A program made the translations under genes and the position numbers. Below the pieces are notes generated by a model. It saw only the letters and a program-made list of their open reading frames with translations, searched no databases and had not been told where the DNA came from. DNA of 64,000 nucleotides. It comes from Weissella coleopterorum. Its GTDB lineage: Bacteria > Bacillota > Bacilli > Lactobacillales > Lactobacillaceae. Location of the stretch: positions 682,001-746,000 of the forward strand of contig NZ_CP049888.1 in assembly GCF_011304355.1 (NCBI RefSeq), in the 5' to 3' direction. Position 1 is the stretch's first letter, and each line of letters starts with the position of its first letter. This document shows positions 1 through 64,000 of this stretch, in pieces.

Positions 1-771
1 GCATATATTTTAACGGGAGAACAGATAAAAAATAAATTGGATCAGCATCCTGAAGAATTAGTTAATTATCTACAACATCCAGAACCACAAACGATCTTAA
101 TATTAATGGCACCGTATGATAAATTAGATCGTCGAAAAAAACTCACTAAATTGTTACAAGAACAGAGTGTGCATCTTGCCTTTGGTAATCTAACTGAAAA
201 TGACGTTCGAAAAATAGTTGCGCGTGAATTACAAAGTAAAGACTACACAATATCCCCAAAAGCCTTACAACGTTTATTTCAGATAACCAACATGAAATTA
301 TCTCAAATTATGCAGGAAATACAGAAATTGATGCTATATGCACTACCAGCAAGAGAGATAAGTGAGCAAATGGTGCAGGAAACAGCGATCAAAACATTAA
401 ATGATAGTGTTTTTGATCTGATTGACTTAATTATTAAATTTAATGTTAACCAAGCGGTCCTTCTCTATCATCAACTTATCTTAAATGGGGAAGAGCCATT
501 ACGACTTCAAGGCGCTATGACTACGCATTTTAGGCTACTATTACAAGTTAAGTCAGCAACAACGAGTGAACAAGGAACTGCAAAAGAGTTGGGTGTTCAT
601 CCATATCGAGTTAAGTTGGCACGCCAAACGGTTCGAAACTTTCCGTATCAACAATTGGCTAAAATTTATTTGGAATTAGTTAAAATGGAACAACAATTGA
701 AAACAACGCAACGTGATCCAGAATTATTATTTGAACTGTTTATTTTACAGGTTGGACGGAACGTTAACTAA
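1..771 (+). CDS. holA: DNA polymerase III delta subunit, 5' end missing
   Basis: The frame is open from base 1, so the gene begins to the left of the window; the TTG at 37 is internal. Delta is the clamp-loader subunit that opens the beta sliding clamp during replication. The protein shows the family's AAA-like segment (LMAPYDKLDRRKKLTKLL near the start), the helical middle and a C-terminal collar domain ending in ELFILQVGRNVN. It lies upstream of rpsO, a common core neighbourhood in lactobacilli. The identification rests on overall resemblance; nothing looks damaged. Confidence 0.88.
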   Translation, partial: AYILTGEQIKNKLDQHPEELVNYLQHPEPQTILILMAPYDKLDRRKKLTKLLQEQSVHLAFGNLTENDVRKIVARELQSKDYTISPKALQRLFQITNMKLSQIMQEIQKLMLYALPAREISEQMVQETAIKTLNDSVFDLIDLIIKFNVNQAVLLYHQLILNGEEPLRLQGAMTTHFRLLLQVKSATTSEQGTAKELGVHPYRVKLARQTVRNFPYQQLAKIYLELVKMEQQLKTTQRDPELLFELFILQVGRNVN

Positions 772-789
772 TGAACTTTAGATTAGTGT

Positions 790-818
790 TTGCTATTTAC
801 GATGGGATAGGATACACT
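790..818 (+). promoter_or_regulatory. Promoter of rpsO
   Basis: TTGCTA (790-795) and TACACT (813-818) are separated by 17 bp, a good sigma-A type promoter in the holA-rpsO gap. Transcription would start near 825, leaving a leader of about 100 nt before rpsO. Confidence 0.6.
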
Positions 819-824
819 AATTAA

Positions 825-923
825 GTGCATTTTAGTACACGACCTTATTCTCTGTTTTCCCGGATCACCGTCGGATTACGTAGAATAGGGCGACATTTTA
901 TTTATGAAAGGTGGAAAATTCCA
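825..923 (+). ncRNA. Structured leader of rpsO (candidate S15 autoregulatory leader)
   Basis: The leader contains CCTTATTCT (843-851), which pairs with AGAATAGGG (882-890) through one G-U pair, enclosing a GC-rich loop with CCCGG and CCGTCGG. The ribosome binding site GAAAGGTGG lies just after it. Gram-positive rpsO leaders are known to fold and bind S15 to repress translation; that this one does so is inference from position and pairing. An open frame starting at 825 runs through the leader into rpsO but has no ribosome binding site. Confidence 0.45.
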
Positions 924-1193
924 ATGGCAATTTCTGCAGAAAAAAAGACAGAAATCATGAAGGAGTTCGCACGTCACGAAGGTGATACTGGTTCAGTTGA
1001 AGTACAAGTTGCAGTTTTAACTGCTGACATCAACTCATTGAACGAGCATATGTCTGAACACAAGCATGATTTCCATTCACAACGTGGATTGATGAAGAAG
1101 ATCGGTCGTCGTCGTAATTTGTTACGTTACTTACGTAATAATGATGTGGCTCGTTACCGTGAGTTAATCGCTAAGCTTGGTTTGCGTCGTTAA
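924..1193 (+). CDS. rpsO: 30S ribosomal protein S15
   Basis: This 89-residue protein binds 16S rRNA early in assembly of the 30S platform. It has the usual length and the conserved segments [14 protein letters not shown] and [10 protein letters not shown]. The start ATG at 924 is set by GAAAGGTGG ten bases upstream and by the family length; the 33 residues that the longer open frame would add (825-923) belong to the leader. It is transcribed from its own promoter and followed by rpsT after a 51-bp gap. Confidence 0.97.
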
Positions 1194-1244
1194 TCTTTTA
1201 ACCCGTAGACACTGTAAGACATAAATCATCAAAGGAGAATTGAC

Positions 1245-1496
1245 ATGCCAATTATTGAAGGTTCAATTAAGCGTGCTCGTTTGAACAAAGTACAACGCGA
1301 GCGTAATATTGCCCAAAGTTCAGCATATCGTACCGAAGTGAAGAAGTTCCGTAAAGCTGTTGAAGCTGGAGCGGATAATTTACAAGAATTATATGTAAAT
1401 GCTTCTTCAGCACTTGATCGTGCTGCTGTTAAGGGTTTGATTGCAAAGAATAAAGCTGCTCGTGATAAGTCACGTTTGGCTTCTTTGCTTAAGTAA
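1245..1496 (+). CDS. rpsT: 30S ribosomal protein S20
   Basis: This 83-residue, very basic helical protein binds the 16S rRNA 5' domain. The pattern of Lys and Arg throughout, the [25 protein letters not shown] segment (read in two parts) and the length are typical. AAGGAG (1232-1237) sits eight bases before the ATG. There is no terminator between rpsO and rpsT, so they are probably co-transcribed, which differs from the separate units seen in many bacteria. Two terminators follow. Confidence 0.97.
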
Positions 1497-1508
1497 TAAA
1501 AATTATAT

Positions 1509-1572
1509 CAACTAGTCTTGGCTAGTTGATTTTTTAAAAAGGTTATTGGAATTTTTCCAATAACCTTTTTTT
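1509..1572 (+). terminator. Tandem Rho-independent terminators after rpsT
   Basis: The first hairpin pairs CAACTAG (1509-1515) with CTAGTTG (1522-1528), followed by ATTTTTT. The second pairs AAAGGTTATTGGAA with TTCCAATAACCTTT (about 1538-1567) and runs into a T tract; its A-rich left side would also let it work on the opposite strand. Confidence 0.85.
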
Positions 1573-1636
1573 ATTGGTGTGCGGTATATTTTGGTAAAAA
1601 CAGCTATCTTTTTTAAATAAAATATCATGATATAGG

Positions 1637-1665
1637 TTGACATAATATAATACGTCATATAATAT
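1637..1665 (+). promoter_or_regulatory. Promoter of the BceAB-like operon
   Basis: TTGACA (1637-1642) is a perfect -35. TATAAT (1658-1663, 15 bp) or TAATAT (1660-1665, 17 bp) can serve as -10. The following 65 bp are AT-rich and contain ATATTATACG. I cannot define an operator. Confidence 0.6.
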
Positions 1666-1730
1666 AAGAGAGTAATATATTATACGAAGTATAGCGTTAT
1701 TTTGAAAACAATATTAATAGGAGTACAATA

Positions 1731-2480
1731 ATGAATATTTTAGATGTCAAAAATGTGTCAAAGATTTACGGAAAAAAAGGTGAAAAACAGCATGAAGCTC
1801 TAAAAAATCTGAGCTTTTCGATGGAAAAGGGTGAATTTATTGCCATCATGGGTGCTTCTGGCTCTGGAAAATCAACCTTATTGAATTCCATTTCTACACT
1901 TGATACACCAACTACGGGTGAAATTATGATTGATGGTGAATCAACCAGCAATCTAACGGGGCGTAAATTGGCTCAATTCCGTTCGCAAAAAATTGGATTT
2001 ATTTTTCAAGAGTTTAATCTATTAGAAAATTTGACGGTGTTTGAAAATATTGGATTACCACTTTCGCTACAGGGTGTCTCGGCGGGGAAAATTAAGGCTG
2101 CAGTTCAAAAAGTAGCTAAATTGTTAGGAATTGAAAACCTGTTATCAAGTTATCCAGAACAAATTTCAGGTGGTCAAAAACAACGAACTGCAGCGGCGCG
2201 GGCATTGGTCCACAATCCGGCTATTATTTTGGGGGATGAGCCAACTGGTGCGCTTGATTCTAAAAATGCCAAAAGTTTGTTGGATACCATGCAAGAAATG
2301 AATCAACAGCAGGCGGTTTCAATTCTTATGGTAACTCACGATGCAATGAGTGCTAGTTATGCTAACCGTGTGTTATTCATTCAGGATGGTCAAGTCTACC
2401 AAGAACTCATTAAGGCGCAGGGTGAAACGAATGAATCATTTTATCAAGATGTCTTAAGTGTTGTGGCACAATTGAAATAA
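1731..2480 (+). CDS. ABC transporter ATP-binding protein, BceA/peptide-resistance type
   Basis: This 249-residue ATPase has Walker A GASGSGKST (about residues 40-48), the Q-loop in IGFIFQEFNLL, the signature SGGQKQRTA and Walker B AIILGDEPTGALDS, followed by the switch histidine in VTHD. It drives the FtsX-type permease encoded 23 bp downstream. Such pairs expel or sense antimicrobial peptides such as bacitracin, or act like FtsEX/MacB mechanotransmitters. No two-component system sits beside it, so the substrate is open. The start follows ATAGGAG (1717-1723). Confidence 0.9.
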   Translation: MNILDVKNVSKIYGKKGEKQHEALKNLSFSMEKGEFIAIMGASGSGKSTLLNSISTLDTPTTGEIMIDGESTSNLTGRKLAQFRSQKIGFIFQEFNLLENLTVFENIGLPLSLQGVSAGKIKAAVQKVAKLLGIENLLSSYPEQISGGQKQRTAAARALVHNPAIILGDEPTGALDSKNAKSLLDTMQEMNQQQAVSILMVTHDAMSASYANRVLFIQDGQVYQELIKAQGETNESFYQDVLSVVAQLK

Positions 2481-2503
2481 ACCAGTTAGGAGTTGGTATA
2501 CAA

Positions 2504-4321
2504 ATGTTATTAAAATTATCATTATCAGGAATAAAAAAGCGGGCGCACGACTACGTTGTCTTATTTTCCGGGCTGGTCCTAACAGTTGCTATTTTTTACA
2601 TGTTTGAAGCTGTAGCTACTAATAAAGCTTTTATTAATTCAAGTTCATCTATCAGCGTTTTGCCCATCATCTTTCAATTAGGCTCAATTTTATTGGGAAT
2701 GATTACGGTCTTCTATCTCATGTACGCAAATTCATTTTTACTTACGATGCGACAACGTGAGTTTGGAATGTATATCATGTTAGGAGCGAAGAAAAGTAAG
2801 GTAACCCAAATTATGTTTGGTGAGACCATTTCGGTTGGGTTGGTTGCATTGGCTAGTGGAATTGGAATTGGAATTGGGTTGACCGGAATAGTTAGTTATT
2901 TGTTAATGCAAATGCTTAATTTTAAGGCAAATAATTTTCAAGTATGGAGCAGTCAAGCGTTTGTTTTCACCATATTATTCTTTGTTATTTTATTTGTCTT
3001 CGGAGCAATTTTTAATGGTTTAGTTTTAGGAAAAACGAAGTTAATTGATCTATTAAAAGGAGAGAAGCGAGTTAAACGGATTAAAATTAAAAATAGCCAG
3101 CGTTGGACGCTGTTTATTTTGGCCATTGGCTTGCTGGCCATTGGATATTATGCGTTGTATCAAGTGGGGGCCGGCAAGATGCAACTTAACGGGATTGTAA
3201 CTGGTTTACTTACAATTCCAGCAGGTACTTATTTGTTTTTTGTGGCAGTTGTTCCACAAATTATTAATTGGTTAAAGGCACGGCCACAGACCATATCAAA
3301 ACAGTTAAAAACATTTACACTCGGTCAAATTAATTTCCGAATGGGACAATATGCCCGCATGTTAGCGGTAGTGACGATGCTACTAGCAATGGCTTTGGGA
3401 AGTTTAACGGTGGGATTGGGCTTTAAAAGCAATGTTTCCATTGTGAACGATCGGAATTATTATTACGATGCAATTCTACATAATCCGACAGATCAAGAAC
3501 GAAATTTGATTAAAAGTAATGATGCCCAAGCTCAAATGATTAATTACCAATATAAAGTGATGGATGAAAAGGTATACTACTTAGATGATGATTTGGCTCT
3601 ACATATGCCCAAAATGCGGATAAACGGGAAAGTTTTAGTGCCCAAGCAGTCAGACTTGAAAGCCGAAAAATTATCAACAAATTGGCAGATGGTGTCCAAC
3701 GACTTATATCCATACTTCATGAATGATAATATTAATATGCCTAAGACAATTGAAGTGATTGATCAGAATGACTTTGCGCTTATTAATCAACCCGTGCAAA
3801 TTACAACAACAGTTAAAACTAATAATTTTCATCAATATTCACAATTATGGAATAAATTGGATCAGATGGAGATAAAGAATAATGATTTAAACGGCAAAAA
3901 TTATTTGAGCCGGTATCGTGGAGAACATGAAATTGGTGAAATGGCTAAAGGATTAGAATTTATGGGCTTCTTCTTGGGAAGTGCATTCTTGGCGATGATG
4001 GCTAGTACCTTAATGTTTAAGATCTTGTCAGGAGCGAAAGATGATCGGCGTCGTTATCAAATGCTGACTAAAATTGGTGCGCAAAAACCCGTTATGAAAA
4101 AAGCAATTGCACAGGAATTAGGTTGGCTTTTTGCTATTCCAGCTGGAGTCGGGCTGATTCACGTTCTATTTGGATTACAGATGTTTAAAATGATGATGGA
4201 CCAACCATATCACCAAATTTGGATTCCAATAATGATTATGGGAATTTTATACTTTATTTATTATTTGATTACAGTCATAATGTATCAAAAATTAGTATTA
4301 AACAATGATTTAAAACAGTAA
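2504..4321 (+). CDS. ABC transporter permease, FtsX-domain, BceB-like
   Basis: This 605-residue membrane protein has N-terminal transmembrane helices (first near residues 17-37), an FtsX domain with the sequence MRQREFGMYIMLGAKKSK, a middle helix block, an extracytoplasmic region at about residues 310-475 and FtsX helices again at the C-terminus. The layout matches BceB/VraE-type permeases of about 600-650 residues, though the extracellular domain looks shorter than in BceB. It works with the ATPase upstream; the substrate cannot be read from the sequence. Confidence 0.85.
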   Translation: MLLKLSLSGIKKRAHDYVVLFSGLVLTVAIFYMFEAVATNKAFINSSSSISVLPIIFQLGSILLGMITVFYLMYANSFLLTMRQREFGMYIMLGAKKSKVTQIMFGETISVGLVALASGIGIGIGLTGIVSYLLMQMLNFKANNFQVWSSQAFVFTILFFVILFVFGAIFNGLVLGKTKLIDLLKGEKRVKRIKIKNSQRWTLFILAIGLLAIGYYALYQVGAGKMQLNGIVTGLLTIPAGTYLFFVAVVPQIINWLKARPQTISKQLKTFTLGQINFRMGQYARMLAVVTMLLAMALGSLTVGLGFKSNVSIVNDRNYYYDAILHNPTDQERNLIKSNDAQAQMINYQYKVMDEKVYYLDDDLALHMPKMRINGKVLVPKQSDLKAEKLSTNWQMVSNDLYPYFMNDNINMPKTIEVIDQNDFALINQPVQITTTVKTNNFHQYSQLWNKLDQMEIKNNDLNGKNYLSRYRGEHEIGEMAKGLEFMGFFLGSAFLAMMASTLMFKILSGAKDDRRRYQMLTKIGAQKPVMKKAIAQELGWLFAIPAGVGLIHVLFGLQMFKMMMDQPYHQIWIPIMIMGILYFIYYLITVIMYQKLVLNNDLKQ

Positions 4322-4531
4322 TATAATTGGTATGAAAGTTGCTGAAATGGTTAATTTCCGTTTTGTGTGATTTTTCATGCCATTTTTAATATCAAAGACT
4401 TTAAGCTTAATTACAGGAATGATATGATAAATTAGATAATAAGAAGAAATAAATTTTAATAGTTCGTTTTAAATATGATAAAGAGATATAATGTTAAACA
4501 TAGCTTCATATAAACGTAAAGGGGAAGTCTC

Positions 4532-4990
4532 ATGGCCTTAAAAAAGAAAGCCCGGCAAACATTGATCTTAGAAATTTTAGCTCAACAGGTGATTGATTCA
4601 CAAGAAGAATTGATGCAAGCTTTACAACAAATGGGATATGAGGTGACGCAGGCTACAATTTCACGCGATATTAAAGAGTTACGAGTGGTCCGGCGTGCGG
4701 ATCAACATGGGCAAAACCGTTATCAAGTCTTGCCTGATAATGTCGAGACAACCCCTAGTTTGGTAATTGAAGGGGTGCAGGCGATGGCTACTGCAGCTAC
4801 GCAGGTTGAATTTATGATCTCAATTAAGACTACTCCTGGAAGTGGAAATCGCTTAGCAGCGTTAATGGATGCAAATCAAATTGATGAAGTTGTTTCAACG
4901 ATTGCGGGACATGACACGATTCATGTTTTATGCAAATCAAGGACAGCAGCTGATCAATTGATTAATAAATTAATAACATGGATTGAATAA
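4532..4990 (+). CDS. argR: Arginine repressor, ArgR/AhrC family
   Basis: This 152-residue regulator controls arginine biosynthesis and catabolism genes as a hexamer. Residues 1-70 form the winged helix with the recognition segment ATISRDIKELRVV; the C-terminal half is the arginine-binding oligomerisation domain. The usual binding signature GTIAGDDT reads STIAGHDT here, so one of the two conserved aspartates is histidine. The start follows AAAGGGGAAG. The stop codon at 4988-4990 directly abuts the ATG of the penicillin-binding protein, so the two are probably co-transcribed. Confidence 0.92.
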   Translation: MALKKKARQTLILEILAQQVIDSQEELMQALQQMGYEVTQATISRDIKELRVVRRADQHGQNRYQVLPDNVETTPSLVIEGVQAMATAATQVEFMISIKTTPGSGNRLAALMDANQIDEVVSTIAGHDTIHVLCKSRTAADQLINKLITWIE

Positions 4991-7135
4991 ATGAATAATT
5001 TTTTAAAATGGATTAAGAAAATACATATTTGGTTTCAGGAACGACGTAGGCACCTCAAGCAGAGTTGGAATAGGACGCTAGGTCCAATCTGGCATCGATT
5101 CCAGATTACTCGGTGGATTATCGTAGTCTTATTAGGTTTGTTTTTTGTTATTAGTGTGACCGGAACTTTTGAAGCGAAAACAACGGATGTTTCCAATTTG
5201 AAAACAAGGTTAAAAAGTACAACAGAAATATATGATGCAAGTGGTAATAAGGCCGGTTCATTGGCTGGTGGAAAAGGGACCTACGTATCTTATAAAAATA
5301 TTTCACCTAATATTACGACGGCCGTTTTATCAACTGAAGATCGTAATTTTTACCATGAATATGGATTTTCGATTGTTGGTCTAACTCGGGCGGCGTTGAA
5401 AATAATTTGGCATAAAATAACATTTACTAGTACAGGGGCATTATCGGGTGGTTCAACGATTACACAACAATTGGTTAAGAATGCATTTTTAACTCAAAAT
5501 CAAAATTTAACGCGAAAAATTCGTGAACTTTTCTTGTCTGTTCAAGTTGAAAATGTTTATTCTAAAAATGATATTTTGACGATGTATTTAAATAATGCTT
5601 ATTTTGGTGAAGGTGTTTGGGGGGTGCAAGACGCTTCTCAAAAATATTTCGGAATTAATGCAAGTCAATTAAATGCACAACAAGGGGCGATGTTAGCCGG
5701 AATGTTACAATCACCAAATGGTTATGATCCCCTCGAGCATCCTGATGCGGCGAAAAATCGACGAGACCAAGTTTTGCAAAACATGGTTAATAATAAAAAA
5801 ATGGAACAAACATTAGCTAGTAATTTAATGCAAACTGCCATTGGTGCTGATGACTATCAAGTAACCAGCACCAATTATGAGTATCCGTATTATTTTGACT
5901 CGGTTATTGACGAAGCTATTAATAAGTATCATCTTAAAGAACAAGATATTATGCAAAATGGTTATAAGATTTACACAAATATGAATCAAGATGATCAAAC
6001 AAACTTACAAAATGATTATTTGAATTCATACCTGAATCCGATTGGTGAGGGATCGCAAGCAGCTACGGTGATTTTAAATGCTCAAAATGGCGGTGTTCGA
6101 GCTGTGATTGGTGGGCGCGGAGAGCACCAATTCCGTGGGTTTAACCGTGCTACGCAGATGAAACGTCAGCCGGGTTCAACAATCAAGCCGATTGTTGATT
6201 ATGCTCCAGCATTGAGCAGGGGATATTCTTATGATTCGATGTTGCCTAATCGAGAAATGACATTTGGTACTAATAAGTATGCACCACATAACGCGTCAGA
6301 TATTACAACGGAAGACGTTCCAATGTATCAAGCTTTGGAGAAGTCATATAATATTCCGGCTGTTTGGTTGAGTGAAAAAATTGGCATTGATGCATCGTAT
6401 AATGCAGGAATCAAAGCTGGTCTGCCATTGACAAAGAGCGATAAAAATTATGCGATGACAATTGGTGGGCTAAGTAAGGGAGTATCGCCATTACAACTGG
6501 CTCAGGCATATACAAGTTTTGCTAATGGTGGAAACATGTCAGATGCCCATTTTATTACTAAAATTGAGGATGCCAGTGGACGTGTATTAGTAGATACCGT
6601 CAAACCTAAGCAGACTCGTTTGTGGTCATCTAAGGTGACTAATGAAATGACTAGTATGTTAATGGGAGTTTATACGAACGGGACAGGGGCATCTGCGGAT
6701 CCAAGTGGCTATCAAGTTGCAGGTAAGACGGGAACAACCGAATTTAGTAGTAAAACCGATAGCGGGAATACTACGAACGAAGCGACGGATTCTTGGGCGG
6801 TTGCCTATACGCCGGACATTGTCAACGTGACTTGGACTGGAAATGATGATGGATCAGTCATCCCTTCAAGCCTTTCACAGACAACGGGACCATTAATGAA
6901 ACGTTCCTTGGAACAGGTGATTCCAAATACTGCACAAACTGCTTTTAAAGTTAAAAGTATCCGAACGCAAATTGCCAACAATAGTTTGAATTTTGATGAT
7001 ACAAATAGTCAAATTTCTGATAATATTAATGGTATTACCGATAACATTGCATCGGGGTTGAAAGACACTGGAGAGACAATCAAAAAAGGTGCTGAAACGG
7101 TTTGGAACGGATTAAGAAATAATTTGGGATTTTAG
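4991..7135 (+). CDS. Class A penicillin-binding protein (transglycosylase/transpeptidase)
   Basis: This 714-residue bifunctional enzyme polymerises and cross-links peptidoglycan at the outer face of the membrane. A basic cytoplasmic tail is followed by one transmembrane helix (about residues 40-58). The GT51 domain shows the catalytic STEDRNFYHEYG (about 113-124) and GGSTITQQLVKN. The transpeptidase domain has the active-site STIK (about 396), SYN (about 451) and KTGT (about 579). The C-terminal 70 residues are an Asn/Asp-rich tail. It starts on the base after the argR stop. Confidence 0.92.
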   Translation: MNNFLKWIKKIHIWFQERRRHLKQSWNRTLGPIWHRFQITRWIIVVLLGLFFVISVTGTFEAKTTDVSNLKTRLKSTTEIYDASGNKAGSLAGGKGTYVSYKNISPNITTAVLSTEDRNFYHEYGFSIVGLTRAALKIIWHKITFTSTGALSGGSTITQQLVKNAFLTQNQNLTRKIRELFLSVQVENVYSKNDILTMYLNNAYFGEGVWGVQDASQKYFGINASQLNAQQGAMLAGMLQSPNGYDPLEHPDAAKNRRDQVLQNMVNNKKMEQTLASNLMQTAIGADDYQVTSTNYEYPYYFDSVIDEAINKYHLKEQDIMQNGYKIYTNMNQDDQTNLQNDYLNSYLNPIGEGSQAATVILNAQNGGVRAVIGGRGEHQFRGFNRATQMKRQPGSTIKPIVDYAPALSRGYSYDSMLPNREMTFGTNKYAPHNASDITTEDVPMYQALEKSYNIPAVWLSEKIGIDASYNAGIKAGLPLTKSDKNYAMTIGGLSKGVSPLQLAQAYTSFANGGNMSDAHFITKIEDASGRVLVDTVKPKQTRLWSSKVTNEMTSMLMGVYTNGTGASADPSGYQVAGKTGTTEFSSKTDSGNTTNEATDSWAVAYTPDIVNVTWTGNDDGSVIPSSLSQTTGPLMKRSLEQVIPNTAQTAFKVKSIRTQIANNSLNFDDTNSQISDNINGITDNIASGLKDTGETIKKGAETVWNGLRNNLGF

Positions 7136-7147
7136 AGGAGATTAATA

Positions 7148-7486
7148 ATGATTAATATTTATGATAATATCAATGCAGTTGCCGGTGATTTGGTCAAGAC
7201 CGAACAATATACAGCACTAGAGACGGCATTAAAAGAAATGCACGCAGATGCAGAAGCAGAAGCTATTTTTAAGCGTTTCCAAGCAGAACAACAAACAATG
7301 CAAGCTGCCATTCAAGGTGGAGCAGAGCCGAGTGAAGAACAAATTAAAAACTGGCAGGCAGTAGCTGCTGATATGGATAAGTCTGAAATTCTTAAAAAAT
7401 TAATGGCTGCTGAAGGGGCAATGAACACCTTGCTTCAAGAAGTTAACGAAATTGTTACTAAGCCAATTGCAGAGTTATACAAGTAA
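7148..7486 (+). CDS. YlbF/YmcA family protein (YheA-like)
   Basis: This 112-residue, largely helical protein belongs to the YlbF/YmcA/YheA family. Family members YlbF and YmcA of Bacillus act as helper subunits for RNase Y and phosphorelay factors, but the YheA branch is uncharacterised. The 12-bp gap to the PBP gene and the AGAGGAG ribosome binding site suggest co-transcription. The order PBP, YheA-like, yhaO, yhaN, yhaM is a recurrent lactobacillar arrangement. The function here is not visible. Confidence 0.8.
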   Translation: MINIYDNINAVAGDLVKTEQYTALETALKEMHADAEAEAIFKRFQAEQQTMQAAIQGGAEPSEEQIKNWQAVAADMDKSEILKKLMAAEGAMNTLLQEVNEIVTKPIAELYK

Positions 7487-7499
7487 ATCATATAATTTG

Positions 7500-7533
7500 A
7501 AGGGGGGAGGTTGTGATAACAGTCCCCCTTTTT
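7500..7533 (+). terminator. Rho-independent terminator after the argR-PBP-YheA unit
   Basis: AAGGGGG pairs with CCCCCTT (7524-7530) around a loop containing TTGTGATAAC, followed by TTTTTATT. It separates this unit from yhaO. Confidence 0.7.
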
Positions 7534-7564
7534 ATTAGCAAAAATCGTTTAGGAAGTAGGAATT

Positions 7565-8776
7565 ATGCTGAAATTTATTCATGCTGGGGATGCTCATTTA
7601 GGGAATGCATTCGTCGGATTGCGTGACGTCCCTGATTGGTTAATTGAAAAGTTACAAAAAGCGACATTAGAGGCCTTTAAAGAATTGATTGAAACGGCTT
7701 TAAATGAAGATGTTGATATCGTATTATTACCAGGTGATGTTTATAATACAAATGAATTAAATCCACGCATTCAATTATTTTTAATGGAGCAGTTGGAAAG
7801 ATTAAAGCAAAATAATATTCCAGTTATTTTAAGTTATGGAAATCATGATTTTATGAGCTCAGTGGAGCAGCTGCCAGTATTTCCTAAAAATGTTCATGTA
7901 TTTGGACCAAATGTTGAAACATTCTATCTGGTAACCGACCATGGTGACAAGGTCGCAGTATCAGGATTTAGTTACCCAACAAGACATATTACAGAAAACA
8001 GGGTAAAAGAATTTCCATCTAAGCAGGTCGATGAGACCTATCATATTGGAATGTATCATGGTGCTTTGGGCGCTGCTGGAGTTGGTGATTATGCTCCATT
8101 TAATTTAAATGATATGAATGCAAAACGTTATCAATATTGGGCGTTAGGACATATTCATGTTCGTCAGATATTGCAAGAACAACCATTTATTGGCTACTCA
8201 GGAAGTTTGCAGGGCCTAAATCACAAAGAAGTGGGGCCAAAAGGTTTTTATTTAGTCCAAAGTGATGAAAATCAACAATTAGTTCCAACCTTTCGAGCAA
8301 GTGCACCACTCGTATGGAAAACTGAAATTCTAACTTTTCAACATGATGAAGAAGTAAAAATTCAAGATTTAATTGAACGGGTTAAACATATTAATAGTGC
8401 GGATGAAGAAACCTTTTTATTAATTCAATTAAAAATTGAGACGGCGGATCGCCAACAGATGCAGATTTTAAATTCAGAAGCATTTTATCAGCAGTTGAAA
8501 AATCAAATCCAGCCGGATGATCAAATTTTTATTTATCGAATTGATGCACAGATGCAAGTCTTAGAGACCGTGGTGCCAGAATTACCCATCCAACCCAATG
8601 AGAAGCTTCTAGATCAGTTAGTAACATTGGATAATTTGAATGAATTAGGACTAAATTTAGTCGATAATTCGACTATCTTCGAAATGCTAACTAGTTCCGA
8701 TAATTTGGCTGAATTAAAACAACAAATTCAAGTGGAACTAAAAAATATTCAAGGAGGGGCTAAAAATGTGGATTAA
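7565..8776 (+). CDS. yhaO: DNA repair exonuclease, SbcD/Mre11 family (YhaO-like)
   Basis: This 403-residue metallophosphoesterase pairs with the YhaN ATPase, as SbcD pairs with SbcC. The metal-binding motifs are in order: HAGDAHLG (residues 6-13), PGDVYN, SYGNHD, MYHG and ALGHIHVR. The C-terminal cap is poorly conserved. The start follows GGAAGTAGGAA. Its end overlaps yhaN by 11 bp, indicating translational coupling. The identity rests on motifs and gene order. Confidence 0.87.
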   Translation: MLKFIHAGDAHLGNAFVGLRDVPDWLIEKLQKATLEAFKELIETALNEDVDIVLLPGDVYNTNELNPRIQLFLMEQLERLKQNNIPVILSYGNHDFMSSVEQLPVFPKNVHVFGPNVETFYLVTDHGDKVAVSGFSYPTRHITENRVKEFPSKQVDETYHIGMYHGALGAAGVGDYAPFNLNDMNAKRYQYWALGHIHVRQILQEQPFIGYSGSLQGLNHKEVGPKGFYLVQSDENQQLVPTFRASAPLVWKTEILTFQHDEEVKIQDLIERVKHINSADEETFLLIQLKIETADRQQMQILNSEAFYQQLKNQIQPDDQIFIYRIDAQMQVLETVVPELPIQPNEKLLDQLVTLDNLNELGLNLVDNSTIFEMLTSSDNLAELKQQIQVELKNIQGGAKNVD

Positions 8777-11093
8777 AAAGGCTGAAATTAATAGTTTTGG
8801 ACAGTTTCAGCAGATGGAATTCGTATTTGAGGATAATTTTCAAGTTGTTTTTGGCCTTAATGAAGCCGGAAAAACGACACTCCATCAATTTATTGGTGGC
8901 GTATTATTTGGTTTTCCAACGGCTCGGGGGACTAAAAAGAAAACATTTGAAAATCAAGCTGGTGGTACGTACGGTGGTAGCATCATCTTAAATCACCATA
9001 ATCGTGATTATTTAGTAACTCGATTAGGACGAACGGAATCGCATCTTAAATTGGTTGATTTACAAAATGATCAGGAATATGCCAATCCAGAAACACAACT
9101 CCAAGCGATTATTGCGCCCCTAAACTTGGATCTGTTTAACGCGATTTATAGTTTTGACCAAGAAGCACTCTTAAAAATATTCAATTTACGACCAGATTCA
9201 TTTAATGACTATTTACGAAGTATTGCTACACCTGGTGCAGAAGAGTGGATGCAGGTAGCGACTGACTTGGACAAAAAAGCGGCTATGAATATGGGACGGA
9301 CAAAAACGGCTAAGCGTCCTTTAAATCAAGCGTTGAATCAGTTGAATCAACTAGAAACGCAATACAAACAGCGTCTGAAACTTAGTCCCAACTTAACTGA
9401 ATTAGAACTTCAGATAAAACAATCTAATGAAAACTTGATGACGTTAAAAGAGCGACAACAAGTGCAACAAAAGCAATCCACAAAGCATAGTAATTTGGCG
9501 GCATATCGACCTGCATTTCAACAACTCAAAGTGCTACAGTTGGATTTAAATGCTAGGCCGGCAATTCTACCGGAAAAAATAGTGGAACAGTTGCAAACTT
9601 TAGATACACAAGTGCAAGCAATCGAAACTCATCAGCCCGCCGATTTAAATCATTCACAAGTCCAAATTGAAAAAGCAGAGCAAGGTCTGACGCAATTAGA
9701 TCAAAAGAATCTTCTTATTCAACAAATTCAAAAAGATTTAAAGGATGATGAAGTACAGCTTCACATGTTACAAAGCAAGTGGCAATTAGATGTATTACCA
9801 CGACCGCTTAATGGGGAACAATTAAACGCCTTTCATCAATCCAAAAAGCAGTCTGACAAGGCAATTAATTTTTCTGAACCGACAACGTTGATTGGTGGGG
9901 GATTGATTGTTTTTGGGCTACTATTCTTGTTATTTAAACAAATTGGTGGGTCTATTGGATTATTATTAATTGGTTTAGGACTAATTGGTTGGCAATTTTT
10001 TGGTAAAGGGCAACAACCGAATGATTCAATGGACTTGACGACGATTGATCCGGTATATAAAAAGCTAACATTAGACATGGTCGACTTAGTTCAAGCTGAT
10101 GCACGGCAGCAATTGGTTTTAAAGACTAAAATGGCTACTGATCAAGAGCAATTACACGATGCCTTACAACAGGTTGATTTACTTGAACGTCAATTAGCTT
10201 GGCTCGGCACAAATGTTGAATCCGGACAATGGAAAACAAATTTGACTGAATTAAAGGTTGGAAGACAACAATATCAAAGACAGCAGGCACAATTGTTAAA
10301 AATGCAGACAAAGATCCAATCCTTGTTAAATCAATTAGGATTAATTGATTGGGATGCGTTCCAAAAAAGACTCTTAGACGATCGCAGAACGAACGAAATG
10401 TTGGAAAAAGAGCGTTTACTGAATGAACAATTAAAAAATGTTGATATAAAAGCTTTGGAGAATTTACCTACTGATGATCGTCAAATTCAAGATCAACAAA
10501 TCTTATTACAAGAGATTAATCAACAACAAACAAAGCTGACAAAGTTAGAGTATCAATGGCAACAGATTAAACAAGATGATAGTTTAGCGTATTTGAATCA
10601 GCAGTTGGCAGATGAACGGACGCAAGTATTTGAGGACTTAAAACAGTATTTTGTCGATAAATTATTAAGTCAGTGGATTCAGTTAACATTAAACCAAACG
10701 ATCGGTAAGCGACTGCCTAAATTAGTGGAAACGGCAGGTGAATATTTAAATATTTTAACGAATGGACGATACGTTGAAATAAAATATACCAAGACGTTAT
10801 TAAAGGCTAAAAATAAGCAAGGCGAGTTACTCAATTTAATTGATCTGTCTAAGGGGACAGCTGAACAAATTTATGTTGCATTACGATTGGCATTTATCAA
10901 ACAAATGGATCAAACAGCCAAATTACCATTGTTGATAGATGATGCTTTCGTTGATTTTGATGCAGATCGCCGGAGAAACTTAATTACCATTCTCGAACAA
11001 TTTGTCGCCGATGGACATCAAGTGATCTACTTTACTGCACACCAAATCAATCAAACCAATGTCATTAATTTATCAAATTCCGAATGGGAGTGA
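8766..11093 (+). CDS. yhaN: AAA ATPase with coiled coil, YhaN-like SbcC/Rad50 relative
   Basis: This 775-residue protein has Walker A GLNEAGKTT (about residues 28-36) at the N-terminus and an ABC-type signature (LSKGTAEQIYVALRLA) followed by Walker B LLIDDAFVDFD at the C-terminus. Between them are long Gln-rich coiled coils. Two hydrophobic helices at about 375-412 are unlike classic SbcC but known in the YhaN branch, and suggest membrane association. The start ATG at 8766 follows AAGGAGGGG. It probably powers the YhaO nuclease. Confidence 0.85.
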   Translation: MWIKKAEINSFGQFQQMEFVFEDNFQVVFGLNEAGKTTLHQFIGGVLFGFPTARGTKKKTFENQAGGTYGGSIILNHHNRDYLVTRLGRTESHLKLVDLQNDQEYANPETQLQAIIAPLNLDLFNAIYSFDQEALLKIFNLRPDSFNDYLRSIATPGAEEWMQVATDLDKKAAMNMGRTKTAKRPLNQALNQLNQLETQYKQRLKLSPNLTELELQIKQSNENLMTLKERQQVQQKQSTKHSNLAAYRPAFQQLKVLQLDLNARPAILPEKIVEQLQTLDTQVQAIETHQPADLNHSQVQIEKAEQGLTQLDQKNLLIQQIQKDLKDDEVQLHMLQSKWQLDVLPRPLNGEQLNAFHQSKKQSDKAINFSEPTTLIGGGLIVFGLLFLLFKQIGGSIGLLLIGLGLIGWQFFGKGQQPNDSMDLTTIDPVYKKLTLDMVDLVQADARQQLVLKTKMATDQEQLHDALQQVDLLERQLAWLGTNVESGQWKTNLTELKVGRQQYQRQQAQLLKMQTKIQSLLNQLGLIDWDAFQKRLLDDRRTNEMLEKERLLNEQLKNVDIKALENLPTDDRQIQDQQILLQEINQQQTKLTKLEYQWQQIKQDDSLAYLNQQLADERTQVFEDLKQYFVDKLLSQWIQLTLNQTIGKRLPKLVETAGEYLNILTNGRYVEIKYTKTLLKAKNKQGELLNLIDLSKGTAEQIYVALRLAFIKQMDQTAKLPLLIDDAFVDFDADRRRNLITILEQFVADGHQVIYFTAHQINQTNVINLSNSEWE

Positions 11094-11097
11094 GCTT

Positions 11098-12051
11098 ATG
11101 AGTGAACAAAAACAATTAAAAGATTACCAACTAGATGAAAATATTCAGATGTTTGCTTTGTTAAAACAAGCAGATATACGTGTGACTAATAGTGGTAAAC
11201 CCTATATCGCGATAACGATTGCAGATCGCTCAATGGAAATTTCCGGTATGAAATGGGATGCTAGCGATGAAGAATTCAAAGTCTTAGAAGTAGGAAAAGT
11301 AGTCTTTATTAAAGCTGTCCGCCAATCTTATCGAGACAAGCCACAGTTGAAATTTTTAGAAATCCGGCCAGCGCATGAAGGAGAACCACAAAATGTGGCC
11401 GATTTTGTACCTAGTGGACCGATGAAGGCGTTGGAGATGGAAGAAGAAGTTAACACTCTGATTTTTAAAATTATTAATCCGACTTGGCAGCGGATTGTTC
11501 GATTCTTATTTAACCAATATCGTGACCAATTTTTTACCTATCCAGCTGCCAAATCAAATCATCATGCTTTTGCAGGTGGGTTAGGGTATCATTCCCTTTC
11601 TATTGCTCGTCTAGCACAAAGTGTGGCGCAGCAATATGAACAATTGGATGAAAGTTTGTTATTGGCTGGAGCGCTACTACATGATTTAGGGAAAGTTATT
11701 GAATTATCAGGACCGATTGCAACAACTTATACGATTCCGGGGAACTTAATTGGCCATATTGTACTGATAGATGAACAAATTGTCTTGGCTGCTCAAGAAT
11801 TGAAATTAGACCTGTTTAGTGAAGATCTAATTTTACTGCGGCATGTTATCTTGGCACATCATGGTCAGTTGGAATATGGTTCTCCTGTACGACCATTAGT
11901 TCAAGAGGCGAATGTTTTACACCAATTAGATGAGTTAGATGCCAATTTACAAAGTTTTGACAACGTATTGAATGAAACTGAACCGGGTGAATTTTCAAAT
12001 CGTAGTTGGGCGTTAGATAATCGATCAATTTATCGACCATCTGAAAATTAG
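11098..12051 (+). CDS. yhaM: 3'-5' exoribonuclease YhaM
   Basis: This 317-residue protein has an N-terminal OB-fold (about 15-95) and an HD phosphohydrolase domain with HHAFAGGLGYHS (about 154) and LLHDLGK (about 194), plus the later HHGQLEYGSP. YhaM trims RNA and can act on single-stranded DNA with Mn. The ATG at 11098 is chosen because GGGAGTGAG precedes it and the length then fits the family; an upstream ATG at 11059 lies inside yhaN. Three-gene yhaO-yhaN-yhaM operon. Confidence 0.9.
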   Translation: MSEQKQLKDYQLDENIQMFALLKQADIRVTNSGKPYIAITIADRSMEISGMKWDASDEEFKVLEVGKVVFIKAVRQSYRDKPQLKFLEIRPAHEGEPQNVADFVPSGPMKALEMEEEVNTLIFKIINPTWQRIVRFLFNQYRDQFFTYPAAKSNHHAFAGGLGYHSLSIARLAQSVAQQYEQLDESLLLAGALLHDLGKVIELSGPIATTYTIPGNLIGHIVLIDEQIVLAAQELKLDLFSEDLILLRHVILAHHGQLEYGSPVRPLVQEANVLHQLDELDANLQSFDNVLNETEPGEFSNRSWALDNRSIYRPSEN

Positions 12052-12184
12052 AGAACTTTTATTTACTTTTTGTAAGTTAAATGATATTCTTTTTGTATAG
12101 GGTTAATCCCTTCCAAAGATTTATGGAAGTCAGTATTCAAGGACAATTAACTTTAAAATAGAATTCGAATGGAGATTTTTAAAC

Positions 12185-12727
12185 ATGACTAAATATGGAG
12201 TATTAATTGGATCGTTACGAGAAAATTCATTTACCGCAGGGGTGGCGCATAGTTTGGTCAAGGGGTTACCAGCTGATGCTGAAGTAACTTATCTAGAAAT
12301 CGCAAACTTACCATTTTATAACCAAGATTTCGATGCAGATTCACCAGCTAGTTATAAAGCTTTTCGTGAGTTAGTGGCCGCTCAAGATGCGTTTATCATT
12401 GCAACGCCTGAATATAATCGAAGTATACCAGCCGTTTTGAAAAATGCATTAGATATTGCTTCACGTCCTTGGGGCGAAAGTGTTTGGGATGGTAAGCCTG
12501 TTTTGCCAGCGTCACAATCAACTTCTGGAATGGGTGGAATGCTAGCTAACCATACCTTGCGACAAACTTTAGAGTTCCTAAATATGAAAATTATGACACA
12601 ACCAGAACTTTATATTGGAAATACTCCAAATTTGAGTGATGATCAGGGAAATATTACGAATGAAGATACAAATAAATTCTTGGCGGGTGTTGTAAAACAA
12701 TTTGATGCATTTGTTAAAAACCATTAA
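12185..12727 (+). CDS. NADPH-dependent FMN reductase family protein
   Basis: This 180-residue flavodoxin-fold protein has the FMN phosphate-binding loop GSLRENSFT near residue 9 and the family hallmark TPEYNRSIPAVLKNALD. Such enzymes reduce quinones, azo dyes or chromate with NAD(P)H; the physiological substrate is not evident. TGGAGA lies nine bases upstream of the ATG. It is monocistronic, with a 133-bp gap before it in which I cannot define a confident promoter. Confidence 0.85.
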   Translation: MTKYGVLIGSLRENSFTAGVAHSLVKGLPADAEVTYLEIANLPFYNQDFDADSPASYKAFRELVAAQDAFIIATPEYNRSIPAVLKNALDIASRPWGESVWDGKPVLPASQSTSGMGGMLANHTLRQTLEFLNMKIMTQPELYIGNTPNLSDDQGNITNEDTNKFLAGVVKQFDAFVKNH

Positions 12728-12791
12728 AATGGAATAATGGCATACATAAGTAATGATTTATTCAATGAATGAAAATTAAATTATGATTTAC

Positions 12792-12820
12792 TTGAAATGT
12801 TTGTTAGTTATTGGTATAGT
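12792..12820 (+). promoter_or_regulatory. Promoter of rplS with extended -10
   Basis: TTGAAA (12792-12797), 17 bp, TATAGT (12815-12820), with TG one base before the -10. This is one of the best promoters in the window. Confidence 0.75.
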
Positions 12821-12896
12821 TATCAATGGTTAAAAAACCATATTAACGATATTCCGCTGGTCGGATGATTAATGAATGTCGATTAGGAGATTTGAT
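12821..12896 (+). ncRNA. Candidate L19 leader upstream of rplS
   Basis: The leader begins with a hairpin ATGGTT (12826-12831), AAAA loop, AACCAT (12836-12841), followed by TCCG-CTGGT-CGGA (12852-12864). L19 leaders that sense the protein are described in Firmicutes; whether this short one matches that family needs a covariance search. The ribosome binding site TAGGAGA follows at 12884-12890. Confidence 0.35.
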
Positions 12897-13253
12897 ATGC
12901 GTCAAAATGCATTGTTAGAAAAGTTAACTGAGTCACAATTACGTTCAGACTTGCCTGATTTCCGTGCCGGAGATACTGTTAAGGTTTACGCACGTATCGT
13001 CGAAGGATCACGCGAGCGTATCCAATTATTCGAAGGTGTTGTAATCAAGCGTAAGGGAGCTGGAATCCAAGCGACTTATACTGTTCGTAAGATTTCAAGT
13101 GGTGTTGGTGTGGAACGTACTTTCCCATTACACTCACCTCGTGTTGATAAGATTGAAGTTGTACGTCATGGTCGCGTTCGTCGTGCCAAGTTGTACTACT
13201 TGCGTGCTTTGCACGGTAAAGCAGCTCGTATCAAGGAAGCCCGTCGCGGTTAA
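12897..13253 (+). CDS. rplS: 50S ribosomal protein L19
   Basis: This 118-residue protein lies at the 30S-50S interface. The sequence from [16 protein letters not shown] to the basic C-terminus ([10 protein letters not shown]) is typical of the family. An ATG at 12876 would add seven residues, but TAGGAGA (12884-12890) falls inside them and fits the ATG at 12897. The gene stands alone between its own promoter and a strong terminator, rather than in the usual rpsP-rimM-trmD-rplS operon. Confidence 0.97.
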
Positions 13254-13271
13254 TTTGAGACAGCAGCTCAA

Positions 13272-13308
13272 TAAAAGCCATCCATTTTTGGATGGCTTTT
13301 ATTTTTTG
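13272..13308 (+). terminator. Rho-independent terminator after rplS
   Basis: AAAAGCCATCC pairs with GGATGGCTTTT around ATTTTT, followed by ATTTTTT. Confidence 0.92.
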
Positions 13309-13432
13309 AATGATGTTCATTGAGCTTTTAAAAGTGGCTAGATAGATCTTTTCAAGATAATAACTGAAAGAGCAGTGCAGTTTGATCAATGGTTTAGTAT
13401 AATAAGAGAAACATTAAAACATAAAGGAGCGC

Positions 13433-15277
13433 ATGAACAGAATGGATTTAGAAGAAATGCAAGCGCGCCAAAGTCATATTCGTAATTTTAGTATTGTTGC
13501 GCATATTGACCACGGAAAATCAACCATATCCGATCGGATTCTAGAAGCAACCCATACCGTGGCATCTCGTGATATGCAATCACAATTATTAGATACCATG
13601 GATTTAGAACGTGAACGTGGAATTACGATTAAAATGAATGCAGTTGAAGTGCATTATCAAGCTAATGATGGTGAAACGTATATTTTTCATCTAGTTGATA
13701 CACCGGGGCATGTTGACTTTTCGTACGAAGTTTCTCGGTCATTGGCAGCAGCTGATGGAGCCATTTTAGTGGTGGACGCAGCACAAGGTGTTGAAGCGCA
13801 GACGTTAGCAAACGTCTACCTGGCATTAGATAATAACTTAGAAGTTTTGCCATTGATTAATAAGATTGATCTGCCAGCGGCTGACCCAGAGCGCGTTCGT
13901 CAGGAGATTGAAGATGTTATCGGTTTAGATGCATTTGATGCAGTCTTGGCTTCAGCAAAAAAGGGGATTGGAATTCCAGAATTACTGGAGCAGATTGTGA
14001 ATGAATTGCCTGCACCTAGTGGGGAAATCGAAGCCCCCTTAAAAGCGTTAATTTTTGATTCATCATATGACGCCTATAAAGGGGTAATCTTAACAATCCG
14101 GATTAAAGATGGAGTAGTAAAGCCTGGTGATAAAATTAAGTTTATGAATTCTGGGGCGGAATACGAAGTCACAGAAGTTGGTGTAAACTCTCCCCATGCG
14201 ATTAAGCGTGATTTATTGATGGCGGGAGACATTGGGTATATCGCTGCATCTATCAAAAATATTCGAGATGCACGACCTGGTGATACGATCACTACTGTCG
14301 TTAATGGAGCTGACGAACCGTTGGATGGATATAAGCCAATGACACCGATGGTTTATTCTGGTTTGTATCCATCAGACAACTCTAAATATAATTATTTGCG
14401 CGAAGCTTTAGAAAAATTACAATTGAATGATGCTTCTCTGGAATTTGAGCCAGAAACTTCGCAAGCATTAGGGTTTGGTTTTCGAACGGGATTTTTGGGA
14501 ATGCTTCATATGGATGTCATTCAAGAACGTTTGGAACGTGAATTCGATTTAGATTTGATCACCACAGCACCCGCTGTTACCTATCATGCTTATCTGAAGG
14601 ATGGTGCTATGGTAGAAGTAGCCAACCCATCCGAATTACCAGATGCAGGTGAGATAGAGTCAATTGAAGAACCCTTTGTTCATGCCCAGATCATGGTGCC
14701 AAATGAATATGTTGGGGCAGTGATGGAATTGGCACAGCGTAAGCGAGGCGAATTCGATACAATGGACTATCTAGACGAAAATCGAGTTAACGTGAAGTAT
14801 TTTTTGCCACTCTCAGAAGTGATTTTTGAATTTTTTGATACATTAAAGTCAACGACTCGAGGATATGCTTCCCTAGACTATGAATTAGCTGGTTATCGTA
14901 AGTCTGATTTGGTAAAGATCGATATCTTATTAAATGGGGATAAAGTAGATGCTTTGAGTTTCATTGTACATCGTGAGTTTGCGCAAGAAAGAGGGCGGTT
15001 AATTACGATTAAGTTAAAAGATTTGATACCTCGGCGAAACTTTGAAATTCCCGTGCAAGCTGCAATTGGTTCTAAAATTATTGCTCGTTCTACTATTAAA
15101 GCATACCGAAAAGATGTTACCTCTAAAATTCATACGGGTGACCCTGATCGACGGGCTAAGTTGTTAGATAAGCAGAAAAAAGGTAAGGCTCGTATGAAGT
15201 CAGTTGGAACGGTAGACGTACCACAAGAAGCTTTCATGGCGGTTTTGAAGACTGATGATGATGGACCTAAAAGTTAG
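13433..15277 (+). CDS. lepA: Elongation factor 4, back-translocating GTPase
   Basis: This 614-residue translational GTPase acts on stalled or mistranslocated ribosomes. G1 is AHIDHGKST (about residues 23-31), G3 DTPGHVDF and G4 NKIDLP; the EF-G-like domains III and V and the LepA-specific C-terminal domain ([18 protein letters not shown]) are complete. The start follows AAAGGAGCGC. A TATAAT lies at 13398-13403, but no good -35 is visible. No damage is seen. Confidence 0.97.
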
Positions 15278-15337
15278 GCTTATTGCTTGCGTGAAGCATC
15301 AGCAAAGATAATGCACATCTACTTGTAAATAAGCCTT

Positions 15338-15364
15338 TTGTACGATTAAATGATGTGTTATAAT
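15338..15364 (+). promoter_or_regulatory. Promoter of rpmE2
   Basis: TTGTAC (15338-15343) and TATAAT (15359-15364) with 15-bp spacing. The short spacing is offset by an extended -10 (TGT directly before TATAAT). Confidence 0.6.
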
Positions 15365-15425
15365 AATTTGGTTAATAAATCTGACTCTGTTCCCCAGATG
15401 GACCAGGGCTATAAGGAGAAACATT

Positions 15426-15671
15426 ATGCAAGAAGGAATTCACCCAGAATACCGCGACGTTGTATTCGTTGATACCACTACTGGTGCACAGTTCTTAGAA
15501 GGTTCAACTGTTAAGACTGATGCAACTGTTGAATTTGAGGGGAAAACTTACCCAATGGTTCGTATCGAAACTTCATCAGACTCACACCCATTTTACACTG
15601 GTAAGGCTAAGTTTACTCAAGCCGATGGAGCTGTTGACAAGTTTAATAAGAAATATGGTCTTAAGAACTAA
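15426..15671 (+). CDS. rpmE2: 50S ribosomal protein L31 type B
   Basis: This 81-residue protein contains no cysteine, so it is the zinc-independent type B (YtjA-like) paralogue. The segments [14 protein letters not shown] and [10 protein letters not shown] are characteristic. AAGGAG (15413-15418) precedes the ATG. Its last 10 codons and terminator (15641-15706) are the sequence repeated at 20017 and 27012, marking it as the integration site of the neighbouring elements; integration keeps the gene intact. Confidence 0.96.
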
Positions 15672-15706
15672 TTAAGCCTATGATAACCCCGCTGTTACGG
15701 TATAAA
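15641..15706 (+). repeat. Attachment-site repeat, copy 1 (3' end of rpmE2)
   Basis: The 66 bp from GTTTAATAAGAAATATGGTC to the middle of the terminator hairpin recur at 20017-20082 with a single C/T difference, and its first 49 bp at 27012-27060 with several. All copies are in direct orientation. The copies and the integrase remnants after each one indicate site-specific integration into the rpmE2 3' end. Confidence 0.8.
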
Positions 15707-15727
15707 TACCGTGATAGCGGGGTTTTT
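15684..15727 (+). terminator. Rho-independent terminator of rpmE2
   Basis: AACCCCGCT and AGCGGGGTT enclose a second stem ACGGTAT/ATACCGT; TTTTT follows. The copy at 20059-20104 has mutations in this hairpin. Confidence 0.9.
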
Positions 15728-15790
15728 CTTTGTTGAAAAATTGAAAATAATTCTAAAATGATAAGAAAATGTATTAAGTTTTCAAAAAGC

Positions 15791-15863
15791 AAAAGCAACA
15801 AGAAGCAATATATATAGCCGTTTAATATATACTAAAAACAAATTGTACAACAAAAAAGCAACA
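15791..15863. repeat. Candidate integrase arm-site repeats beside att copy 1
   Basis: AAAAGCAACA occurs exactly at 15791-15800 and 15854-15863, with related AAGCAA in between. Equivalent but different repeats lie after the other two att copies. Tyrosine recombinases bind such direct repeats near the core site; the role here is inference. Confidence 0.4.
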
Positions 15864-16159
15864 TAAAGATATATGCTACTTGATTGATGAAACAGGGATA
15901 TTTTGATTACTTAGAATGTATTTCTAGCTTTTTCTGCTTCTGTTTTTCTATGATTTTATAATAAGTGACCATATGCATTTTTAGTAATAGTGACGTTTGA
16001 ATGTCCTAGTCGGGCAGATATATAATTTATATCAACTTATTTACTCAATAATATGGAAGCGTGAGTATGTCTTGTCTATGTGGAGAGATAATTTTGGCTC
16101 CTATGATGGAATTACGGACAAATTGTTCGATATAATACATCATAAAGGAGCTTTTTATT

Positions 16160-16411
16160 ATGGTTATCAAATATTCAAATGACTTTAAAGAATCGATCGT
16201 AAGCTTGCATAAAGTTGGTCGTTCAGCTAATTCATTAGCAAAAGAATACAACGTTAGTGTTTCAACGGTTTCTAAATGGGTTAATCAAGCCGATCCTAAC
16301 AATACGAAAGTATTGTCAGCAAATGAAAGGGCATTGATTAAAGAAAATAAACAACTAAAAGAAGAACTTGATATTTTAAAACGAGCAGCGGTGCTTATGG
16401 CGAAAAATTGA
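16160..16411 (+). CDS. ISA transposase OrfA (copy 1)
   Basis: This 83-residue protein has an N-terminal helix-turn-helix (SLAKEYNVSVSTVSKWVNQ) that binds the IS ends, followed by a leucine-zipper-like coiled coil (IKENKQLKEELDILKRA). It overlaps OrfB by 4 bp (TTGA). As in other IS3 elements a -1 frameshift product OrfAB is probably the active transposase. Confidence 0.85.
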   Translation: MVIKYSNDFKESIVSLHKVGRSANSLAKEYNVSVSTVSKWVNQADPNNTKVLSANERALIKENKQLKEELDILKRAAVLMAKN

Positions 16412-17229
16412 TCATCAAAGGACGTATTCCTACCTTAAAAATTATTAATGACAATCTACAGGTTGGGCACCGCATTACTAAAATTTTGAACGTCCTCAGA
16501 ATTCCACGATCGACTTATTATGGCTATATACATTGGAAGCCTGGTAAAACACTTCTTCGTCGCAATTTCATTAAGCAAAAGGTATTAGATGCATGGTTAA
16601 AATATCCTATGTATGGATACCCGCGATTAACAATTTTATTAAATCGTCAGTTAAAAATTAAAATTAGCCAGCGTATGGTTTATAAACAGATGTACGCTTT
16701 AAAAATTAGGTCTAGGATGACTAAACGAATTAATAAGCCTAAAACACATACTGAATATGATCAACGACCAAATCTAATTAAAGGATTACCTGATCAATCC
16801 AATATTCTTTTAACAGATATTACGTATATTCCCGTTAAAAATACTTGGGTTTATCTAGCTAGTATGTACAATCCCGTAACCCGGCGGGTTATTTCTTATA
16901 AAGTTGGAAGTCATATGACTAAGGAATTAGCAACCGACGTCATTAATCAAGTCGCAGTAAAGTCTGTTAAACCAAGCATTATTCATAGCGATATGGGGAG
17001 TCGGTATACAAGCGATTTATTTGAAAGTACTTTAACTCGTTTTGGGATTAAGCATTCTTATTCTCGTAAAGGACAACCTGGTGATAACGCAAGAATTGAG
17101 AGCTTTCACTCAATTTTGAAGCGTGAATACATTAATTTTCAAGAATTTAAGACAATTCATGAAGCAATAGCTGGCATTGATAGCTATATTCGCTGGTATA
17201 ACAGTGATCGAATTTCCCTTGTAGCGTAG
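16408..17229 (+). CDS. ISA transposase OrfB (copy 1), DDE integrase domain
   Basis: This 273-residue protein has an HTH_21-like N-terminal region and an rve-type DDE core: first Asp in LLTDITYIP, second in IIHSDMGSRYTS, Glu in GDNARIESFHS. The usual DMGSQYTS reads DMGSRYTS in this copy only; copies 2 and 3 keep Gln. The TTG start overlaps the OrfA stop. Otherwise apparently intact. Confidence 0.85.
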   Translation: MIIKGRIPTLKIINDNLQVGHRITKILNVLRIPRSTYYGYIHWKPGKTLLRRNFIKQKVLDAWLKYPMYGYPRLTILLNRQLKIKISQRMVYKQMYALKIRSRMTKRINKPKTHTEYDQRPNLIKGLPDQSNILLTDITYIPVKNTWVYLASMYNPVTRRVISYKVGSHMTKELATDVINQVAVKSVKPSIIHSDMGSRYTSDLFESTLTRFGIKHSYSRKGQPGDNARIESFHSILKREYINFQEFKTIHEAIAGIDSYIRWYNSDRISLVA

Positions 17230-17956
17230 CTACAAATAAATCATATTAATATCCCGTTTAAAACGATAAGTATAGACGGGTTGTTTAGAATGGCATGGAA
17301 ACATTAAAGGATGCACTTTTTTAGATAAATCACATACTTTACCAGTACGTTAAATAATTAAAACGTTTTTCAAAATTTATTCGTATTTTTATGTCCGAAT
17401 TATTGACATAGGAGCCTTTATCACTACCAATAGCTTCTAATAATGATCGTAATTTTTTCCCGATGGCCCTCGTGCCATTTGTTTCACCAAAGATATGTTC
17501 ATCCAATAGTGAACATTCATTTATATATCTACTTAATTGTTTGAAAAATTTATCAGACATTTCTATTTTTCTGATAGATGACTTTGTTTTTGGATCTGAA
17601 TATGCAAATGGTCTATGAGCAGATTTGCTTTTATAGATGGACTCCTAACTGTTGTTTTAGCATAGTCATTTAAAAATCGTTGAAATACATTTTTGTCATT
17701 TCTTCTACGGTATAAACACTTAATCTTTCGTGAACGATTTTCTGAGCCGTATAGTGAGAAATTAATGTTTGTCTGTCCACACCCGAAATTTCGTATTTTT
17801 CCATCCAGTTATCGAAATAGTCAATAAATAGAGAAGAACGATAGCCATTCAATTCATTGTTATTGTGTGATGACTTAAAATTAATTTCAAATATTTCTGC
17901 TTCTTTTTTTGTTTGTCTTAACATATAACATGTTTTTTCACACGAATTAAATGTGC

Positions 17957-17962
17957 TATACT
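17957..17962 (+). promoter_or_regulatory. Extended -10 of the LRR surface-protein gene
   Basis: TATACT preceded by TGC; a weak TTCACA lies 14 bp upstream. The ribosome binding site AGGAGA follows at 17991-17996. Confidence 0.45.
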
Positions 17963-18004
17963 GAGCAAGTAGTTATTGTATGAATTTTTTAGGAGAAAAA
18001 TGAT

Positions 18005-19897
18005 ATGAAAATGAGTAAGTATATCCTATTAGGAACAACTATTTTAGGGTTAACGAATCCTCTAGTAGCTTTATCTGATGAAAATAGTTCAAAAAATACA
18101 GGTAATCTAACTAAGAATGAGGAAAATAAATTAAATGACTTATTTGTTATCGATAAGGTAAATGCAGATGAACCCATTGACTCTTGGATGCCTGATAAAA
18201 ATCTTCAAAAAATTATATCAGACAAATTACATACAACACCTGATAAATTAACTCCAAGTATGCTAAGTGCATGGGGGCAATTAGCAGATACACCGACAGT
18301 GGCTGATTTATCAAATTCCAATATTGAAAATATAGATGGCTTACAATATTTATTTACTAATCAAGGGCCAACTAAACTAATTTTAAGTCATAATAATATT
18401 TCTGATATTTCTCCTTTAAAAAAATCAACATTTTGGGATCAAATAGATTTATCTGATAATAATATTTCTGATATTTCTCCTTTAATGCCAAGTAATAATG
18501 ATTTGCGGTATTATGATTATTTGGCATTAAATGATAATCCTATAACAGATGAAACAATGAATGTATTTAAAAATAAAACGTTTAATAGATTAAGTCATTT
18601 AGGCCTATCTGGTACTGAGATAACAAATTTAGATGCATTAGAGGATATAAAAATAACTTCTAATGGACGCCGGTTAGCAACGATAGACCTAGATGATAAT
18701 CATAACATTGGAGATAACTTTGACCATATTTTGGTAAACCTACATAATATTGGTTCGTGGCAGATATCGATGAATAATGATAATATCAATGATATTGAAG
18801 GTATCCAAAAACTAAATCCATCAAGAATTGGTGGTGGTTCCAAATTACAATTAAATGAAAATCATATTATTACATTAGAACCGTTGCGAGAACATGCCCC
18901 ATATTTTGCTGACTTTGAATTTAATAATGAAACAAAAATATTACCTAAAAAAGAATTAACTAAAAATTCTTTTTCTCAGGATAGTTTAATTTATGATTTA
19001 GATAGTTATGTCGAAGTTCATAATGGAAGTTTAAGCAACGCATCAGGTATTTGGCATAAGCAAAATCATCAAATGTTTTGGAGCGACATTAAGCCTAATA
19101 CGACCAATTTAATAAGTTGTTGGCAAGAAATAGTTCCTGAACTGGGAATTAACAATGATACTCCATTTAATGGTAAAATTATACAACCAATTATTTATAA
19201 AATAAAAGCAGCTAAGGTAACTGCAAAGTATATTGATGAATCAGGTAAAGAAATTGCCAAATCAGAAGTGAAAAGTGGAAACATTGAAGATACCTACAAA
19301 ACTGAACAGAAAGATATTGAAGGATATACTTTCAAGGAAGTTCAGGGTAACGAATCAGGCAAGTTTACAGATAAAGCCCAAACGGTAACTTATGTATATA
19401 CGAAGGATCCGGTTAAAGGAGCAGATGTAACAGCTAAGTATGTTGATGAATCAGGCAAAGAAATTGCCCAGTCAGAAGTAAAAAGTGGAAACATTGGGGA
19501 TAAGTACACAACTGAAAAGAAAGACATCAAAGGATACACTTTCAAAGAAGTCGAGGGAAGTATCACGGGAACATTGAGTGATAAAGCTCAAACTGTGACC
19601 TATATCTATGTCAAGAATGATGATTCAGAAAACCAAACTGATCCTAGTGAACCAGCTAAGCCAGATACACCAGATAATTCTGGAGATACTGATAATCCAG
19701 TAAATAACAATGAATCAAATGATGCTGATAAGACTACAGATAGTAATTCAACAATTAAAAATGTTGTAAATGACGTAGTTGAAGGAGCACAAACGTTGTT
19801 ACCTAAGACGGCAGCAGAGAAGTTAACTCTTACCGGAGTTTTGATCGCGGTAGTGGTTTCACTAGCTGGAATAATTATTTTGAATAAACGTAAATAG
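18005..19897 (+). CDS. Cell-wall-anchored LRR/MucBP surface protein (internalin-like)
   Basis: This 630-residue protein has a signal peptide (about 1-24), leucine-rich repeats of the internalin type (about 95-300; LILSHNNISDISPL and LSDNNISDISPL), two MucBP domains (about 402-470 and 473-540; KYVDESGKEIAQSEVKSG, YTFKEV, TVTYVYTK), an Asp/Asn/Pro-rich linker and a C-terminal anchor LPKTA (about 599), hydrophobic helix and NKRK. The fifth sorting residue is Ala rather than Gly. LRR and MucBP domains suggest adhesion to host or mucus. It is the cargo at the right end of element 1. From about 19440 onward it nearly matches the gene at 23847-26892. Confidence 0.88.
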   Translation: MKMSKYILLGTTILGLTNPLVALSDENSSKNTGNLTKNEENKLNDLFVIDKVNADEPIDSWMPDKNLQKIISDKLHTTPDKLTPSMLSAWGQLADTPTVADLSNSNIENIDGLQYLFTNQGPTKLILSHNNISDISPLKKSTFWDQIDLSDNNISDISPLMPSNNDLRYYDYLALNDNPITDETMNVFKNKTFNRLSHLGLSGTEITNLDALEDIKITSNGRRLATIDLDDNHNIGDNFDHILVNLHNIGSWQISMNNDNINDIEGIQKLNPSRIGGGSKLQLNENHIITLEPLREHAPYFADFEFNNETKILPKKELTKNSFSQDSLIYDLDSYVEVHNGSLSNASGIWHKQNHQMFWSDIKPNTTNLISCWQEIVPELGINNDTPFNGKIIQPIIYKIKAAKVTAKYIDESGKEIAKSEVKSGNIEDTYKTEQKDIEGYTFKEVQGNESGKFTDKAQTVTYVYTKDPVKGADVTAKYVDESGKEIAQSEVKSGNIGDKYTTEKKDIKGYTFKEVEGSITGTLSDKAQTVTYIYVKNDDSENQTDPSEPAKPDTPDNSGDTDNPVNNNESNDADKTTDSNSTIKNVVNDVVEGAQTLLPKTAAEKLTLTGVLIAVVVSLAGIIILNKRK

Positions 19898-19902
19898 AAT
19901 AA

Positions 19903-19945
19903 ATTAAAAGCCTACTGACTAGATTTCTAGTTGGTAGGCTTTTTT
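19903..19945 (+). terminator. Terminator of the LRR/MucBP gene
   Basis: AAGCCTAC and CTAG arms pair with CTAG and GTAGGCTT around ATTT, followed by TTTTTT. The same 43 bp recur at 26897 and, unexpectedly, at 62689. Confidence 0.88.
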
Positions 19946-20016
19946 GTTTTGGTTTATAGTAGAATACTAATTTGCACCAGTATCGGCTTATGTATTGGTA
20001 TTAAAGCGTTTATTAC

Positions 20017-20082
20017 GTTTAATAAGAAATATGGTCTTAAGAACTAATTAAGCCTATGATAATCCCGCTGTTACGGTATAAA
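20017..20082 (+). repeat. Attachment-site repeat, copy 2
   Basis: 65 of 66 bases match the 3' end of rpmE2 and its terminator (15641-15706). It follows directly on the surface-protein module and precedes a second integrase remnant, so it is the junction of elements 1 and 2. Confidence 0.8.
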
Positions 20083-20170
20083 CGCCTTGATAGCTGGGTT
20101 TTGTTTTGTTTAAATAGTGAAAATATTGTAAAAAAATGTGGTAAAAATTTCAACGTTTTCTAAATTGTCA

Positions 20171-20240
20171 TGCACGTTTAATGCAAGTGTTTTAGCCATT
20201 TTTATATCTCCAATAATAATTTTTGCACGTTATTTGCACG
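20171..20240. repeat. Candidate integrase arm-site repeats beside att copy 2
   Basis: TGCACGTTTA (20171-20180), TTGCACG (20223-20229) and TTGCACG (20234-20240). They occupy the same position relative to att and int as the AAAAGCAACA repeats of copy 1, but the sequence differs. Confidence 0.4.
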
Positions 20241-20254
20241 ATAGTATTGAATTA

Positions 20255-20742
20255 TTATTTATCAAAAATATTTATTGTTTTTTCTGATTCGATCTTTCTA
20301 TGTGAATCTAGTAAGTGACTATAAACATTTTGTGTTATCGTAACATTAGAATGACCTAGACGAGCTGAAGTATAGTTAATATCTATGCCATTACTAATTA
20401 AGACAGAAGCATGAGTATGTCTTAGCCCATGTGGTGAAATTATTTTTGATGATCCAATCGCTTCTAATAATGATTGTAATTGTTTACTAATTATTTTTGT
20501 ATCTGTTGACTCTCCAAAAATATGTTCATCTAATTGTGAGCATTCTTGCTTATACTGATCTAACTGATTAAACCATTTATGGGGCATTTCAATTTGACGT
20601 ACAGATGAACTCGTTTTAGGTTTAACTAATTCAAAAGGACGATGAGCAGTTTTAGATTTCGTAACGTTTATTAATTTATTATGCTCATCCATATCATTTA
20701 GAGTTACTGACAATGTTTCACTTATGCGCATATCAGATAGGG
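20255..20742 (-). pseudogene. Tyrosine integrase of element 2, N-terminus lost
   Basis: About 160 residues of the catalytic domain remain, with the box II motif HGLRHTHAS and ARLGHSNVTITQNVYSHL (catalytic Arg, His and Tyr all present). The N-terminal arm and core-binding domains are gone: at 20743 the sequence changes into an ISA end. It reads toward att copy 2, as in element 1. Confidence 0.85.
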
Positions 20743-20798
20743 CTCCTTTATGATGTATTATATCGAACAATTTGTCCGTAATTCCATCATAGGAACCA
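20743..20798 (-). mobile_element. ISA end fragment (56 bp)
   Basis: The bases from CTCCTTTATGATGTATTATA to CATAGGAACC match the upstream end of ISA (compare 16096-16155 reversed), with one change in the terminal repeat. It truncates integrase 2. The rest of the element has been deleted. Confidence 0.75.
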
Positions 20799-21021
20799 AG
20801 GGATGATGTGGGATGGACAGTATGAACTAAAAGAGAAGCTGAAAAATAATGAAAAAGAATTGAATGGGTATAACCTATTAAAAGGAGTGCTATATCAACA
20901 AGAAATAGATTTTCATAAAGAAGATATTGACTGGATTTCTTACGATGAACTTAATTCAAAATTTAGAACTAAAGGTATAGAGGCCGTAGGATTAAAAAAA
21001 CAAATTGATTCATTAAAAAAA
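20799..21021 (+). pseudogene. Internal fragment of an unknown gene
   Basis: About 70 codons are open (YELKEKLKNNEKELNGYNLL to GLKKQIDSLKK), charged and helical. The left side is cut by the ISA fragment and the right side by the IS30 element, whose inverted repeat supplies the stop codon. I do not recognise the family. Confidence 0.4.
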
Positions 21022-22071
21022 GGCAGATTGTAAAATTAATCCGAACACCTAGATAAAAAAATACCCATAGTAAATGTAGAATGGTTGTAACGACACAAAC
21101 CATGAAAGGAAACATTTACTATGAGTACATCTACTTTATCACAATTTTAGCGTGGAGCCATAGATCAGTTGTTAAAAGATGGCCATTCTCAAAATTCAAT
21201 CGCTAAGAAACTTAATTGTTCTAAATCTACAATTAGTTATGAATTACACCGAATGAATAAATATGACCCTATTTTGGTTCAAAGGGATGCTAATTATAAA
21301 CGCACTATGTGCGGCCGAAAAACAGCACTCACCCCCAAATACGCCATAATTATTAGTAATCATCTTCGATTGACTTGGTCTTCTGAACAGATCGCTATAC
21401 ATTTCAATCTATGTACTAAATCAATTTATAATTGGATTTATCGTGAAATTATCGATTTTAGTTCAGAATTATTACCTGATAAGGCTCGACGACGTAAACG
21501 TAAGCATGAAAAACGTGGAACCTTTAAGATTGAGGATACAATATACAATTGATCAAAGACCAGATAAAGTTAATAAGAGAAATGAATTTGGGCACTGGGA
21601 GATAGATACTATTCTGTCATCTCGTGGTCAATCAAAACAATGTCTAGCTACCTTTGTGGAACGACGTAGTAGATTTATTTGGGCAATTAAAATTTCAGAT
21701 CGTACCAAGAAGTCTATGAATAAAGTTTTTTCAACCTTTATGAATCAATTTAGTTCAAGTGTTAAATTTATTACGGTTGATCATGGGAAAGAATTTTCAG
21801 GCTATCAAGAGTTGAATAAAAACTACAATTTACCTGTATATTTTTGCCATCCTTATTCCCCATGGGCACGAGGATCAAATGAATACTTTAATCGAAAATT
21901 GCGTTGGTTTTTTCCTAAAAAAACTAATTTTAATCTTGTATCCTAGGACGAAATATTTGAAGCACTTGAATTAATTAATAATAGGCCATTAAAAATATTG
22001 AGCGGAAATACTGCTATGTCTACATTTAGGAAATATTTTGATAGGTATTCGGATTAAAGTTGCAATCTGCC
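21022..22071 (+). mobile_element. IS30-family element, 1050 bp, inactive
   Basis: Inverted repeats GGCAGATTGTAAAATTAATC (from 21022) and, reversed, GGCAGATTGCAACTTTAATC (ending 22071). AAA flanks both ends, a possible short target duplication. It carries one transposase gene, which is broken. Confidence 0.8.
21121..22057 (+). pseudogene. IS30-family transposase, two nonsense codons and a frameshift
   Basis: The N-terminal helix-turn-helix (HSQNSIAKKLNCSKSTISYELHR) and the DDE core (HWEIDTI, TVDHGKEF, SNEYFNRKLRWF) are recognisable. TAG stops at 21148 and 21944 replace likely Gln codons (CAG), and the frame shifts near 21545. Not functional. Confidence 0.85.
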
Positions 22072-22103
22072 AAATATAAATAGGTATAAGTGGGTGAACG
22101 TGT

Positions 22104-22228
22104 TATGCTTACACCAACGTCGGATGAGGTGTGCTTTATCGCAAGTATGGCATATCGAAATAATTCATCTGGCGTGGCCATTATAATTGTTCTAGACACG
22201 AGCGATAACTTTGGTTGTCACTTTTTTG
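22104..22228 (+). ncRNA. Repeated small-RNA unit, copy A (type I)
   Basis: Promoter-like TAGGTA (22081-22086), 17 bp, TATGCT (22104-22109) preceded by TGT. The stem pairs ACGTCGGATGA (22117-22127) with TCATCTGGCGT (22165-22175) through two G-U pairs. A terminator hairpin GCGATAAC-TTTG-GTTGTCAC plus TTTTTT ends near 22228. Four of the other five copies lie more than 26 kb away. No open reading frame is shared. Confidence 0.6.
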
Positions 22229-22264
22229 TTTATTTGATAATTAGGTTTATGTAAGTATAAGTGT

Positions 22265-22387
22265 TATGCTTGCGTTGACGTCGGATAGCATCTTATTCCC
22301 TTAAAAAGCACTCTCTTTTTAAAAAGATTCCGGCGTCAACGGACAGCCGTCCATAATGGAAAGCAATGACTTAGGTTGTTGCTTTTT
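22265..22387 (+). ncRNA. Repeated small-RNA unit, copy B (type II)
   Basis: TAGGTT (22242-22247), 17 bp, TATGCT (22265-22270). The stem pairs GACGTCGGAT (22277-22286) with ATTCCGGCGTC (22327-22337). The terminator is AAGCAATGAC-TTAG-GTTGTTGCTT followed by TTT (22360-22387), with two G-U pairs. It nearly matches copies E and F in the prophage. Confidence 0.65.
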
Positions 22388-22388
22388 G

Positions 22389-22528
22389 TTTGTAATTTAA
22401 GTGGCATGTCAACATTTTAATGAGTTTTACATTATAAAATGATTGCGCTTTCATAAAAATCAATGTTATTCTATGAATAAGTTATCAATGAGTGACTTAT
22501 ATATCTACTTTATTGCCATATTATATAT
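22389..22528. other. AT-rich spacer
   Basis: No gene or conserved element seen between small-RNA copy B and ISB. Confidence 0.5.
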
Positions 22529-22557
22529 TGCTCCTGTGTCAATAAATGGTACAGAAA

Positions 22558-23348
22558 TAGTTAAACGGTTGTCCGTATTCTATTGTGATTGTACCAATAC
22601 ATATAATTTTCAAAATTAAATCATCATAACTTTGGAATTTAGTTAGGTAAACAAACTCACGTTTGAAAATTGAATGAAAGGCCTCAATTGGTCCATTGTC
22701 ATAAGGATGACCTTTGAGAGAATACGAGTGTTGTATTTTAACTTTTTTGAGTAATTGTTCAAATTGGTTACTGGTATATTGACTTCCCATATCAGAATGA
22801 ATAAATTGTGACCTTTTATGATGTGATAATGCCATTTTCAATGTATCTGTTACTAAATTACTAGTCATCTGATTTGCTACTTTATAGGCAATAATTTTAT
22901 GATTACTTTCACTATAAACACTACTTAAATAAACCCAATGACCTGGATATTCCTCTATATAAGTAATATCAGTTCGCCAGATTGACGCATTTTTATCACA
23001 ATGTTTTATTAAATTTGGTCGCTGATCATAATCAACATGCGTTCCAGTTTTTTTAAATCGGCGACACATAAGAGAACGAATATTAAATTGATGCATTAAA
23101 CGAATTATACGAGACGTACCAATTCTAATCACAAATGACCGTAAGGCCATTTGTAAACATGGACGTCCATAGACTTTATAATTATCACGCCATATATTTA
23201 GCATTATTTTACCAATATGTTGATCATCTTGTTCACGTCGTGAAGGATGATGATTTATCCAATTATAATAAGTTTGTCGTGGAATTCTTAATTTATTTAA
23301 AATCATTGTTAAGCGGTATCCTCGTTGACATAACTTTTCTATAAGCAC
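22558..23348 (-). pseudogene. ISB OrfB transposase, frameshifted near the C-terminus
   Basis: The DDE core is complete (RTDITYIEEYPG, IHSDMGSQYTS, GPIEAFHS). Near 22615 the frame shifts by one base: the expected end NYMYWYNHNRIRTTV is found in another frame. The annotated frame would continue with an unrelated tail into the terminal repeat. Confidence 0.75.
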
Positions 23349-23380
23349 TAACCCATTTTAAGTTTTATCTCTTTCCGAGT

Positions 23381-23643
23381 AATCCCGCCGCTAATTTTAA
23401 AATTTCATTTTCCTCTTTTAATCTTTTATTTTATTTAATTAGGTCTTTAATTTCAGTCAGATTAGTTTGTTTCCCGTTTGATAACTTGATGGGTTCAATT
23501 GATTTAACCTATTTTGAAATAGAACCAGTCGTTACACCGTATTCACGAGATAAAGAAGCCATCGATCGATGGCCTTCTAAATATAATTTTACTATTCGTT
23601 CTTTAAAATCAGTTGAATAACGTTTACTTGAATTATTTTTCAT
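23381..23643 (-). pseudogene. ISB OrfA with two nonsense codons
   Basis: The helix-turn-helix (SMASLSREYGVTTGSISK) ends at a stop where the other copy has SKWVKSIEP (TGG to TAG), and a second stop falls in IKENKRL (GAA to TAA). Inactive. Confidence 0.8.
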
Positions 23644-23720
23644 AACAATAGCTCCTGTTCTGATTAAATTATCGTACAAGCATTTTCTCTTTTCTTGTAC
23701 CATTTATCAGTATAGGAGCA

Positions 23721-23785
23721 GTTAAATAATTAAAAATTTTTTCAAAATTCATTCATATTTTTATGTTCGAATTCTTGACATAAGA
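23721..23785 (+). mobile_element. Diverged right-end fragment of an ISA-like element
   Basis: GTTAAATAATTAAAAATTTT to TTCTTGACATAAGA matches the last 70 bp of ISA (17346-17412) with about ten differences; the terminal repeat is degraded. Confidence 0.65.
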
Positions 23786-24285
23786 TTCATTTAATATGTT
23801 ATTATTTAATCGTACAAAGTTATCTTCAATATGGGAGAAATATATAATGAAATTATGGAAACACGTATTAGCTAGTACTACAATTCTTATAATGATAGTA
23901 CCAACATCTGCGTTTGCCGATGTTCGATTGGATGTAAATAATAATATTTATAACAATCGTAATAAAATTGATAGTACTAATCAACAGATTGATGGTCTTG
24001 GTATAGTATCAAATTACTATATTAACAATAAATTAGTTAAATCACCTATTAATATAAATGGGCTTGGACATATAATTACTAAGGACAATATGGATGACGG
24101 CTCCTATGTCAATAATTCGGACATAAAAATACGAATAAATTTTGAAAAACGTTTTAATTATTTAACGTACTGGTAAAGTATGTGATTTATCTAAAAAAGT
24201 GCATCCTTTAATGTTTCCATGCCATTCTAAACAACCCGTCTATACTTATCGTTTTAAACGGGATATTAATATGATTTATTTGTAG

Positions 24286-25107
24286 CTACGCTACAAGGGA
24301 AATTCGATCACTGTTATACCAGCGAATATAGCTATCAATGCCAGCTATTGCTTCATGAATTGTCTTAAATTCTTGAAAATTAATGTATTCACGCTTCAAA
24401 ATTGAGTGAAAGCTCTCAATTCTTGCGTTATCACCAGGTTGTCCTTTACGAGAATAAGAATGCTTAATCCCAAAACGAGTTAAAGTACTTTCAAATAAAT
24501 CGCTTGTATACTGACTCCCCATATCGCTATGAATAATGCTTGGTTTAACAGACTTTACTGCGACTTGATTAATGACGTCGGTTGCTAATTCCTTAGTCAT
24601 ATGACTTCCAACTTTATAAGAAATAACCCGCCGGGTTACGGGATTGTACATACTAGCTAGATAAACCCAAGTATTTTTAACGGGAATATACGTAATATCT
24701 GTTAAAAGAATATTGGATTGATCAGGTAATCCTTTAATTAGATTTGGTCGTTGATCATATTCAGTATGTGTTTTAGGCTTATTAATTCGTTTAGTCATCC
24801 TAGACCTAATTTTTAAAGCGTACATCTGTTTATAAACCATACGCTGGCTAATTTTAATTTTTAACTGACGATTTAATAAAATTGTTAATCGCGGGTATCC
24901 ATACATAGGATATTTTAACCATGCATCTAATACCTTTTGCTTAATGAAATTGCGACGAAGAAGTGTTTTACCAGGCTTCCAATGTATATAGCCATAATAA
25001 GTCGATCGTGGAATTCTGAGGACGTTCAAAATTTTAGTAATGCGGTGCCCAACCTGTAGATTGTCATTAATAATTTTTAAGGTAGGAATACGTCCTTTGA
25101 TGATCAA
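24286..25107 (-). CDS. ISA transposase OrfB (copy 2)
   Basis: 273 residues, full DDE core (LLTDITYIP, HSDMGSQYTS, GDNARIESFHS). It differs from copy 1 by Gln for Arg in the second motif and looks functional. Confidence 0.87.
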   Translation of the reverse strand: MIIKGRIPTLKIINDNLQVGHRITKILNVLRIPRSTYYGYIHWKPGKTLLRRNFIKQKVLDAWLKYPMYGYPRLTILLNRQLKIKISQRMVYKQMYALKIRSRMTKRINKPKTHTEYDQRPNLIKGLPDQSNILLTDITYIPVKNTWVYLASMYNPVTRRVISYKVGSHMTKELATDVINQVAVKSVKPSIIHSDMGSQYTSDLFESTLTRFGIKHSYSRKGQPGDNARIESFHSILKREYINFQEFKTIHEAIAGIDSYIRWYNSDRISLVA

Positions 25108-25355
25108 TTTTTCGCCATAAGCACCGCTGCTCGTTTTAAAATATCAAGTTCTTCTTTTAGTTGTTTATTTTCTTTAATCAATGCCCTTTCATTTGCTGAC
25201 AATACTTTCGTATTGTTAGGATCGGCTTGATTAACCCATTTAGAAACCGTTGAAACACTAACGTTGTATTCTTTTGCTAATGAATTAGCTGAACGACCAA
25301 CTTTATGCAAGCTTACGATCGATTCTTTAAAGTCATTTGAATATTTGATAACCAT
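25104..25355 (-). CDS. ISA transposase OrfA (copy 2)
   Basis: 83 residues, identical in sequence to copy 1: helix-turn-helix followed by a coiled coil. It overlaps OrfB by 4 bp. Confidence 0.87.
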   Translation of the reverse strand: MVIKYSNDFKESIVSLHKVGRSANSLAKEYNVSVSTVSKWVNQADPNNTKVLSANERALIKENKQLKEELDILKRAAVLMAKN

Positions 25356-25995
25356 AATAAAAAGCTCCTTTATGATGTATTATATCGAACAATTTGTCCG
25401 TAATTCCATCATAGGAGCCGACTTTGACTTAAGTGATAAAGAATATCTATTAACTATATTAGATGATCCTCAATCGTTTTTGGAAAATGATGGTAATAAA
25501 ACGGTTTATGATTTAATGATATCTGAAGGTGAGGATTCCGATGAGACAGTGGAGTCGTTAAGTTCTAAGAATTCTTTTCAAGCTATGATATTAAAATTTT
25601 TGGCGAATTTTAAAACACATGGTATGAGTGCTGAAGAAATCAAAAAAGAGTATGACAGTAAATATAAACAAGATATCCATGATTATGATTCTGAACTGGG
25701 GGATCAAGCTGATCAGATATTTGATTCTGAAGATGAAGGCATTTTAAAAATGATGGCTGATTCTATGATTCCTCAATATACAAGAGTTTTAGGATTATCA
25801 GAAGAGATGTTTTGTAATATTAGTCCTGAAGAAACTAAAATAAAAGATGAATATTTTTTAAATTCAAAAGTTAAGGATATTGTTAACTTTGTCGACGATA
25901 ACGGAAATAAGCTTATTGATGTTAGTGTTATTGTAGCTTCCACCGATGATACTGGTGCTATACCATTTGCCTTTGTAGATAACGATTTACTAGGT

Positions 25996-26623
25996 GCGGA
26001 TGTTACAGTTAAATATGTTGATGAAAATGGTAAAGAAATTGCCCAGTCAGAAGTAAAAAGTGGAAACATTGGGGATAAGTACACAACTGAAAAGAAAGAC
26101 ATCAAAGGATACACTTTCAAAGAAGTAAAAGGAAGTGAGTCAGGTGAATTCACAGATAAGAGCCAGACGGTGACGTATGTTTATACCAAAAATCCAATTA
26201 AAGCAGCTGATGTAAAGGCCGAGTATGTTGATGAAAATGGTAAAGAAATTGCCCAGTCAGAAGTAAAAAGTGGAAACATTGGGGATAAGTACACAACTGA
26301 AAAGAAAGACATCAAAGGATACACTTTCAAAGAAGTAAGAGGAAGTGAGTCAGGTGAATTCACAGATAAGAGCCAGACGGTGACGTATGTTTATACCAAA
26401 AATCCAATTAAAGCAGCTGATGTAAAGGCCGAGTATGTTGATGAAAATGGTAAAGAAATTGCCCAGTCAGAAGTAAAAAGTGGAAACATTGGGGATAAGT
26501 ACACAACTGAAAAGAAAGACATCAAAGGATACACTTTCAAAAAAGTCAAGGGAAGTATCACGGGAACATTGAGTGATAAAGCTCAAACTGTAACCTATAT
26601 CTATGCCAAGAATGATGATTCAG
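25996..26623 (+). repeat. Three tandem 210-bp MucBP repeats
   Basis: The marker TATGTTGATGAAAATGGTAA recurs at 26014, 26224 and 26434, a period of 210 bp (70 codons). Repeats 1 and 2 are nearly identical; repeat 3 switches at its end to the version found in the LRR protein (GSITGTLSDKAQTVTY). They are protein-domain repeats prone to copy-number change. Confidence 0.9.
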
Positions 26624-26896
26624 AAAACCAAACTGATCCTAGTGAACCAGCTAAGCCAGATACACCAGATAATTCTGGAGATACTGATAATCCAGTAAAT
26701 AACAATGACTCAAATAATGCTGATAAGACTACAGATAGTAATTCAACAATTAAAAATGTTGTAAATAACGTAGTTGAAGGAGCACAAACGTTGTTACCTA
26801 AGACGGCAGCAGATAAGTTAACTCTTACCGGAGTTTTGATCGCGGTAGTGGTTTCACTAGCTGGAATAATTATTTTGAATAAACGTAAATAGAATA

Positions 26897-26940
26897 AATT
26901 AAAAGCCTACTGACTAGATTTCTAGTTGGTAGGCTTTTTT
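26897..26940 (+). terminator. Terminator of the MucBP gene
   Basis: Same hairpin as at 19903-19945; identity between the two loci continues downstream into the att repeat. Confidence 0.88.
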
Positions 26941-27011
26941 GTTTTGGTTTATAGTAGAATACTAATTTGCACCAGTATCGGCTTATGTATTGGTATTAAA
27001 GCGTTTATTAC

Positions 27012-27060
27012 GTTTAATAAGAAATATGGTCTTAAGAATAAATTAAGACTATGATAATCC
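27012..27060 (+). repeat. Attachment-site repeat, copy 3 (degenerate)
   Basis: GTTTAATAAGAAATATGGTC through ATAATCC matches copies 1 and 2 with about three changes, then diverges where the terminator hairpin should begin. It forms the right boundary of element 2. Confidence 0.75.
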
Positions 27061-27155
27061 TTATATACTGGTCAATATGTTGGTGTATCAGGTTTTTTAT
27101 TTATAAAAAACGGTTGTGATGATATATGATAAGCTATTGTTATATGTGAAATTTT

Positions 27156-27212
27156 GGCACCTTTTAGGCACTTTGGGGTACTAATTTGAAAAATAGACAC
27201 CTTTTGGGCACC
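27156..27212. repeat. Candidate integrase arm-site repeats beside att copy 3
   Basis: GGCACCTTTTAGGCAC (27156-27171) and GACACCTTTTGGGCACC (27196-27212), separated by GGGGTAC. Third example of short direct repeats between an att copy and an integrase 3' end. Confidence 0.45.
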
Positions 27213-27270
27213 ATTAAAAAAATATCTAGACACATTTTCAAAAATTAATTAGGCACTGGATACCTCGTTA

Positions 27271-27463
27271 TTATTGGCCTAAGATATCTAACGTTTTTCC
27301 GGCCTCTAAATTTATTTTACTACTTAAAAGATGAGTATAAACATTTTGAGTTACGGATATACTTGAGTGTCCTAGACGAGCAGAAACATATTTTATGTCG
27401 ACATCATGGTTGATTAAAGTAGAAGCATGAGTGTGCCGTAGCCCGTTTGGTGAAATTAACAAC
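27271..27463 (-). pseudogene. Tyrosine integrase of element 3, C-terminal fragment
   Basis: Only about 65 residues survive: SPNGLRHTHASTLIN, ARLGHSSISVTQNVYTHLL, TLDILGQ. The Arg-His-Tyr residues of the C-terminal block are present. Upstream sequence is unrelated, so the gene is truncated. Orientation matches integrases 1 and 2. Confidence 0.8.
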
Positions 27464-28433
27464 ATGGTAGAGATAAATAAGTTATAAAAAGTAAGCCGCA
27501 ATATCTTGTCTTTTAGTTTGGATTAAATTTATAATTAGTTGTTGTTACTTCAATATATAACGGTTCTTTATTTTTTATCTATCTTTATTTCTTATCCAAT
27601 AATAGTAAAAGCATTGAGGAAAACATTCATGAAGTATCAAATGTCAAAATTGTAGACTAACAATCAGGTTAATAATGCTGATGCTCTTGAATTGTCTAAG
27701 TACGAGATTGATTTATATAAAAGTAATTTATCTGATTGGCAGGCCGAGCTGAATGAGTTTCGAAATAAAAATGTATTAAAATAGAGTGGTGATTGCATCT
27801 GATTCTTTTGAAAATGTAGAAATTGGAGATAAGTTATAGAATGGTGATGAAATTCATAAATTAAAAGGATTTACATTAGATAACTTAAAATTAACTGATT
27901 TTCTTGTTTCAGGTAAAGTAAACATTGGTGATATAGTTAAAAATTTTAGAAAAATAAGCGTTTATTCAAATTGGCTAAGTTCTTTTATTATGCCCAAAAC
28001 GCGCTTAAGCTTTAAAAAGGTGCAGTAAATTTATGGTTACAAGTATTAATGATGTGTAATTGTTAATTTATCCCAATCTCAACGGGTTAGAAAAGTAATA
28101 TATTAAAAAGAAGATAGATGATTATCGGCTGTTAGGTTAGCTAATAATTTTAAGATGTAATCTAAATATTAGTTCTAGGAGCGGAAACCTGTTTATTAAA
28201 TTGATTTACTAGTCAATTTATTGTGAGTAGTAGTTTTTGCTTAAATCATTATTTATTCCCAGTGAGATAGTGTAATATGAATGTTGGGGGATATATGGGT
28301 AAATAAACTTGAAATCAACTGGATTTTGTCAGTTACAACTTGTTTATGTGTACAAAAAAATTTTAACCTGATTAAGTACAAACATTTGTAGAATGATAAA
28401 TTTTTACTGTGTTAAGCTCGTATGAAATAGAAA
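27464..28433. other. Decayed region with broken reading frames
   Basis: At 27631-27783 a frame MKYQMSKL(stop)TNNQVNNADALELSK... and at 27790-27965 a frame SDSFENVEIGDKL(stop)NGDEIHKLKGFTLDNLK can be read on the plus strand with internal stops. The second faintly recalls the MucBP phrasing IGDKY...KGYTF, so this may be a rotted surface-protein gene of element 3. The rest, to 28433, shows no gene. Confidence 0.4.
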
Positions 28434-28652
28434 ATGAAAAAATTAGATTTTGCGTTAATGATGCTAGTTATTACAACTGTAGTTTTAAATATGTTTGTTA
28501 ATACAGATCGACTGATGTTGATCGCGTATTCATTAGTATTTGCTTGGGGAGCATGGCGTTATAAGACAGAAGGTTATACCGCTTACATGGTGGCAGCATT
28601 TCTTGCGTTCATAACAGTCATTTTCACAGCTTTTGGAATGGTTAATATATAA
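28434..28652 (+). CDS. Small membrane protein of unknown function
   Basis: 72 residues with two or three hydrophobic helices (about 7-22, 28-41 and 50-69) and a short basic loop WRYKTEGYTAYM. I do not recognise the family. No strong ribosome binding site precedes the ATG, and flanking DNA is decayed, but the reading frame is clean and typical of core small membrane proteins. Confidence 0.5.
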   Translation: MKKLDFALMMLVITTVVLNMFVNTDRLMLIAYSLVFAWGAWRYKTEGYTAYMVAAFLAFITVIFTAFGMVNI

Positions 28653-28790
28653 TAACTAGATTGAATGAAATTGAATTGCATATCTACTAATTGAATGATC
28701 TAAAAATAGTTTGATTAAATTAAAATTAAAAACACAACTCTTTTATTGCCATTGTTATAATTTAAGTATAAATACAATGTATGGACGATA

Positions 28791-29639
28791 GTCAATAAAG
28801 TAGACAGAATAAGTATAAAAAAATTAGTTATTTAGAAAATATTCGGATTCTTTTTCATTTGGCGTCAACATATTTAATGCACTATGAGGCCGTTGTGAAT
28901 TATAACTACCTTCAATATATTCAAAATAAGCTAGTTTAACTGATTCAATATTAGTAAATTTTTTTCGATTAAGTTTTTCTTTTTTCATATATTTAAAGAA
29001 TGATTCTGTCACGGCGTTATCCCAAGGATAACCTGGCTTAGACCATGAATGAACTAGATTGTATTGATCCAATAATCGATGGTATTTAGTTGCTGTAAAT
29101 TGAGATCCTTGGTCTGTATGAATTAAAACATGGTTATTTGGTTTTTTTATCGTATACGCAGTTTCTAAAGTTTTGATTGCTAGATTGGTATTTATATGGG
29201 CACTTACGTGCCAGGCAATAACTTTGCGAGAAAATAAATCTAAAACTATACATAAATAAACCGATCGATTATTACCGATTGGAATATAAGTGAAATCGCT
29301 AGTCCAAGCCTGATTAGGTGCCGGAGGGTTAAATGATTGATTTAATTTATTTTGATATAAAACATAGTTATTATGTTGAGCTGTTAAAATTGTGTCCGAA
29401 TCAATGCGAACCTGAGAGTATTGTTTAATCCAACGGGTTATAGAAGATACGTCAATGCCATATTCTTTAGCCAAATAATTTTGAGATTTTCCAGATTCAT
29501 GAAGTTTGACGATTTGTTTTTTAAATTGTTCATCAAAATTTCGAGGCTTTTTTCTTGAAGTTGTCATTTTAAAATCCTTTCTTAAATGAGTGTCTATTTA
29601 TATGGATAGTGTACATTAAAAACTGTCCACTTTAATAAC
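28791..29639 (-). mobile_element. IS3-family deletion derivative, about 850 bp
   Basis: Imperfect inverted ends GTCAATAAAGTAGACAG (28791) and, reversed, GTTATTAAAGTGGACAG (29639). The element is several hundred bp shorter than a normal IS3 member because the OrfA/OrfB junction is deleted. The exact ends are uncertain by a few bases. Confidence 0.65.
28824..29567 (-). CDS. OrfA-OrfB fused IS3 transposase, internally deleted
   Basis: This 247-residue frame joins the OrfA helix-turn-helix (LAKEYGIDVSSITRWIKQYS) directly to the catalytic core of OrfB. All three acidic residues remain (TSDFTYIP, IHTDQGSQF, DNAVTESFF). The OrfA coiled coil and the OrfB N-terminal HTH_21 region are missing. The deletion is in frame, so a compact protein could be made; activity is unknown. 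Confidence 0.7.
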   Translation of the reverse strand: MTTSRKKPRNFDEQFKKQIVKLHESGKSQNYLAKEYGIDVSSITRWIKQYSQVRIDSDTILTAQHNNYVLYQNKLNQSFNPPAPNQAWTSDFTYIPIGNNRSVYLCIVLDLFSRKVIAWHVSAHINTNLAIKTLETAYTIKKPNNHVLIHTDQGSQFTATKYHRLLDQYNLVHSWSKPGYPWDNAVTESFFKYMKKEKLNRKKFTNIESVKLAYFEYIEGSYNSQRPHSALNMLTPNEKESEYFLNN

Positions 29640-29688
29640 ATACATCCATAATCAGTCAAAAGATTCATAGAGAGGGGTTACGAGGGGA

Positions 29689-29928
29689 GTTATTTGGACA
29701 CTAATCATAGGAGCCATTATTGGAGCAATGTGTGGTGCTTTGACTATGACATCCAGGGGGGTGGATTGCTAATATTTTAGCTGGTTTATTTGGATCGTTA
29801 CTGGGTACATGGGGACAACAATTAGCAGGGATCACATTAATTCCATCCATTATTGGATCCGCTTTAGTTGTAATAATTGTAACGGCAATCTTTGGACGTT
29901 TTAAAAATAAAACTTATATTTTAATCTG
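29689..29928 (+). pseudogene. GlsB/YeaQ/YmgE-family membrane protein gene, frameshifted
   Basis: The two reading frames VIWTLIIGAIIGAMCGALTM and WIANILAGLFGSLLGTWGQQ together match the intact paralogue at 45544-45786. A run of six G (29756-29761) has one base too many and causes the break. A terminator follows directly. Confidence 0.8.
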
Positions 29929-29936
29929 AATTTGAG

Positions 29937-29965
29937 GACAACTATTACAATTAGTTGTCTTTTTT
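29937..29965 (+). terminator. Rho-independent terminator after the glsB-like pseudogene
   Basis: GACAACTA and TAGTTGTC around TTACAAT, followed by TTTTTTATT. Confidence 0.8.
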
Positions 29966-30519
29966 ATTGTTAGTAAATGATCAAATTTGGCGTCAATTGG
30001 ATATGATTTATATCTGTAGAAAAAATAATTTTTATTGTAATATATGCAGCCGCCACTAGATTTGATTGATTTTTTGTAATATGAAAAGGATCACTAAATT
30101 TTTAGTGTAAATATCACTTGATAAGAGCAGAAAAACAGATTGAATACAGTTTAACCGGATAAAGTTGCGTTTTATTAGGATAGATGTTAATATATATATA
30201 TTGGTGCTGATAAGCACCTAACAAAAATTTATAAATTTGTGAGATCACTAGTTTTTACTATAAAATGATCCTTTTAGAAAAGTTCTAAATAATTTTATAA
30301 ATATGTATTTGTAGCATAAATGGTAATGCAATTAACTCTTTATTTCCATACAGCGAGATGTTAAGATTCTGATTTAGTAAGATATGAGCTCGAAACTCGT
30401 CAGATACATTTGTTAAAAAATTAAGGTAGAAAATATTTTACCGATAAAAAATATGCTAACGTTGAGTTAGCATATTTTTTTGTCTCTCATTAAATCCAAG
30501 CAAAGAGGAGACTATCTGC
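29966..30519 (+). promoter_or_regulatory. Long non-coding leader with a terminator before the DsrE gene
   Basis: No gene is seen in these 554 bp. A strong hairpin AAAATATGCTAAC-GTTGA-GTTAGCATATTTTTTT (30448-30482) lies only about 25 bases before the ribosome binding site AGAGGAG of the next gene. It either ends a small RNA or acts as an attenuator. I see no T-box or known riboswitch motif. Confidence 0.4.
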
Positions 30520-30855
30520 ATGCTAAATACAATTATTCATATTGATGAAAACTTTAAATGGTCTACTGTCAATTCAAATCTTTACCACTTACTAGAATGG
30601 ATGAAAGATTATGAAGAGGTAGGAAGCGTTGAATTATTAATTAATGGTGAAGCGGTTGAGATGGTAAAAGATGTTTCACCAATCAATTTACAAAAGCTTG
30701 TTACATTGGGAGTTGATGTGATGGTTTGTGAAAACTCACTGCAGCAAAGAAACATTTCATTAAGTGAGCTTCAAGATTCTGTAAAGATAGTACCATCGGG
30801 CGTTGTAGAACTTACTTTGCAGCAGCGAGCTGGATATAGTTATATAAAACCGTAA
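30520..30855 (+). CDS. DsrE-family protein
   Basis: This 111-residue alpha/beta protein has the family phrasing VELLINGEAVEM, MVCENSLQQRNIS and the end VELTLQQRAGYSYIKP. The single cysteine in VCENS is in the place of the DsrE/YchN active-site cysteine. DsrE proteins carry sulfur or act in redox reactions; the role in lactobacilli is unknown. It is followed after 2 bp by the GyrI-like gene, so the two form an operon. Confidence 0.8.
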   Translation: MLNTIIHIDENFKWSTVNSNLYHLLEWMKDYEEVGSVELLINGEAVEMVKDVSPINLQKLVTLGVDVMVCENSLQQRNISLSELQDSVKIVPSGVVELTLQQRAGYSYIKP

Positions 30856-30857
30856 GT

Positions 30858-31481
30858 ATGAAGTACGATTTAAAGAAGGAAAATATTTTCAAGGCAACGC
30901 GTAAACCGGCGGCTTTATTACGGCCAAGTGTGAAAGTATTAAGCTTGATAGGTCAAGGCGACCCAAACCAACCAGGATTTGCTGTTGATGTAAAGGCCTT
31001 GTATGCTGCCGCTTACGCCGTAAAAATGAAATATAAACAGAGTAAACATGGTAATGAGTATGATGATTATGTTGTCCCCCCACTACAAGGTTATTGGAGT
31101 ATTTCAAAACAGGCACAGCAAAAAAGTCAATGGAGTAAAAGTGATTTAATCTATCGACTAGAACTTCAAGTTCCTGATTTTGTTTCAGATACTTTCATCA
31201 ATGATCAATTAGATGATGTAAAAGAAAATAAAAGTGATATTCCCCGCTTAAATGATGTGAAATTGCATGTAGTGGATTCGGTACCAGTGGTACATGTTAT
31301 GCATGTGGGTTCATATGATGATGAGCACACATCATTTCAAATAATACAAGATTATTTAGATCTAAATGATTTGATTAGAACTAGTAAGAATCATCGAGAA
31401 ATTTATTTAAGTGATGCTCGAAGGACAGCACCAGATAAATTAAAAACCATTCTAGAAGTAGCTGTTCAAAAGAAAGTATAA
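30858..31481 (+). CDS. GyrI-like small-molecule-binding domain protein
   Basis: This 207-residue protein resembles the GyrI-like family of stand-alone effector-binding domains (no helix-turn-helix). Typical segments are the N-terminal RPSVKVLSLIGQGDPNQPGF, then YVVPPLQGYW, VPVVHVMHVGSYDDEHTSF and the end IYLSDARRTAPDKLKTILE. Such proteins bind or hydrolyse small toxic compounds; nothing here defines the ligand. Confidence 0.75.
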   Translation: MKYDLKKENIFKATRKPAALLRPSVKVLSLIGQGDPNQPGFAVDVKALYAAAYAVKMKYKQSKHGNEYDDYVVPPLQGYWSISKQAQQKSQWSKSDLIYRLELQVPDFVSDTFINDQLDDVKENKSDIPRLNDVKLHVVDSVPVVHVMHVGSYDDEHTSFQIIQDYLDLNDLIRTSKNHREIYLSDARRTAPDKLKTILEVAVQKKV

Positions 31482-31553
31482 AATGAAAGATTTAATAAAT
31501 TTTATAGATGAAATTAGATTGGCTGCTATGTTTATATTTTAAAGGAGTAGGTC

Positions 31554-32066
31554 ATGCCTAAAAAAATGCTAGTTTTAATTGATTTTCAAAATGATTTCAT
31601 TAACGGTTCTCTGGGGACTCCAGAAGCACAAAGTATTATTCCCGCGGTTTTACAAAAATTGAGTGAATATTCTGAAAATGAACGCGTAGCCACCATGGAT
31701 ACGCATGATCAAAATTACTTATTAACGCAGGAAGGGCTGAAACTTCCAATCATACATACGCAATTTGAAACGAAGGGATGGGAAATATATTCTGATGCTC
31801 AAGTGGGGTTTAAACACATTATTTATAAAAACACTTTCGGTTCGGTGGAATTGGCTCAATTATTAATAGATGAACGGGTAGATGAAGTTGAATTAATTGG
31901 GTTAGATTCTGATATTTGTGTTATTTCAAATGCAGCATTAATTAGAAGCATGGCACCTGAAGTTAAAATTATAGTCAGTGCGCAAGCAACTGCAGGAACG
32001 ACCCCGGAAAATCACATAAATGCTCTGGAAGTGTTGAAAACTTTGCAAATAGAAGTCACCGATTAA
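31554..32066 (+). CDS. Cysteine hydrolase, isochorismatase/nicotinamidase family
   Basis: This 170-residue hydrolase shows the catalytic Asp (LVLIDFQNDF, residue 9), a Lys (IIYKNTFGS) and the nucleophile Cys in GLDSDICVISNA (about residue 123). It could be a nicotinamidase-like enzyme, but the metal-binding Asp-His-His set is only partly visible, so the substrate is open. AAAGGAGTAGG precedes the ATG. Confidence 0.82.
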   Translation: MPKKMLVLIDFQNDFINGSLGTPEAQSIIPAVLQKLSEYSENERVATMDTHDQNYLLTQEGLKLPIIHTQFETKGWEIYSDAQVGFKHIIYKNTFGSVELAQLLIDERVDEVELIGLDSDICVISNAALIRSMAPEVKIIVSAQATAGTTPENHINALEVLKTLQIEVTD

Positions 32067-32164
32067 TGTCACAAAAGTTACATTTTTAGATTGATAAATT
32101 AATTGAGCATTTCATCTGTATTTTATATAATTAGAATGTAAAATTTAATTTAGGAGAAAATAAC

Positions 32165-32320
32165 ATGGATTTTAATGATATTAAGGAAAAAGCACAAGAT
32201 GTTATGAAAGATGTTGATATGAAGGACGTGCAAGAACAAGCAGGGCAATTCATGGAAGACAACAAAGAAAACCTTGAGGGCGCTGTTGATAAGGTTAAGG
32301 GGCTCTTTGGAAAGAATTAA
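32165..32320 (+). CDS. Small amphipathic stress-type protein
   Basis: 51 residues (MDFNDIKEKAQDVMKDVDMK... KVKGLFGKN), all amphipathic helix, acidic and basic residues alternating. It resembles CsbD/Rv0909-like small proteins in composition; the role is unknown. ATTTAGGAGAAAATAAC gives a clear ribosome binding site, and a terminator follows at 32326-32362. Confidence 0.7.
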   Translation: MDFNDIKEKAQDVMKDVDMKDVQEQAGQFMEDNKENLEGAVDKVKGLFGKN

Positions 32321-32325
32321 GTATT

Positions 32326-32362
32326 AAAAAAACACATATCATAATTTGATTTGTGTTTTTTG
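32326..32362 (+). terminator. Rho-independent terminator
   Basis: AAAAAACACA and TGTGTTTTTT with a short AT-rich inner stem (ATATCATAATTTGAT). Confidence 0.75.
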
Positions 32363-32521
32363 TTTCCATTAAAATTGAATTATAAGGCGATCTAAATGTG
32401 CTTTTATTAAAAATAAATAATAATATCTACTTCAAAATGAATGTGCCTTCATTTTAAATGCATTTCTGTTATTCTATAAATAATGAAATATAACTTATTG
32501 TAAATCAAAGGAGGCGATAAT

Positions 32522-33082
32522 ATGTTTAATTTATATGCAAACCGTATGCGCGCATTATTGGGTACTACCGCTTTAGTTGCAGGCTTATTCATAGCTCCAG
32601 TTTTTGTTAATGCTGCACCTCTAGGTTCAGCGAGTGGGTCAACTACGTTAAGCTTAACTAGTGATCCAACTGCAATTACCTTGGATAGCGTTCCTAGTTT
32701 CGATTGGGGAAGCCTAACAACCAAGGAGGCTGTTTCTGAGCATGGAACACCGGGAGCGCCTGCGCTTCAAGTTACAGATAGTCGCGGAACTGACACCGGG
32801 TATCAAGTTACAGCTAAGGCATCAGACATGAAAGCAGGGGCAGTCAACTTACCGATTGTTTCGATGACTTTAGATACTGTCGTTAACGATGCCTCCTTAA
32901 CTAGAGCAACTAATGCGGATATTAAATCAGGTGAGGCATTAGTCTTGTCTGGAAATGCTAACACTAACGGAACTAAGCAAACGCAAAGTACCAATGGAAA
33001 AATTAAAATTATGAATAATGCTAAAGTTGGAACATATACTGGAACTATTGTATATATCATTCAGGATGGAGCATTAAGATAA
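32522..33082 (+). CDS. WxL-like secreted surface protein
   Basis: This 186-residue protein has a signal peptide (about 1-32, ending VNA-AP) and a WxL-like domain: FDWGSLTTKE, VTDSRGTDTGYQVTA and the end GTYTGTIVYIIQDGALR. Canonical WxL domains have Trp in GW-x-LT and in the terminal WxL; both are Tyr here. WxL proteins attach non-covalently to peptidoglycan. It heads a cluster with DUF916/DUF3324 and a larger WxL-type gene. AAGGAGGCGATAAT precedes the ATG. Confidence 0.75.
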   Translation: MFNLYANRMRALLGTTALVAGLFIAPVFVNAAPLGSASGSTTLSLTSDPTAITLDSVPSFDWGSLTTKEAVSEHGTPGAPALQVTDSRGTDTGYQVTAKASDMKAGAVNLPIVSMTLDTVVNDASLTRATNADIKSGEALVLSGNANTNGTKQTQSTNGKIKIMNNAKVGTYTGTIVYIIQDGALR

Positions 33083-33130
33083 AATACTTTTTAGGTGAAG
33101 ACCTGCTTCACATCTAATTAGATCAAATCA

Positions 33131-33156
33131 AAGCAGGCCGAAGGGCCTGCTTTTTA
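33131..33156 (+). terminator. Terminator after the WxL-like gene
   Basis: AGCAGGCC-GAAG-GGCCTGCT followed by TTTT; the loop is a stable GAAG tetraloop. Confidence 0.88.
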
Positions 33157-33181
33157 CATAGGTAGGTACTAAATTATGGAT

Positions 33182-34190
33182 ATGAAAAAATATTATTTGC
33201 GATTGTGACATTTTTAGTAATCGGTGGCGCTGGTGAAATTTCAGTCCATGCGAACGACGATAATCCACAGGCTGAATTTACCATAGATGGTCAATCAAAT
33301 GAATTTCAAACCAATAAAGCTTCAAATTATGATTTAAAGATGCAGCCGGGTGATGAAACGACTTTAAATTTGACAATTCAAACTCTTTCAGATGAAAAGG
33401 CAGCATATCGAATCGCGGTTAATCCGGTTCAAACTTCTGATAATGTTATTATTGAATACGGGAAACGTGGTAACTCAAAGGGTGTGGGTGCTGATCCAAA
33501 CATTCAAATTCGCCAAATTACTGAACTCAGTGATACTAAAGTTAGCGTCCCAGGGCATCAAAATAAAGCTTTTTCAGTCAAAATTAAAATGCCTCAAAAA
33601 AATATAACGGTATAGTTGCGGGTGGGATTCGTGTTGAAAAAATAACCGAAAATAGTAAAAAAGGAATTACTAATAAATTTACCTTCGTCAAAGGACTAGT
33701 TATTCAACAAAATGATCAGGTTGTTAAGCCCGACTTAGTGGTTAAATCAATCAAAGCCGGTCAATATCAATACTTGCCTGGTATCATTGTGAAAATGAGT
33801 AATCCAACAAACATTAATATAACGGAGTTAGAAATTGACACAAAGATTGTGAATGATAAAACAGACAAGGTGTTAAGTAAGAAAAAAATCGATCAAGGTT
33901 CGGTTGCTCCAAATTCTCAATTTAATTATGTAATTCGTCATGATGGTAAAATTCCGGCAGGTAAGTATCCTTTTAAAGAAATAGCAAAGGATAAATATGG
34001 AAACCGGTGGTATTGGTATCAGGATTTTGAAGTTAAGGAAGCAATAAAAAAACAAAATGATTTTAATATTAAAGCCTATAATCCTTGGCTTATAATTCTA
34101 CTTGGGATAATTATTCTAATACTAATTATGGCGCTTATATGGCTATATATTTTGCTAAAGCGAAAGAAGGAGCAGGAAGATGCGAAATAA
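33182..34190 (+). pseudogene. DUF916/DUF3324 WxL-partner protein, two poly-A frameshifts
   Basis: The frames join to a normal WxL partner: signal peptide (ILFAIVTFLVIGGAGEISVHA), DUF916 (AEFTIDGQSNEFQTNKASNY, QPGDETTLNLTIQ), DUF3324 and a C-terminal membrane anchor with a basic tail. The frame breaks at A6 (33185-33190, one A too few, inside the signal peptide) and at A7 (33596-33602, one A too few). These proteins tether WxL partners to the cell surface. The break may be decay or phase variation. Confidence 0.8.
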
Positions 34191-36061
34191 TTTCAGAATA
34201 ATTTTGATTATTTTAGGGGTATGTTTTGGAACAACTCTTTTGGATAATCATAAAATTGAAGCAAGTATTACTAACAATAATAATGTTTATCATATTACAA
34301 CCGTAACAGATTTAGTTAACTTAATTGGGGCGGGGGATGCCGGCGGCTATTGGAGTCTTACCAATCCAGCACCTAGTTCTTTATCAATATCAGTTGATAA
34401 AGATATTACAATTTCAAATATGAGTAATTTAGTTAATAGTAAAATTACTAACTTAGATATTAATTTTAATAATCATATTTATTATGTAAAAAATAGACTT
34501 AATTCAGTCTTTGTTATGTCGCAGTTACAACCAAATCGAAATGTTACGTTGCATAATATTCAATCTTCGAGCGCCTATACTAATGCAACCGACGGAGCTG
34601 CTACTGTACCGGACCCTACGAATGAATCAGGCACAACCAGCGGTTATTTATTATCATATTATTCATTGTTTCGAGGAGATTGGGCGGGGGTACCCATTAG
34701 TTGTCCTGGTAGTCTGACGTATGATAATGTCAGTATTAATTATCCAAATTTGTCAGATGCGGGAACTCAAATGTTCTCAGCTTATTATGTTCCATTACGG
34801 TTTACCGGGCAAAATAATTTTAATATTAAAGGGGTAACAGGCCAAGAGTTTGCTGAGATTTCGGATCTCACCGTAGTGAATGGTAAAACCGTTATGACGT
34901 GGGGTAGCGGTGGTGGTTTAGATGGTATGTTTAGTATTTCTTACTCGGGGCGAAATACTTCAAATACCACAGTGAATCGCGATGCAACTTGGGAAGTTAA
35001 TAATAATGCCAAAAAAATATGTTTTTTATGGCCGTGGTTCAATCACGATAACAGTTAATATTACAAATAATGGAACCATGAATTGGAATAATTTGGGGTA
35101 TTTAAGTACTGATGGTTCGGCAGCTAATAATGCAGTGTGGGGAGGATCGATCTTACCAACTACCACCAATATTAATTTCGGATCTGATGCTACAACGAAC
35201 TTTATTTCAAATATTTCAGCATTGAATCCGCAAGCGATGAGTAAACTCACTTTGACAGCACAAAGTGGCAGCCAAACAATAATAAAAACTAATAATACGA
35301 CTACGAACGTGAATCAACGCTTGATTAATGGTACAGCTGTTAGTGGATCAAAAATTAATCTAAATGCAGTAAAGTTGTTTTCGATGCAAGCCCAAAAACT
35401 ACCACCGATTAAATCAAATATATTGACATTTGATTTGAGGGCTACTGCTCCATTAACGATTAAGGTATTTCAGAATAATATATTAAATAGTTTATTTGTT
35501 GCTGAACTTGGAAGTATCGCTGGTGATTGGCAAACAAATGATCAATTGAATCCCAAAATTAGTGGTAACACGCATCAAAGTGTATTACAGAATGCAACCA
35601 GAGTCGATATTCAACCTGGTGAAATTATAAATACTAATCAAGTTAAGGCATCTAGTTGGATCTATCAACTTGCGGACAGTATTTTCCCAAATGATAAAAG
35701 TAAAGTTTGGTTACCACGAAATGGTGCATCGGATAATCAACAAACATTTTCAGTTTTTGATTCCAGAAAACAGCAAAATAACTTTACACTTCAAGCATCA
35801 GTAACTGGTGATTTAGATCATCAGTATGGATTTAAAAAGAATGGCAGTACTTCGCCAATTATTTTAGGCGCCAGTTCACAGAATATTTTGCAAGGCAGTG
35901 ATTTTAATGTAGGTGTTAACGGTGATCCTAATACAGCAGGAACATTAACTTATAACACAGATGCATCACACGGTCTATTAGTCCAGAGTTCAAAAAGTGA
36001 TAAAGCTGGAGTATTTAACGGAACGGTAACATATACCGTAATTGATGGTGGTCTGAAGTAA
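34180..36061 (+). pseudogene. Large WxL-type surface protein, one poly-A frameshift
   Basis: Two overlapping frames (34180-35058 and 34982-36061) join to about 626 residues if one A is removed from the A7 run at 35011-35017 (NNNAKK|YVFYGRGSITITV). The first part has a signal peptide and a repetitive beta-helix/pectate-lyase-like pattern; the end GVFNGTVTYTVIDGGLK resembles a WxL tail with Tyr in place of Trp. It overlaps the upstream gene by 11 bp. Confidence 0.72.
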
Positions 36062-36066
36062 CAAAG

Positions 36067-36096
36067 ATGAAAGCAATCATTTGATTGCTTTTTTTT
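36067..36096 (+). terminator. Terminator of the WxL cluster
   Basis: AAAGCAATCA-TT-TGATTGCTTT followed by TTTT. Confidence 0.88.
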
Positions 36097-36349
36097 AACA
36101 ATTTATAAATTAATCAACGTTAAATTAGTCATATTAATTAAATTCATTAAAGAAACAATTTCATTTAAATGATATTAAAAAATATAATTTTATTAATATA
36201 TTTATTAAAAGTAATGGTCCGAATTTATAATTTTTATATTGTAATAATTTTTAGGTAAAAAGAAAAGAATAAGATAAATTTTAAGAAATAAATACTAAAT
36301 ATAGCACAAACGAAGGTCACAAAAAGTAAAATAGGAGTGACAAAACGCC
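36097..36349. other. AT-rich spacer upstream of the gal operon
   Basis: Mostly A/T with no gene. A short inverted pair GTCAC (36316-36320)/GTGAC (36337-36341) lies just upstream of the promoter and might be a regulator site; nothing else stands out. Confidence 0.4.
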
Positions 36350-36379
36350 TTGTAATCGAAAGCGCTTTCAACTTATAGT
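36350..36379 (+). promoter_or_regulatory. gal operon promoter with internal cre site
   Basis: TTGTAA (36350-36355), 18 bp, TATAGT (36374-36379). The palindrome CGAAAGCGCTTTCA (36357-36370) matches the CcpA cre consensus TGNAANCGNTNNCA at all fixed positions but the first. It fills the space between -35 and -10, so CcpA binding would block RNA polymerase when glucose is present. Confidence 0.75.
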
Positions 36380-36424
36380 GGAAGAGTATTAAAATATTAA
36401 GCAGTAAACTTTAAGGAGTATACT

Positions 36425-37849
36425 ATGTCTGATAAAATGAAACAGCGTTTTGCCTATGCCTTTGGTGCATTTGGACATGATGCATATTATGTAACACTAT
36501 CAACTTATTTTATGATTTTTGTAACTAGTACCCTATTTACCGGTGCAGACAAGGCGACTGAAGCTAAATATATTGGTTTAGTAACTTCGTTAGTAGTTGG
36601 AATTCGTCTGGTAGAAATTATTTTTGACCCTATTATTGGAAGTATAATTGATAATACAAAGACAAAATACGGTAAATTTAAACCGTGGTTAGTGATTGGT
36701 GGATTGGTTTCCGCAGTTGCATTGGTAATTATTTATACTAATTTTTTCGGATTGGCGGTTAGTCAACCTTCGCTATATTTAGGTCTATTTGCGGTCGTTT
36801 TCATAATTTTGGATAGTTTTTATTCATTCAAAGACATTGCCTTTTGGTCTATGATCCCGGCACTTTCAAATGACACTGCTGAACGAGGAACCTTGGCAAC
36901 ATTTGCGCGTTTTGGTTCTTCTCTAGGTGCGAACGGTACCACCGCATTAGTCGTACCTATCGTGGCTTTTTTTACCTCTATGTTTGGTGGCAAAGGTAAT
37001 GAAAGCGCAGCTGGTTGGTTCTGGTTTGCAATTGTAATTGCAGTTATTTCCGGTGGTTCAGCAATCATTACAGCAAAGTTTTCAAAAGAAAACAATACAA
37101 TTTTACGACGACAAGAGCAAAATGAAAAATACAGTATTATTGATGTCTTTAAGGCAATTTTCATGAATGATCAATTAATGTGGTTAGCTATTTCATATAT
37201 GTTTTATGCTATTGCTAACGTTGCAACAACTGGTGTTTTGATGTTTTACTTTAAGTTTGTGATTGGTCAAATTTCTGAATTTGCTTTGGTAGGAGTCGTT
37301 TCAATGATTACTGGAATCATTGCTGTACCACTTTTCCCAGTCTTGACCCGTTTAATTACACGGCGCTATGTATTTATTATCGGAATTATCATGATGTTGT
37401 TAGGCTATGCATCATTTATTATTGCTGGTAATAATATTGGAATTGTAACGTTAGGTTTGATATTATTTTATTTCCCACAACAACTAATTTTTTTGTCAGT
37501 ATTGATGACAATTACGGACTCGGTCGAATATGGACAATGGAAGAATGGAGTTCGAAAAGAAGCGGTAACACTTTCTTTACGACCATTACTCGATAAGTTA
37601 GCAGGGGCCTTTTCAAATGCGATTGTGGGGTTCGTAGCCATTGCAGCGGGAATGACTGGAAGTGCGACTGCTAAGGATATTACCGCTAGTGGGATTCATA
37701 CTTACCATCTGTATGCTTTTGTGATTCCTGGCATTTTGATGTTGGTTTCCATGATTATCTTTGTATGGAAGATTAAATTAACAGAAAAGCGACATGCTGA
37801 AATTGTGATTGAATTAGAAAATCGTTATCGACAACAAGAAAATAAATAA
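36425..37849 (+). CDS. Galactose/galactoside:cation symporter, GPH family
   Basis: This 474-residue protein has 12 hydrophobic helices and the GPH (MelB/LacS) marks IIFDPIIGSIIDNTKTKYGKF (in two parts) and EYGQWKNGVRKEA. It lacks the C-terminal IIA domain of LacS. Its place ahead of galK and galT makes galactose or a galactoside the likely substrate. AAGGAG precedes the ATG by seven bases. Confidence 0.85.
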   Translation: MSDKMKQRFAYAFGAFGHDAYYVTLSTYFMIFVTSTLFTGADKATEAKYIGLVTSLVVGIRLVEIIFDPIIGSIIDNTKTKYGKFKPWLVIGGLVSAVALVIIYTNFFGLAVSQPSLYLGLFAVVFIILDSFYSFKDIAFWSMIPALSNDTAERGTLATFARFGSSLGANGTTALVVPIVAFFTSMFGGKGNESAAGWFWFAIVIAVISGGSAIITAKFSKENNTILRRQEQNEKYSIIDVFKAIFMNDQLMWLAISYMFYAIANVATTGVLMFYFKFVIGQISEFALVGVVSMITGIIAVPLFPVLTRLITRRYVFIIGIIMMLLGYASFIIAGNNIGIVTLGLILFYFPQQLIFLSVLMTITDSVEYGQWKNGVRKEAVTLSLRPLLDKLAGAFSNAIVGFVAIAAGMTGSATAKDITASGIHTYHLYAFVIPGILMLVSMIIFVWKIKLTEKRHAEIVIELENRYRQQENK

Positions 37850-37880
37850 ATAAATATTTTAAATAACTGAGGTGAATATG

Positions 37881-39056
37881 ATGAAAAGAATTAAGGATTT
37901 AAATACAACTTTTGCCGAAAAATTTGGACCAAAAACGACCCAACAATTCTTTGCACCAGGGCGTATTAATCTTATTGGTGAACATACTGATTATAATGGA
38001 GGGCATGTTTTCCCCGCTTCGATTACTTATGGGACATATGGAGTTGCAGCGAAACGAAATGATGCAAAAATATTTTTATATTCTATGAACTTCTCTACTG
38101 AAGGGGTCATTCAAGTTGATATGGATCATTTAGAGTATAATCCTAATCATGGTTGGGCCAATTATGTTAAGGGAATGATCAAAAAATTACAGGAACAAGG
38201 TTATTATTTTGAGAATGGATTTGATCTTTTAGTGCAGGGAAACATTCCGAACGGAGCGGGATTATCTTCATCTGCTTCCTTAGAACTCTTGGTTGGAGTC
38301 ATGTTAGCTGACTTATATCAATTAGAAGTCAATCGATTAGATTTAGTTGAAACGGGTCAAAAAGTTGAAAATGAATACTTTGGGTTACATACTGGAATTA
38401 TGGACCAATTTGCGATTGGTTTTGGAAAAGCAGACGAAGCGATACTATTGGATGTTAATACAATGAAGTATGAGATGGTTCACGTTGAGCTTGGTGAATA
38501 CGCAATTGTCATTATGAATACCAATAAGCGACGTGAATTAAGTGATTCTAAATATAATGAACGTCGATCTGAATGTGAAGAAGCTTTGCATCGCCTGCAA
38601 AACGGTGGTGTCGAAATTGATTCACTGGGACAGTTAAGTAACTCAGAATTCGATAAGTATCAAGATTTAATTGGTGATGAAATTTTAATTAAACGAGCTC
38701 GACATGCTGTTTATGAAAATCAAAGAACGATTGATGCCAAACGTGAATTATCAGCAGGTAATTTAGCAGCCTTTGGAAAGTTGCTAGATGCATCACATGC
38801 TTCATTACGTGATGACTACGAAGTAACCGGCTTAGAGTTAGATACATTAGTATCATCAGCACAAGGTCAACAAGGTGTTTTAGGTGCTCGGATGACGGGA
38901 GCTGGCTTTGGTGGATGTGCGATTGCCCTAGTTAAGGAATCAGCAATTACTAATTTTGAAAATAATGTTTATGATGATTATTTAAAAATTGTTGGATATA
39001 CACCTGAATTTTATGTTGCGCATATTGGGGATGGGGCAATAAAATTGACATATTAA
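37881..39056 (+). CDS. galK: Galactokinase
   Basis: This 391-residue GHMP kinase phosphorylates galactose in the Leloir pathway. The signature GRINLIGEHTDYNGG, the ATP loop GLSSSASLELLVG and the C-terminal GARMTGAGFGGCAIAL are all intact. The GTG at 37872 lies within the ribosome binding site GAGGTG, so the ATG at 37881 (or 37878) is the real start. Operon with the permease upstream (31-bp gap). Confidence 0.95.
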   Translation: MKRIKDLNTTFAEKFGPKTTQQFFAPGRINLIGEHTDYNGGHVFPASITYGTYGVAAKRNDAKIFLYSMNFSTEGVIQVDMDHLEYNPNHGWANYVKGMIKKLQEQGYYFENGFDLLVQGNIPNGAGLSSSASLELLVGVMLADLYQLEVNRLDLVETGQKVENEYFGLHTGIMDQFAIGFGKADEAILLDVNTMKYEMVHVELGEYAIVIMNTNKRRELSDSKYNERRSECEEALHRLQNGGVEIDSLGQLSNSEFDKYQDLIGDEILIKRARHAVYENQRTIDAKRELSAGNLAAFGKLLDASHASLRDDYEVTGLELDTLVSSAQGQQGVLGARMTGAGFGGCAIALVKESAITNFENNVYDDYLKIVGYTPEFYVAHIGDGAIKLTY

Positions 39057-39081
39057 ATTACGATGGGGAGAGAAGTATAAA

Positions 39082-40559
39082 ATGAGCATTGGTCAAGCGG
39101 TATATGACTTAACGACAGTGGCAATTAAAAATGGACGCATTGAGAACGAAGATCGGATTTATCATCAAAATCAATTATTGCGTTTGGTAGGAGTTACAGA
39201 TCTAGGTATTTTTAAAGTACAAGATGCCCCCGATGATCTGGCTGAAAGTATATTAACTTTATTAGATGCCGCTAAAGAAAATGGGATGATTAATTCCCAT
39301 GTTAACGTAGATATGATGGAAGCCCTTATCATGGATACAATTACACCCCTCCCGAGTCAAATTAACCATAAGTTTTGGGACTATTATCAGCAGGCGCCTA
39401 GTGCCGCAACTGACTATTTTTATCATTTATCGCAACAAAATAATTATATAAAAATGCGCGCCATTGCTAAAAATATTCATTATTTTGCGCAGAGTCCGTA
39501 TGGCGAATTGGAAATTACAATTAATTTATCTAAACCTGAAAAAAAACCTCAAGATATTGCAGCTGCTGTAAAAAAACCACACGATAATTATCCTGAATGT
39601 CCACTTTGTATCGAGAATGAAGGTTATTTTGGTAGTTTAAATCAAGCCGGACGGAGTAATCATCGGATTATTAATTTAGAATTGGCAGACGAAAAATGGG
39701 GTTTTCAATACTCACCATATGCATATTTTAATGAACATGCGATTGTATTAAACGATGTCCACCAACCAATGGTTGTCAATGAAGATAGTTTTAAAAGATT
39801 GGCTAATTTTGTGGAACTTTTCCCTGAATATATGATTGGATCTAATGCAGATTTACCAATCGTGGGGGCTCTATTTTAACGCACGATCATTATCAAACTG
39901 GAAAGCATGATTTTCCGATGGCAAAAGCTCACTTACGAAAAAAAATTAAGTTAAATGCTTTTCCCACGGTTCAAGCAGGAATTGTGAAATGGCCGATGAG
40001 TGTGATTCGATTAAATTCGCAGGATAAAGAAAGTTTGATTGCAGCTGCAGAGATGATTCGTCTTAAGTGGAATCAATACGATAATTCTGCCTTGATGATA
40101 CAGGCGATTGATAAACAAGGAGTTCGCCATCATACAATTACACCAATTATGCGAAGAAATGGAGCAGCATTTGAACTGGATTTAGTACTTAGAGATAATA
40201 ATACTAGTGAAAGTTATCCTGATGGAATTTTTCATCCGCATCCAGATGTTCAACATATTAAGCAGGAAAATATTGGCTTGATCGAAGTCATGGGGTTAGC
40301 CATTTTACCACCGCGTTTAGTGAATGAACTAGCAGAAGTGAAAGCCTTTTTATTGAATCAACCAAACCAGATAAAGACGATTCATCAAGAATGGGCTCAA
40401 GAATTAAAGCGACATCATTTTGCGGATGTAGATAAATATTTGCAACAAGCTGTTGCAGATGTCTTTACTAGAGTTTTAGCTGATGCAGGGGTCTTTAAAA
40501 ATGATATCTCAGGCTTTGATGGCTTTGATGATTTTATTTCAACTTTTGACAAAAAATAA
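39082..40559 (+). pseudogene. galT: Galactose-1-phosphate uridylyltransferase, frameshifted in a G run
   Basis: Two frames, 39082-39879 and from 39880 to 40559, join to about 492 residues, the length of the Firmicutes GalT type 2. The first frame ends NADLPIVGALF; adding one G to the G5 run at 39864-39868 gives NADLPIVGGSILTHDHYQTG and continues in the second frame. Both halves are otherwise clean (CPLCIENEGY; HPHPDVQHIKQENIGLIE). If real, the Leloir pathway stops at galactose-1-phosphate; a slippage-prone switch or a sequencing error are alternatives. Confidence 0.88.
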
Positions 40560-40562
40560 AAT

Positions 40563-40606
40563 AAAAAAACGATGACCTCTATAAATGAGGTGATCGTTTT
40601 TTATTG
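40563..40606. terminator. Bidirectional terminator between galT and the AraC gene
   Basis: AAAAAACGATGACCTC and GAGGTGATCGTTTTTT around TATAAAT. It serves both convergent genes. Confidence 0.9.
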
Positions 40607-40607
40607 A

Positions 40608-41519
40608 TTATGTTGTCTGACGAACAGGCTTGGCTGCATTAAGTAAATCTTTTATATGTTGATTATTTAAATTCGTAGTACGTTTTTCTTGACGATTTTT
40701 CCGATATTGACTAGGACTCTCACCAACCATTTTATTAAAAGAACGACTAAAAACAGAAACGTTATTAAATCCCACAATTTCTGAAATTTTATCAATGGAT
40801 AAATCTTGCATTTGAAGAAATTCACTCGCTTTATTAATTCGGACACCAATCAACCAGGCTTTTGGCGATAGGCCAAAGTTGTTTGTAAAAACTCGAGTTA
40901 AGTAAGAACGGTTAATATTTAATGCTTCAGCTACATCATTAACATTAATTCCTGTTTCAAAAAATTCATCCATATATTCACGGGCTTTACGTGCTAGGTT
41001 GGATCCCTTGAATTTATTTTTGGAATCTTTTTGTGATGGATATTCTTGAGTAATCTCAATTAAAAATTCATGGACTAGATGATTTAATTTAAGTTCACTT
41101 TGGGGCGAAGCATCTGATAAATTTAAAGTTTTTTGGATGATATTCAGATATTTATTTTGATTTATGGAGTTGAAGACATGGTGACCGTTTTTAAATGGTG
41201 AAAAATGTTCAATGATTTGCTGAGCTTGGTTACCATTAAAAGAGATCCAAGCATAGGTCCAAGGTTTTTTAATATCAGACTGATAAAAGCACGATTCACC
41301 AGGTCTAATTAAAAAGACGTCCCCCGCTTGTAAATGAAATTGTTCATTCTCAGTAAAAAAAATCCCTTGCCCGCTCAAGACAAAATGAATAATATAATCT
41401 CGACGTTTAGCTGGGCCAAAAGTATGAAATGGTAAAGTTTGACTAATGCCACTAAAAAGATAGTAGACACTAGCATCAAAGGTGTGATTATTTACAACGT
41501 TAAAAATTGATTTTTCCAT
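40608..41519 (-). CDS. AraC-family transcriptional regulator
   Basis: This 303-residue regulator has an N-terminal cupin sugar-sensing domain (FVLSGQGIFFTENEQFHL, AGDVFLIRPGE) and two C-terminal helix-turn-helices (VNDVAEALNINRSYLTRVF; DKISEIVGFNNVSVFSRSFNK). It resembles MsmR/RafR-like activators of galactoside genes. It is convergent with the gal operon and divergent from nagB, so either could be a target. Confidence 0.88.
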   Translation of the reverse strand: MEKSIFNVVNNHTFDASVYYLFSGISQTLPFHTFGPAKRRDYIIHFVLSGQGIFFTENEQFHLQAGDVFLIRPGESCFYQSDIKKPWTYAWISFNGNQAQQIIEHFSPFKNGHHVFNSINQNKYLNIIQKTLNLSDASPQSELKLNHLVHEFLIEITQEYPSQKDSKNKFKGSNLARKAREYMDEFFETGINVNDVAEALNINRSYLTRVFTNNFGLSPKAWLIGVRINKASEFLQMQDLSIDKISEIVGFNNVSVFSRSFNKMVGESPSQYRKNRQEKRTTNLNNQHIKDLLNAAKPVRQTT

Positions 41520-41626
41520 TAGTGGGCGGCCTTTCGGAAATAATAATTAATTTCATTATAGCATGCTAGAAGGTGGTCTAAAAAAACTCAAAAAGAGTAA
41601 TTATTAAATATGTTTTTTGATTTAAC

Positions 41627-41667
41627 TTGTGCTTTAAAAATAAGTGTCATATAATTGGTATATACCA
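41627..41667 (+). promoter_or_regulatory. nagB promoter with a GntR/NagR-type operator
   Basis: TTGTGC (41627-41632), 17 bp, TATAAT (41650-41655). Directly after it is a perfect palindrome TGGTATATACCA (41656-41667) flanked by TT and TT. HutC/NagR regulators bind such TGGT-N4-ACCA sites. A repressor there would cover the transcription start. Confidence 0.65.
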
Positions 41668-41696
41668 TTGATAAATGAAAGGGTCGGGATAAACGA

Positions 41697-42413
41697 ATGA
41701 ATATTATTAGAGTAAAAGATCAAATTGAAGGTGGGCAAGTTGGTGCTCAAGTATTTCAAGATGCATTAAATAATCAGGCGCATGTTTTTGGGTTGGCAAC
41801 TGGATCAACTCCGATTTCGATCTATGACACGATTGTTAAAAGTGATATGGATTTTTCAGATAAAATTTCAATTAATTTGGATGAATATAAGGGGATTTCG
41901 GGCGAGCATGAACAAAGTTACCGTTACTTTATGCAGAAACATTTGTTCGATGTTAAGCCATTTGCAACTAGCTATGTTCCCAATGGTTTAAATCCCGATG
42001 GAATGAGTGAGTCTGGGCGTTATGATAAGATTCTAGAACAATATCCCCGTGATTTACAAATTTTAGGTTTGGGGCAGAACGGTCATATTGGGTTTAATGA
42101 ACCCGGTACCTCATTTCAGTCAACAACACATGAAGTGGATTTAACGGAATCAACGATTGAAGCGAACGCCCGCTTCTTTTCGGATAAGAATGATGTACCT
42201 CGTCAAGCTTATTCAATGGGAATTAAGTCAATTATGGGAGCTAAGCAAATCTTAATGGCAGCGTATGGCGAAAACAAAGCCGCTGCGGTTAAAGCGATGA
42301 TTGAGGGGCCGGTGACAGAAGACGTGCCAGCTTCAATTTTACAAAAGCATGATAATGTCATTGTGATTTTGGATGCAGGGTCTGCTAGTCAATTAACAAA
42401 TGATGTAAATTAA
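41697..42413 (+). CDS. nagB: Glucosamine-6-phosphate deaminase
   Basis: This 238-residue enzyme converts glucosamine-6-phosphate to fructose-6-phosphate and ammonia. It has the substrate loop [12 protein letters not shown], catalytic region [17 protein letters not shown] and [14 protein letters not shown]. The monofunctional short form lacks allosteric residues. Transcribed from its own regulated promoter and followed by a terminator. Confidence 0.95.
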
Positions 42414-42435
42414 TTTATAAGTATTATATTAATAA

Positions 42436-42479
42436 AAATGGCCAGCTTTAACTTTATGCTAGTCATTTTTATTTTTTTG
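42436..42479 (+). terminator. Terminator of nagB
   Basis: AAAAATGGCCAGC and GCTAGTCATTTTT, one mismatch and one G-U pair, followed by ATTTTTTT. Confidence 0.78.
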
Positions 42480-42595
42480 ATGACGTTATTTAATTTTTAA
42501 AGAACATATAATGTTCAATCTTTTTAGAAGCGAGTTAATTTTTAGGGATATAAGGTATAATTAAAGTACCAATTAATGAGAAAGTGGTAAACAAA

Positions 42596-43435
42596 ATGCG
42601 ATATAAAATGTTAATTTCTGATCTGGACGAAACGTTACTAAATGATAATGGGACGATAAATGAAAAAAATATTAAAGCTATTAAAGAAGCAGTTCAAATG
42701 GGCTTTAAATTTGTCCCCAATACCGGTCGGTCTTTTAATTCAGTTCAAGGAATCTTGACAGAGTTAGGCTTAAAAAACAAGGCTGATCAATATGTTATTT
42801 CATATAATGGCGGGGCAATCATTGAAAACTTGAATAATGAGGTTTTAATTGCACGCGCCATGGATTTGAATTTAGCTAATTTAATTTTTAAAGCGGGACT
42901 TCAGAGTGATGAATTGACGGATGTGCATGTCTATACACTTGATAAGTTATTTATTTTTAATATTTCCGAAGCGGATCGGTTATATATGAATGAACGTGGT
43001 GTTCCTTTTGAATTATTAGAAACACCTGACTTAACATTTCTAGTGGACGAGAAACCACTGATGAAGATTATTTTTGAGAATTCTAATCGAAATATTCGTG
43101 AAAAAATTATGACCGACGTATTACGTGAGGTAGGTGTTGATCAAGTAGAGGCAACATATTCATCTGGACGCTATGTTGAATTCAATCCAGCTGGCGTAGA
43201 TAAGGGCTCAGCGGGAAATGTTTTGGGTGCAAAATTAGGAATCAAACCTGAAGAAATTATCTCAGCAGGTGATAATTCGAATGATATTGCAATGATTAAA
43301 TCAGCAGGAGTGGGTGTAGCAGTACAAAATGCAATCGCTCCCGTTAAAGATGTAGCTCAAGTTGTGACTGACCGAACTAATAATGAGGGAGCAATCGCAG
43401 AAATTTTAGAAAAATTTGTTTTGGGGGATGACTAA
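42596..43435 (+). CDS. HAD-superfamily hydrolase, Cof/YidA type
   Basis: This 279-residue phosphatase has motif I LISDLDETLL, the C2 cap, and motif IV SAGDNSNDIAMI. Members act on sugar phosphates and other small phosphates. GTG 42584 sits in the ribosome binding region; ATG 42596 is preferred. It is followed after 3 bp by a small membrane-protein gene. Confidence 0.88.
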   Translation: MRYKMLISDLDETLLNDNGTINEKNIKAIKEAVQMGFKFVPNTGRSFNSVQGILTELGLKNKADQYVISYNGGAIIENLNNEVLIARAMDLNLANLIFKAGLQSDELTDVHVYTLDKLFIFNISEADRLYMNERGVPFELLETPDLTFLVDEKPLMKIIFENSNRNIREKIMTDVLREVGVDQVEATYSSGRYVEFNPAGVDKGSAGNVLGAKLGIKPEEIISAGDNSNDIAMIKSAGVGVAVQNAIAPVKDVAQVVTDRTNNEGAIAEILEKFVLGDD

Positions 43436-43438
43436 AAA

Positions 43439-43651
43439 ATGCAAAAAACAGGATCATTTTTAATGGGATTGACCATTTTAGTTGTCTTTTTAATTTGGGG
43501 AAATGTATCCTCTAAAATGGGCTTATCAACGTTGCTCACTATGACAGGTTATTTCATTTTATTAATTATAACGACATTAAGTATGACTGCGCTTACGGTC
43601 TATACTCAAAAGAACAAAAATAATGAGGATAAGCATCGTGACTCAAAATAA
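43439..43651 (+). CDS. Small membrane protein of unknown function
   Basis: 70 residues, two transmembrane helices (about 7-22 and 30-55) and a basic, hydrophilic tail (QKNKNNEDKHRDSK). It overlaps the start of the CPBP gene by 14 bp, so the two are translated together. Family unknown. Confidence 0.6.
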   Translation: MQKTGSFLMGLTILVVFLIWGNVSSKMGLSTLLTMTGYFILLIITTLSMTALTVYTQKNKNNEDKHRDSK

Positions 43652-44357
43652 ACAAACATGGAAATTAACGGGATTGGGAATAATTTTCATTTTATTTGGA
43701 TTAGTGTGTGATATTATCATTCAAAATTTTGGCATATTGACACTACACTTATCAGCTAAATTTTTAAATCTAAATGAAAATACATGGGCTCCTATTCTGC
43801 TAATGTTGATGATGATAGGTGGATTACTCTATATAACATTGACATATATGAAAAAATTCATTCAATTAGTGGCACCGGATAATAAAATGGAACCATTTAA
43901 ACGAAAAGAAACGGGTTGGATTTTTAAGGGCTATGGATTAATTATTTTAGCGGGGATGTTAGTCACTGTTATTAAAATGATCACGGTCGGTCATAATGTT
44001 GAGCCGGCTAACCAGTTAGCATTGGTTCAAATGACTAAATTAGGAATAGCATATAAAATATATTTAATTTGCTTATCAGTAATCTTAGCTCCTCTATTGG
44101 AAGAAGCAATTTTTAGGGGGGTATTGATGAATTATTTCTTTAAGAACTTATCTTGGTGGATAAATGTTCTACTTTCGGGAATCGCATTTGGATTATTCCA
44201 CGTTATTGCACAACCATTTCAATTGATGGCGTTAATTCAATATTCATTAACTGGGGTTGTTCTAGCCATTGTGTATAAAAAAACGCAAAGACTACAGTAT
44301 TCAATGGCTGCTCATTGTCTTAATAACTCGATAGCAATATTAATTTTATTAACTTGA
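43638..44357 (+). CDS. CPBP-family intramembrane glutamic endopeptidase
   Basis: This 239-residue membrane protease has about seven helices and the motifs LEEAIFRGVLMNYF (Glu-Glu and Arg), FGLFHV and a later ALIQYSLTG... HCLNN. In lactobacilli such proteins often give bacteriocin immunity or process lipoproteins. The GTG at 43638 follows GAGGATAAG; an ATG at 43623 has no ribosome binding site. Confidence 0.8.
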   Translation: MTQNKQTWKLTGLGIIFILFGLVCDIIIQNFGILTLHLSAKFLNLNENTWAPILLMLMMIGGLLYITLTYMKKFIQLVAPDNKMEPFKRKETGWIFKGYGLIILAGMLVTVIKMITVGHNVEPANQLALVQMTKLGIAYKIYLICLSVILAPLLEEAIFRGVLMNYFFKNLSWWINVLLSGIAFGLFHVIAQPFQLMALIQYSLTGVVLAIVYKKTQRLQYSMAAHCLNNSIAILILLT

Positions 44358-44394
44358 TAAAGATTAATTTTAGAGGTAGATGGGGGATTATATT

Positions 44395-44898
44395 ATGGAA
44401 AAAGAATACTTGTATACAACTTTCGGTACTAAAGAGGTTCTGCAAACCATTCAACAACAACATCCTGACCGTCCGATCTATTTAACTTTTGACCGAGATG
44501 ATCATGAGCGTTTTCAATTGATTGAGTATTCAAAAAATGCTAATAGTCCGTTTAATTCTGGTATAAAGTATGAGATATTATTATCACAGAAAAAAATCAT
44601 CGATTTAAGAGGAATGATGGCTTGGAGTTATCTAACGTTAAATGATGAAGAACGTGAGTATTTTATTCTGCGTACTAAAGCTTGGATGGATGGATTAAAT
44701 AGTTTGAATGGATTGATAAATATTTGTTTGGTTCAAGTGGCATCTGGATTTGATTATGCAATTTTGATGACCTGGAAAACAGAGAAAGATTTTCAAAAAT
44801 TTCAGCCAAAACGAGATGATTTTTTTAAATCTTTTCAGTACAATTCTGGGGTGCATTTGCGATCAAAAGAATTTCAATTTGCTAAATTAATAAACTAA
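44395..44898 (+). CDS. Hypothetical protein, possibly monooxygenase-like (ABM fold)
   Basis: 167 residues. The C-terminal half (LNGLINICLVQVASGFDYAI, MTWKTEKDFQKFQ) recalls the ferredoxin-like dimeric barrel of HmoB-type haem-degrading monooxygenases, but the match is weak and I would not assign a function. ATG 44395 has GGGGG eight bases upstream; ATG 44380 lies too near its GAGGT. Confidence 0.5.
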   Translation: MEKEYLYTTFGTKEVLQTIQQQHPDRPIYLTFDRDDHERFQLIEYSKNANSPFNSGIKYEILLSQKKIIDLRGMMAWSYLTLNDEEREYFILRTKAWMDGLNSLNGLINICLVQVASGFDYAILMTWKTEKDFQKFQPKRDDFFKSFQYNSGVHLRSKEFQFAKLIN

Positions 44899-44916
44899 CA
44901 TTTAATAGGTCATTAT

Positions 44917-44948
44917 GTCAGGAATTTTGAAAAAAATTTCTGACTTTT
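44917..44948 (+). terminator. Terminator
   Basis: GTCAGGAATTT and AAATTTCTGAC, followed by TTTTTATTT. Confidence 0.75.
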
Positions 44949-45313
44949 TATTTAAAAACATTTAAAATACCGTTAATTTAGGATAAATGCATAGACTTAA
45001 GTTAATTAACTGTAAAATAAAAAAGATTCACTAAAAATCTTCTGTGGTAAATAAAATAAGTGGAATTTTAGCTGAATAATATTGTTATAAATATATATTA
45101 ATTTTGATGTTTAATAAGGAAACTAGCACCCAATATTAATGTTTAAAACATGGGATAGACATCATTATAAAATACAGATAAATAATATTTTAATTTCAAA
45201 AAGATGGGAAGTTCAGCAATGGAAGCGTTTGCAATGGTTAATTTATTATGTTAGGCTATATATACTACTTAATGCATGAGTAATTCACTACATATAGAAG
45301 GAGGAGCATAATT
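44949..45313. other. AT-rich intergenic region
   Basis: No gene seen in 365 bp. The csbD promoter must lie in its last part, but I cannot single it out; GGCTATATATACTACT at about 45253 is a candidate -10 region. GAAGGAGGAG precedes csbD. Confidence 0.4.
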
Positions 45314-45520
45314 ATGGCTTTAGACGACAAATTAGACGGAATGAAGGATCAGGCAACAGGTAAGGTTAAAGAGGTATCTGGTAAAGTATCCGGTGATACT
45401 AAGACTGAAGTTGAAGGTAAGGCAGAAGGTTTAGTGGGAAAAGCTAAAGGTGCTTTCGGAGATGCCAAAGATGCAGCTGCGGATATGGTAGATGATGTAA
45501 AAGAAAAATTTAATAAGTGA
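45314..45520 (+). CDS. CsbD-family stress protein
   Basis: 68 residues with the CsbD pattern of repeated helical units (DKLDGMKDQATGKVKEVSGK, KTEVEGKAEGLVGKAKGAFG). CsbD proteins accumulate under general stress; the mechanism is unknown. It is followed by a GlsB-like membrane protein, a typical partner for cell-envelope stress genes in Gram-positive bacteria. Ribosome binding site GAAGGAGGAG. Confidence 0.88.
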   Translation: MALDDKLDGMKDQATGKVKEVSGKVSGDTKTEVEGKAEGLVGKAKGAFGDAKDAAADMVDDVKEKFNK

Positions 45521-45543
45521 TTTTTAGAATAGGGGGGGCTTTT

Positions 45544-45786
45544 ATGAGTTTACTTTGGACTTTAATAATTGGTGCAATTATTGGTACAATTGGTGGTGCT
45601 ATCACTAAAACTTCAATGGGCTGGATAGCTAATATCATTGCTGGATTAGTCGGTTCTTGGCTTGGTGAGACATTATTAGGGTCATGGGGACCGCATTTGG
45701 CTGGAATGGCATTAGTACCATCGATTATTGGGGCAGTTATCGTGGTAGTAATAGTATCATGGTTCTTTGGACGGAATAAAAACTAA
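45544..45786 (+). CDS. GlsB/YeaQ/YmgE-family membrane protein
   Basis: 80 residues, three hydrophobic Gly-rich helices (LLWTLIIGAIIGTIGGAITK; WIANIIAGLVGSWLGETLL; VPSIIGAVIVVVIVSWFFG). The family is called transglycosylase-associated from sequence only. ATG 45544 with GGGGGG upstream; the longer frame from 45517 lacks a ribosome binding site. It is the intact paralogue of the pseudogene at 29689. Confidence 0.87.
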   Translation: MSLLWTLIIGAIIGTIGGAITKTSMGWIANIIAGLVGSWLGETLLGSWGPHLAGMALVPSIIGAVIVVVIVSWFFGRNKN

Positions 45787-45793
45787 TTATTCG

Positions 45794-45827
45794 AAGGAAT
45801 AGCCAGAAATGGTTGTTCCTTTTTTTG
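45794..45827 (+). terminator. Terminator of the csbD-glsB unit
   Basis: AAGGAATAGCCA-GAAA-TGGTTGTTCCTT followed by TTTTT; GNRA tetraloop. Confidence 0.88.
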
Positions 45828-45840
45828 AAAGAATAGAGAC

Positions 45841-46089
45841 GCAGATTTTAAAGAACGAATAGTAAAATTATATTTAGAAGGCCATCGATCGATGGCCTCT
45901 TTATCTCGTGAATATGGTGTAACGACTTGGTCTATTTCGAAATGGGTTAAATCAATTGAACCCATCAAGTTATCAAACGGGAAACAAACTAATCTGACTG
46001 AAATTAAAGACCTAATTAAAGAAAATAAAAGATTAAAAGAGGAAAATGAAATTTTAAAATTAGCGGCGGGATTACTCGAAAAGAGATAA
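45841..46089 (+). pseudogene. ISB OrfA, 5' end missing
   Basis: The helix-turn-helix (ASLSREYGVTTWSISKWVKS) and coiled coil (IKENKRLKEENEILKLAAG) are complete, but about 12 N-terminal codons and the start are lost. It lacks the stops of copy 1. Confidence 0.8.
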
Positions 46090-46106
46090 AACTTAAAAAT
46101 GGGTTA

Positions 46107-46817
46107 GTGCTTATAGAAAAGTTATGTCAACGAGGATACCGCTTAACAATGATTTTAAATAAATTAAGAATTCCACGACAAACTTATTATAATTGGATAA
46201 ATCATCATCCTTCACGACGTGAACAAGATGATCAACGTATTGGTAAAATAATGCTAAATATATGGCGTGATAATTATAAAGTCTATGGACGTCCATGTTT
46301 ACAAATGGCCTTACGGTCATTTGTGATTAGAATTGGTACGTCTCGTATAATTCGTTTAATGCATCAATTTAATATTCGTTCTCTTATGTGTCGCCGATTT
46401 AAAAAAACTGGAACGCATGTTGATTATGATCAGCGACCAAATTTAATAAAAAATTGTGATAAAAAAGTTTCAATCTGGAGAACTTATATTACTTATATAG
46501 AGGAATATCCAGGTCATTGGGTTTATTTAAGTAGTATTTATAGTGAAAGTAACCACAAAATTATTGCCTATAAAGTAGCAAATCAGATGACTAGTAATTT
46601 AGTAACAGATACATTGAAAATGGCATTATCACATCATAAAAGGCCGCAATTTATTCATTCTGATATGGGAAGTCAATATACCAGTAACCAATTTGAACAA
46701 TTACTCAAAAAAGTTAAAATACAACACTCGTATTCTCTCAAAGGTCATCCTTATGACAATGGACCAATTGAGGCCTTTCATTCAATTTTCAAACGTGAGT
46801 TTGTTTACCTAACTAAA
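46107..46817 (+). pseudogene. ISB OrfB, truncated by ISA
   Basis: About 235 residues match copy 1 up to REFVYLTK, then ISA begins. The first catalytic Asp is mutated (RTYITYIEEY instead of RTDITYIEEY), so the protein was dead independently of the truncation. Confidence 0.82.
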
Positions 46818-47004
46818 GGCTCCTATGTCAATAATTCGGACATAAAAATACGAATAAATTTTGAAAAACGTTTTAATTATTTAACGTACTGGTAAAGTAT
46901 GTGATTTATCTAAAAAAGTGCATCCTTTAATGTTTCCATGCCATTCTAAACAACCCGTCTATACTTATCGTTTTAAACGGGATATTAATATGATTTATTT
47001 GTAG

Positions 47005-47826
47005 CTACGCTACAAGGGAAATTCGATCACTGTTATACCAGCGAATATAGCTATCAATGCCAGCTATTGCTTCATGAATTGTCTTAAATTCTTGAAAATT
47101 AATGTATTCACGCTTCAAAATTGAGTGAAAGCTCTCAATTCTTGCGTTATCACCAGGTTGTCCTTTACGAGAATAAGAATGCTTAATCCCAAAACGAGTT
47201 AAAGTACTTTCAAATAAATCGCTTGTATACTGACTCCCCATATCGCTATGAATAATGCTTGGTTTAACAGACTTTACTGCGACTTGATTAATGACGTCGG
47301 TTGCTAATTCCTTAGTCATATGACTTCCAACTTTATAAGAAATAACCCGCCGGGTTACGGGATTGTACATACTAGCTAGATAAACCCAAGTATTTTTAAC
47401 GGGAATATACGTAATATCTGTTAAAAGAATATTGGATTGATCAGGTAATCCTTTAATTAGATTTGGTCGTTGATCATATTCAGTATGTGTTTTAGGCTTA
47501 TTAATTCGTTTAGTCATCCTAGACCTAATTTTTAAAGCGTACATCTGTTTATAAACCATACGCTGGCTAATTTTAATTTTTAACTGACGATTTAATAAAA
47601 TTGTTAATCGCGGGTATCCATACATAGGATATTTTAACCATGCATCTAATACCTTTTGCTTAATGAAATTGCGACGAAGAAGGGTGTTACCAGGCTTCCA
47701 ATGTATATAGCCATAATAAGTCGATCGTGGAATTCTGAGGACGTTCAAAATTTTAGTAATGCGGTGCCCAACCTGTAGATTGTCATTAATAATTTTTAAG
47801 GTAGGAATACGTCCTTTGATGATCAA
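47005..47826 (-). CDS. ISA transposase OrfB (copy 3)
   Basis: 273 residues with an intact DDE core (LLTDITYIP, HSDMGSQYTS, ARIESFHS). One difference from copy 2 is Asn for Lys in WKPGNTLL. Probably functional. Confidence 0.86.
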   Translation of the reverse strand: MIIKGRIPTLKIINDNLQVGHRITKILNVLRIPRSTYYGYIHWKPGNTLLRRNFIKQKVLDAWLKYPMYGYPRLTILLNRQLKIKISQRMVYKQMYALKIRSRMTKRINKPKTHTEYDQRPNLIKGLPDQSNILLTDITYIPVKNTWVYLASMYNPVTRRVISYKVGSHMTKELATDVINQVAVKSVKPSIIHSDMGSQYTSDLFESTLTRFGIKHSYSRKGQPGDNARIESFHSILKREYINFQEFKTIHEAIAGIDSYIRWYNSDRISLVA

Positions 47827-48074
47827 TTTTTCGCCATAAGCACCGCTGCTCGTTTTAAAATATTAAGTTCTTCTTTTAGTTGTTTATTTTCTTTAATCAA
47901 TGCCCTTTCATTTGCTGACAATACTTTCGTATTGTTAGGATCGGCTTGATTAACCCATTTAGAAACCGTTGAAGCACTAACGTTGTATTCTTTTGCTAAT
48001 GAATTAGCTGAACGACCAACTTTATGCAAGCTTACGATCGATTCTTTAAAGTCATTTGAATATTTGATAACCAT
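47823..48074 (-). CDS. ISA transposase OrfA (copy 3)
   Basis: 83 residues; differs from copies 1 and 2 by Ala for Val in the helix-turn-helix (NVSASTVSKW) and Asn for Asp in the coiled coil (EELNILKRA). Confidence 0.86.
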   Translation of the reverse strand: MVIKYSNDFKESIVSLHKVGRSANSLAKEYNVSASTVSKWVNQADPNNTKVLSANERALIKENKQLKEELNILKRAAVLMAKN

Positions 48075-48138
48075 AATAAAAAGCTCCTTTATGATGTATT
48101 ATATCGAACAATTTGTCCGTAATTCCATCATAGGAGCC

Positions 48139-48168
48139 ACTTTCTTTTTCTGGGGCGAATGGACATGA
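48139..48168 (+). pseudogene. 3' tail of a truncated phage gene
   Basis: The codons after ISA read TFFFWGEWT and a stop. Only nine residues remain; the upstream part is deleted. Confidence 0.35.
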
Positions 48169-48210
48169 TTTATCATTCTCTGGATATAGCATTGAAGAAT
48201 TAAATTAATA

Positions 48211-48262
48211 TTATAAATCACAGCGTCTACCATTTGTTGGGCGTTTTTTTGTAGGAGGAATT
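48211..48262 (+). repeat. Terminator/AGGAGG module, copy 1
   Basis: TTATAAATCACAGCGTCTAC, ...TTGGGCGTTTTTTT, GTAGGAGGAATTAATATG. The hairpin CGTCTACCA-TT-TGTTGGGCG with T7 is a terminator; a strong ribosome binding site and ATG follow but open only four codons. The same module recurs at 48972 and 49931. It runs directly into small-RNA copy C. Confidence 0.7.
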
Positions 48263-48293
48263 AATATGCTTAGGTTTAAATAGATAAACGTGT

Positions 48294-48416
48294 TATGCTT
48301 ACGCCAACGTCGGATGAGGTGTTTTATCGCAAGTATGGCATATCGAAATAATTCATCTGGCGTGGCCATTATAATTGTTCTAGACACAAGTGATAACTTC
48401 GGTTATCGCTTTTTGT
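48294..48416 (+). ncRNA. Repeated small-RNA unit, copy C (type I)
   Basis: TAGGTT (48271-48276), 17 bp, TATGCT (48294-48299) preceded by TGT. The stem pairs ACGTCGGATGA (48307-48317) with TCATCTGGCGT (48353-48363). The terminator AAGTGATAAC-TTCG-GTTATCGCTT has a UUCG tetraloop and one G-U pair, followed by T tract (48389-48416). Confidence 0.65.
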
Positions 48417-48451
48417 TTGTAAAATAATTAGGTTTAAATGATTATTAATGT

Positions 48452-48572
48452 TATGCTTGCCCCAACGTCAGATGTTATTATCCATCGAGAATCAACCTCG
48501 CAAAATAGCATCTGGCGTGGCCATTGAATTATCGTCCGGCACAAAAGTGATAACTTCGGTTGTCACTTTTTT
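48452..48572 (+). ncRNA. Repeated small-RNA unit, copy D (type I)
   Basis: TAGGTT (48429-48434), 17 bp, TATGCT (48452-48457). The stem is extended: ACGTCAGATGTTATT (48465-48479) pairs with AATAGCATCTGGCGT (48504-48518). An inner hairpin CGAG/CTCG sits in the loop. Terminator AAAAGTGATAAC-TTCG-GTTGTCACTTTT, T tract to 48572. Sequence changes relative to A and C preserve the pairing. Confidence 0.68.
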
Positions 48573-48609
48573 GTTTATTGGATAATTAGGTTTATGTAAG
48601 TATAAGTGT

Positions 48610-48737
48610 TATGCTTGCGGTGACGTCGGATAGCATCTTATTCCCCTAAAAAGCACTCTCTTTTTAAAAAGATTCCGGCGTCAACGGACAGCCGTCCATA
48701 ATAATGGAAAGCAGTGACTTATGTTGTTGCTTTTTTT
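48610..48737 (+). ncRNA. Repeated small-RNA unit, copy E (type II)
   Basis: TAGGTT (48587-48592), 17 bp, TATGCT (48610-48615). The stem pairs GACGTCGGAT (48622-48631) with ATTCCGGCGTC (48672-48682 region), followed by GGACAGCCGTCC. Terminator AAGCAGTGAC-TTAT-GTTGTTGCTT with T tract, ending near 48737. Nearly identical to copy B at 22265. Confidence 0.65.
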
Positions 48738-48772
48738 GTTTGTTTTAAGCTGTCACTATTACAATTAAGAGT

Positions 48773-48964
48773 ATGAAAATGAATAAATTTATCGGGGCTT
48801 TGTTGCTTATAAGTAGCATAGTATGCTTTATTATATATAAAGAGTTTAAAGGATTGATAGGTGTTTTTGAATCTCTTAACTATATAGTGGTAGCCAATTT
48901 GTTTGCTTCAGCAGGTATATTATGTTTGATAGCTGGGGTAATAATAATTTTTAGAGATAAATGA
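48773..48964 (+). CDS. Small two-helix membrane protein
   Basis: 63 residues: helix at about 6-22, polar loop, helix at 40-59, basic end FRDK. It sits between small-RNA copy E and the second terminator module, as an isolated cassette. No family recognised. The upstream Shine-Dalgarno sequence is weak (TTAAGAG). Confidence 0.55.
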   Translation: MKMNKFIGALLLISSIVCFIIYKEFKGLIGVFESLNYIVVANLFASAGILCLIAGVIIIFRDK

Positions 48965-48971
48965 AACAAAT

Positions 48972-49020
48972 AACAGCGTCTGATTAAATTCAGGCGTTTT
49001 TTTGTAGGAGGAATTAATAT
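48972..49020 (+). repeat. Terminator/AGGAGG module, copy 2
   Basis: AACAGCGTCTGATTAAATTC, AGGCGTTTTTTTGTAGGAGG, AATTAATATG. The hairpin (GCGTCTGA/TCAGGCG) is a variant of copy 1, with compensatory changes. It follows the small membrane-protein gene and runs into small-RNA copy F. Confidence 0.7.
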
Positions 49021-49046
49021 GTTTAGGTTTAAATTGATAAACGTGT

Positions 49047-49172
49047 TATGCTTGCGCAGACGTCGGATATCATATCTCTTTATATTAAGCATAACTCTCT
49101 TTTTAAAAAGATTCCGGCGTCAACGGACAGCCGTCCATAATGGAAAGCAATGACTTATGTTGTTGCTTTTTT
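49047..49172 (+). ncRNA. Repeated small-RNA unit, copy F (type II)
   Basis: TAGGTT (49024-49029), 17 bp, TATGCT (49047-49052). The stem pairs GACGTCGGAT (49059-49068) with ATTCCGGCGTC (49111-49121). Terminator AAGCAATGAC-TTAT-GTTGTTGCTT, T tract to 49172. The methyltransferase ribosome binding site follows 15 bp later. Confidence 0.65.
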
Positions 49173-49199
49173 GATATAATCTATTTTTGGAGGTAGGTT

Positions 49200-49928
49200 A
49201 TGACAAATATATATGATAATGAAAAATTCTTTGATGAATATTCAAAAATGAACCGAAGTAAAGAAGGTTTAAAAGGGGCTGGTGAATGGGAGGCTTTGAA
49301 AAAAATACTGTCCGAATTACAAAACAAAACCATGTTAGATTTAGGAAGTGGTTACGGGTGGCATAGTATTTATGCTGCTGAGCAAGGAGCTAAATACGTG
49401 TTAGGTATTGATAGCTCTGAAAGAATGTTAGCTACTGCTAAGCAGAAAAATAAATATAATAATGTTGAATTTAAGAATGTCGATATTAATAACTTAGAGT
49501 CATTGGACACTAAGTTTGATTTAGTATTTAGTTCGCTAGCTCTTCATTATATAGAGGATTTTGAGAAGGTGGTTGACGGCGTAAATTCTCTTCTAAATTC
49601 AAAGGGAGAGTTTATTTTTTCAGTCGAACATCCAATATTTACATCTGAGGGAACGGAACAATGGGTTTTAAATGACGATGGTTCTATTAAATATTTCCCC
49701 GTTGATAGGTACTTTGATGAAACAGTAAGGGAAACTAATTTTTGGGATACTCCAGTAACTAAGTATCATCGTACATTAGAAACATATATTGAAACTTTGA
49801 TTAGACACGGATTTTCAATACAGCATTTAATAGAACCTACGCCACCAGTTTCAATGTTAGATATTCCTGGCATGAAGGACGAATTCCGTCGTCCAATGAT
49901 GCTGATTATATCGGCAAAGAAAATATAG
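49200..49928 (+). CDS. Class I SAM-dependent methyltransferase
   Basis: This 242-residue protein has motif I MLDLGSGYGWHSIYAAEQGA, the acidic motif II (VLGIDSSERM) and motif IV region FDLVFSSLALHYIEDF, all of the UbiE/Methyltransf_11 type. The substrate is not evident. It is a single-gene cassette between small-RNA copy F and terminator module copy 3. TTGGAGGTAGG precedes the ATG. Confidence 0.85.
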   Translation: MTNIYDNEKFFDEYSKMNRSKEGLKGAGEWEALKKILSELQNKTMLDLGSGYGWHSIYAAEQGAKYVLGIDSSERMLATAKQKNKYNNVEFKNVDINNLESLDTKFDLVFSSLALHYIEDFEKVVDGVNSLLNSKGEFIFSVEHPIFTSEGTEQWVLNDDGSIKYFPVDRYFDETVRETNFWDTPVTKYHRTLETYIETLIRHGFSIQHLIEPTPPVSMLDIPGMKDEFRRPMMLIISAKKI

Positions 49929-49930
49929 AT

Positions 49931-49980
49931 TATAAATCACAGCGTCTAACATTTGTTAGGCGTTTTTTTGTAGGAGGAAT
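49931..49980 (+). repeat. Terminator/AGGAGG module, copy 3
   Basis: TATAAATCACAGCGTCTAAC, ATTTGTTAGGCGTTTTTTTG, TAGGAGGAATG. Stem CGTCTAACA/TGTTAGGCG. Here the ribosome binding site leads into two small open frames rather than a small-RNA unit. Confidence 0.7.
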
Positions 49981-49990
49981 GTAATGAAGA

Positions 49991-50098
49991 ATGAGTGCTG
50001 ATTATAGAAAGCTTGAAGATGAAATCATTAATAGATTAGATAAGGAGAAACAGGAAGATGAAACAGAATCTATTAAACAAGATGATGAATGCAAATGA
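49991..50098 (+). CDS. Small phage protein (35 residues)
   Basis: MSADYRKLEDEIINRLDKEK... ends DDECK; highly charged. Ribosome binding site TAGGAGGAATG lies upstream. It overlaps the next frame. Function unknown; existence as a gene is uncertain. Confidence 0.4.
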   Translation: MSADYRKLEDEIINRLDKEKQEDETESIKQDDECK

Positions 50099-50207
50099 TA
50101 TTAATAGTCCTGATTACGTTTTTGAGTATGGATCTAACATTGAATTTATATCAATAATTTCTGGAAGTGGCAAACAATATACAAGGAATGACAATATAAA
50201 TGGTTAG
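50058..50207 (+). CDS. Small phage protein (49 residues)
   Basis: MKQNLLNKMMNANDINSPDY... ending RNDNING, overlapping the HNH start by 8 bp (ATGGTTAG). AAACAGGAAG is a plausible ribosome binding site. Typical of small unassigned late phage genes. Confidence 0.45.
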   Translation: MKQNLLNKMMNANDINSPDYVFEYGSNIEFISIISGSGKQYTRNDNING

Positions 50208-50625
50208 TAATTTCATAACAGATATGCAGACAGTTGCCAACGATCGTAGACATAAAGCATTTAGTAATGTTAGCCATGTCAAACAATATCCAACTGAAGA
50301 TGAAGTGATTCAGTTCTATCATTCAAAGGAGTGGAGACGGATTCGCCAATCAGTGTTAGAACGTGACCACGGTATAGATCAATGGGAATTAACAGAGCGT
50401 GGCAGACTCATACCGGGAGACACGGTGCATCACATAGTGGAGATACGAGAGCATTGGGAGTTGCGCAATGACATAGATAACCTTGAAACAATTAGTAAAG
50501 GTAATCATAATCGTGAACATATTGAAAAAGGTAATAAAAATTTAAATAAAAGTCGTCATAAAATTGATAATTTTAAAGTTAAAAATTCGGTAAAATCTAG
50601 AGATGTTCAGGATGAAATTTTCTAG
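50200..50625 (+). CDS. Phage HNH endonuclease
   Basis: This 141-residue protein carries the HNH fold: VHHIVEIREHWELRNDIDNL and the following NHNREH. In HK97-like phages such nucleases sit next to the terminase genes and are needed for DNA packaging or cos cleavage. Here the restriction-modification genes separate it from the small terminase. Confidence 0.87.
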   Translation: MVSNFITDMQTVANDRRHKAFSNVSHVKQYPTEDEVIQFYHSKEWRRIRQSVLERDHGIDQWELTERGRLIPGDTVHHIVEIREHWELRNDIDNLETISKGNHNREHIEKGNKNLNKSRHKIDNFKVKNSVKSRDVQDEIF

Positions 50626-50907
50626 TCCCCCCCTATCAATTCCAGATAAGTTTTATTTTTTTACTATTGAACGGGTCAGCCCGTACCGTACACAAACAAC
50701 GATTTCAAAACAATTTACTTTTAAAAGATACGTTAATGGCTATGGGCCGGGGTTATACTCTTGAAAATAATCAAATATTGATGTTTTTTATTGTTTTAAA
50801 TTGTATATTTTTGTATTAAATTGTATTTAAACGTTTCTTTTTGTATTATTTTTGGGTTAAACTAACAAAGTCATTAAATATAATTTGTTTAGAATGTGGG
50901 TATAAAA
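50626..50907 (+). promoter_or_regulatory. Upstream region of the restriction-modification operon with phased TTGTAT boxes
   Basis: No gene in 282 bp. A hairpin ACGGG-TCAG-CCCGT lies at 50671-50684. TTGTAT starts at 50801, 50811, 50821 and 50841, exactly one or two helical turns apart. TATAAT (50879-50884) is the probable -10. The boxes may bind a regulator or bend the DNA. Confidence 0.5.
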
Positions 50908-52908
50908 ATGTCAGTAAAATGGACTCTTGAAAGTGACGTTAATGATTGGGTAAAAGATCAATTAAAAGCAATTAAATTAAAAAAACATGTTGATTGGAAC
51001 GAAGAATCTAGTATGAGTGATTATTTGAAAGAATCACTCAAGGGATCCGCAAAAACAAAACGTAAAACTAATTTTGGTAAACCTGATTTTCATATTGAAA
51101 AATATAAAATACCAGTTATTTTTGAAGATAAGGTTAAGTTAAACAAATTAATTGCAAAAAATAAAGATGGCATAAAGATGGATGATACATCCATAGCTAA
51201 CTTCGCTGTGAATGGTGGATTATATTATGCACAGAGTATGATTTCGTCGGAAAAATACCATGAGGTAGTAGTGGTTGGTGTTGCTGGAGATTCAGAAGAT
51301 AATGTTGAGGTTGATACTTATTTTGTTTTCTCTGATCAAATTGAACCAAAACATCTTACTGAATATAAAACATTGGACTTCCTTCAATCTGAAGAATCTT
51401 TTGACGATTTTTATAAGAATGTGACTGTTACCGAAGAAGAAAAGCACCAAATCCTTATTAATACGAAGGAACAATTAGCAAAACACGCTAAAAATTTAAA
51501 TAAATTAATGAATAATAACGCAATTAATGTCGAACAACGCGTTGTTTATGTATCTGGAATGTTACTCTCTATGCAAGATATATATAAGAATGATAAATTT
51601 CTGCAAAGAGGATTAGTTCCAGATGATCTTATTGGAGCACAGACAGATAGTAAGCGTGATGGATCACAAGTATATGAACAAATTGAAGAATTTTTGAGAG
51701 CTAGAGGAATACCTGACGACAAGTTGAAGATCATGTTAGGACAATTTAAAAATGTTATTCAACTAGATGATGGGCGTGATGAATTAATTGAACTAGATAA
51801 AAACGTTTCGAAATTAATCACAGAATCAAAAGCATCAATTACCAAGCAAATATTTGTCTATATTTTTGAAAATATTTTTAAATCAATTGATGGTACAAGT
51901 TCTTTGGATATTATGGGAGAAATGTATTCCGAATTTTTGAAGTATGCACTGGGTGATGGTAAAGAAATCGGAATTGTTCTAACTCCGCCATATATTACAA
52001 AGATGATGGCTGAAATTTTAGATGTCAATAAAGATTCAAAGGTTATGGATCTAGCCACTGGATCGGCTGGATTTTTAATTGCATCTATGGAACGGATGAT
52101 AAGTGACGCAAATAATTCATTTGGTAAAAAGACAGAAAATGCTGCTAATAAAATTGAAGATATCAAACGTAATCAATTATTAGGAGTTGAGTTAGATTCC
52201 AAGATGTATACGTTAGCTGCTACTAATATGATTCTACGGGGTGATGGTTCTGCGAATATTCAAAAGGGTAGTTCTTTTGACCGTCCTGAAAGTTTGTACA
52301 CTAACTTTGGCGCAGATAGACTTCTCTTAAACCCGCCATTTAGTTATGACGAAAATGGGATGCCCTTTATAGCATATGGATTAGATCATATGGAAAGCGG
52401 ATATGCGGCTATTATTATTCAAGATTCTGCAGGTAGTGGTAAAGCTTCAAAAACAAATAAACATATTTTGAAAAGTAACACTTTATTAGCAAGTATTAAA
52501 ATGCCTACTGATACATTTATGCCAAGCGCTGGAGTTCAAACATCTATATATGTTTTTGAAGCGGGTAAGCCACATGATTATGATAATACTGTTAGATTTA
52601 TTGACTTTAGGAATGATGGTTATAAACGGACTAAGCGGGGAATAACTGAAATTGATCATCCGTTAGAACGATATCAGGATATTATTAAAATTTATAAAGC
52701 TGGAAAAAATGCTAAATTGTGTGAACACTCAGAATTGTGGAATTTAGAAGATATAGTTCTAGATGATCAAATTGACATCAATGGGAATGATTGGAATTTT
52801 GAACAACATCAAGTTATTGATACTACACCAACTGAAGAAGATTTTATGAAGACAGTAGGAGATTATCTGAGTTGGGAAGTTAGCCAATTATTAAAGGCTG
52901 GTGAATAG
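50908..52908 (+). CDS. Restriction-methylase subunit, BcgI-like (type IIB/IIG style)
   Basis: This 666-residue protein fuses a nuclease-like N-terminus (GKPDFHIE... VIFEDKVK, a PD-(D/E)xK pattern at about 58-75) to a helical linker and an N6-adenine methylase: SAM motif DLATGSAGF (about 380) and catalytic NPPF (about 474). With the separate specificity subunit next to it and no HsdR, it resembles BcgI-type systems that cut and methylate through one polypeptide. ATG 50908 is preferred over GTG 50896. Confidence 0.78.
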   Translation: MSVKWTLESDVNDWVKDQLKAIKLKKHVDWNEESSMSDYLKESLKGSAKTKRKTNFGKPDFHIEKYKIPVIFEDKVKLNKLIAKNKDGIKMDDTSIANFAVNGGLYYAQSMISSEKYHEVVVVGVAGDSEDNVEVDTYFVFSDQIEPKHLTEYKTLDFLQSEESFDDFYKNVTVTEEEKHQILINTKEQLAKHAKNLNKLMNNNAINVEQRVVYVSGMLLSMQDIYKNDKFLQRGLVPDDLIGAQTDSKRDGSQVYEQIEEFLRARGIPDDKLKIMLGQFKNVIQLDDGRDELIELDKNVSKLITESKASITKQIFVYIFENIFKSIDGTSSLDIMGEMYSEFLKYALGDGKEIGIVLTPPYITKMMAEILDVNKDSKVMDLATGSAGFLIASMERMISDANNSFGKKTENAANKIEDIKRNQLLGVELDSKMYTLAATNMILRGDGSANIQKGSSFDRPESLYTNFGADRLLLNPPFSYDENGMPFIAYGLDHMESGYAAIIIQDSAGSGKASKTNKHILKSNTLLASIKMPTDTFMPSAGVQTSIYVFEAGKPHDYDNTVRFIDFRNDGYKRTKRGITEIDHPLERYQDIIKIYKAGKNAKLCEHSELWNLEDIVLDDQIDINGNDWNFEQHQVIDTTPTEEDFMKTVGDYLSWEVSQLLKAGE

Positions 52909-52909
52909 T

Positions 52910-54028
52910 ATGGTTAAATTTAAAACATTTAAATTATCTGATTTTTTTAAAATTTTTTCCGGCAAGCAGCCTGATATTCATAACAGATTTGACACAAAAA
53001 AAGAAAATATGGTTAATACTATTACTGGTGCAACAACTAATAATGGCGTAAACTTTTATTCTTATTCAGAAAAATATAATATTGATGAACTTACTATTTC
53101 GAAAGATGGAGAATATGCTGGGACTGTCTTTTTGCAAACTAAGCCGTTTATTTTGGGTGGTCACGTTTTAGGTGTTTTTGGCAAATTTTATATTTCTAAT
53201 GAAGCGAAATTGTATATAGCAAGTTCCGTTATGAAGCGAAGAGAGTTATGGCGCGGCGCTGATAGGCCATCTGTCCAAAAAAAGAGGCTAGAAAATTTAG
53301 AATTAGAATTACCTGTCACATCAGACGGAGAACCTGATTTTGAGTATATGTCCGAATACGTAAAACGCATCGAAGCCGAATACGTAAAACGCATCGAAGC
53401 CGAATACGTAAAACGCATCGAAGCCTACTTGACAGTTTTAGGGTATCCGGATGTAGAATCAGTTAGACTGACACAGGCTGACAAAGAGGTATTATCTATG
53501 CACGCAAGTGCAGGTTTTGAAAAATATGAATTACGTTATTTATTCGATCATATAGTTCAAGGACGAAGATTAAAGAAAGATGATCAAATTAAAGGGAATA
53601 TACCATTTATTATGTCTGGAACAACAAATTTAGGTATAGTCGACCATGTTTCGAATCCAAATAAGGTGGCGCCTAAAAATTCTATAACAGTAGATATTTT
53701 TGGGAATTCCTTTTATCGTAATTTTGAATATGGTTATGGTGATGATACTGGAGCGTATTGGAATGAAGATAATAAATATAATCCATTTGTTATGGAATAT
53801 ATATCTGTAGTTATTAAAAAAACGTTATTAGGCAAGTATTCTTATGGTAAAAAGCTACGTTCATCTAAATCATTAGATATAAAAATTAAATTACCTATTG
53901 ATGAAAATAAATTGTTGAACATCGAATTAATGGAAAATTATATTAAGGTAATTCAAAAGAAAACTGTATTAAAGTTGAAAACAGAATTAGATAATAAATT
54001 AAAATTATATGAAGAAGCCTCAAAATGA
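52910..54028 (+). CDS. Specificity (S) subunit of the restriction-modification system
   Basis: This 372-residue protein contains two target-recognition half-domains: residues 1-150 (KTFKLSDFFKIFSGKQPD... KKRLENLELELP) and about 195-350 (KYELRYLFDHIVQG... SSKSLDIKIKLP), joined by a helical spacer that carries three perfect repeats of EYVKRIEA. It specifies the bipartite DNA target. The start lies one base after the upstream stop. A terminator hairpin overlaps its last codons. Confidence 0.83.
   Translation: MVKFKTFKLSDFFKIFSGKQPDIHNRFDTKKENMVNTITGATTNNGVNFYSYSEKYNIDELTISKDGEYAGTVFLQTKPFILGGHVLGVFGKFYISNEAKLYIASSVMKRRELWRGADRPSVQKKRLENLELELPVTSDGEPDFEYMSEYVKRIEAEYVKRIEAEYVKRIEAYLTVLGYPDVESVRLTQADKEVLSMHASAGFEKYELRYLFDHIVQGRRLKKDDQIKGNIPFIMSGTTNLGIVDHVSNPNKVAPKNSITVDIFGNSFYRNFEYGYGDDTGAYWNEDNKYNPFVMEYISVVIKKTLLGKYSYGKKLRSSKSLDIKIKLPIDENKLLNIELMENYIKVIQKKTVLKLKTELDNKLKLYEEASK
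53354..53425 (+). repeat. Three perfect 24-bp repeats in the S-subunit spacer
   Basis: GAATACGTAAAACGCATCGA plus AGCC is repeated three times without a mismatch, in frame, encoding EYVKRIEA. It lies exactly in the spacer between the recognition domains, where repeat number is known to change target spacing in EcoR124-type enzymes. Confidence 0.95.
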
Positions 54029-54040
54029 GGCTTCTTTTAT
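54011..54040 (+). terminator. Terminator of the restriction-modification operon
   Basis: GAAGCCTC-AAAAT-GAGGCTTC followed by TTTTATTTT; it overlaps the end of the S gene. Confidence 0.85.
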
Positions 54041-54065
54041 TTTATAAAGGAAGGAGGTGATTAAA

Positions 54066-54494
54066 GTGGAGCAGCATAAAGTTATCCCATTAAAGAAAAA
54101 CGATAAAATTTCTGAAACGTTAGAAGCGGGTGAAGATACCACCGAGTTTAGAAATTTCGTTGCTCCAGATGATATATCAGAATCAGCTCGAAAGACATTT
54201 TATTCAGTTAAAAGGTTTTTAAACAAAATGGGAACACTCAATTCTGCTGATATTTATCTTGTGGCCGGTTTCGCTCGATATTCTGATATGGCCAATGAAA
54301 TTAATAACATTATTTCTGAAGAAGGTTATTCGCCTTCTGATAATAACGGGAAGTTATCTGCACATCCATTATTAAAAGAAGCAAGGGCAGCAGATACTTT
54401 AGCAATGAAGTATGCAGATAAGTTAGGAATTACCCCTGAAGCTCGGACGGCAATTATGGCAGAAAGCAATAAGAGCGGAAAGGATAAAACATGA
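54066..54494 (+). CDS. Phage terminase small subunit, P27-like
   Basis: 142 residues; recognises phage DNA for packaging. KTFYSVKRFLNKMGTLNSAD, VAGFARYSDM and the helical end HPLLKEARAADTLAMKYADK match the P27 small-terminase pattern. GTG 54066 is chosen: AAGGAGG (54051-54057) lies eight bases upstream, and the GTG at 54057 overlaps that site. Its stop overlaps the large subunit start (ATGA). Confidence 0.82.
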   Translation: MEQHKVIPLKKNDKISETLEAGEDTTEFRNFVAPDDISESARKTFYSVKRFLNKMGTLNSADIYLVAGFARYSDMANEINNIISEEGYSPSDNNGKLSAHPLLKEARAADTLAMKYADKLGITPEARTAIMAESNKSGKDKT

Positions 54495-56272
54495 TTAACC
54501 CATTAGAATGCAACGAAAATGAATTATATCAGTGGTCACAAGAGTTTGTTAATAAATATCGTGATTGGTATTATATCGAAGGGCAATCGGAAATGTTGCT
54601 GACAACCTACTATGCTCAACTTGTAGTGAATGGAGAAGCCCCCGCCAATAAGGAAGTTATTCAATCAGCACAACGTCATTTAAATGATCTAAAACGACAA
54701 GATGATGATGATTTTCCTTATTATTTTGATGAAGAAGCAGCGTGGAAGCCGATTAAATTTATTGAGGAACACATTAAGCCAAGTAAATCTAATAACGGAC
54801 AAATGAATATGCAACCATGGCAACATTTTATTTTTGGCTCAATATTTGGTTGGAAAGATAAACGAACACATTTGAGGCGTTACAGAACGGCGCATATCTA
54901 CTTAGGACGTAAGAATGGTAAAACTACCCTGATTAGTGGTTTAGCGGCTTATATGGCTGGATATGACGATGAAAAAGGGGCAGAAGTTTATGCGCTTTCT
55001 AATTCTAAGGATCAAGCTAAAATTCTATTTAAAGAAACTAAAAATATGATTAATCAATCATCAACAATTGCAGAAGATTTCAAAGTTAGGCGTGATGATA
55101 TTGTTCATAAGGAATCAGATGGTCAAATTGTAGCGTTAAGTGGAGAAAAACATAATAAGGACGGATATAATGCGTCTGTTGCAGTATTTGATGAAATTCA
55201 TGAGTTTAAAACATATGAACTGATTAACGTTATGCGTAATTCTATGGGTATGCGAGATCAACCTTTAACTTTCTTTATTTCTACAGCTGGATATGTCTTA
55301 GACGGTCCTATGGTTGATTATTTTCAAGCGGGTCAACAAGTATTGAATGATTATGAATCAGATAGCGATATGAGTACCTTTTACTATATGGCTAAACTAG
55401 ATGATAAAATCGAAGCTAACGATCCAGAAATGTGGATTAAAGCCAATCCGAATATGCCAATGATGCCTGTAAAAACAATGGTTGAAGATTATCGAAGAGA
55501 TCGACGCACTCCACAGTTAAAGGCTGATTGGATTACTAAACGTTTTAATATTTTTAGCGAATCTGGTGCAAATTCTTTATTTGATAATGAAACCATCTTA
55601 CAAAATAACGATGTTATTGATGAATCGACGCTATCAGGCATTACGCCTGTAGCTGGATTTGATTTATCTGATACAGAAGACTTTACGGCTGCGGTGTTGG
55701 AATTTTCACTTCCGGATGGTCGTATTTTTATTAAACAACAAACATGGATTCCTCAGGCTCGATATGATCGAGAAGAGCAGTATAAACGTAGATTTGATGA
55801 TTGGATTAATTCAGGTGAAATGATTGTATTGCCTGGATATCATGTAGACCATGGTGCTGTATACGATTGGCTTATCGAACAAGATAGTAAATATCCAATT
55901 GAACAAATTAATTACGATCCAGCTAAAGCAATTACATTAAATGAAATGTTAATAAGTTATGGATTTAATACAGAAATAACTAGGCAAGGTTTTAGAAGTT
56001 TAGGACCTGCATTACAAAATTTCAAGGAATTAATGCTTGATAAAAAAGTTATATTCAATAATAGTTCTATTTTTAAATGGTACTTATCCAATACCGCTGT
56101 AGTAACGGATCGAAATAATAACTGGATGCCCGAAAAATCATCTAAGAAAAGAAAAATAGACGGTTTTGCAGCAGCGTTAAATGCACACGTTAAAATTGCG
56201 CCTAGGTTGTCAGTTGATCAGGGAGAAATACCTGAAGTTAAGTTTATGTCGTTTGATGATTTGATGAATTAA
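54491..56272 (+). CDS. terL: Phage terminase large subunit
   Basis: This 593-residue packaging motor has Walker A YLGRKNGKTTLISG (about 137-150), Walker B VAVFDEIHEF (about 230-239), the coupling motif STAGY and a nuclease domain with GFDLSDTEDFTA (about 392) and NYDPAKA. Full length for the HK97-type Terminase_1 family. It appears intact, in contrast to the rest of the structural module. Confidence 0.92.
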   Translation: MINPLECNENELYQWSQEFVNKYRDWYYIEGQSEMLLTTYYAQLVVNGEAPANKEVIQSAQRHLNDLKRQDDDDFPYYFDEEAAWKPIKFIEEHIKPSKSNNGQMNMQPWQHFIFGSIFGWKDKRTHLRRYRTAHIYLGRKNGKTTLISGLAAYMAGYDDEKGAEVYALSNSKDQAKILFKETKNMINQSSTIAEDFKVRRDDIVHKESDGQIVALSGEKHNKDGYNASVAVFDEIHEFKTYELINVMRNSMGMRDQPLTFFISTAGYVLDGPMVDYFQAGQQVLNDYESDSDMSTFYYMAKLDDKIEANDPEMWIKANPNMPMMPVKTMVEDYRRDRRTPQLKADWITKRFNIFSESGANSLFDNETILQNNDVIDESTLSGITPVAGFDLSDTEDFTAAVLEFSLPDGRIFIKQQTWIPQARYDREEQYKRRFDDWINSGEMIVLPGYHVDHGAVYDWLIEQDSKYPIEQINYDPAKAITLNEMLISYGFNTEITRQGFRSLGPALQNFKELMLDKKVIFNNSSIFKWYLSNTAVVTDRNNNWMPEKSSKKRKIDGFAAALNAHVKIAPRLSVDQGEIPEVKFMSFDDLMN

Positions 56273-56287
56273 TGAAAGGAGGAGAAT

Positions 56288-57811
56288 ATGGGATTTTGGA
56301 ACAATTTATTTAACAGAAAAGACACTGGTAATAAAAGTGGATTCGAGCCGTCATTAGGAAGTGGTTTTCAGTTTTCGGATGATCCAGTCAATTCTAATGC
56401 AGCAATATATGGCGTTATTTCTAGGCTTTCAAACACTATTGCAACATTACCATTAAATCTATTTAATGCAGAGCGACAGCCAGTAAGTAGCGAAGATGTT
56501 TCTGTTTTAGTAGGTCGAGAACCGAATCCGATTTTTAGCTCATTTGATTTATGGAATAAAGCTGAAACAGATAGAAACGAACTAGGTAATGCATTTATTT
56601 TGATAGAGCGAGATGAATATTATCAGCCTATGAGGTTATGGAATATTAATGCTAATGATGTAGTGGTGCTACAAGATCAAGAGACTAATGCGTTATTTTA
56701 TAGAATTAGAGTCAAAAGCAATTCAATTGTTGTTGATTCATCGAATGTTATTCATTTAAAAAATATAACGGGTTCAAATAGACTTATGGGAATTTCGCCC
56801 TTAAATGTTTTATCTGACTCACTAAAATACGATCAAGCATTTGAACAATTTTCATTAAGCGAAATGATGAAGCGTGATAGTTTTTCTATTACATATGATA
56901 AAAATTTAGATGATGACAGACGTAATGCTGTTGTTGAAAGTATAAAAAGCTTTGTCAAAAATAATGGTGGAGTTTTGTTTAATGAACCTGGTGCGGAAGT
57001 TGAATTGATGCAACGCAGTATTGCTACCACAGATGTAGCAAGAAATGATAATACGTTTTACAGACGAGTTGCTAATGCATTCCATGTGCCATTATCATTT
57101 TTGAATGCGACGGAAGCTACTGTGGATAGTGAAAATAATATGATGTATTTTGTGCAGATGACATTGATGCCGATTTTAAAACAGTATGAATTTGAATTGA
57201 ATAAGAAATTATTAACCGACTCACAAAAACGAGCCGGAACGCTTACTGGGGTTAATATTAATGTCAATAAGACACTCACGGTAGCGACCGGTGGTAAAAT
57301 AACGTGGGCATCTAATTCTACGTACGCTTCTTTCTTATCAGATAAGAAGTATTGGGGTGGAACGCCTAAAGGGCAGGCTAACATTCCAATTAAGGAAGTT
57401 GGAACGGCTACATTTAGCACAACTGGAAACATTCAATTGGCGGGTGACCTAACCGCCCCAGACAGTTCGGGACCTGGTTATATGTGGTATCATACTGATT
57501 TGGGCGGTAAGGGTAGTAATAAAGCTTATAGTCGAACAACTATTTCTGAAGCGGGTTTCCGTAGTGAAGTATTTTCAAGTAAGAGCCAAGTTGGAAAAGA
57601 CGTAAGTAATTTCATGATTGTTACGCCTAATGTTTTAGCAATGGGTACTAATGTTAACCGTCCAACGATTGGGCTTTATTCTGATACCGGTTTTGTCCAA
57701 GGTAAAAAATTGATGTTAAGTAACGATCCATCGGACGCTACTAAGAGTTTACATTTTAGTTTTTATGAGAAGACCAATGATGCGCCACAGCGTTTTAAAA
57801 TTGATGAATAA
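56288..57811 (+). pseudogene. Portal protein N-terminus fused to tail-fibre fragment by deletion
   Basis: Residues 1 to about 317 are an HK97-type portal (AIYGVISRLSNTIATLPLNL, NVIHLKNITGSNRLMGISPL, FHVPLSFLNATEATVDSENN). From about 57,240 the frame continues as the distal part of a phage tail fibre (VATGGKITWASNSTYASFLS, GNIQLAGDLTAPDSSGPGYM). A normal phage has about 15-20 kb of capsid and tail genes between the two. The stop TAA at 57809 interrupts the fibre before its C-terminal domain. Confidence 0.87.
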
Positions 57812-58219
57812 GGCGTTGATGCACCACATACTTCAATGAGTGCAAACACGGTTATTTCCAGCGGCGGTGTATTTTTCGTAGCTTCTAGTGCTAGGCGATA
57901 TAAGACGGACATCAAGTATACGAATGATCCAGAGCTAGGTTATTCATTAATGCAAATGAAGCCAACAACATGGCTTGATAAGCAAGAATTAGCTACTGAA
58001 AAAGCATTTTGGAATGGCGAAAGTGACGAGTATACTGTTCCTAGACGATATGTAGGGTTGATTGCTGAAAACTTATTGCAGGCTGGATTGGATGAGTATG
58101 TTGATCCACAAACCGGTCAAGTTAAATCAATTTACTATGATCGATTGGCAGTAGCATTATTGCCAGCATTAGCAGATATGAACCGTCGGTTAGTAGAACA
58201 GGAGTTGAAGCATGGATAA
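57812..58219 (+). pseudogene. Tail-fibre C-terminal chaperone domain (peptidase S74-like)
   Basis: In the same frame as the preceding gene but after its TAA stop. The segment SSARRYKTDIKYTND, the PTTWLDKQEL and YVGLIAENLLQAGLDEYVD patterns are those of the intramolecular chaperone that trimerises phage tail spikes and then cuts itself off. ATG 57836 could start a separate 127-residue protein, but no ribosome binding site is visible. Confidence 0.75.
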
Positions 58220-58403
58220 TTTAGAAATTGTGGCCATCATTAATCGAGATGACAATATTAAGGAAGTACGGTTTGTTTTGAACCATGAAGATGTGATTAA
58301 TTTTAGGGGAACGGCTATGGTTGATGTAGCAAAAGAAGACTTAGTTATGAATAACTTAAAAGATCATATTATTGGATTATTGAAAAAAGAAATGGAGTTG
58401 TAA
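58212..58403 (+). CDS. Small phage protein, unknown
   Basis: 63 residues (MDNLEIVAIINRDDNIKEVR...). It overlaps the fibre end by 8 bp, with CAGGAGTTGAAGC upstream. Small proteins of this kind lie between fibre and holin genes in many lactic phages; the role is unknown. Confidence 0.6.
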   Translation: MDNLEIVAIINRDDNIKEVRFVLNHEDVINFRGTAMVDVAKEDLVMNNLKDHIIGLLKKEMEL

Positions 58404-58810
58404 TGATGGAAATTAAGAATAGCGAATTGGTGTTAGTTGGAATTTTTTTGGTCGGATTAACTTTACCGGCTAAGGTATCACGAGCACGAACTAAATTTGT
58501 CAAAGCATTGACCGAGCGAGTAAATGAATATAATGAATCTCGCCAAGAAATTTTTAAAAGCCATACTGCATTAATTGACGATAAAACCGGAAAAGTTACT
58601 TATCCGGAGGGGGGGCAAGAATTAGCTGATAAAGAATTAATTGATTTAGCTAACGAAACGCCAATTATTCAAGCAACATACAAAGAACAGATCAACACGT
58701 TAAAAGCATATTTCAAAGACTGGGACGGCGATGTTTCAGCTGAGAACGCAAGTGCTTATGACGTGTTTTTTGATGCTCTCGAATTAGAAGGAGATGAAGC
58801 AAATGATTAA
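58403..58810 (+). CDS. DUF1617-like phage protein
   Basis: 135 residues; the phrases IKNSELVLVGIFLVGLTLPA and KVSRARTKFVKALTERV resemble DUF1617 proteins found between tail and lysis modules of Lactobacillales phages. Function unknown. Starts on the last base of the previous stop; GGAG lies upstream. Confidence 0.65.
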   Translation: MMEIKNSELVLVGIFLVGLTLPAKVSRARTKFVKALTERVNEYNESRQEIFKSHTALIDDKTGKVTYPEGGQELADKELIDLANETPIIQATYKEQINTLKAYFKDWDGDVSAENASAYDVFFDALELEGDEAND

Positions 58811-59027
58811 GATTAAGAAATCAATTACTATTAATGCCACATCGACCACGGAAGACGGAAAGACAATCGCAACATTTTATGCTTCAATTTCAGGTGATGG
58901 TGCAGGCACAAATACAAGTATGAATGTGGCAGATCAAGAACTATATGAAGTGAATAAAAGTATTGTTCGAGAAGATAAAGCGGCGTTTGATAAGTTTGTT
59001 TATGAAGTTGAAGACGATAATAATTAG
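58803..59027 (+). CDS. Small phage protein, unknown
   Basis: 74 residues (MIKIKKSITINATSTTEDGK... ending VEDDNN), mostly beta-strand and acidic. ATG 58803 has GGAG ten bases upstream; it overlaps the previous gene by 8 bp. No family recognised. Confidence 0.6.
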   Translation: MIKIKKSITINATSTTEDGKTIATFYASISGDGAGTNTSMNVADQELYEVNKSIVREDKAAFDKFVYEVEDDNN

Positions 59028-59043
59028 AAGGAACGGATGAGTA

Positions 59044-59454
59044 ATGAATATTATTGAAAATTGGGATTTGTTTTGGACGGGGCTTGCAACTATGTTAGGT
59101 GTTGGCGTGGCGGGAATTGATGTGTATTTAGGGAACAGAGTACACAAGGTCGTATTTGGTGATTGGAATAGCCAGACGCTAAAGAGCGTTATTATGACAC
59201 ATGCAATTCATATTGGCTTACCAGTATTCATCATTCTTTTAATTGATGCATTGATGATCATAAAGCCAGAAACTAAAGCGTTATGTGTGATTGCGCTAAC
59301 TGTTGTTTTACCGGTCTATGGTGGAGTTATTTGGGGCGATTTTAATTCGTTGAGAGGAAACTTGCATCTATTAGGGGACAAGTCTTTTGATAAAATTGAT
59401 CTCTCAATTTTATCAAAAGAGATTAATCATAAAGCTAAAAAATTGGAGGATTAA
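59044..59454 (+). CDS. Phage holin
   Basis: 136 residues with three hydrophobic segments (about 9-24, 55-72 and 80-98) and a charged C-terminal tail (SKEINHKAKKLED). The position directly before the endolysin and the layout fit the Phage_holin_4 family. Holins time lysis by permeabilising the membrane. Confidence 0.75.
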   Translation: MNIIENWDLFWTGLATMLGVGVAGIDVYLGNRVHKVVFGDWNSQTLKSVIMTHAIHIGLPVFIILLIDALMIIKPETKALCVIALTVVLPVYGGVIWGDFNSLRGNLHLLGDKSFDKIDLSILSKEINHKAKKLED

Positions 59455-59458
59455 ATTT

Positions 59459-60310
59459 ATGGCAATTGATAAAAATGCCATTCCAGCGTGGTTTGAACAA
59501 CGACGTGGAACTATTACCTATTCTATGGAAGGATCACATAACGGGTCAGATGGAACGGGTGATTGTTCAGGAACTGTAACGCAAGCAGTCTATGAGGCTG
59601 GAGCTTCTAAGCCCAGCTACTTATCTTCAACTGTCACACTTGGTGGATATTTAGCAGCGAATGGGTTTGTTCGTATTTCTGCTAATCAAGATTGGAATGC
59701 AGAACGTGGAGATGTGATTCTAATGTCATGGTCGCCTGATATGTCTGGTTCTGGTGGAGCTGGTGGTCATACCGGTGTGATGATGGATGGATCAAATTTT
59801 ATTTCGTGTGACTATTCAACTGGCGGACAGTATAATACTGCCATTACATCATGGAACTGGAACGACTATTATAACCGTTCAGTGCCGATGTATATTGAAG
59901 TGTGGCGTTATGAAGGCGAACAACCTGATAATCCAGCGCCACTTGATCCACCTACTAATTCAGTGAGTGCAATTGAACGTTTTAAGCAAGCTGGAAATGA
60001 ATATACATTGTACAATTCAATTCGAGTTGATGAAGTTAAGTTTGAAAACGGGCTTTGGCAAGCAATTAACAAGAAGTTAGCCGGTGGTGATGATTATAAT
60101 TACACATACAACGGGCTACCACTTGCGATTATGCATCGAACTGATGGTGGCGACGAAAACAACGTCGGAGTTGGATCAATGGTTGCGTTTGATGATGGAT
60201 ATAATCATGGGACTATTGATGAATACGATGAAGCTACCAATGGTTGCCGAATTGATATGGGTGAATATGGAGATATCTGGATCAATGCAGATGAACTATT
60301 GAAACTTTAA
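59459..60310 (+). CDS. Phage endolysin, NlpC/P60-like Amidase_5
   Basis: This 283-residue lysin has an N-terminal peptidoglycan hydrolase domain: Cys in GDGTGDCSGTVTQA replaced in text order by GTGDCSG (about 40), His in GGAGGHTGVMM (about 103) and NFISCDYS. The C-terminal part (residues 160-283; AIERFKQAGNEYTLYNSIRV, GDIWINADELL) is a wall-binding SH3-like domain. ATG 59459 follows TTGGAGGA; an upstream ATG in the holin frame region adds 24 unlikely residues. Intact. Confidence 0.85.
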   Translation: MAIDKNAIPAWFEQRRGTITYSMEGSHNGSDGTGDCSGTVTQAVYEAGASKPSYLSSTVTLGGYLAANGFVRISANQDWNAERGDVILMSWSPDMSGSGGAGGHTGVMMDGSNFISCDYSTGGQYNTAITSWNWNDYYNRSVPMYIEVWRYEGEQPDNPAPLDPPTNSVSAIERFKQAGNEYTLYNSIRVDEVKFENGLWQAINKKLAGGDDYNYTYNGLPLAIMHRTDGGDENNVGVGSMVAFDDGYNHGTIDEYDEATNGCRIDMGEYGDIWINADELLKL

Positions 60311-60340
60311 TATATTTAATAGATATTTATATATTTCACT

Positions 60341-60376
60341 AAGTTATGTACTAATGTTAATATTAATATATAACTT
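60341..60376. repeat. Inverted repeat before the post-lysin cassette
   Basis: AAGTTAT (60341-60347) and ATAACTT (60370-60376), 22 bp apart in an AT-rich promoter region. Possible operator of the three-gene unit. Confidence 0.35.
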
Positions 60377-60390
60377 AATTGAGATAGGAA

Positions 60391-61629
60391 ATGTTTAGAA
60401 TGACTATTAAATTTCAACAATTTGAGGAACATATTGATTCAAAAGATTTAAATGATTTTTTAAGGTCTGAAAAAAGGAAGGTTTCATCTACTAAGAGGAC
60501 AGCTTTAATAGATCTAGAAAATGATATTTATGGGGATAACGATAATTTAAGTGATATTGAAAAAAAGGAATTAGAATATAAATTTCGACGATTAATTTTA
60601 AAAAATGTTCAGTATACAATAAATAGAGAAATTCTTATTTCCAGTATTAATATAAAAAATAAATCTGTTTTATTTAATAGGTATAATGGTGAAGATGAAC
60701 TTCTAATTGATAATAATGAAATTTTCGATTATGAGAAAATATCTACTAAATATCGTCAACTGTATAGAAATGTTAATATTAATTCAGATAATAAAATAGT
60801 TAATATAAAATTTATATTTGGGAAAAAATACAAGGTAAATGAATTAGATTTAGAAGGATATGAGATAACTGAAAAATTTGATTATATTTATATAAACGTA
60901 GATGTTGAAAATGAAATATTGACTATGTCAATTGCTGAAAAAAGCAATAATATGTTAAAAGAAAACCATAGTTCCAATTCGTTATTCGAGAGATTTATTG
61001 TTAATAATATTTCTGATAAGTATGAATTTTCAATAGAAGAAAACAATGAATTACATACTTTGTATAAAATGTTTAATGAATTAACAAAAGAGGAAGAAAA
61101 TATTTATCGTAAAAGAACATTAGAATCTGAAAATTTAATAAATAATTTTATAAATGAAGTAAATATTAAGTATAATTTTAAAGATTATAATGAAATAAAT
61201 GAATGGACTCTTCGAGTTAATAATTTAGTTACGAGGCGACTAATAAGACAAGATTTTGATAGTTTTTTAAATAGGGCCTTTAGTGTTGGTAAGGTTCTAA
61301 AAATAAGATTTGTGGATGTTCTTGGTGGGACAGTTGACGCGAAATCTGGTGGAACTTTTGGAAATAAAGAATTGGACCTTCAAGATAGTGATGTTTATTT
61401 TGATACTAAGGATAGTATTCATATAGAAAAGGCTTTAAAATCAATAACAATACGTTGGGATATTCCAGATGAAATTCTTCCTAAAGATGATCGAACGAAA
61501 TATTTGAATGTCCGGTATACTGCATATAAACGATATTATATAACTCACTTTATAAAAATGAATGTACGAGAGGAGGTGGCTGAATATGTATTACCAAAGT
61601 TTGAGTGGTATAGAAAAATTCCTGAATAA
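60391..61629 (+). CDS. Unknown protein 1 of the post-lysin cassette
   Basis: 412 residues, AT-rich and Asn/Lys/Ile-rich, unlike the neighbouring phage genes. No transmembrane helix or signal peptide. The N-terminal half is beta-rich (VLFNRYNGEDELLIDNNEIF, FDYIYINVDVENEILTMSIA); the middle is helical and charged. DVLGGTVDAKSGGTFGNKEL is the only Gly-rich stretch and is not a recognisable P-loop. ATG 60400 is an alternative start. First of three overlapping genes. I do not recognise the family. Confidence 0.7.
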   Translation: MFRMTIKFQQFEEHIDSKDLNDFLRSEKRKVSSTKRTALIDLENDIYGDNDNLSDIEKKELEYKFRRLILKNVQYTINREILISSINIKNKSVLFNRYNGEDELLIDNNEIFDYEKISTKYRQLYRNVNINSDNKIVNIKFIFGKKYKVNELDLEGYEITEKFDYIYINVDVENEILTMSIAEKSNNMLKENHSSNSLFERFIVNNISDKYEFSIEENNELHTLYKMFNELTKEEENIYRKRTLESENLINNFINEVNIKYNFKDYNEINEWTLRVNNLVTRRLIRQDFDSFLNRAFSVGKVLKIRFVDVLGGTVDAKSGGTFGNKELDLQDSDVYFDTKDSIHIEKALKSITIRWDIPDEILPKDDRTKYLNVRYTAYKRYYITHFIKMNVREEVAEYVLPKFEWYRKIPE

Positions 61630-62113
61630 TACCTCAAAAAGTAAGTACAATCAAAATAAAGAGTTAATTATTCCGTTAATAGAAAAATTAGACGACTGGC
61701 TGATCTCAAAACCTAATTTTTTAAGGCACAGATTAAGTTCTAATGAATTCGGATTTGACAATGGAATTTCCAGTGAATTATCTATGATACTATTTATGGC
61801 CGGTTTGGAATCAGAAATTTTTGATTACTACTTTGAAGTTCGCGATTATGATAATTTTGAATATTTAGGTAATATAACCTTAGAAGATTATAATAAGATT
61901 TTATCAAATGGAAAAATTATAAAGAAATTTCACTTTGAAGAAGAAGTAGAGATTAATTATGAAATGGTATATATTTTTTTCAAATTAAAAATAAAACCAG
62001 AGACTTCTTTTTTAGATAACGGGCCAAAGCCTAGAGGCCCCAAAAACAATAAATTAACAAGTATGAATACTGATATATTTATGATGATTATGGATCAGCA
62101 AGAGGGCCAATAG
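61586..62113 (+). CDS. Unknown protein 2 of the post-lysin cassette
   Basis: 175 residues, acidic, helical (MYYQSLSGIEKFLNN; FLRHRLSSNEFGFDNGISSE; LSMILFMAGLESEIFDYYFE). The tail KPRGPKNNKLTSMNTDIFMM is basic and Pro/Gly-containing. ATG 61586 has a perfect AGGAGG nine bases upstream and lies inside gene 1 (44-bp overlap). Family unknown. Confidence 0.7.
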   Translation: MYYQSLSGIEKFLNNTSKSKYNQNKELIIPLIEKLDDWLISKPNFLRHRLSSNEFGFDNGISSELSMILFMAGLESEIFDYYFEVRDYDNFEYLGNITLEDYNKILSNGKIIKKFHFEEEVEINYEMVYIFFKLKIKPETSFLDNGPKPRGPKNNKLTSMNTDIFMMIMDQQEGQ

Positions 62114-62116
62114 ATT

Positions 62117-62689
62117 ATGTTAGATAGGAAAATAACTGTAAGCTTACGTGGTGTATTATCAATCGTAGTAGCTATTTTAATTTTAATTTTATTTTTGATT
62201 TCTTTACCCTACTTGAAATCTAAATATAGTAGTATTAGTGAAGTTTGCTTTATTTTAATAAAACAGATATTTACAATTTTAGTAACGATATTTATTGGGT
62301 ATGTAGGTGCTTCTGTAAAATTATGGATTGATCAAAAAAATTTAAAAATACAGTCAAAAAGATTAACTATTAAAAATTTAAAATTAATAAAAATAGAGCT
62401 TGAATCAAATTTATCTACTTTGGAACTATTCAATAGAGACGAAATCAGTAATTATGATATGCTAAAAATAAAATATGATGATAGTTTCACTAAAAAACTA
62501 TTTTTTAGTATAGAATGTAGAGATAGTTTGTCTAAATCAATAATTGAATTATTAGGTAAAGGACGAGTTTTTTTATCAGGCAGTGATGATCAGATTAAAA
62601 TTGCATTACCAAAGATGATTAAAAATTTCAAAAAAAATATTTCATTTATCGATGATGAAATTACGTATCTTAACGAATATAATAACTGA
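62117..62689 (+). CDS. Membrane protein 3 of the post-lysin cassette
   Basis: 190 residues with two N-terminal transmembrane helices (about 12-32 and 42-64) followed by a cytoplasmic helical domain (DQKNLKIQSKRLTIKNLKLI...). The layout, two helices plus a soluble tail, is common among effectors of phage-exclusion and abortive-infection systems, but no motif proves it. It starts 3 bp after gene 2, so the three are one operon. Confidence 0.7.
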   Translation: MLDRKITVSLRGVLSIVVAILILILFLISLPYLKSKYSSISEVCFILIKQIFTILVTIFIGYVGASVKLWIDQKNLKIQSKRLTIKNLKLIKIELESNLSTLELFNRDEISNYDMLKIKYDDSFTKKLFFSIECRDSLSKSIIELLGKGRVFLSGSDDQIKIALPKMIKNFKKNISFIDDEITYLNEYNN

Positions 62690-62731
62690 TTAAAAGCCTA
62701 CTGACTAGATTTCTAGTTGGTAGGCTTTTTT
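62689..62731 (+). terminator. Terminator of the post-lysin cassette
   Basis: Same 43-bp hairpin sequence as after both MucBP surface-protein genes (19903 and 26897), followed by TTTTTT. Confidence 0.88.
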
Positions 62732-62795
62732 CTTTTGAACAGTAAGTTATAGTAATGAACGGTATATGGCAGTATATAAATTTTATGGCAAAGTT

Positions 62796-62817
62796 AAAAG
62801 TGCTACAAAAGTGCTAC
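62796..62817. repeat. Tandem 11-bp repeat near the tRNA-Leu 3' end
   Basis: AAAAGTGCTAC occurs twice in direct succession. Its place between prophage and tRNA parallels the arm-type repeats near the rpmE2 att copies. Confidence 0.5.
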
Positions 62818-62824
62818 AACGCAA

Positions 62825-62880
62825 AAATAAACGACCAACAAATGCGTTTAAATAGCCATTTGTTGGTCGTTTATTTTTAT
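62825..62880. terminator. Bidirectional terminator next to tRNA-Leu
   Basis: A perfect 20-bp stem, AAATAAACGACCAACAAATG (62825-62844) and its complement (62857-62876), with T-rich flanks on both strands. It ends the minus-strand tRNA transcript. Confidence 0.85.
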
Positions 62881-62886
62881 TATATA

Positions 62887-62970
62887 TGCCGCTGACAGGA
62901 ATCGAACCTGCATGAGAGTAATCTCACATCGACCTGAACGATGCGCGTCTACCAATTCCGCCACAGCGGC
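62887..62970 (-). tRNA. tRNA-Leu (anticodon CAG)
   Basis: Acceptor stem GCCGCTG/CAGCGGC, D-arm GCGGAATTGGTAGACGCGC, anticodon arm CATCG-TTCAGGT-CGATG with anticodon CAG, a long variable arm TGAGATTACTCTCA as in class II tRNAs, and T-arm CAGGTTCGATTCCTG. CCA is not encoded. Its 3' end faces the prophage, the usual orientation for integration into a tRNA. Confidence 0.93.
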
Positions 62971-63082
62971 AAATACATATTTAATTATAGCATAATTTTA
63001 TTAATTATTTTTAATAAACATTGGGTTTTATGATTCTTATTAGGTAAAGCAGCATAAACTTTAGTTGGGAAGGAAGTGTAAT

Positions 63083-63547
63083 ATGACTATTGTTAATAAT
63101 TTGATTCAGAAATATCAACGTAAGTTAGGAACGGGACCTCAGGAAGAATGCTGGGCGGTTTATTTAGATACTCAAGCACAAATTATTGGAGATTTTTGTG
63201 TGGCAAAAGGTAGTCTAGCTCAAGTTCAAATACATCCAAGGAACGTTTTTCGAAATTCAATTGCCTTAAATGCCTATGCAATTGCCTTAAATGCCTATGC
63301 AATAGTATTAATTCATAATCATCCCAGTGGGAATTTAGCACCCTCAACAGCGGATGTTAATACGGCAAGGCAAATGGCAATTTGTGGGACATTAATGCAA
63401 ATCCATTTACAAGATTTCATTATCATTAGCCATTTACATTATTGTAGCTTCTTAGAGTATAATTTTACCCTTCATTATGATGTTAAAACTATCATGGAAT
63501 TATGGAATTATGGAATTTCGATACAAAGTTATCAAAATAACTCGTAA
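63083..63547 (+). CDS. radC: RadC/JAB-domain protein, short N-terminus, internal duplication
   Basis: This 154-residue protein keeps the JAMM motif HNHPSGNLAPSTAD but lacks most of the roughly 70-residue helix-hairpin-helix N-terminus of RadC (about 220-230 residues). A 21-bp tandem duplication (63260-63301) repeats IALNAYA directly before the motif. The C-terminal ISHLHYCSFLEYN departs from the usual pattern. Placed before mreB as in other Firmicutes. It may be a shortened functional gene or a decaying one. Confidence 0.78.
   Translation: MTIVNNLIQKYQRKLGTGPQEECWAVYLDTQAQIIGDFCVAKGSLAQVQIHPRNVFRNSIALNAYAIALNAYAIVLIHNHPSGNLAPSTADVNTARQMAICGTLMQIHLQDFIIISHLHYCSFLEYNFTLHYDVKTIMELWNYGISIQSYQNNS
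63260..63301 (+). repeat. 21-bp tandem duplication in radC
   Basis: ATTGCCTTAAATGCCTATGC plus A, twice without mismatch, in frame. Confidence 0.95.

Positions 63548-64000
<453 letters not shown>

Follow-up and report, generated by a model that had tools for sequence, protein, structure and literature searches.

The window analysed here, a 64,000-bp stretch (bases 682001 to 746000) of a single-contig genome of 1.62 Mb (G000), carries six members of a repeat family that is real, structured and equipped with a conserved promoter of its own, and whose members are most likely small RNA genes working like the csRNAs of streptococci or LhrC of Listeria. We propose, with a probability of about 0.55, that the copies encode sibling small RNAs expressed from a dedicated promoter, that their differing loops pair with the ribosome-binding regions of mRNAs, and that the family spread by duplication and by entry into prophage. 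If transcribed, the units would form a small RNA family that is still young, its promoter having been found in 2/397 genomes of the bacterial family, and its paralogues, at many stages of divergence, would offer a natural experiment on the gain of new targets with promoter and scaffold fixed, as well as on the carriage of small RNAs by phages.

Thirteen related units in two species

All six units (A to F) recognized in the preliminary description are present in the window (Table 1), with copy A starting at 22081 and not, as given there, at 22082. A family of six holds for the window but not for the genome, in which BLAST and a covariance model recovered nine good units (A to I) and a degenerate one (O); four diverged copies (J, K, M, and N), all within 3 kb, occur in a relative of the same genus (G014), for a total of 13 copies across two species. 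Outside the window, copies G and H lie at 801.9 to 803.0 kb and copy I at 20.0 kb of the genome, and copy O, at 801.8 kb (G000:801812-801917, or 4813 to 4918 of locus L036), combines a family-like stem and terminator with a different promoter region. As judged from searches of the own genome, the likeness among copies far exceeds chance (A versus C, E=1.3e-54; D versus C, E=6e-15; B versus F, E=6.7e-43; E versus F, E=5.5e-39). The proposed division into two subtypes (A, C, and D versus B, E, and F) was upheld and extends to the second species, which has members on both sides: in a tree of the copies, J groups with A, C, and D, and K and M group with B, E, and F, with N standing apart on a long branch. 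Several paralogous units, each with its own promoter and terminator, are thus found in one genome, as for multicopy small RNA genes, and a terminator is present on every copy.

Table 1. Units of the family and associated features in the window
Feature	Position	Strand	Description
Copy A	22081..22227	+	TAGGTA 22081-22086, TATGCT 22104-22109, stem-loop (z -3.54), small hairpin region, terminator
Copy B	22242..22387	+	TAGGTT 22242-22247, TATGCT 22265-22270, stem-loop (z -5.42), small hairpin, terminator
Copy C	48271..48414	+	TAGGTT 48271-48276, TATGCT 48294-48299, stem-loop (z -2.64), terminator
Copy D	48429..48572	+	TAGGTT 48429-48434, TATGCT 48452-48457, longest stem (z -5.35), terminator
Copy E	48587..48737	+	TAGGTT 48587-48592, TATGCT 48610-48615, stem-loop (z -4.69), small hairpin, terminator
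Copy F	49024..49172	+	TAGGTT 49024-49029, TATGCT 49047-49052, stem-loop (z -3.86), small hairpin, terminator
Copy F stem arms	49060-49067 and 49113-49120	+	
csbD-like gene and transglycosylase-associated gene	45314..45786	+	5' of copies C to F, separated from them by insertion sequences; associated, outside unit
Class I methyltransferase gene	49200..49928	+	Directly 3' of copy F; associated, outside unit
Phage-type terminator and ribosome-site module ending in ATG	48220..48270 (left end approximate)	+	Directly 5' of copy C; family D6/D9
Same kind of phage-type terminator-ribosome-site module	48976..49023	+	Directly 5' of copy F

A promoter dedicated to the family

The promoter follows the pattern TARGTWT...TGTTATGCTT, with 17 bp separating the hexamers. 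TA.GT, TGTTATGCTT, and the 17-bp spacing are invariant in 13/13 copies, the third letter being G in 12 copies and A in J, and the arrangement first described for the window (TAGGTW, exactly 17 bp, and TATGCT with TGT before it) is found in all six of its units. Searched in 397 genomes of the bacterial family, the exact pattern occurs in two, and its 13 sites there are the 13 copies, compared to 5 matches for a reversed control pattern; the promoter is thus dedicated to these units. Within the own genome, 9/9 exact sites belong to copies, and allowing up to 3 mismatches adds three sites versus 25 for the reversed control, while among 28 genomes of the genus, sites ending in TGTTATGCT were found in G000 and G014 only. 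The promoter letters have remained constant where the RNA body has diverged.

The usual promoter hexamer is TTGACA. TAGGTW is far from it, and transcription may therefore require an activator or a different sigma factor. A competence sigma-factor promoter was considered and rejected, the upstream region of comGA being devoid of TAGGTW/TATGCT. Since all copies share a single dedicated promoter type, they are probably switched on together, under one regulator or in one condition, and this non-consensus promoter points to a regulator whose sole visible sites would be these genes.

Predicted RNA structure

The units would be paralogous genes for a non-coding RNA with a predicted length of roughly 105 to 125 nt, whose 5' end would lie near the stem closing the long loop. 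The consensus fold comprises an 8-pair 5' stem around a loop of 35 to 54 nt, a 4-pair hairpin, and a 10-pair intrinsic terminator. This structure pairs 98.6% of the alignment cells, versus 94.9% in shuffled alignments (0/500 as high) and 59% or less when the structure is slid along the alignment. Among variant pair states, 8/9 still pair in stem 1 (3.3 expected under random substitution, P=0.002) and 11/12 in the terminator (4.0 expected, P=1.3e-5), and the count for hairpin 2 is not significant (3/5, 1.7 expected, P=0.20). Compared to shuffles, the 5' stem-loop folds with z from -2.6 to -6.0 in 11/13 copies, G (z -1.8) and H (z -1.6) being the weak folders. The stem sequences first quoted for the window, including that of D, are correct, and the terminator arms change together as reported (AGCAAUGAC/GUUGUUGCU versus AGUGAUAAC/GUUAUCGCU).

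Covariation, which the preliminary description had proposed to test with R-scape, was assessed on the 13 copies with an author-built, tree-aware test in which substitutions are re-dealt on the tree, a test of little power with 13 sequences and 0 to 3 substitutions per column. It returned 1/22 pairs at E<0.05, located in the terminator, and 0/8 pairs of stem 1; of the 25 column pairs with the highest scores, one lies within the structure and 24 lie outside it. Maintenance of the stem through sequence change hence finds support in the substitution counts, the shuffled and slid controls, and the folding scores, but is not proven by this stricter test, which is non-significant for stem 1. The conserved scaffold would provide stability and perhaps a site for protein binding.

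Conserved scaffold, divergent loops, and candidate targets

Mean pairwise identity is 0.70 in the scaffold versus 0.42 in the loop, and scaffold identity exceeds loop identity in 74/78 pairs, the remainder being near-identical copies; G and I, from the same genome, share 0.96 of the scaffold and 0.35 of the loop. Within the first 27 loop bases, a pyrimidine tract of 6 to 12 bases with at least 2 C is found in 6/9 distinct loops (B, F, G, J, M, and N); it is 4 bases long in D and K and missing from A, and the loops of both A and C lack a CU tract. The summed length of CU tracts at the loop start, a motif picked after looking, is 56 versus 36.8 in shuffles (9/1000 as high).

In the mechanism that we favor, the differing loop, with its CU-rich tract in 6/9 forms, would pair with the ribosome-binding region of an mRNA and block its translation, and the copies would thus be sibling small RNAs whose targets differ in part. 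Pairing of the loops with the Shine-Dalgarno consensus gave 0/13 loops below p 0.05, though 11/13 beat their own shuffle mean, and a comparison of the loops with 77 and 34 start regions singled out only G (p 0.025 in 40 shuffles, 1/13 tests), the other 12 lying at 0.1 to 0.83; these tests do not confirm anti-Shine-Dalgarno pairing of the loops. The best partner of the K loop among the 34 start regions is the neighboring csbD gene, and the second best of the F loop among the 77 is the neighboring methyltransferase, both ranks being uncorrected for multiple tests.

Comparison with known small RNA families

The csRNAs of the streptococcal CiaRH regulon are most alike among themselves in their unpaired target-binding stretch (PMC3091779). 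They share with the present units several paralogous genes, own promoters, a 5' stem-loop, a terminator, and candidate Shine-Dalgarno pairing, but in the present family conservation is lowest in the loop (0.42 versus 0.70 for the scaffold). The CiaR box TTTAAG-N5-TTTAAG is absent, the best site having 3 to 4 mismatches of 12 in 13/13 copies, and loop identity together with the Shine-Dalgarno test (0/13 loops below p 0.05) gave no conserved unpaired anti-Shine-Dalgarno stretch of the csRNA type.

The LhrC1-5 RNAs of Listeria repeat a nearly constant CUCCC motif in two loops as well as in a linker, and they depend on LisRK (PMC4132741). Multiple copies and CU-rich loop motifs, which are target sites in LhrC, are common to both families, and the paralogues stand under one regulator in LhrC and probably in the present family; the loops of the present family differ between copies, and Rfam gives no match. 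At the gathering score, none of 4227 curated RNA models, a set that may or may not include one for LhrC, matched the units. With regard to the UCCC-type motif of LhrC, the loops are mixed: TCCC stands in B, E, and N, J has CCCC without a preceding T, other CU tracts occur in F, G, H, I, K, and M, and A and C have none. With no CiaR box, a reversed conservation pattern, and no Rfam match, the family belongs to neither the csRNAs nor LhrC by the features tested. Copy I also resembles phage-encoded small RNAs and moron loci, the subjects of PMC4104026 and PMC7067206, in being an independent promoter-terminator unit among phage genes; no intact prophage is evident around the other copies.

Genomic neighborhood and phage context

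In both species the units lie near csbD-like genes, transglycosylase-associated genes, and a homologous methyltransferase gene, those of G014 being named by likeness to the genes of the window; copy G is followed by a broken methyltransferase homologue, and in G014 a homologue is found ~2 kb away from copy J. csbD matches are found in 26/28 genomes of the genus, including both carriers, and 20 csbD loci from 17 other genus genomes, searched for flanking diverged copies, yielded five weak and unconvincing matches (best E 0.023). Boxes like TGACAGCGCTTTCT, which we take to resemble catabolite-response (cre) sites, stand upstream of csbD-like genes in locus L038 and at 22440-22470 of the window and perhaps link csbD genes to carbon control.

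Copy I sits amid phage genes, with an HNH gene, both terminase subunits, and a portal gene downstream and a transcriptional activator upstream. A phage-type HNH gene lies ~1 kb from C-F and an endolysin gene ~2.6 kb from H. The terminator-ribosome-site module directly precedes C, F, H, and I, and is also present without a unit, e.g., at 49942 of the window and at 5900 of locus L037. A related phage region in another genome (G016) has one module before its HNH gene and no unit, from which we infer that the units entered by recombination at such modules. Copies would thus have multiplied by segmental duplication and by prophage entry, the latter probably through the repeated terminator-ribosome-site modules.

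Three identical 1.3-kb IS3-type insertion sequences occupy 16096-17422, 24093-25419, and 46814-48139 of the window, further insertion sequence copies adjoin units, and an IS1520-like sequence is ~79% identical to Latilactobacillus plasmids. Among related elements, a terminase is 74.5% identical to Lactococcus phage bIL309. A 49-bp terminator-like sequence recurs with 98 to 100% identity at 19903-19951, 26898-26946, and 62689-62737.

Alternative explanations

A scaffold that binds and titrates a protein, in principle like CsrB or 6S, with the loop as a spacer free to change, would account for the conservation of the scaffold but not of the loop and for the lack of enriched loop pairing at start regions. 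We hold it to be unlikely, since CU-rich tracts at the loop start are longer in sum than in shuffles, no 6S or Csr-type match was found in Rfam, and no protein is known to bind the scaffold. Less probable is that the units are a repeated DNA element or a remnant spacer of a phage, i.e., promoter-terminator cassettes multiplying without RNA function: insertion sequences and phage-type modules do surround the copies, but stem pairing is maintained between two species, the promoter letters are fixed despite the diverged RNA body, and bases 48140-49200 of the window have no DNA match in plasmid and phage records. Moreover, the 13 copies have no clear terminal inverted repeat (best 8 to 10 of 14, without a chance control) and no regular flank duplication.

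A role as leader or attenuator RNA of the downstream gene seems slightly more improbable still. The methyltransferase gene directly 3' of F and G, and the csbD-like gene following each of K and M in G014, would fit such a role, but an intact terminator ends every unit, the next gene is another unit for A, C, and D and an unrelated gene for others, and no single gene kind stands downstream of most copies. A short peptide product is very hard to reconcile with the data: the 10- to 11-codon frame that starts from an ATG before the terminator in B, E, F, H, I, and K, with a variant in M, has no ribosome site ahead of it, runs across the terminator hairpin, and does not occur in A, C, D, or N, while J has unrelated frames only. 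No open frame of at least 10 codons is common to all 13 copies, as the lack of a shared frame within the window had suggested.

Returning to sibling small RNAs with differing loops, a more far-reaching version, which we consider doubtful, would be a modular, partly phage-spread system in which loops are swapped as whole blocks on a fixed promoter and scaffold, yielding a co-induced, differently aimed set comparable to interchangeable guides.

Searches for further members and other repeated elements

No Rfam family matched the window or three related loci at the gathering score, the three sub-threshold matches having E of 1.2 to 4.8, and searches of the open-access literature on small RNAs of Weissella and lactic acid bacteria, and on csbD with small RNAs, gave no description of the family, which is weak evidence of absence. 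The initial proposal of a probable undescribed small RNA is supported in part: the dedicated promoter, the kept stem, the terminators, and the lack of an Rfam match and of a common frame speak for it, with the tree-aware covariation result against it, and "undescribed" refers to Rfam and to these literature searches.

Pattern scans of a collection of 84,980 species (6 matches) and of viral contigs (1 match) yielded 7 sites, all judged to be chance after folding; such scans may omit genomes near that of the window and thus set no limit to the distribution of the family among species of the genus. The covariance model R1 gave mostly weak matches in 19/28 genomes of the genus (E up to 0.1) and in 81/251 genomes of the bacterial family (E up to 0.01). 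Of 25 weak matches examined, 24 were judged to be common terminators or hairpins of no relation to the family, and copy O was the only one with the family stem.

Another species of the genus (G008) has two near-identical hairpin units (TACAGTYTRACTGTAGTTTTATTG...) before terminators, at 11289-11393 and 13931-14035 of locus L107, perhaps another repeated RNA element. Finally, a 24-bp sequence repeated three times in tandem without a mismatch (window 53352-53425) adds EYVKRIEA units to the product of gene 52901-54028, a probable specificity subunit that follows a type I methyltransferase-like gene (50896-52908); a change in repeat number is a known way for a specificity subunit to alter target spacing.
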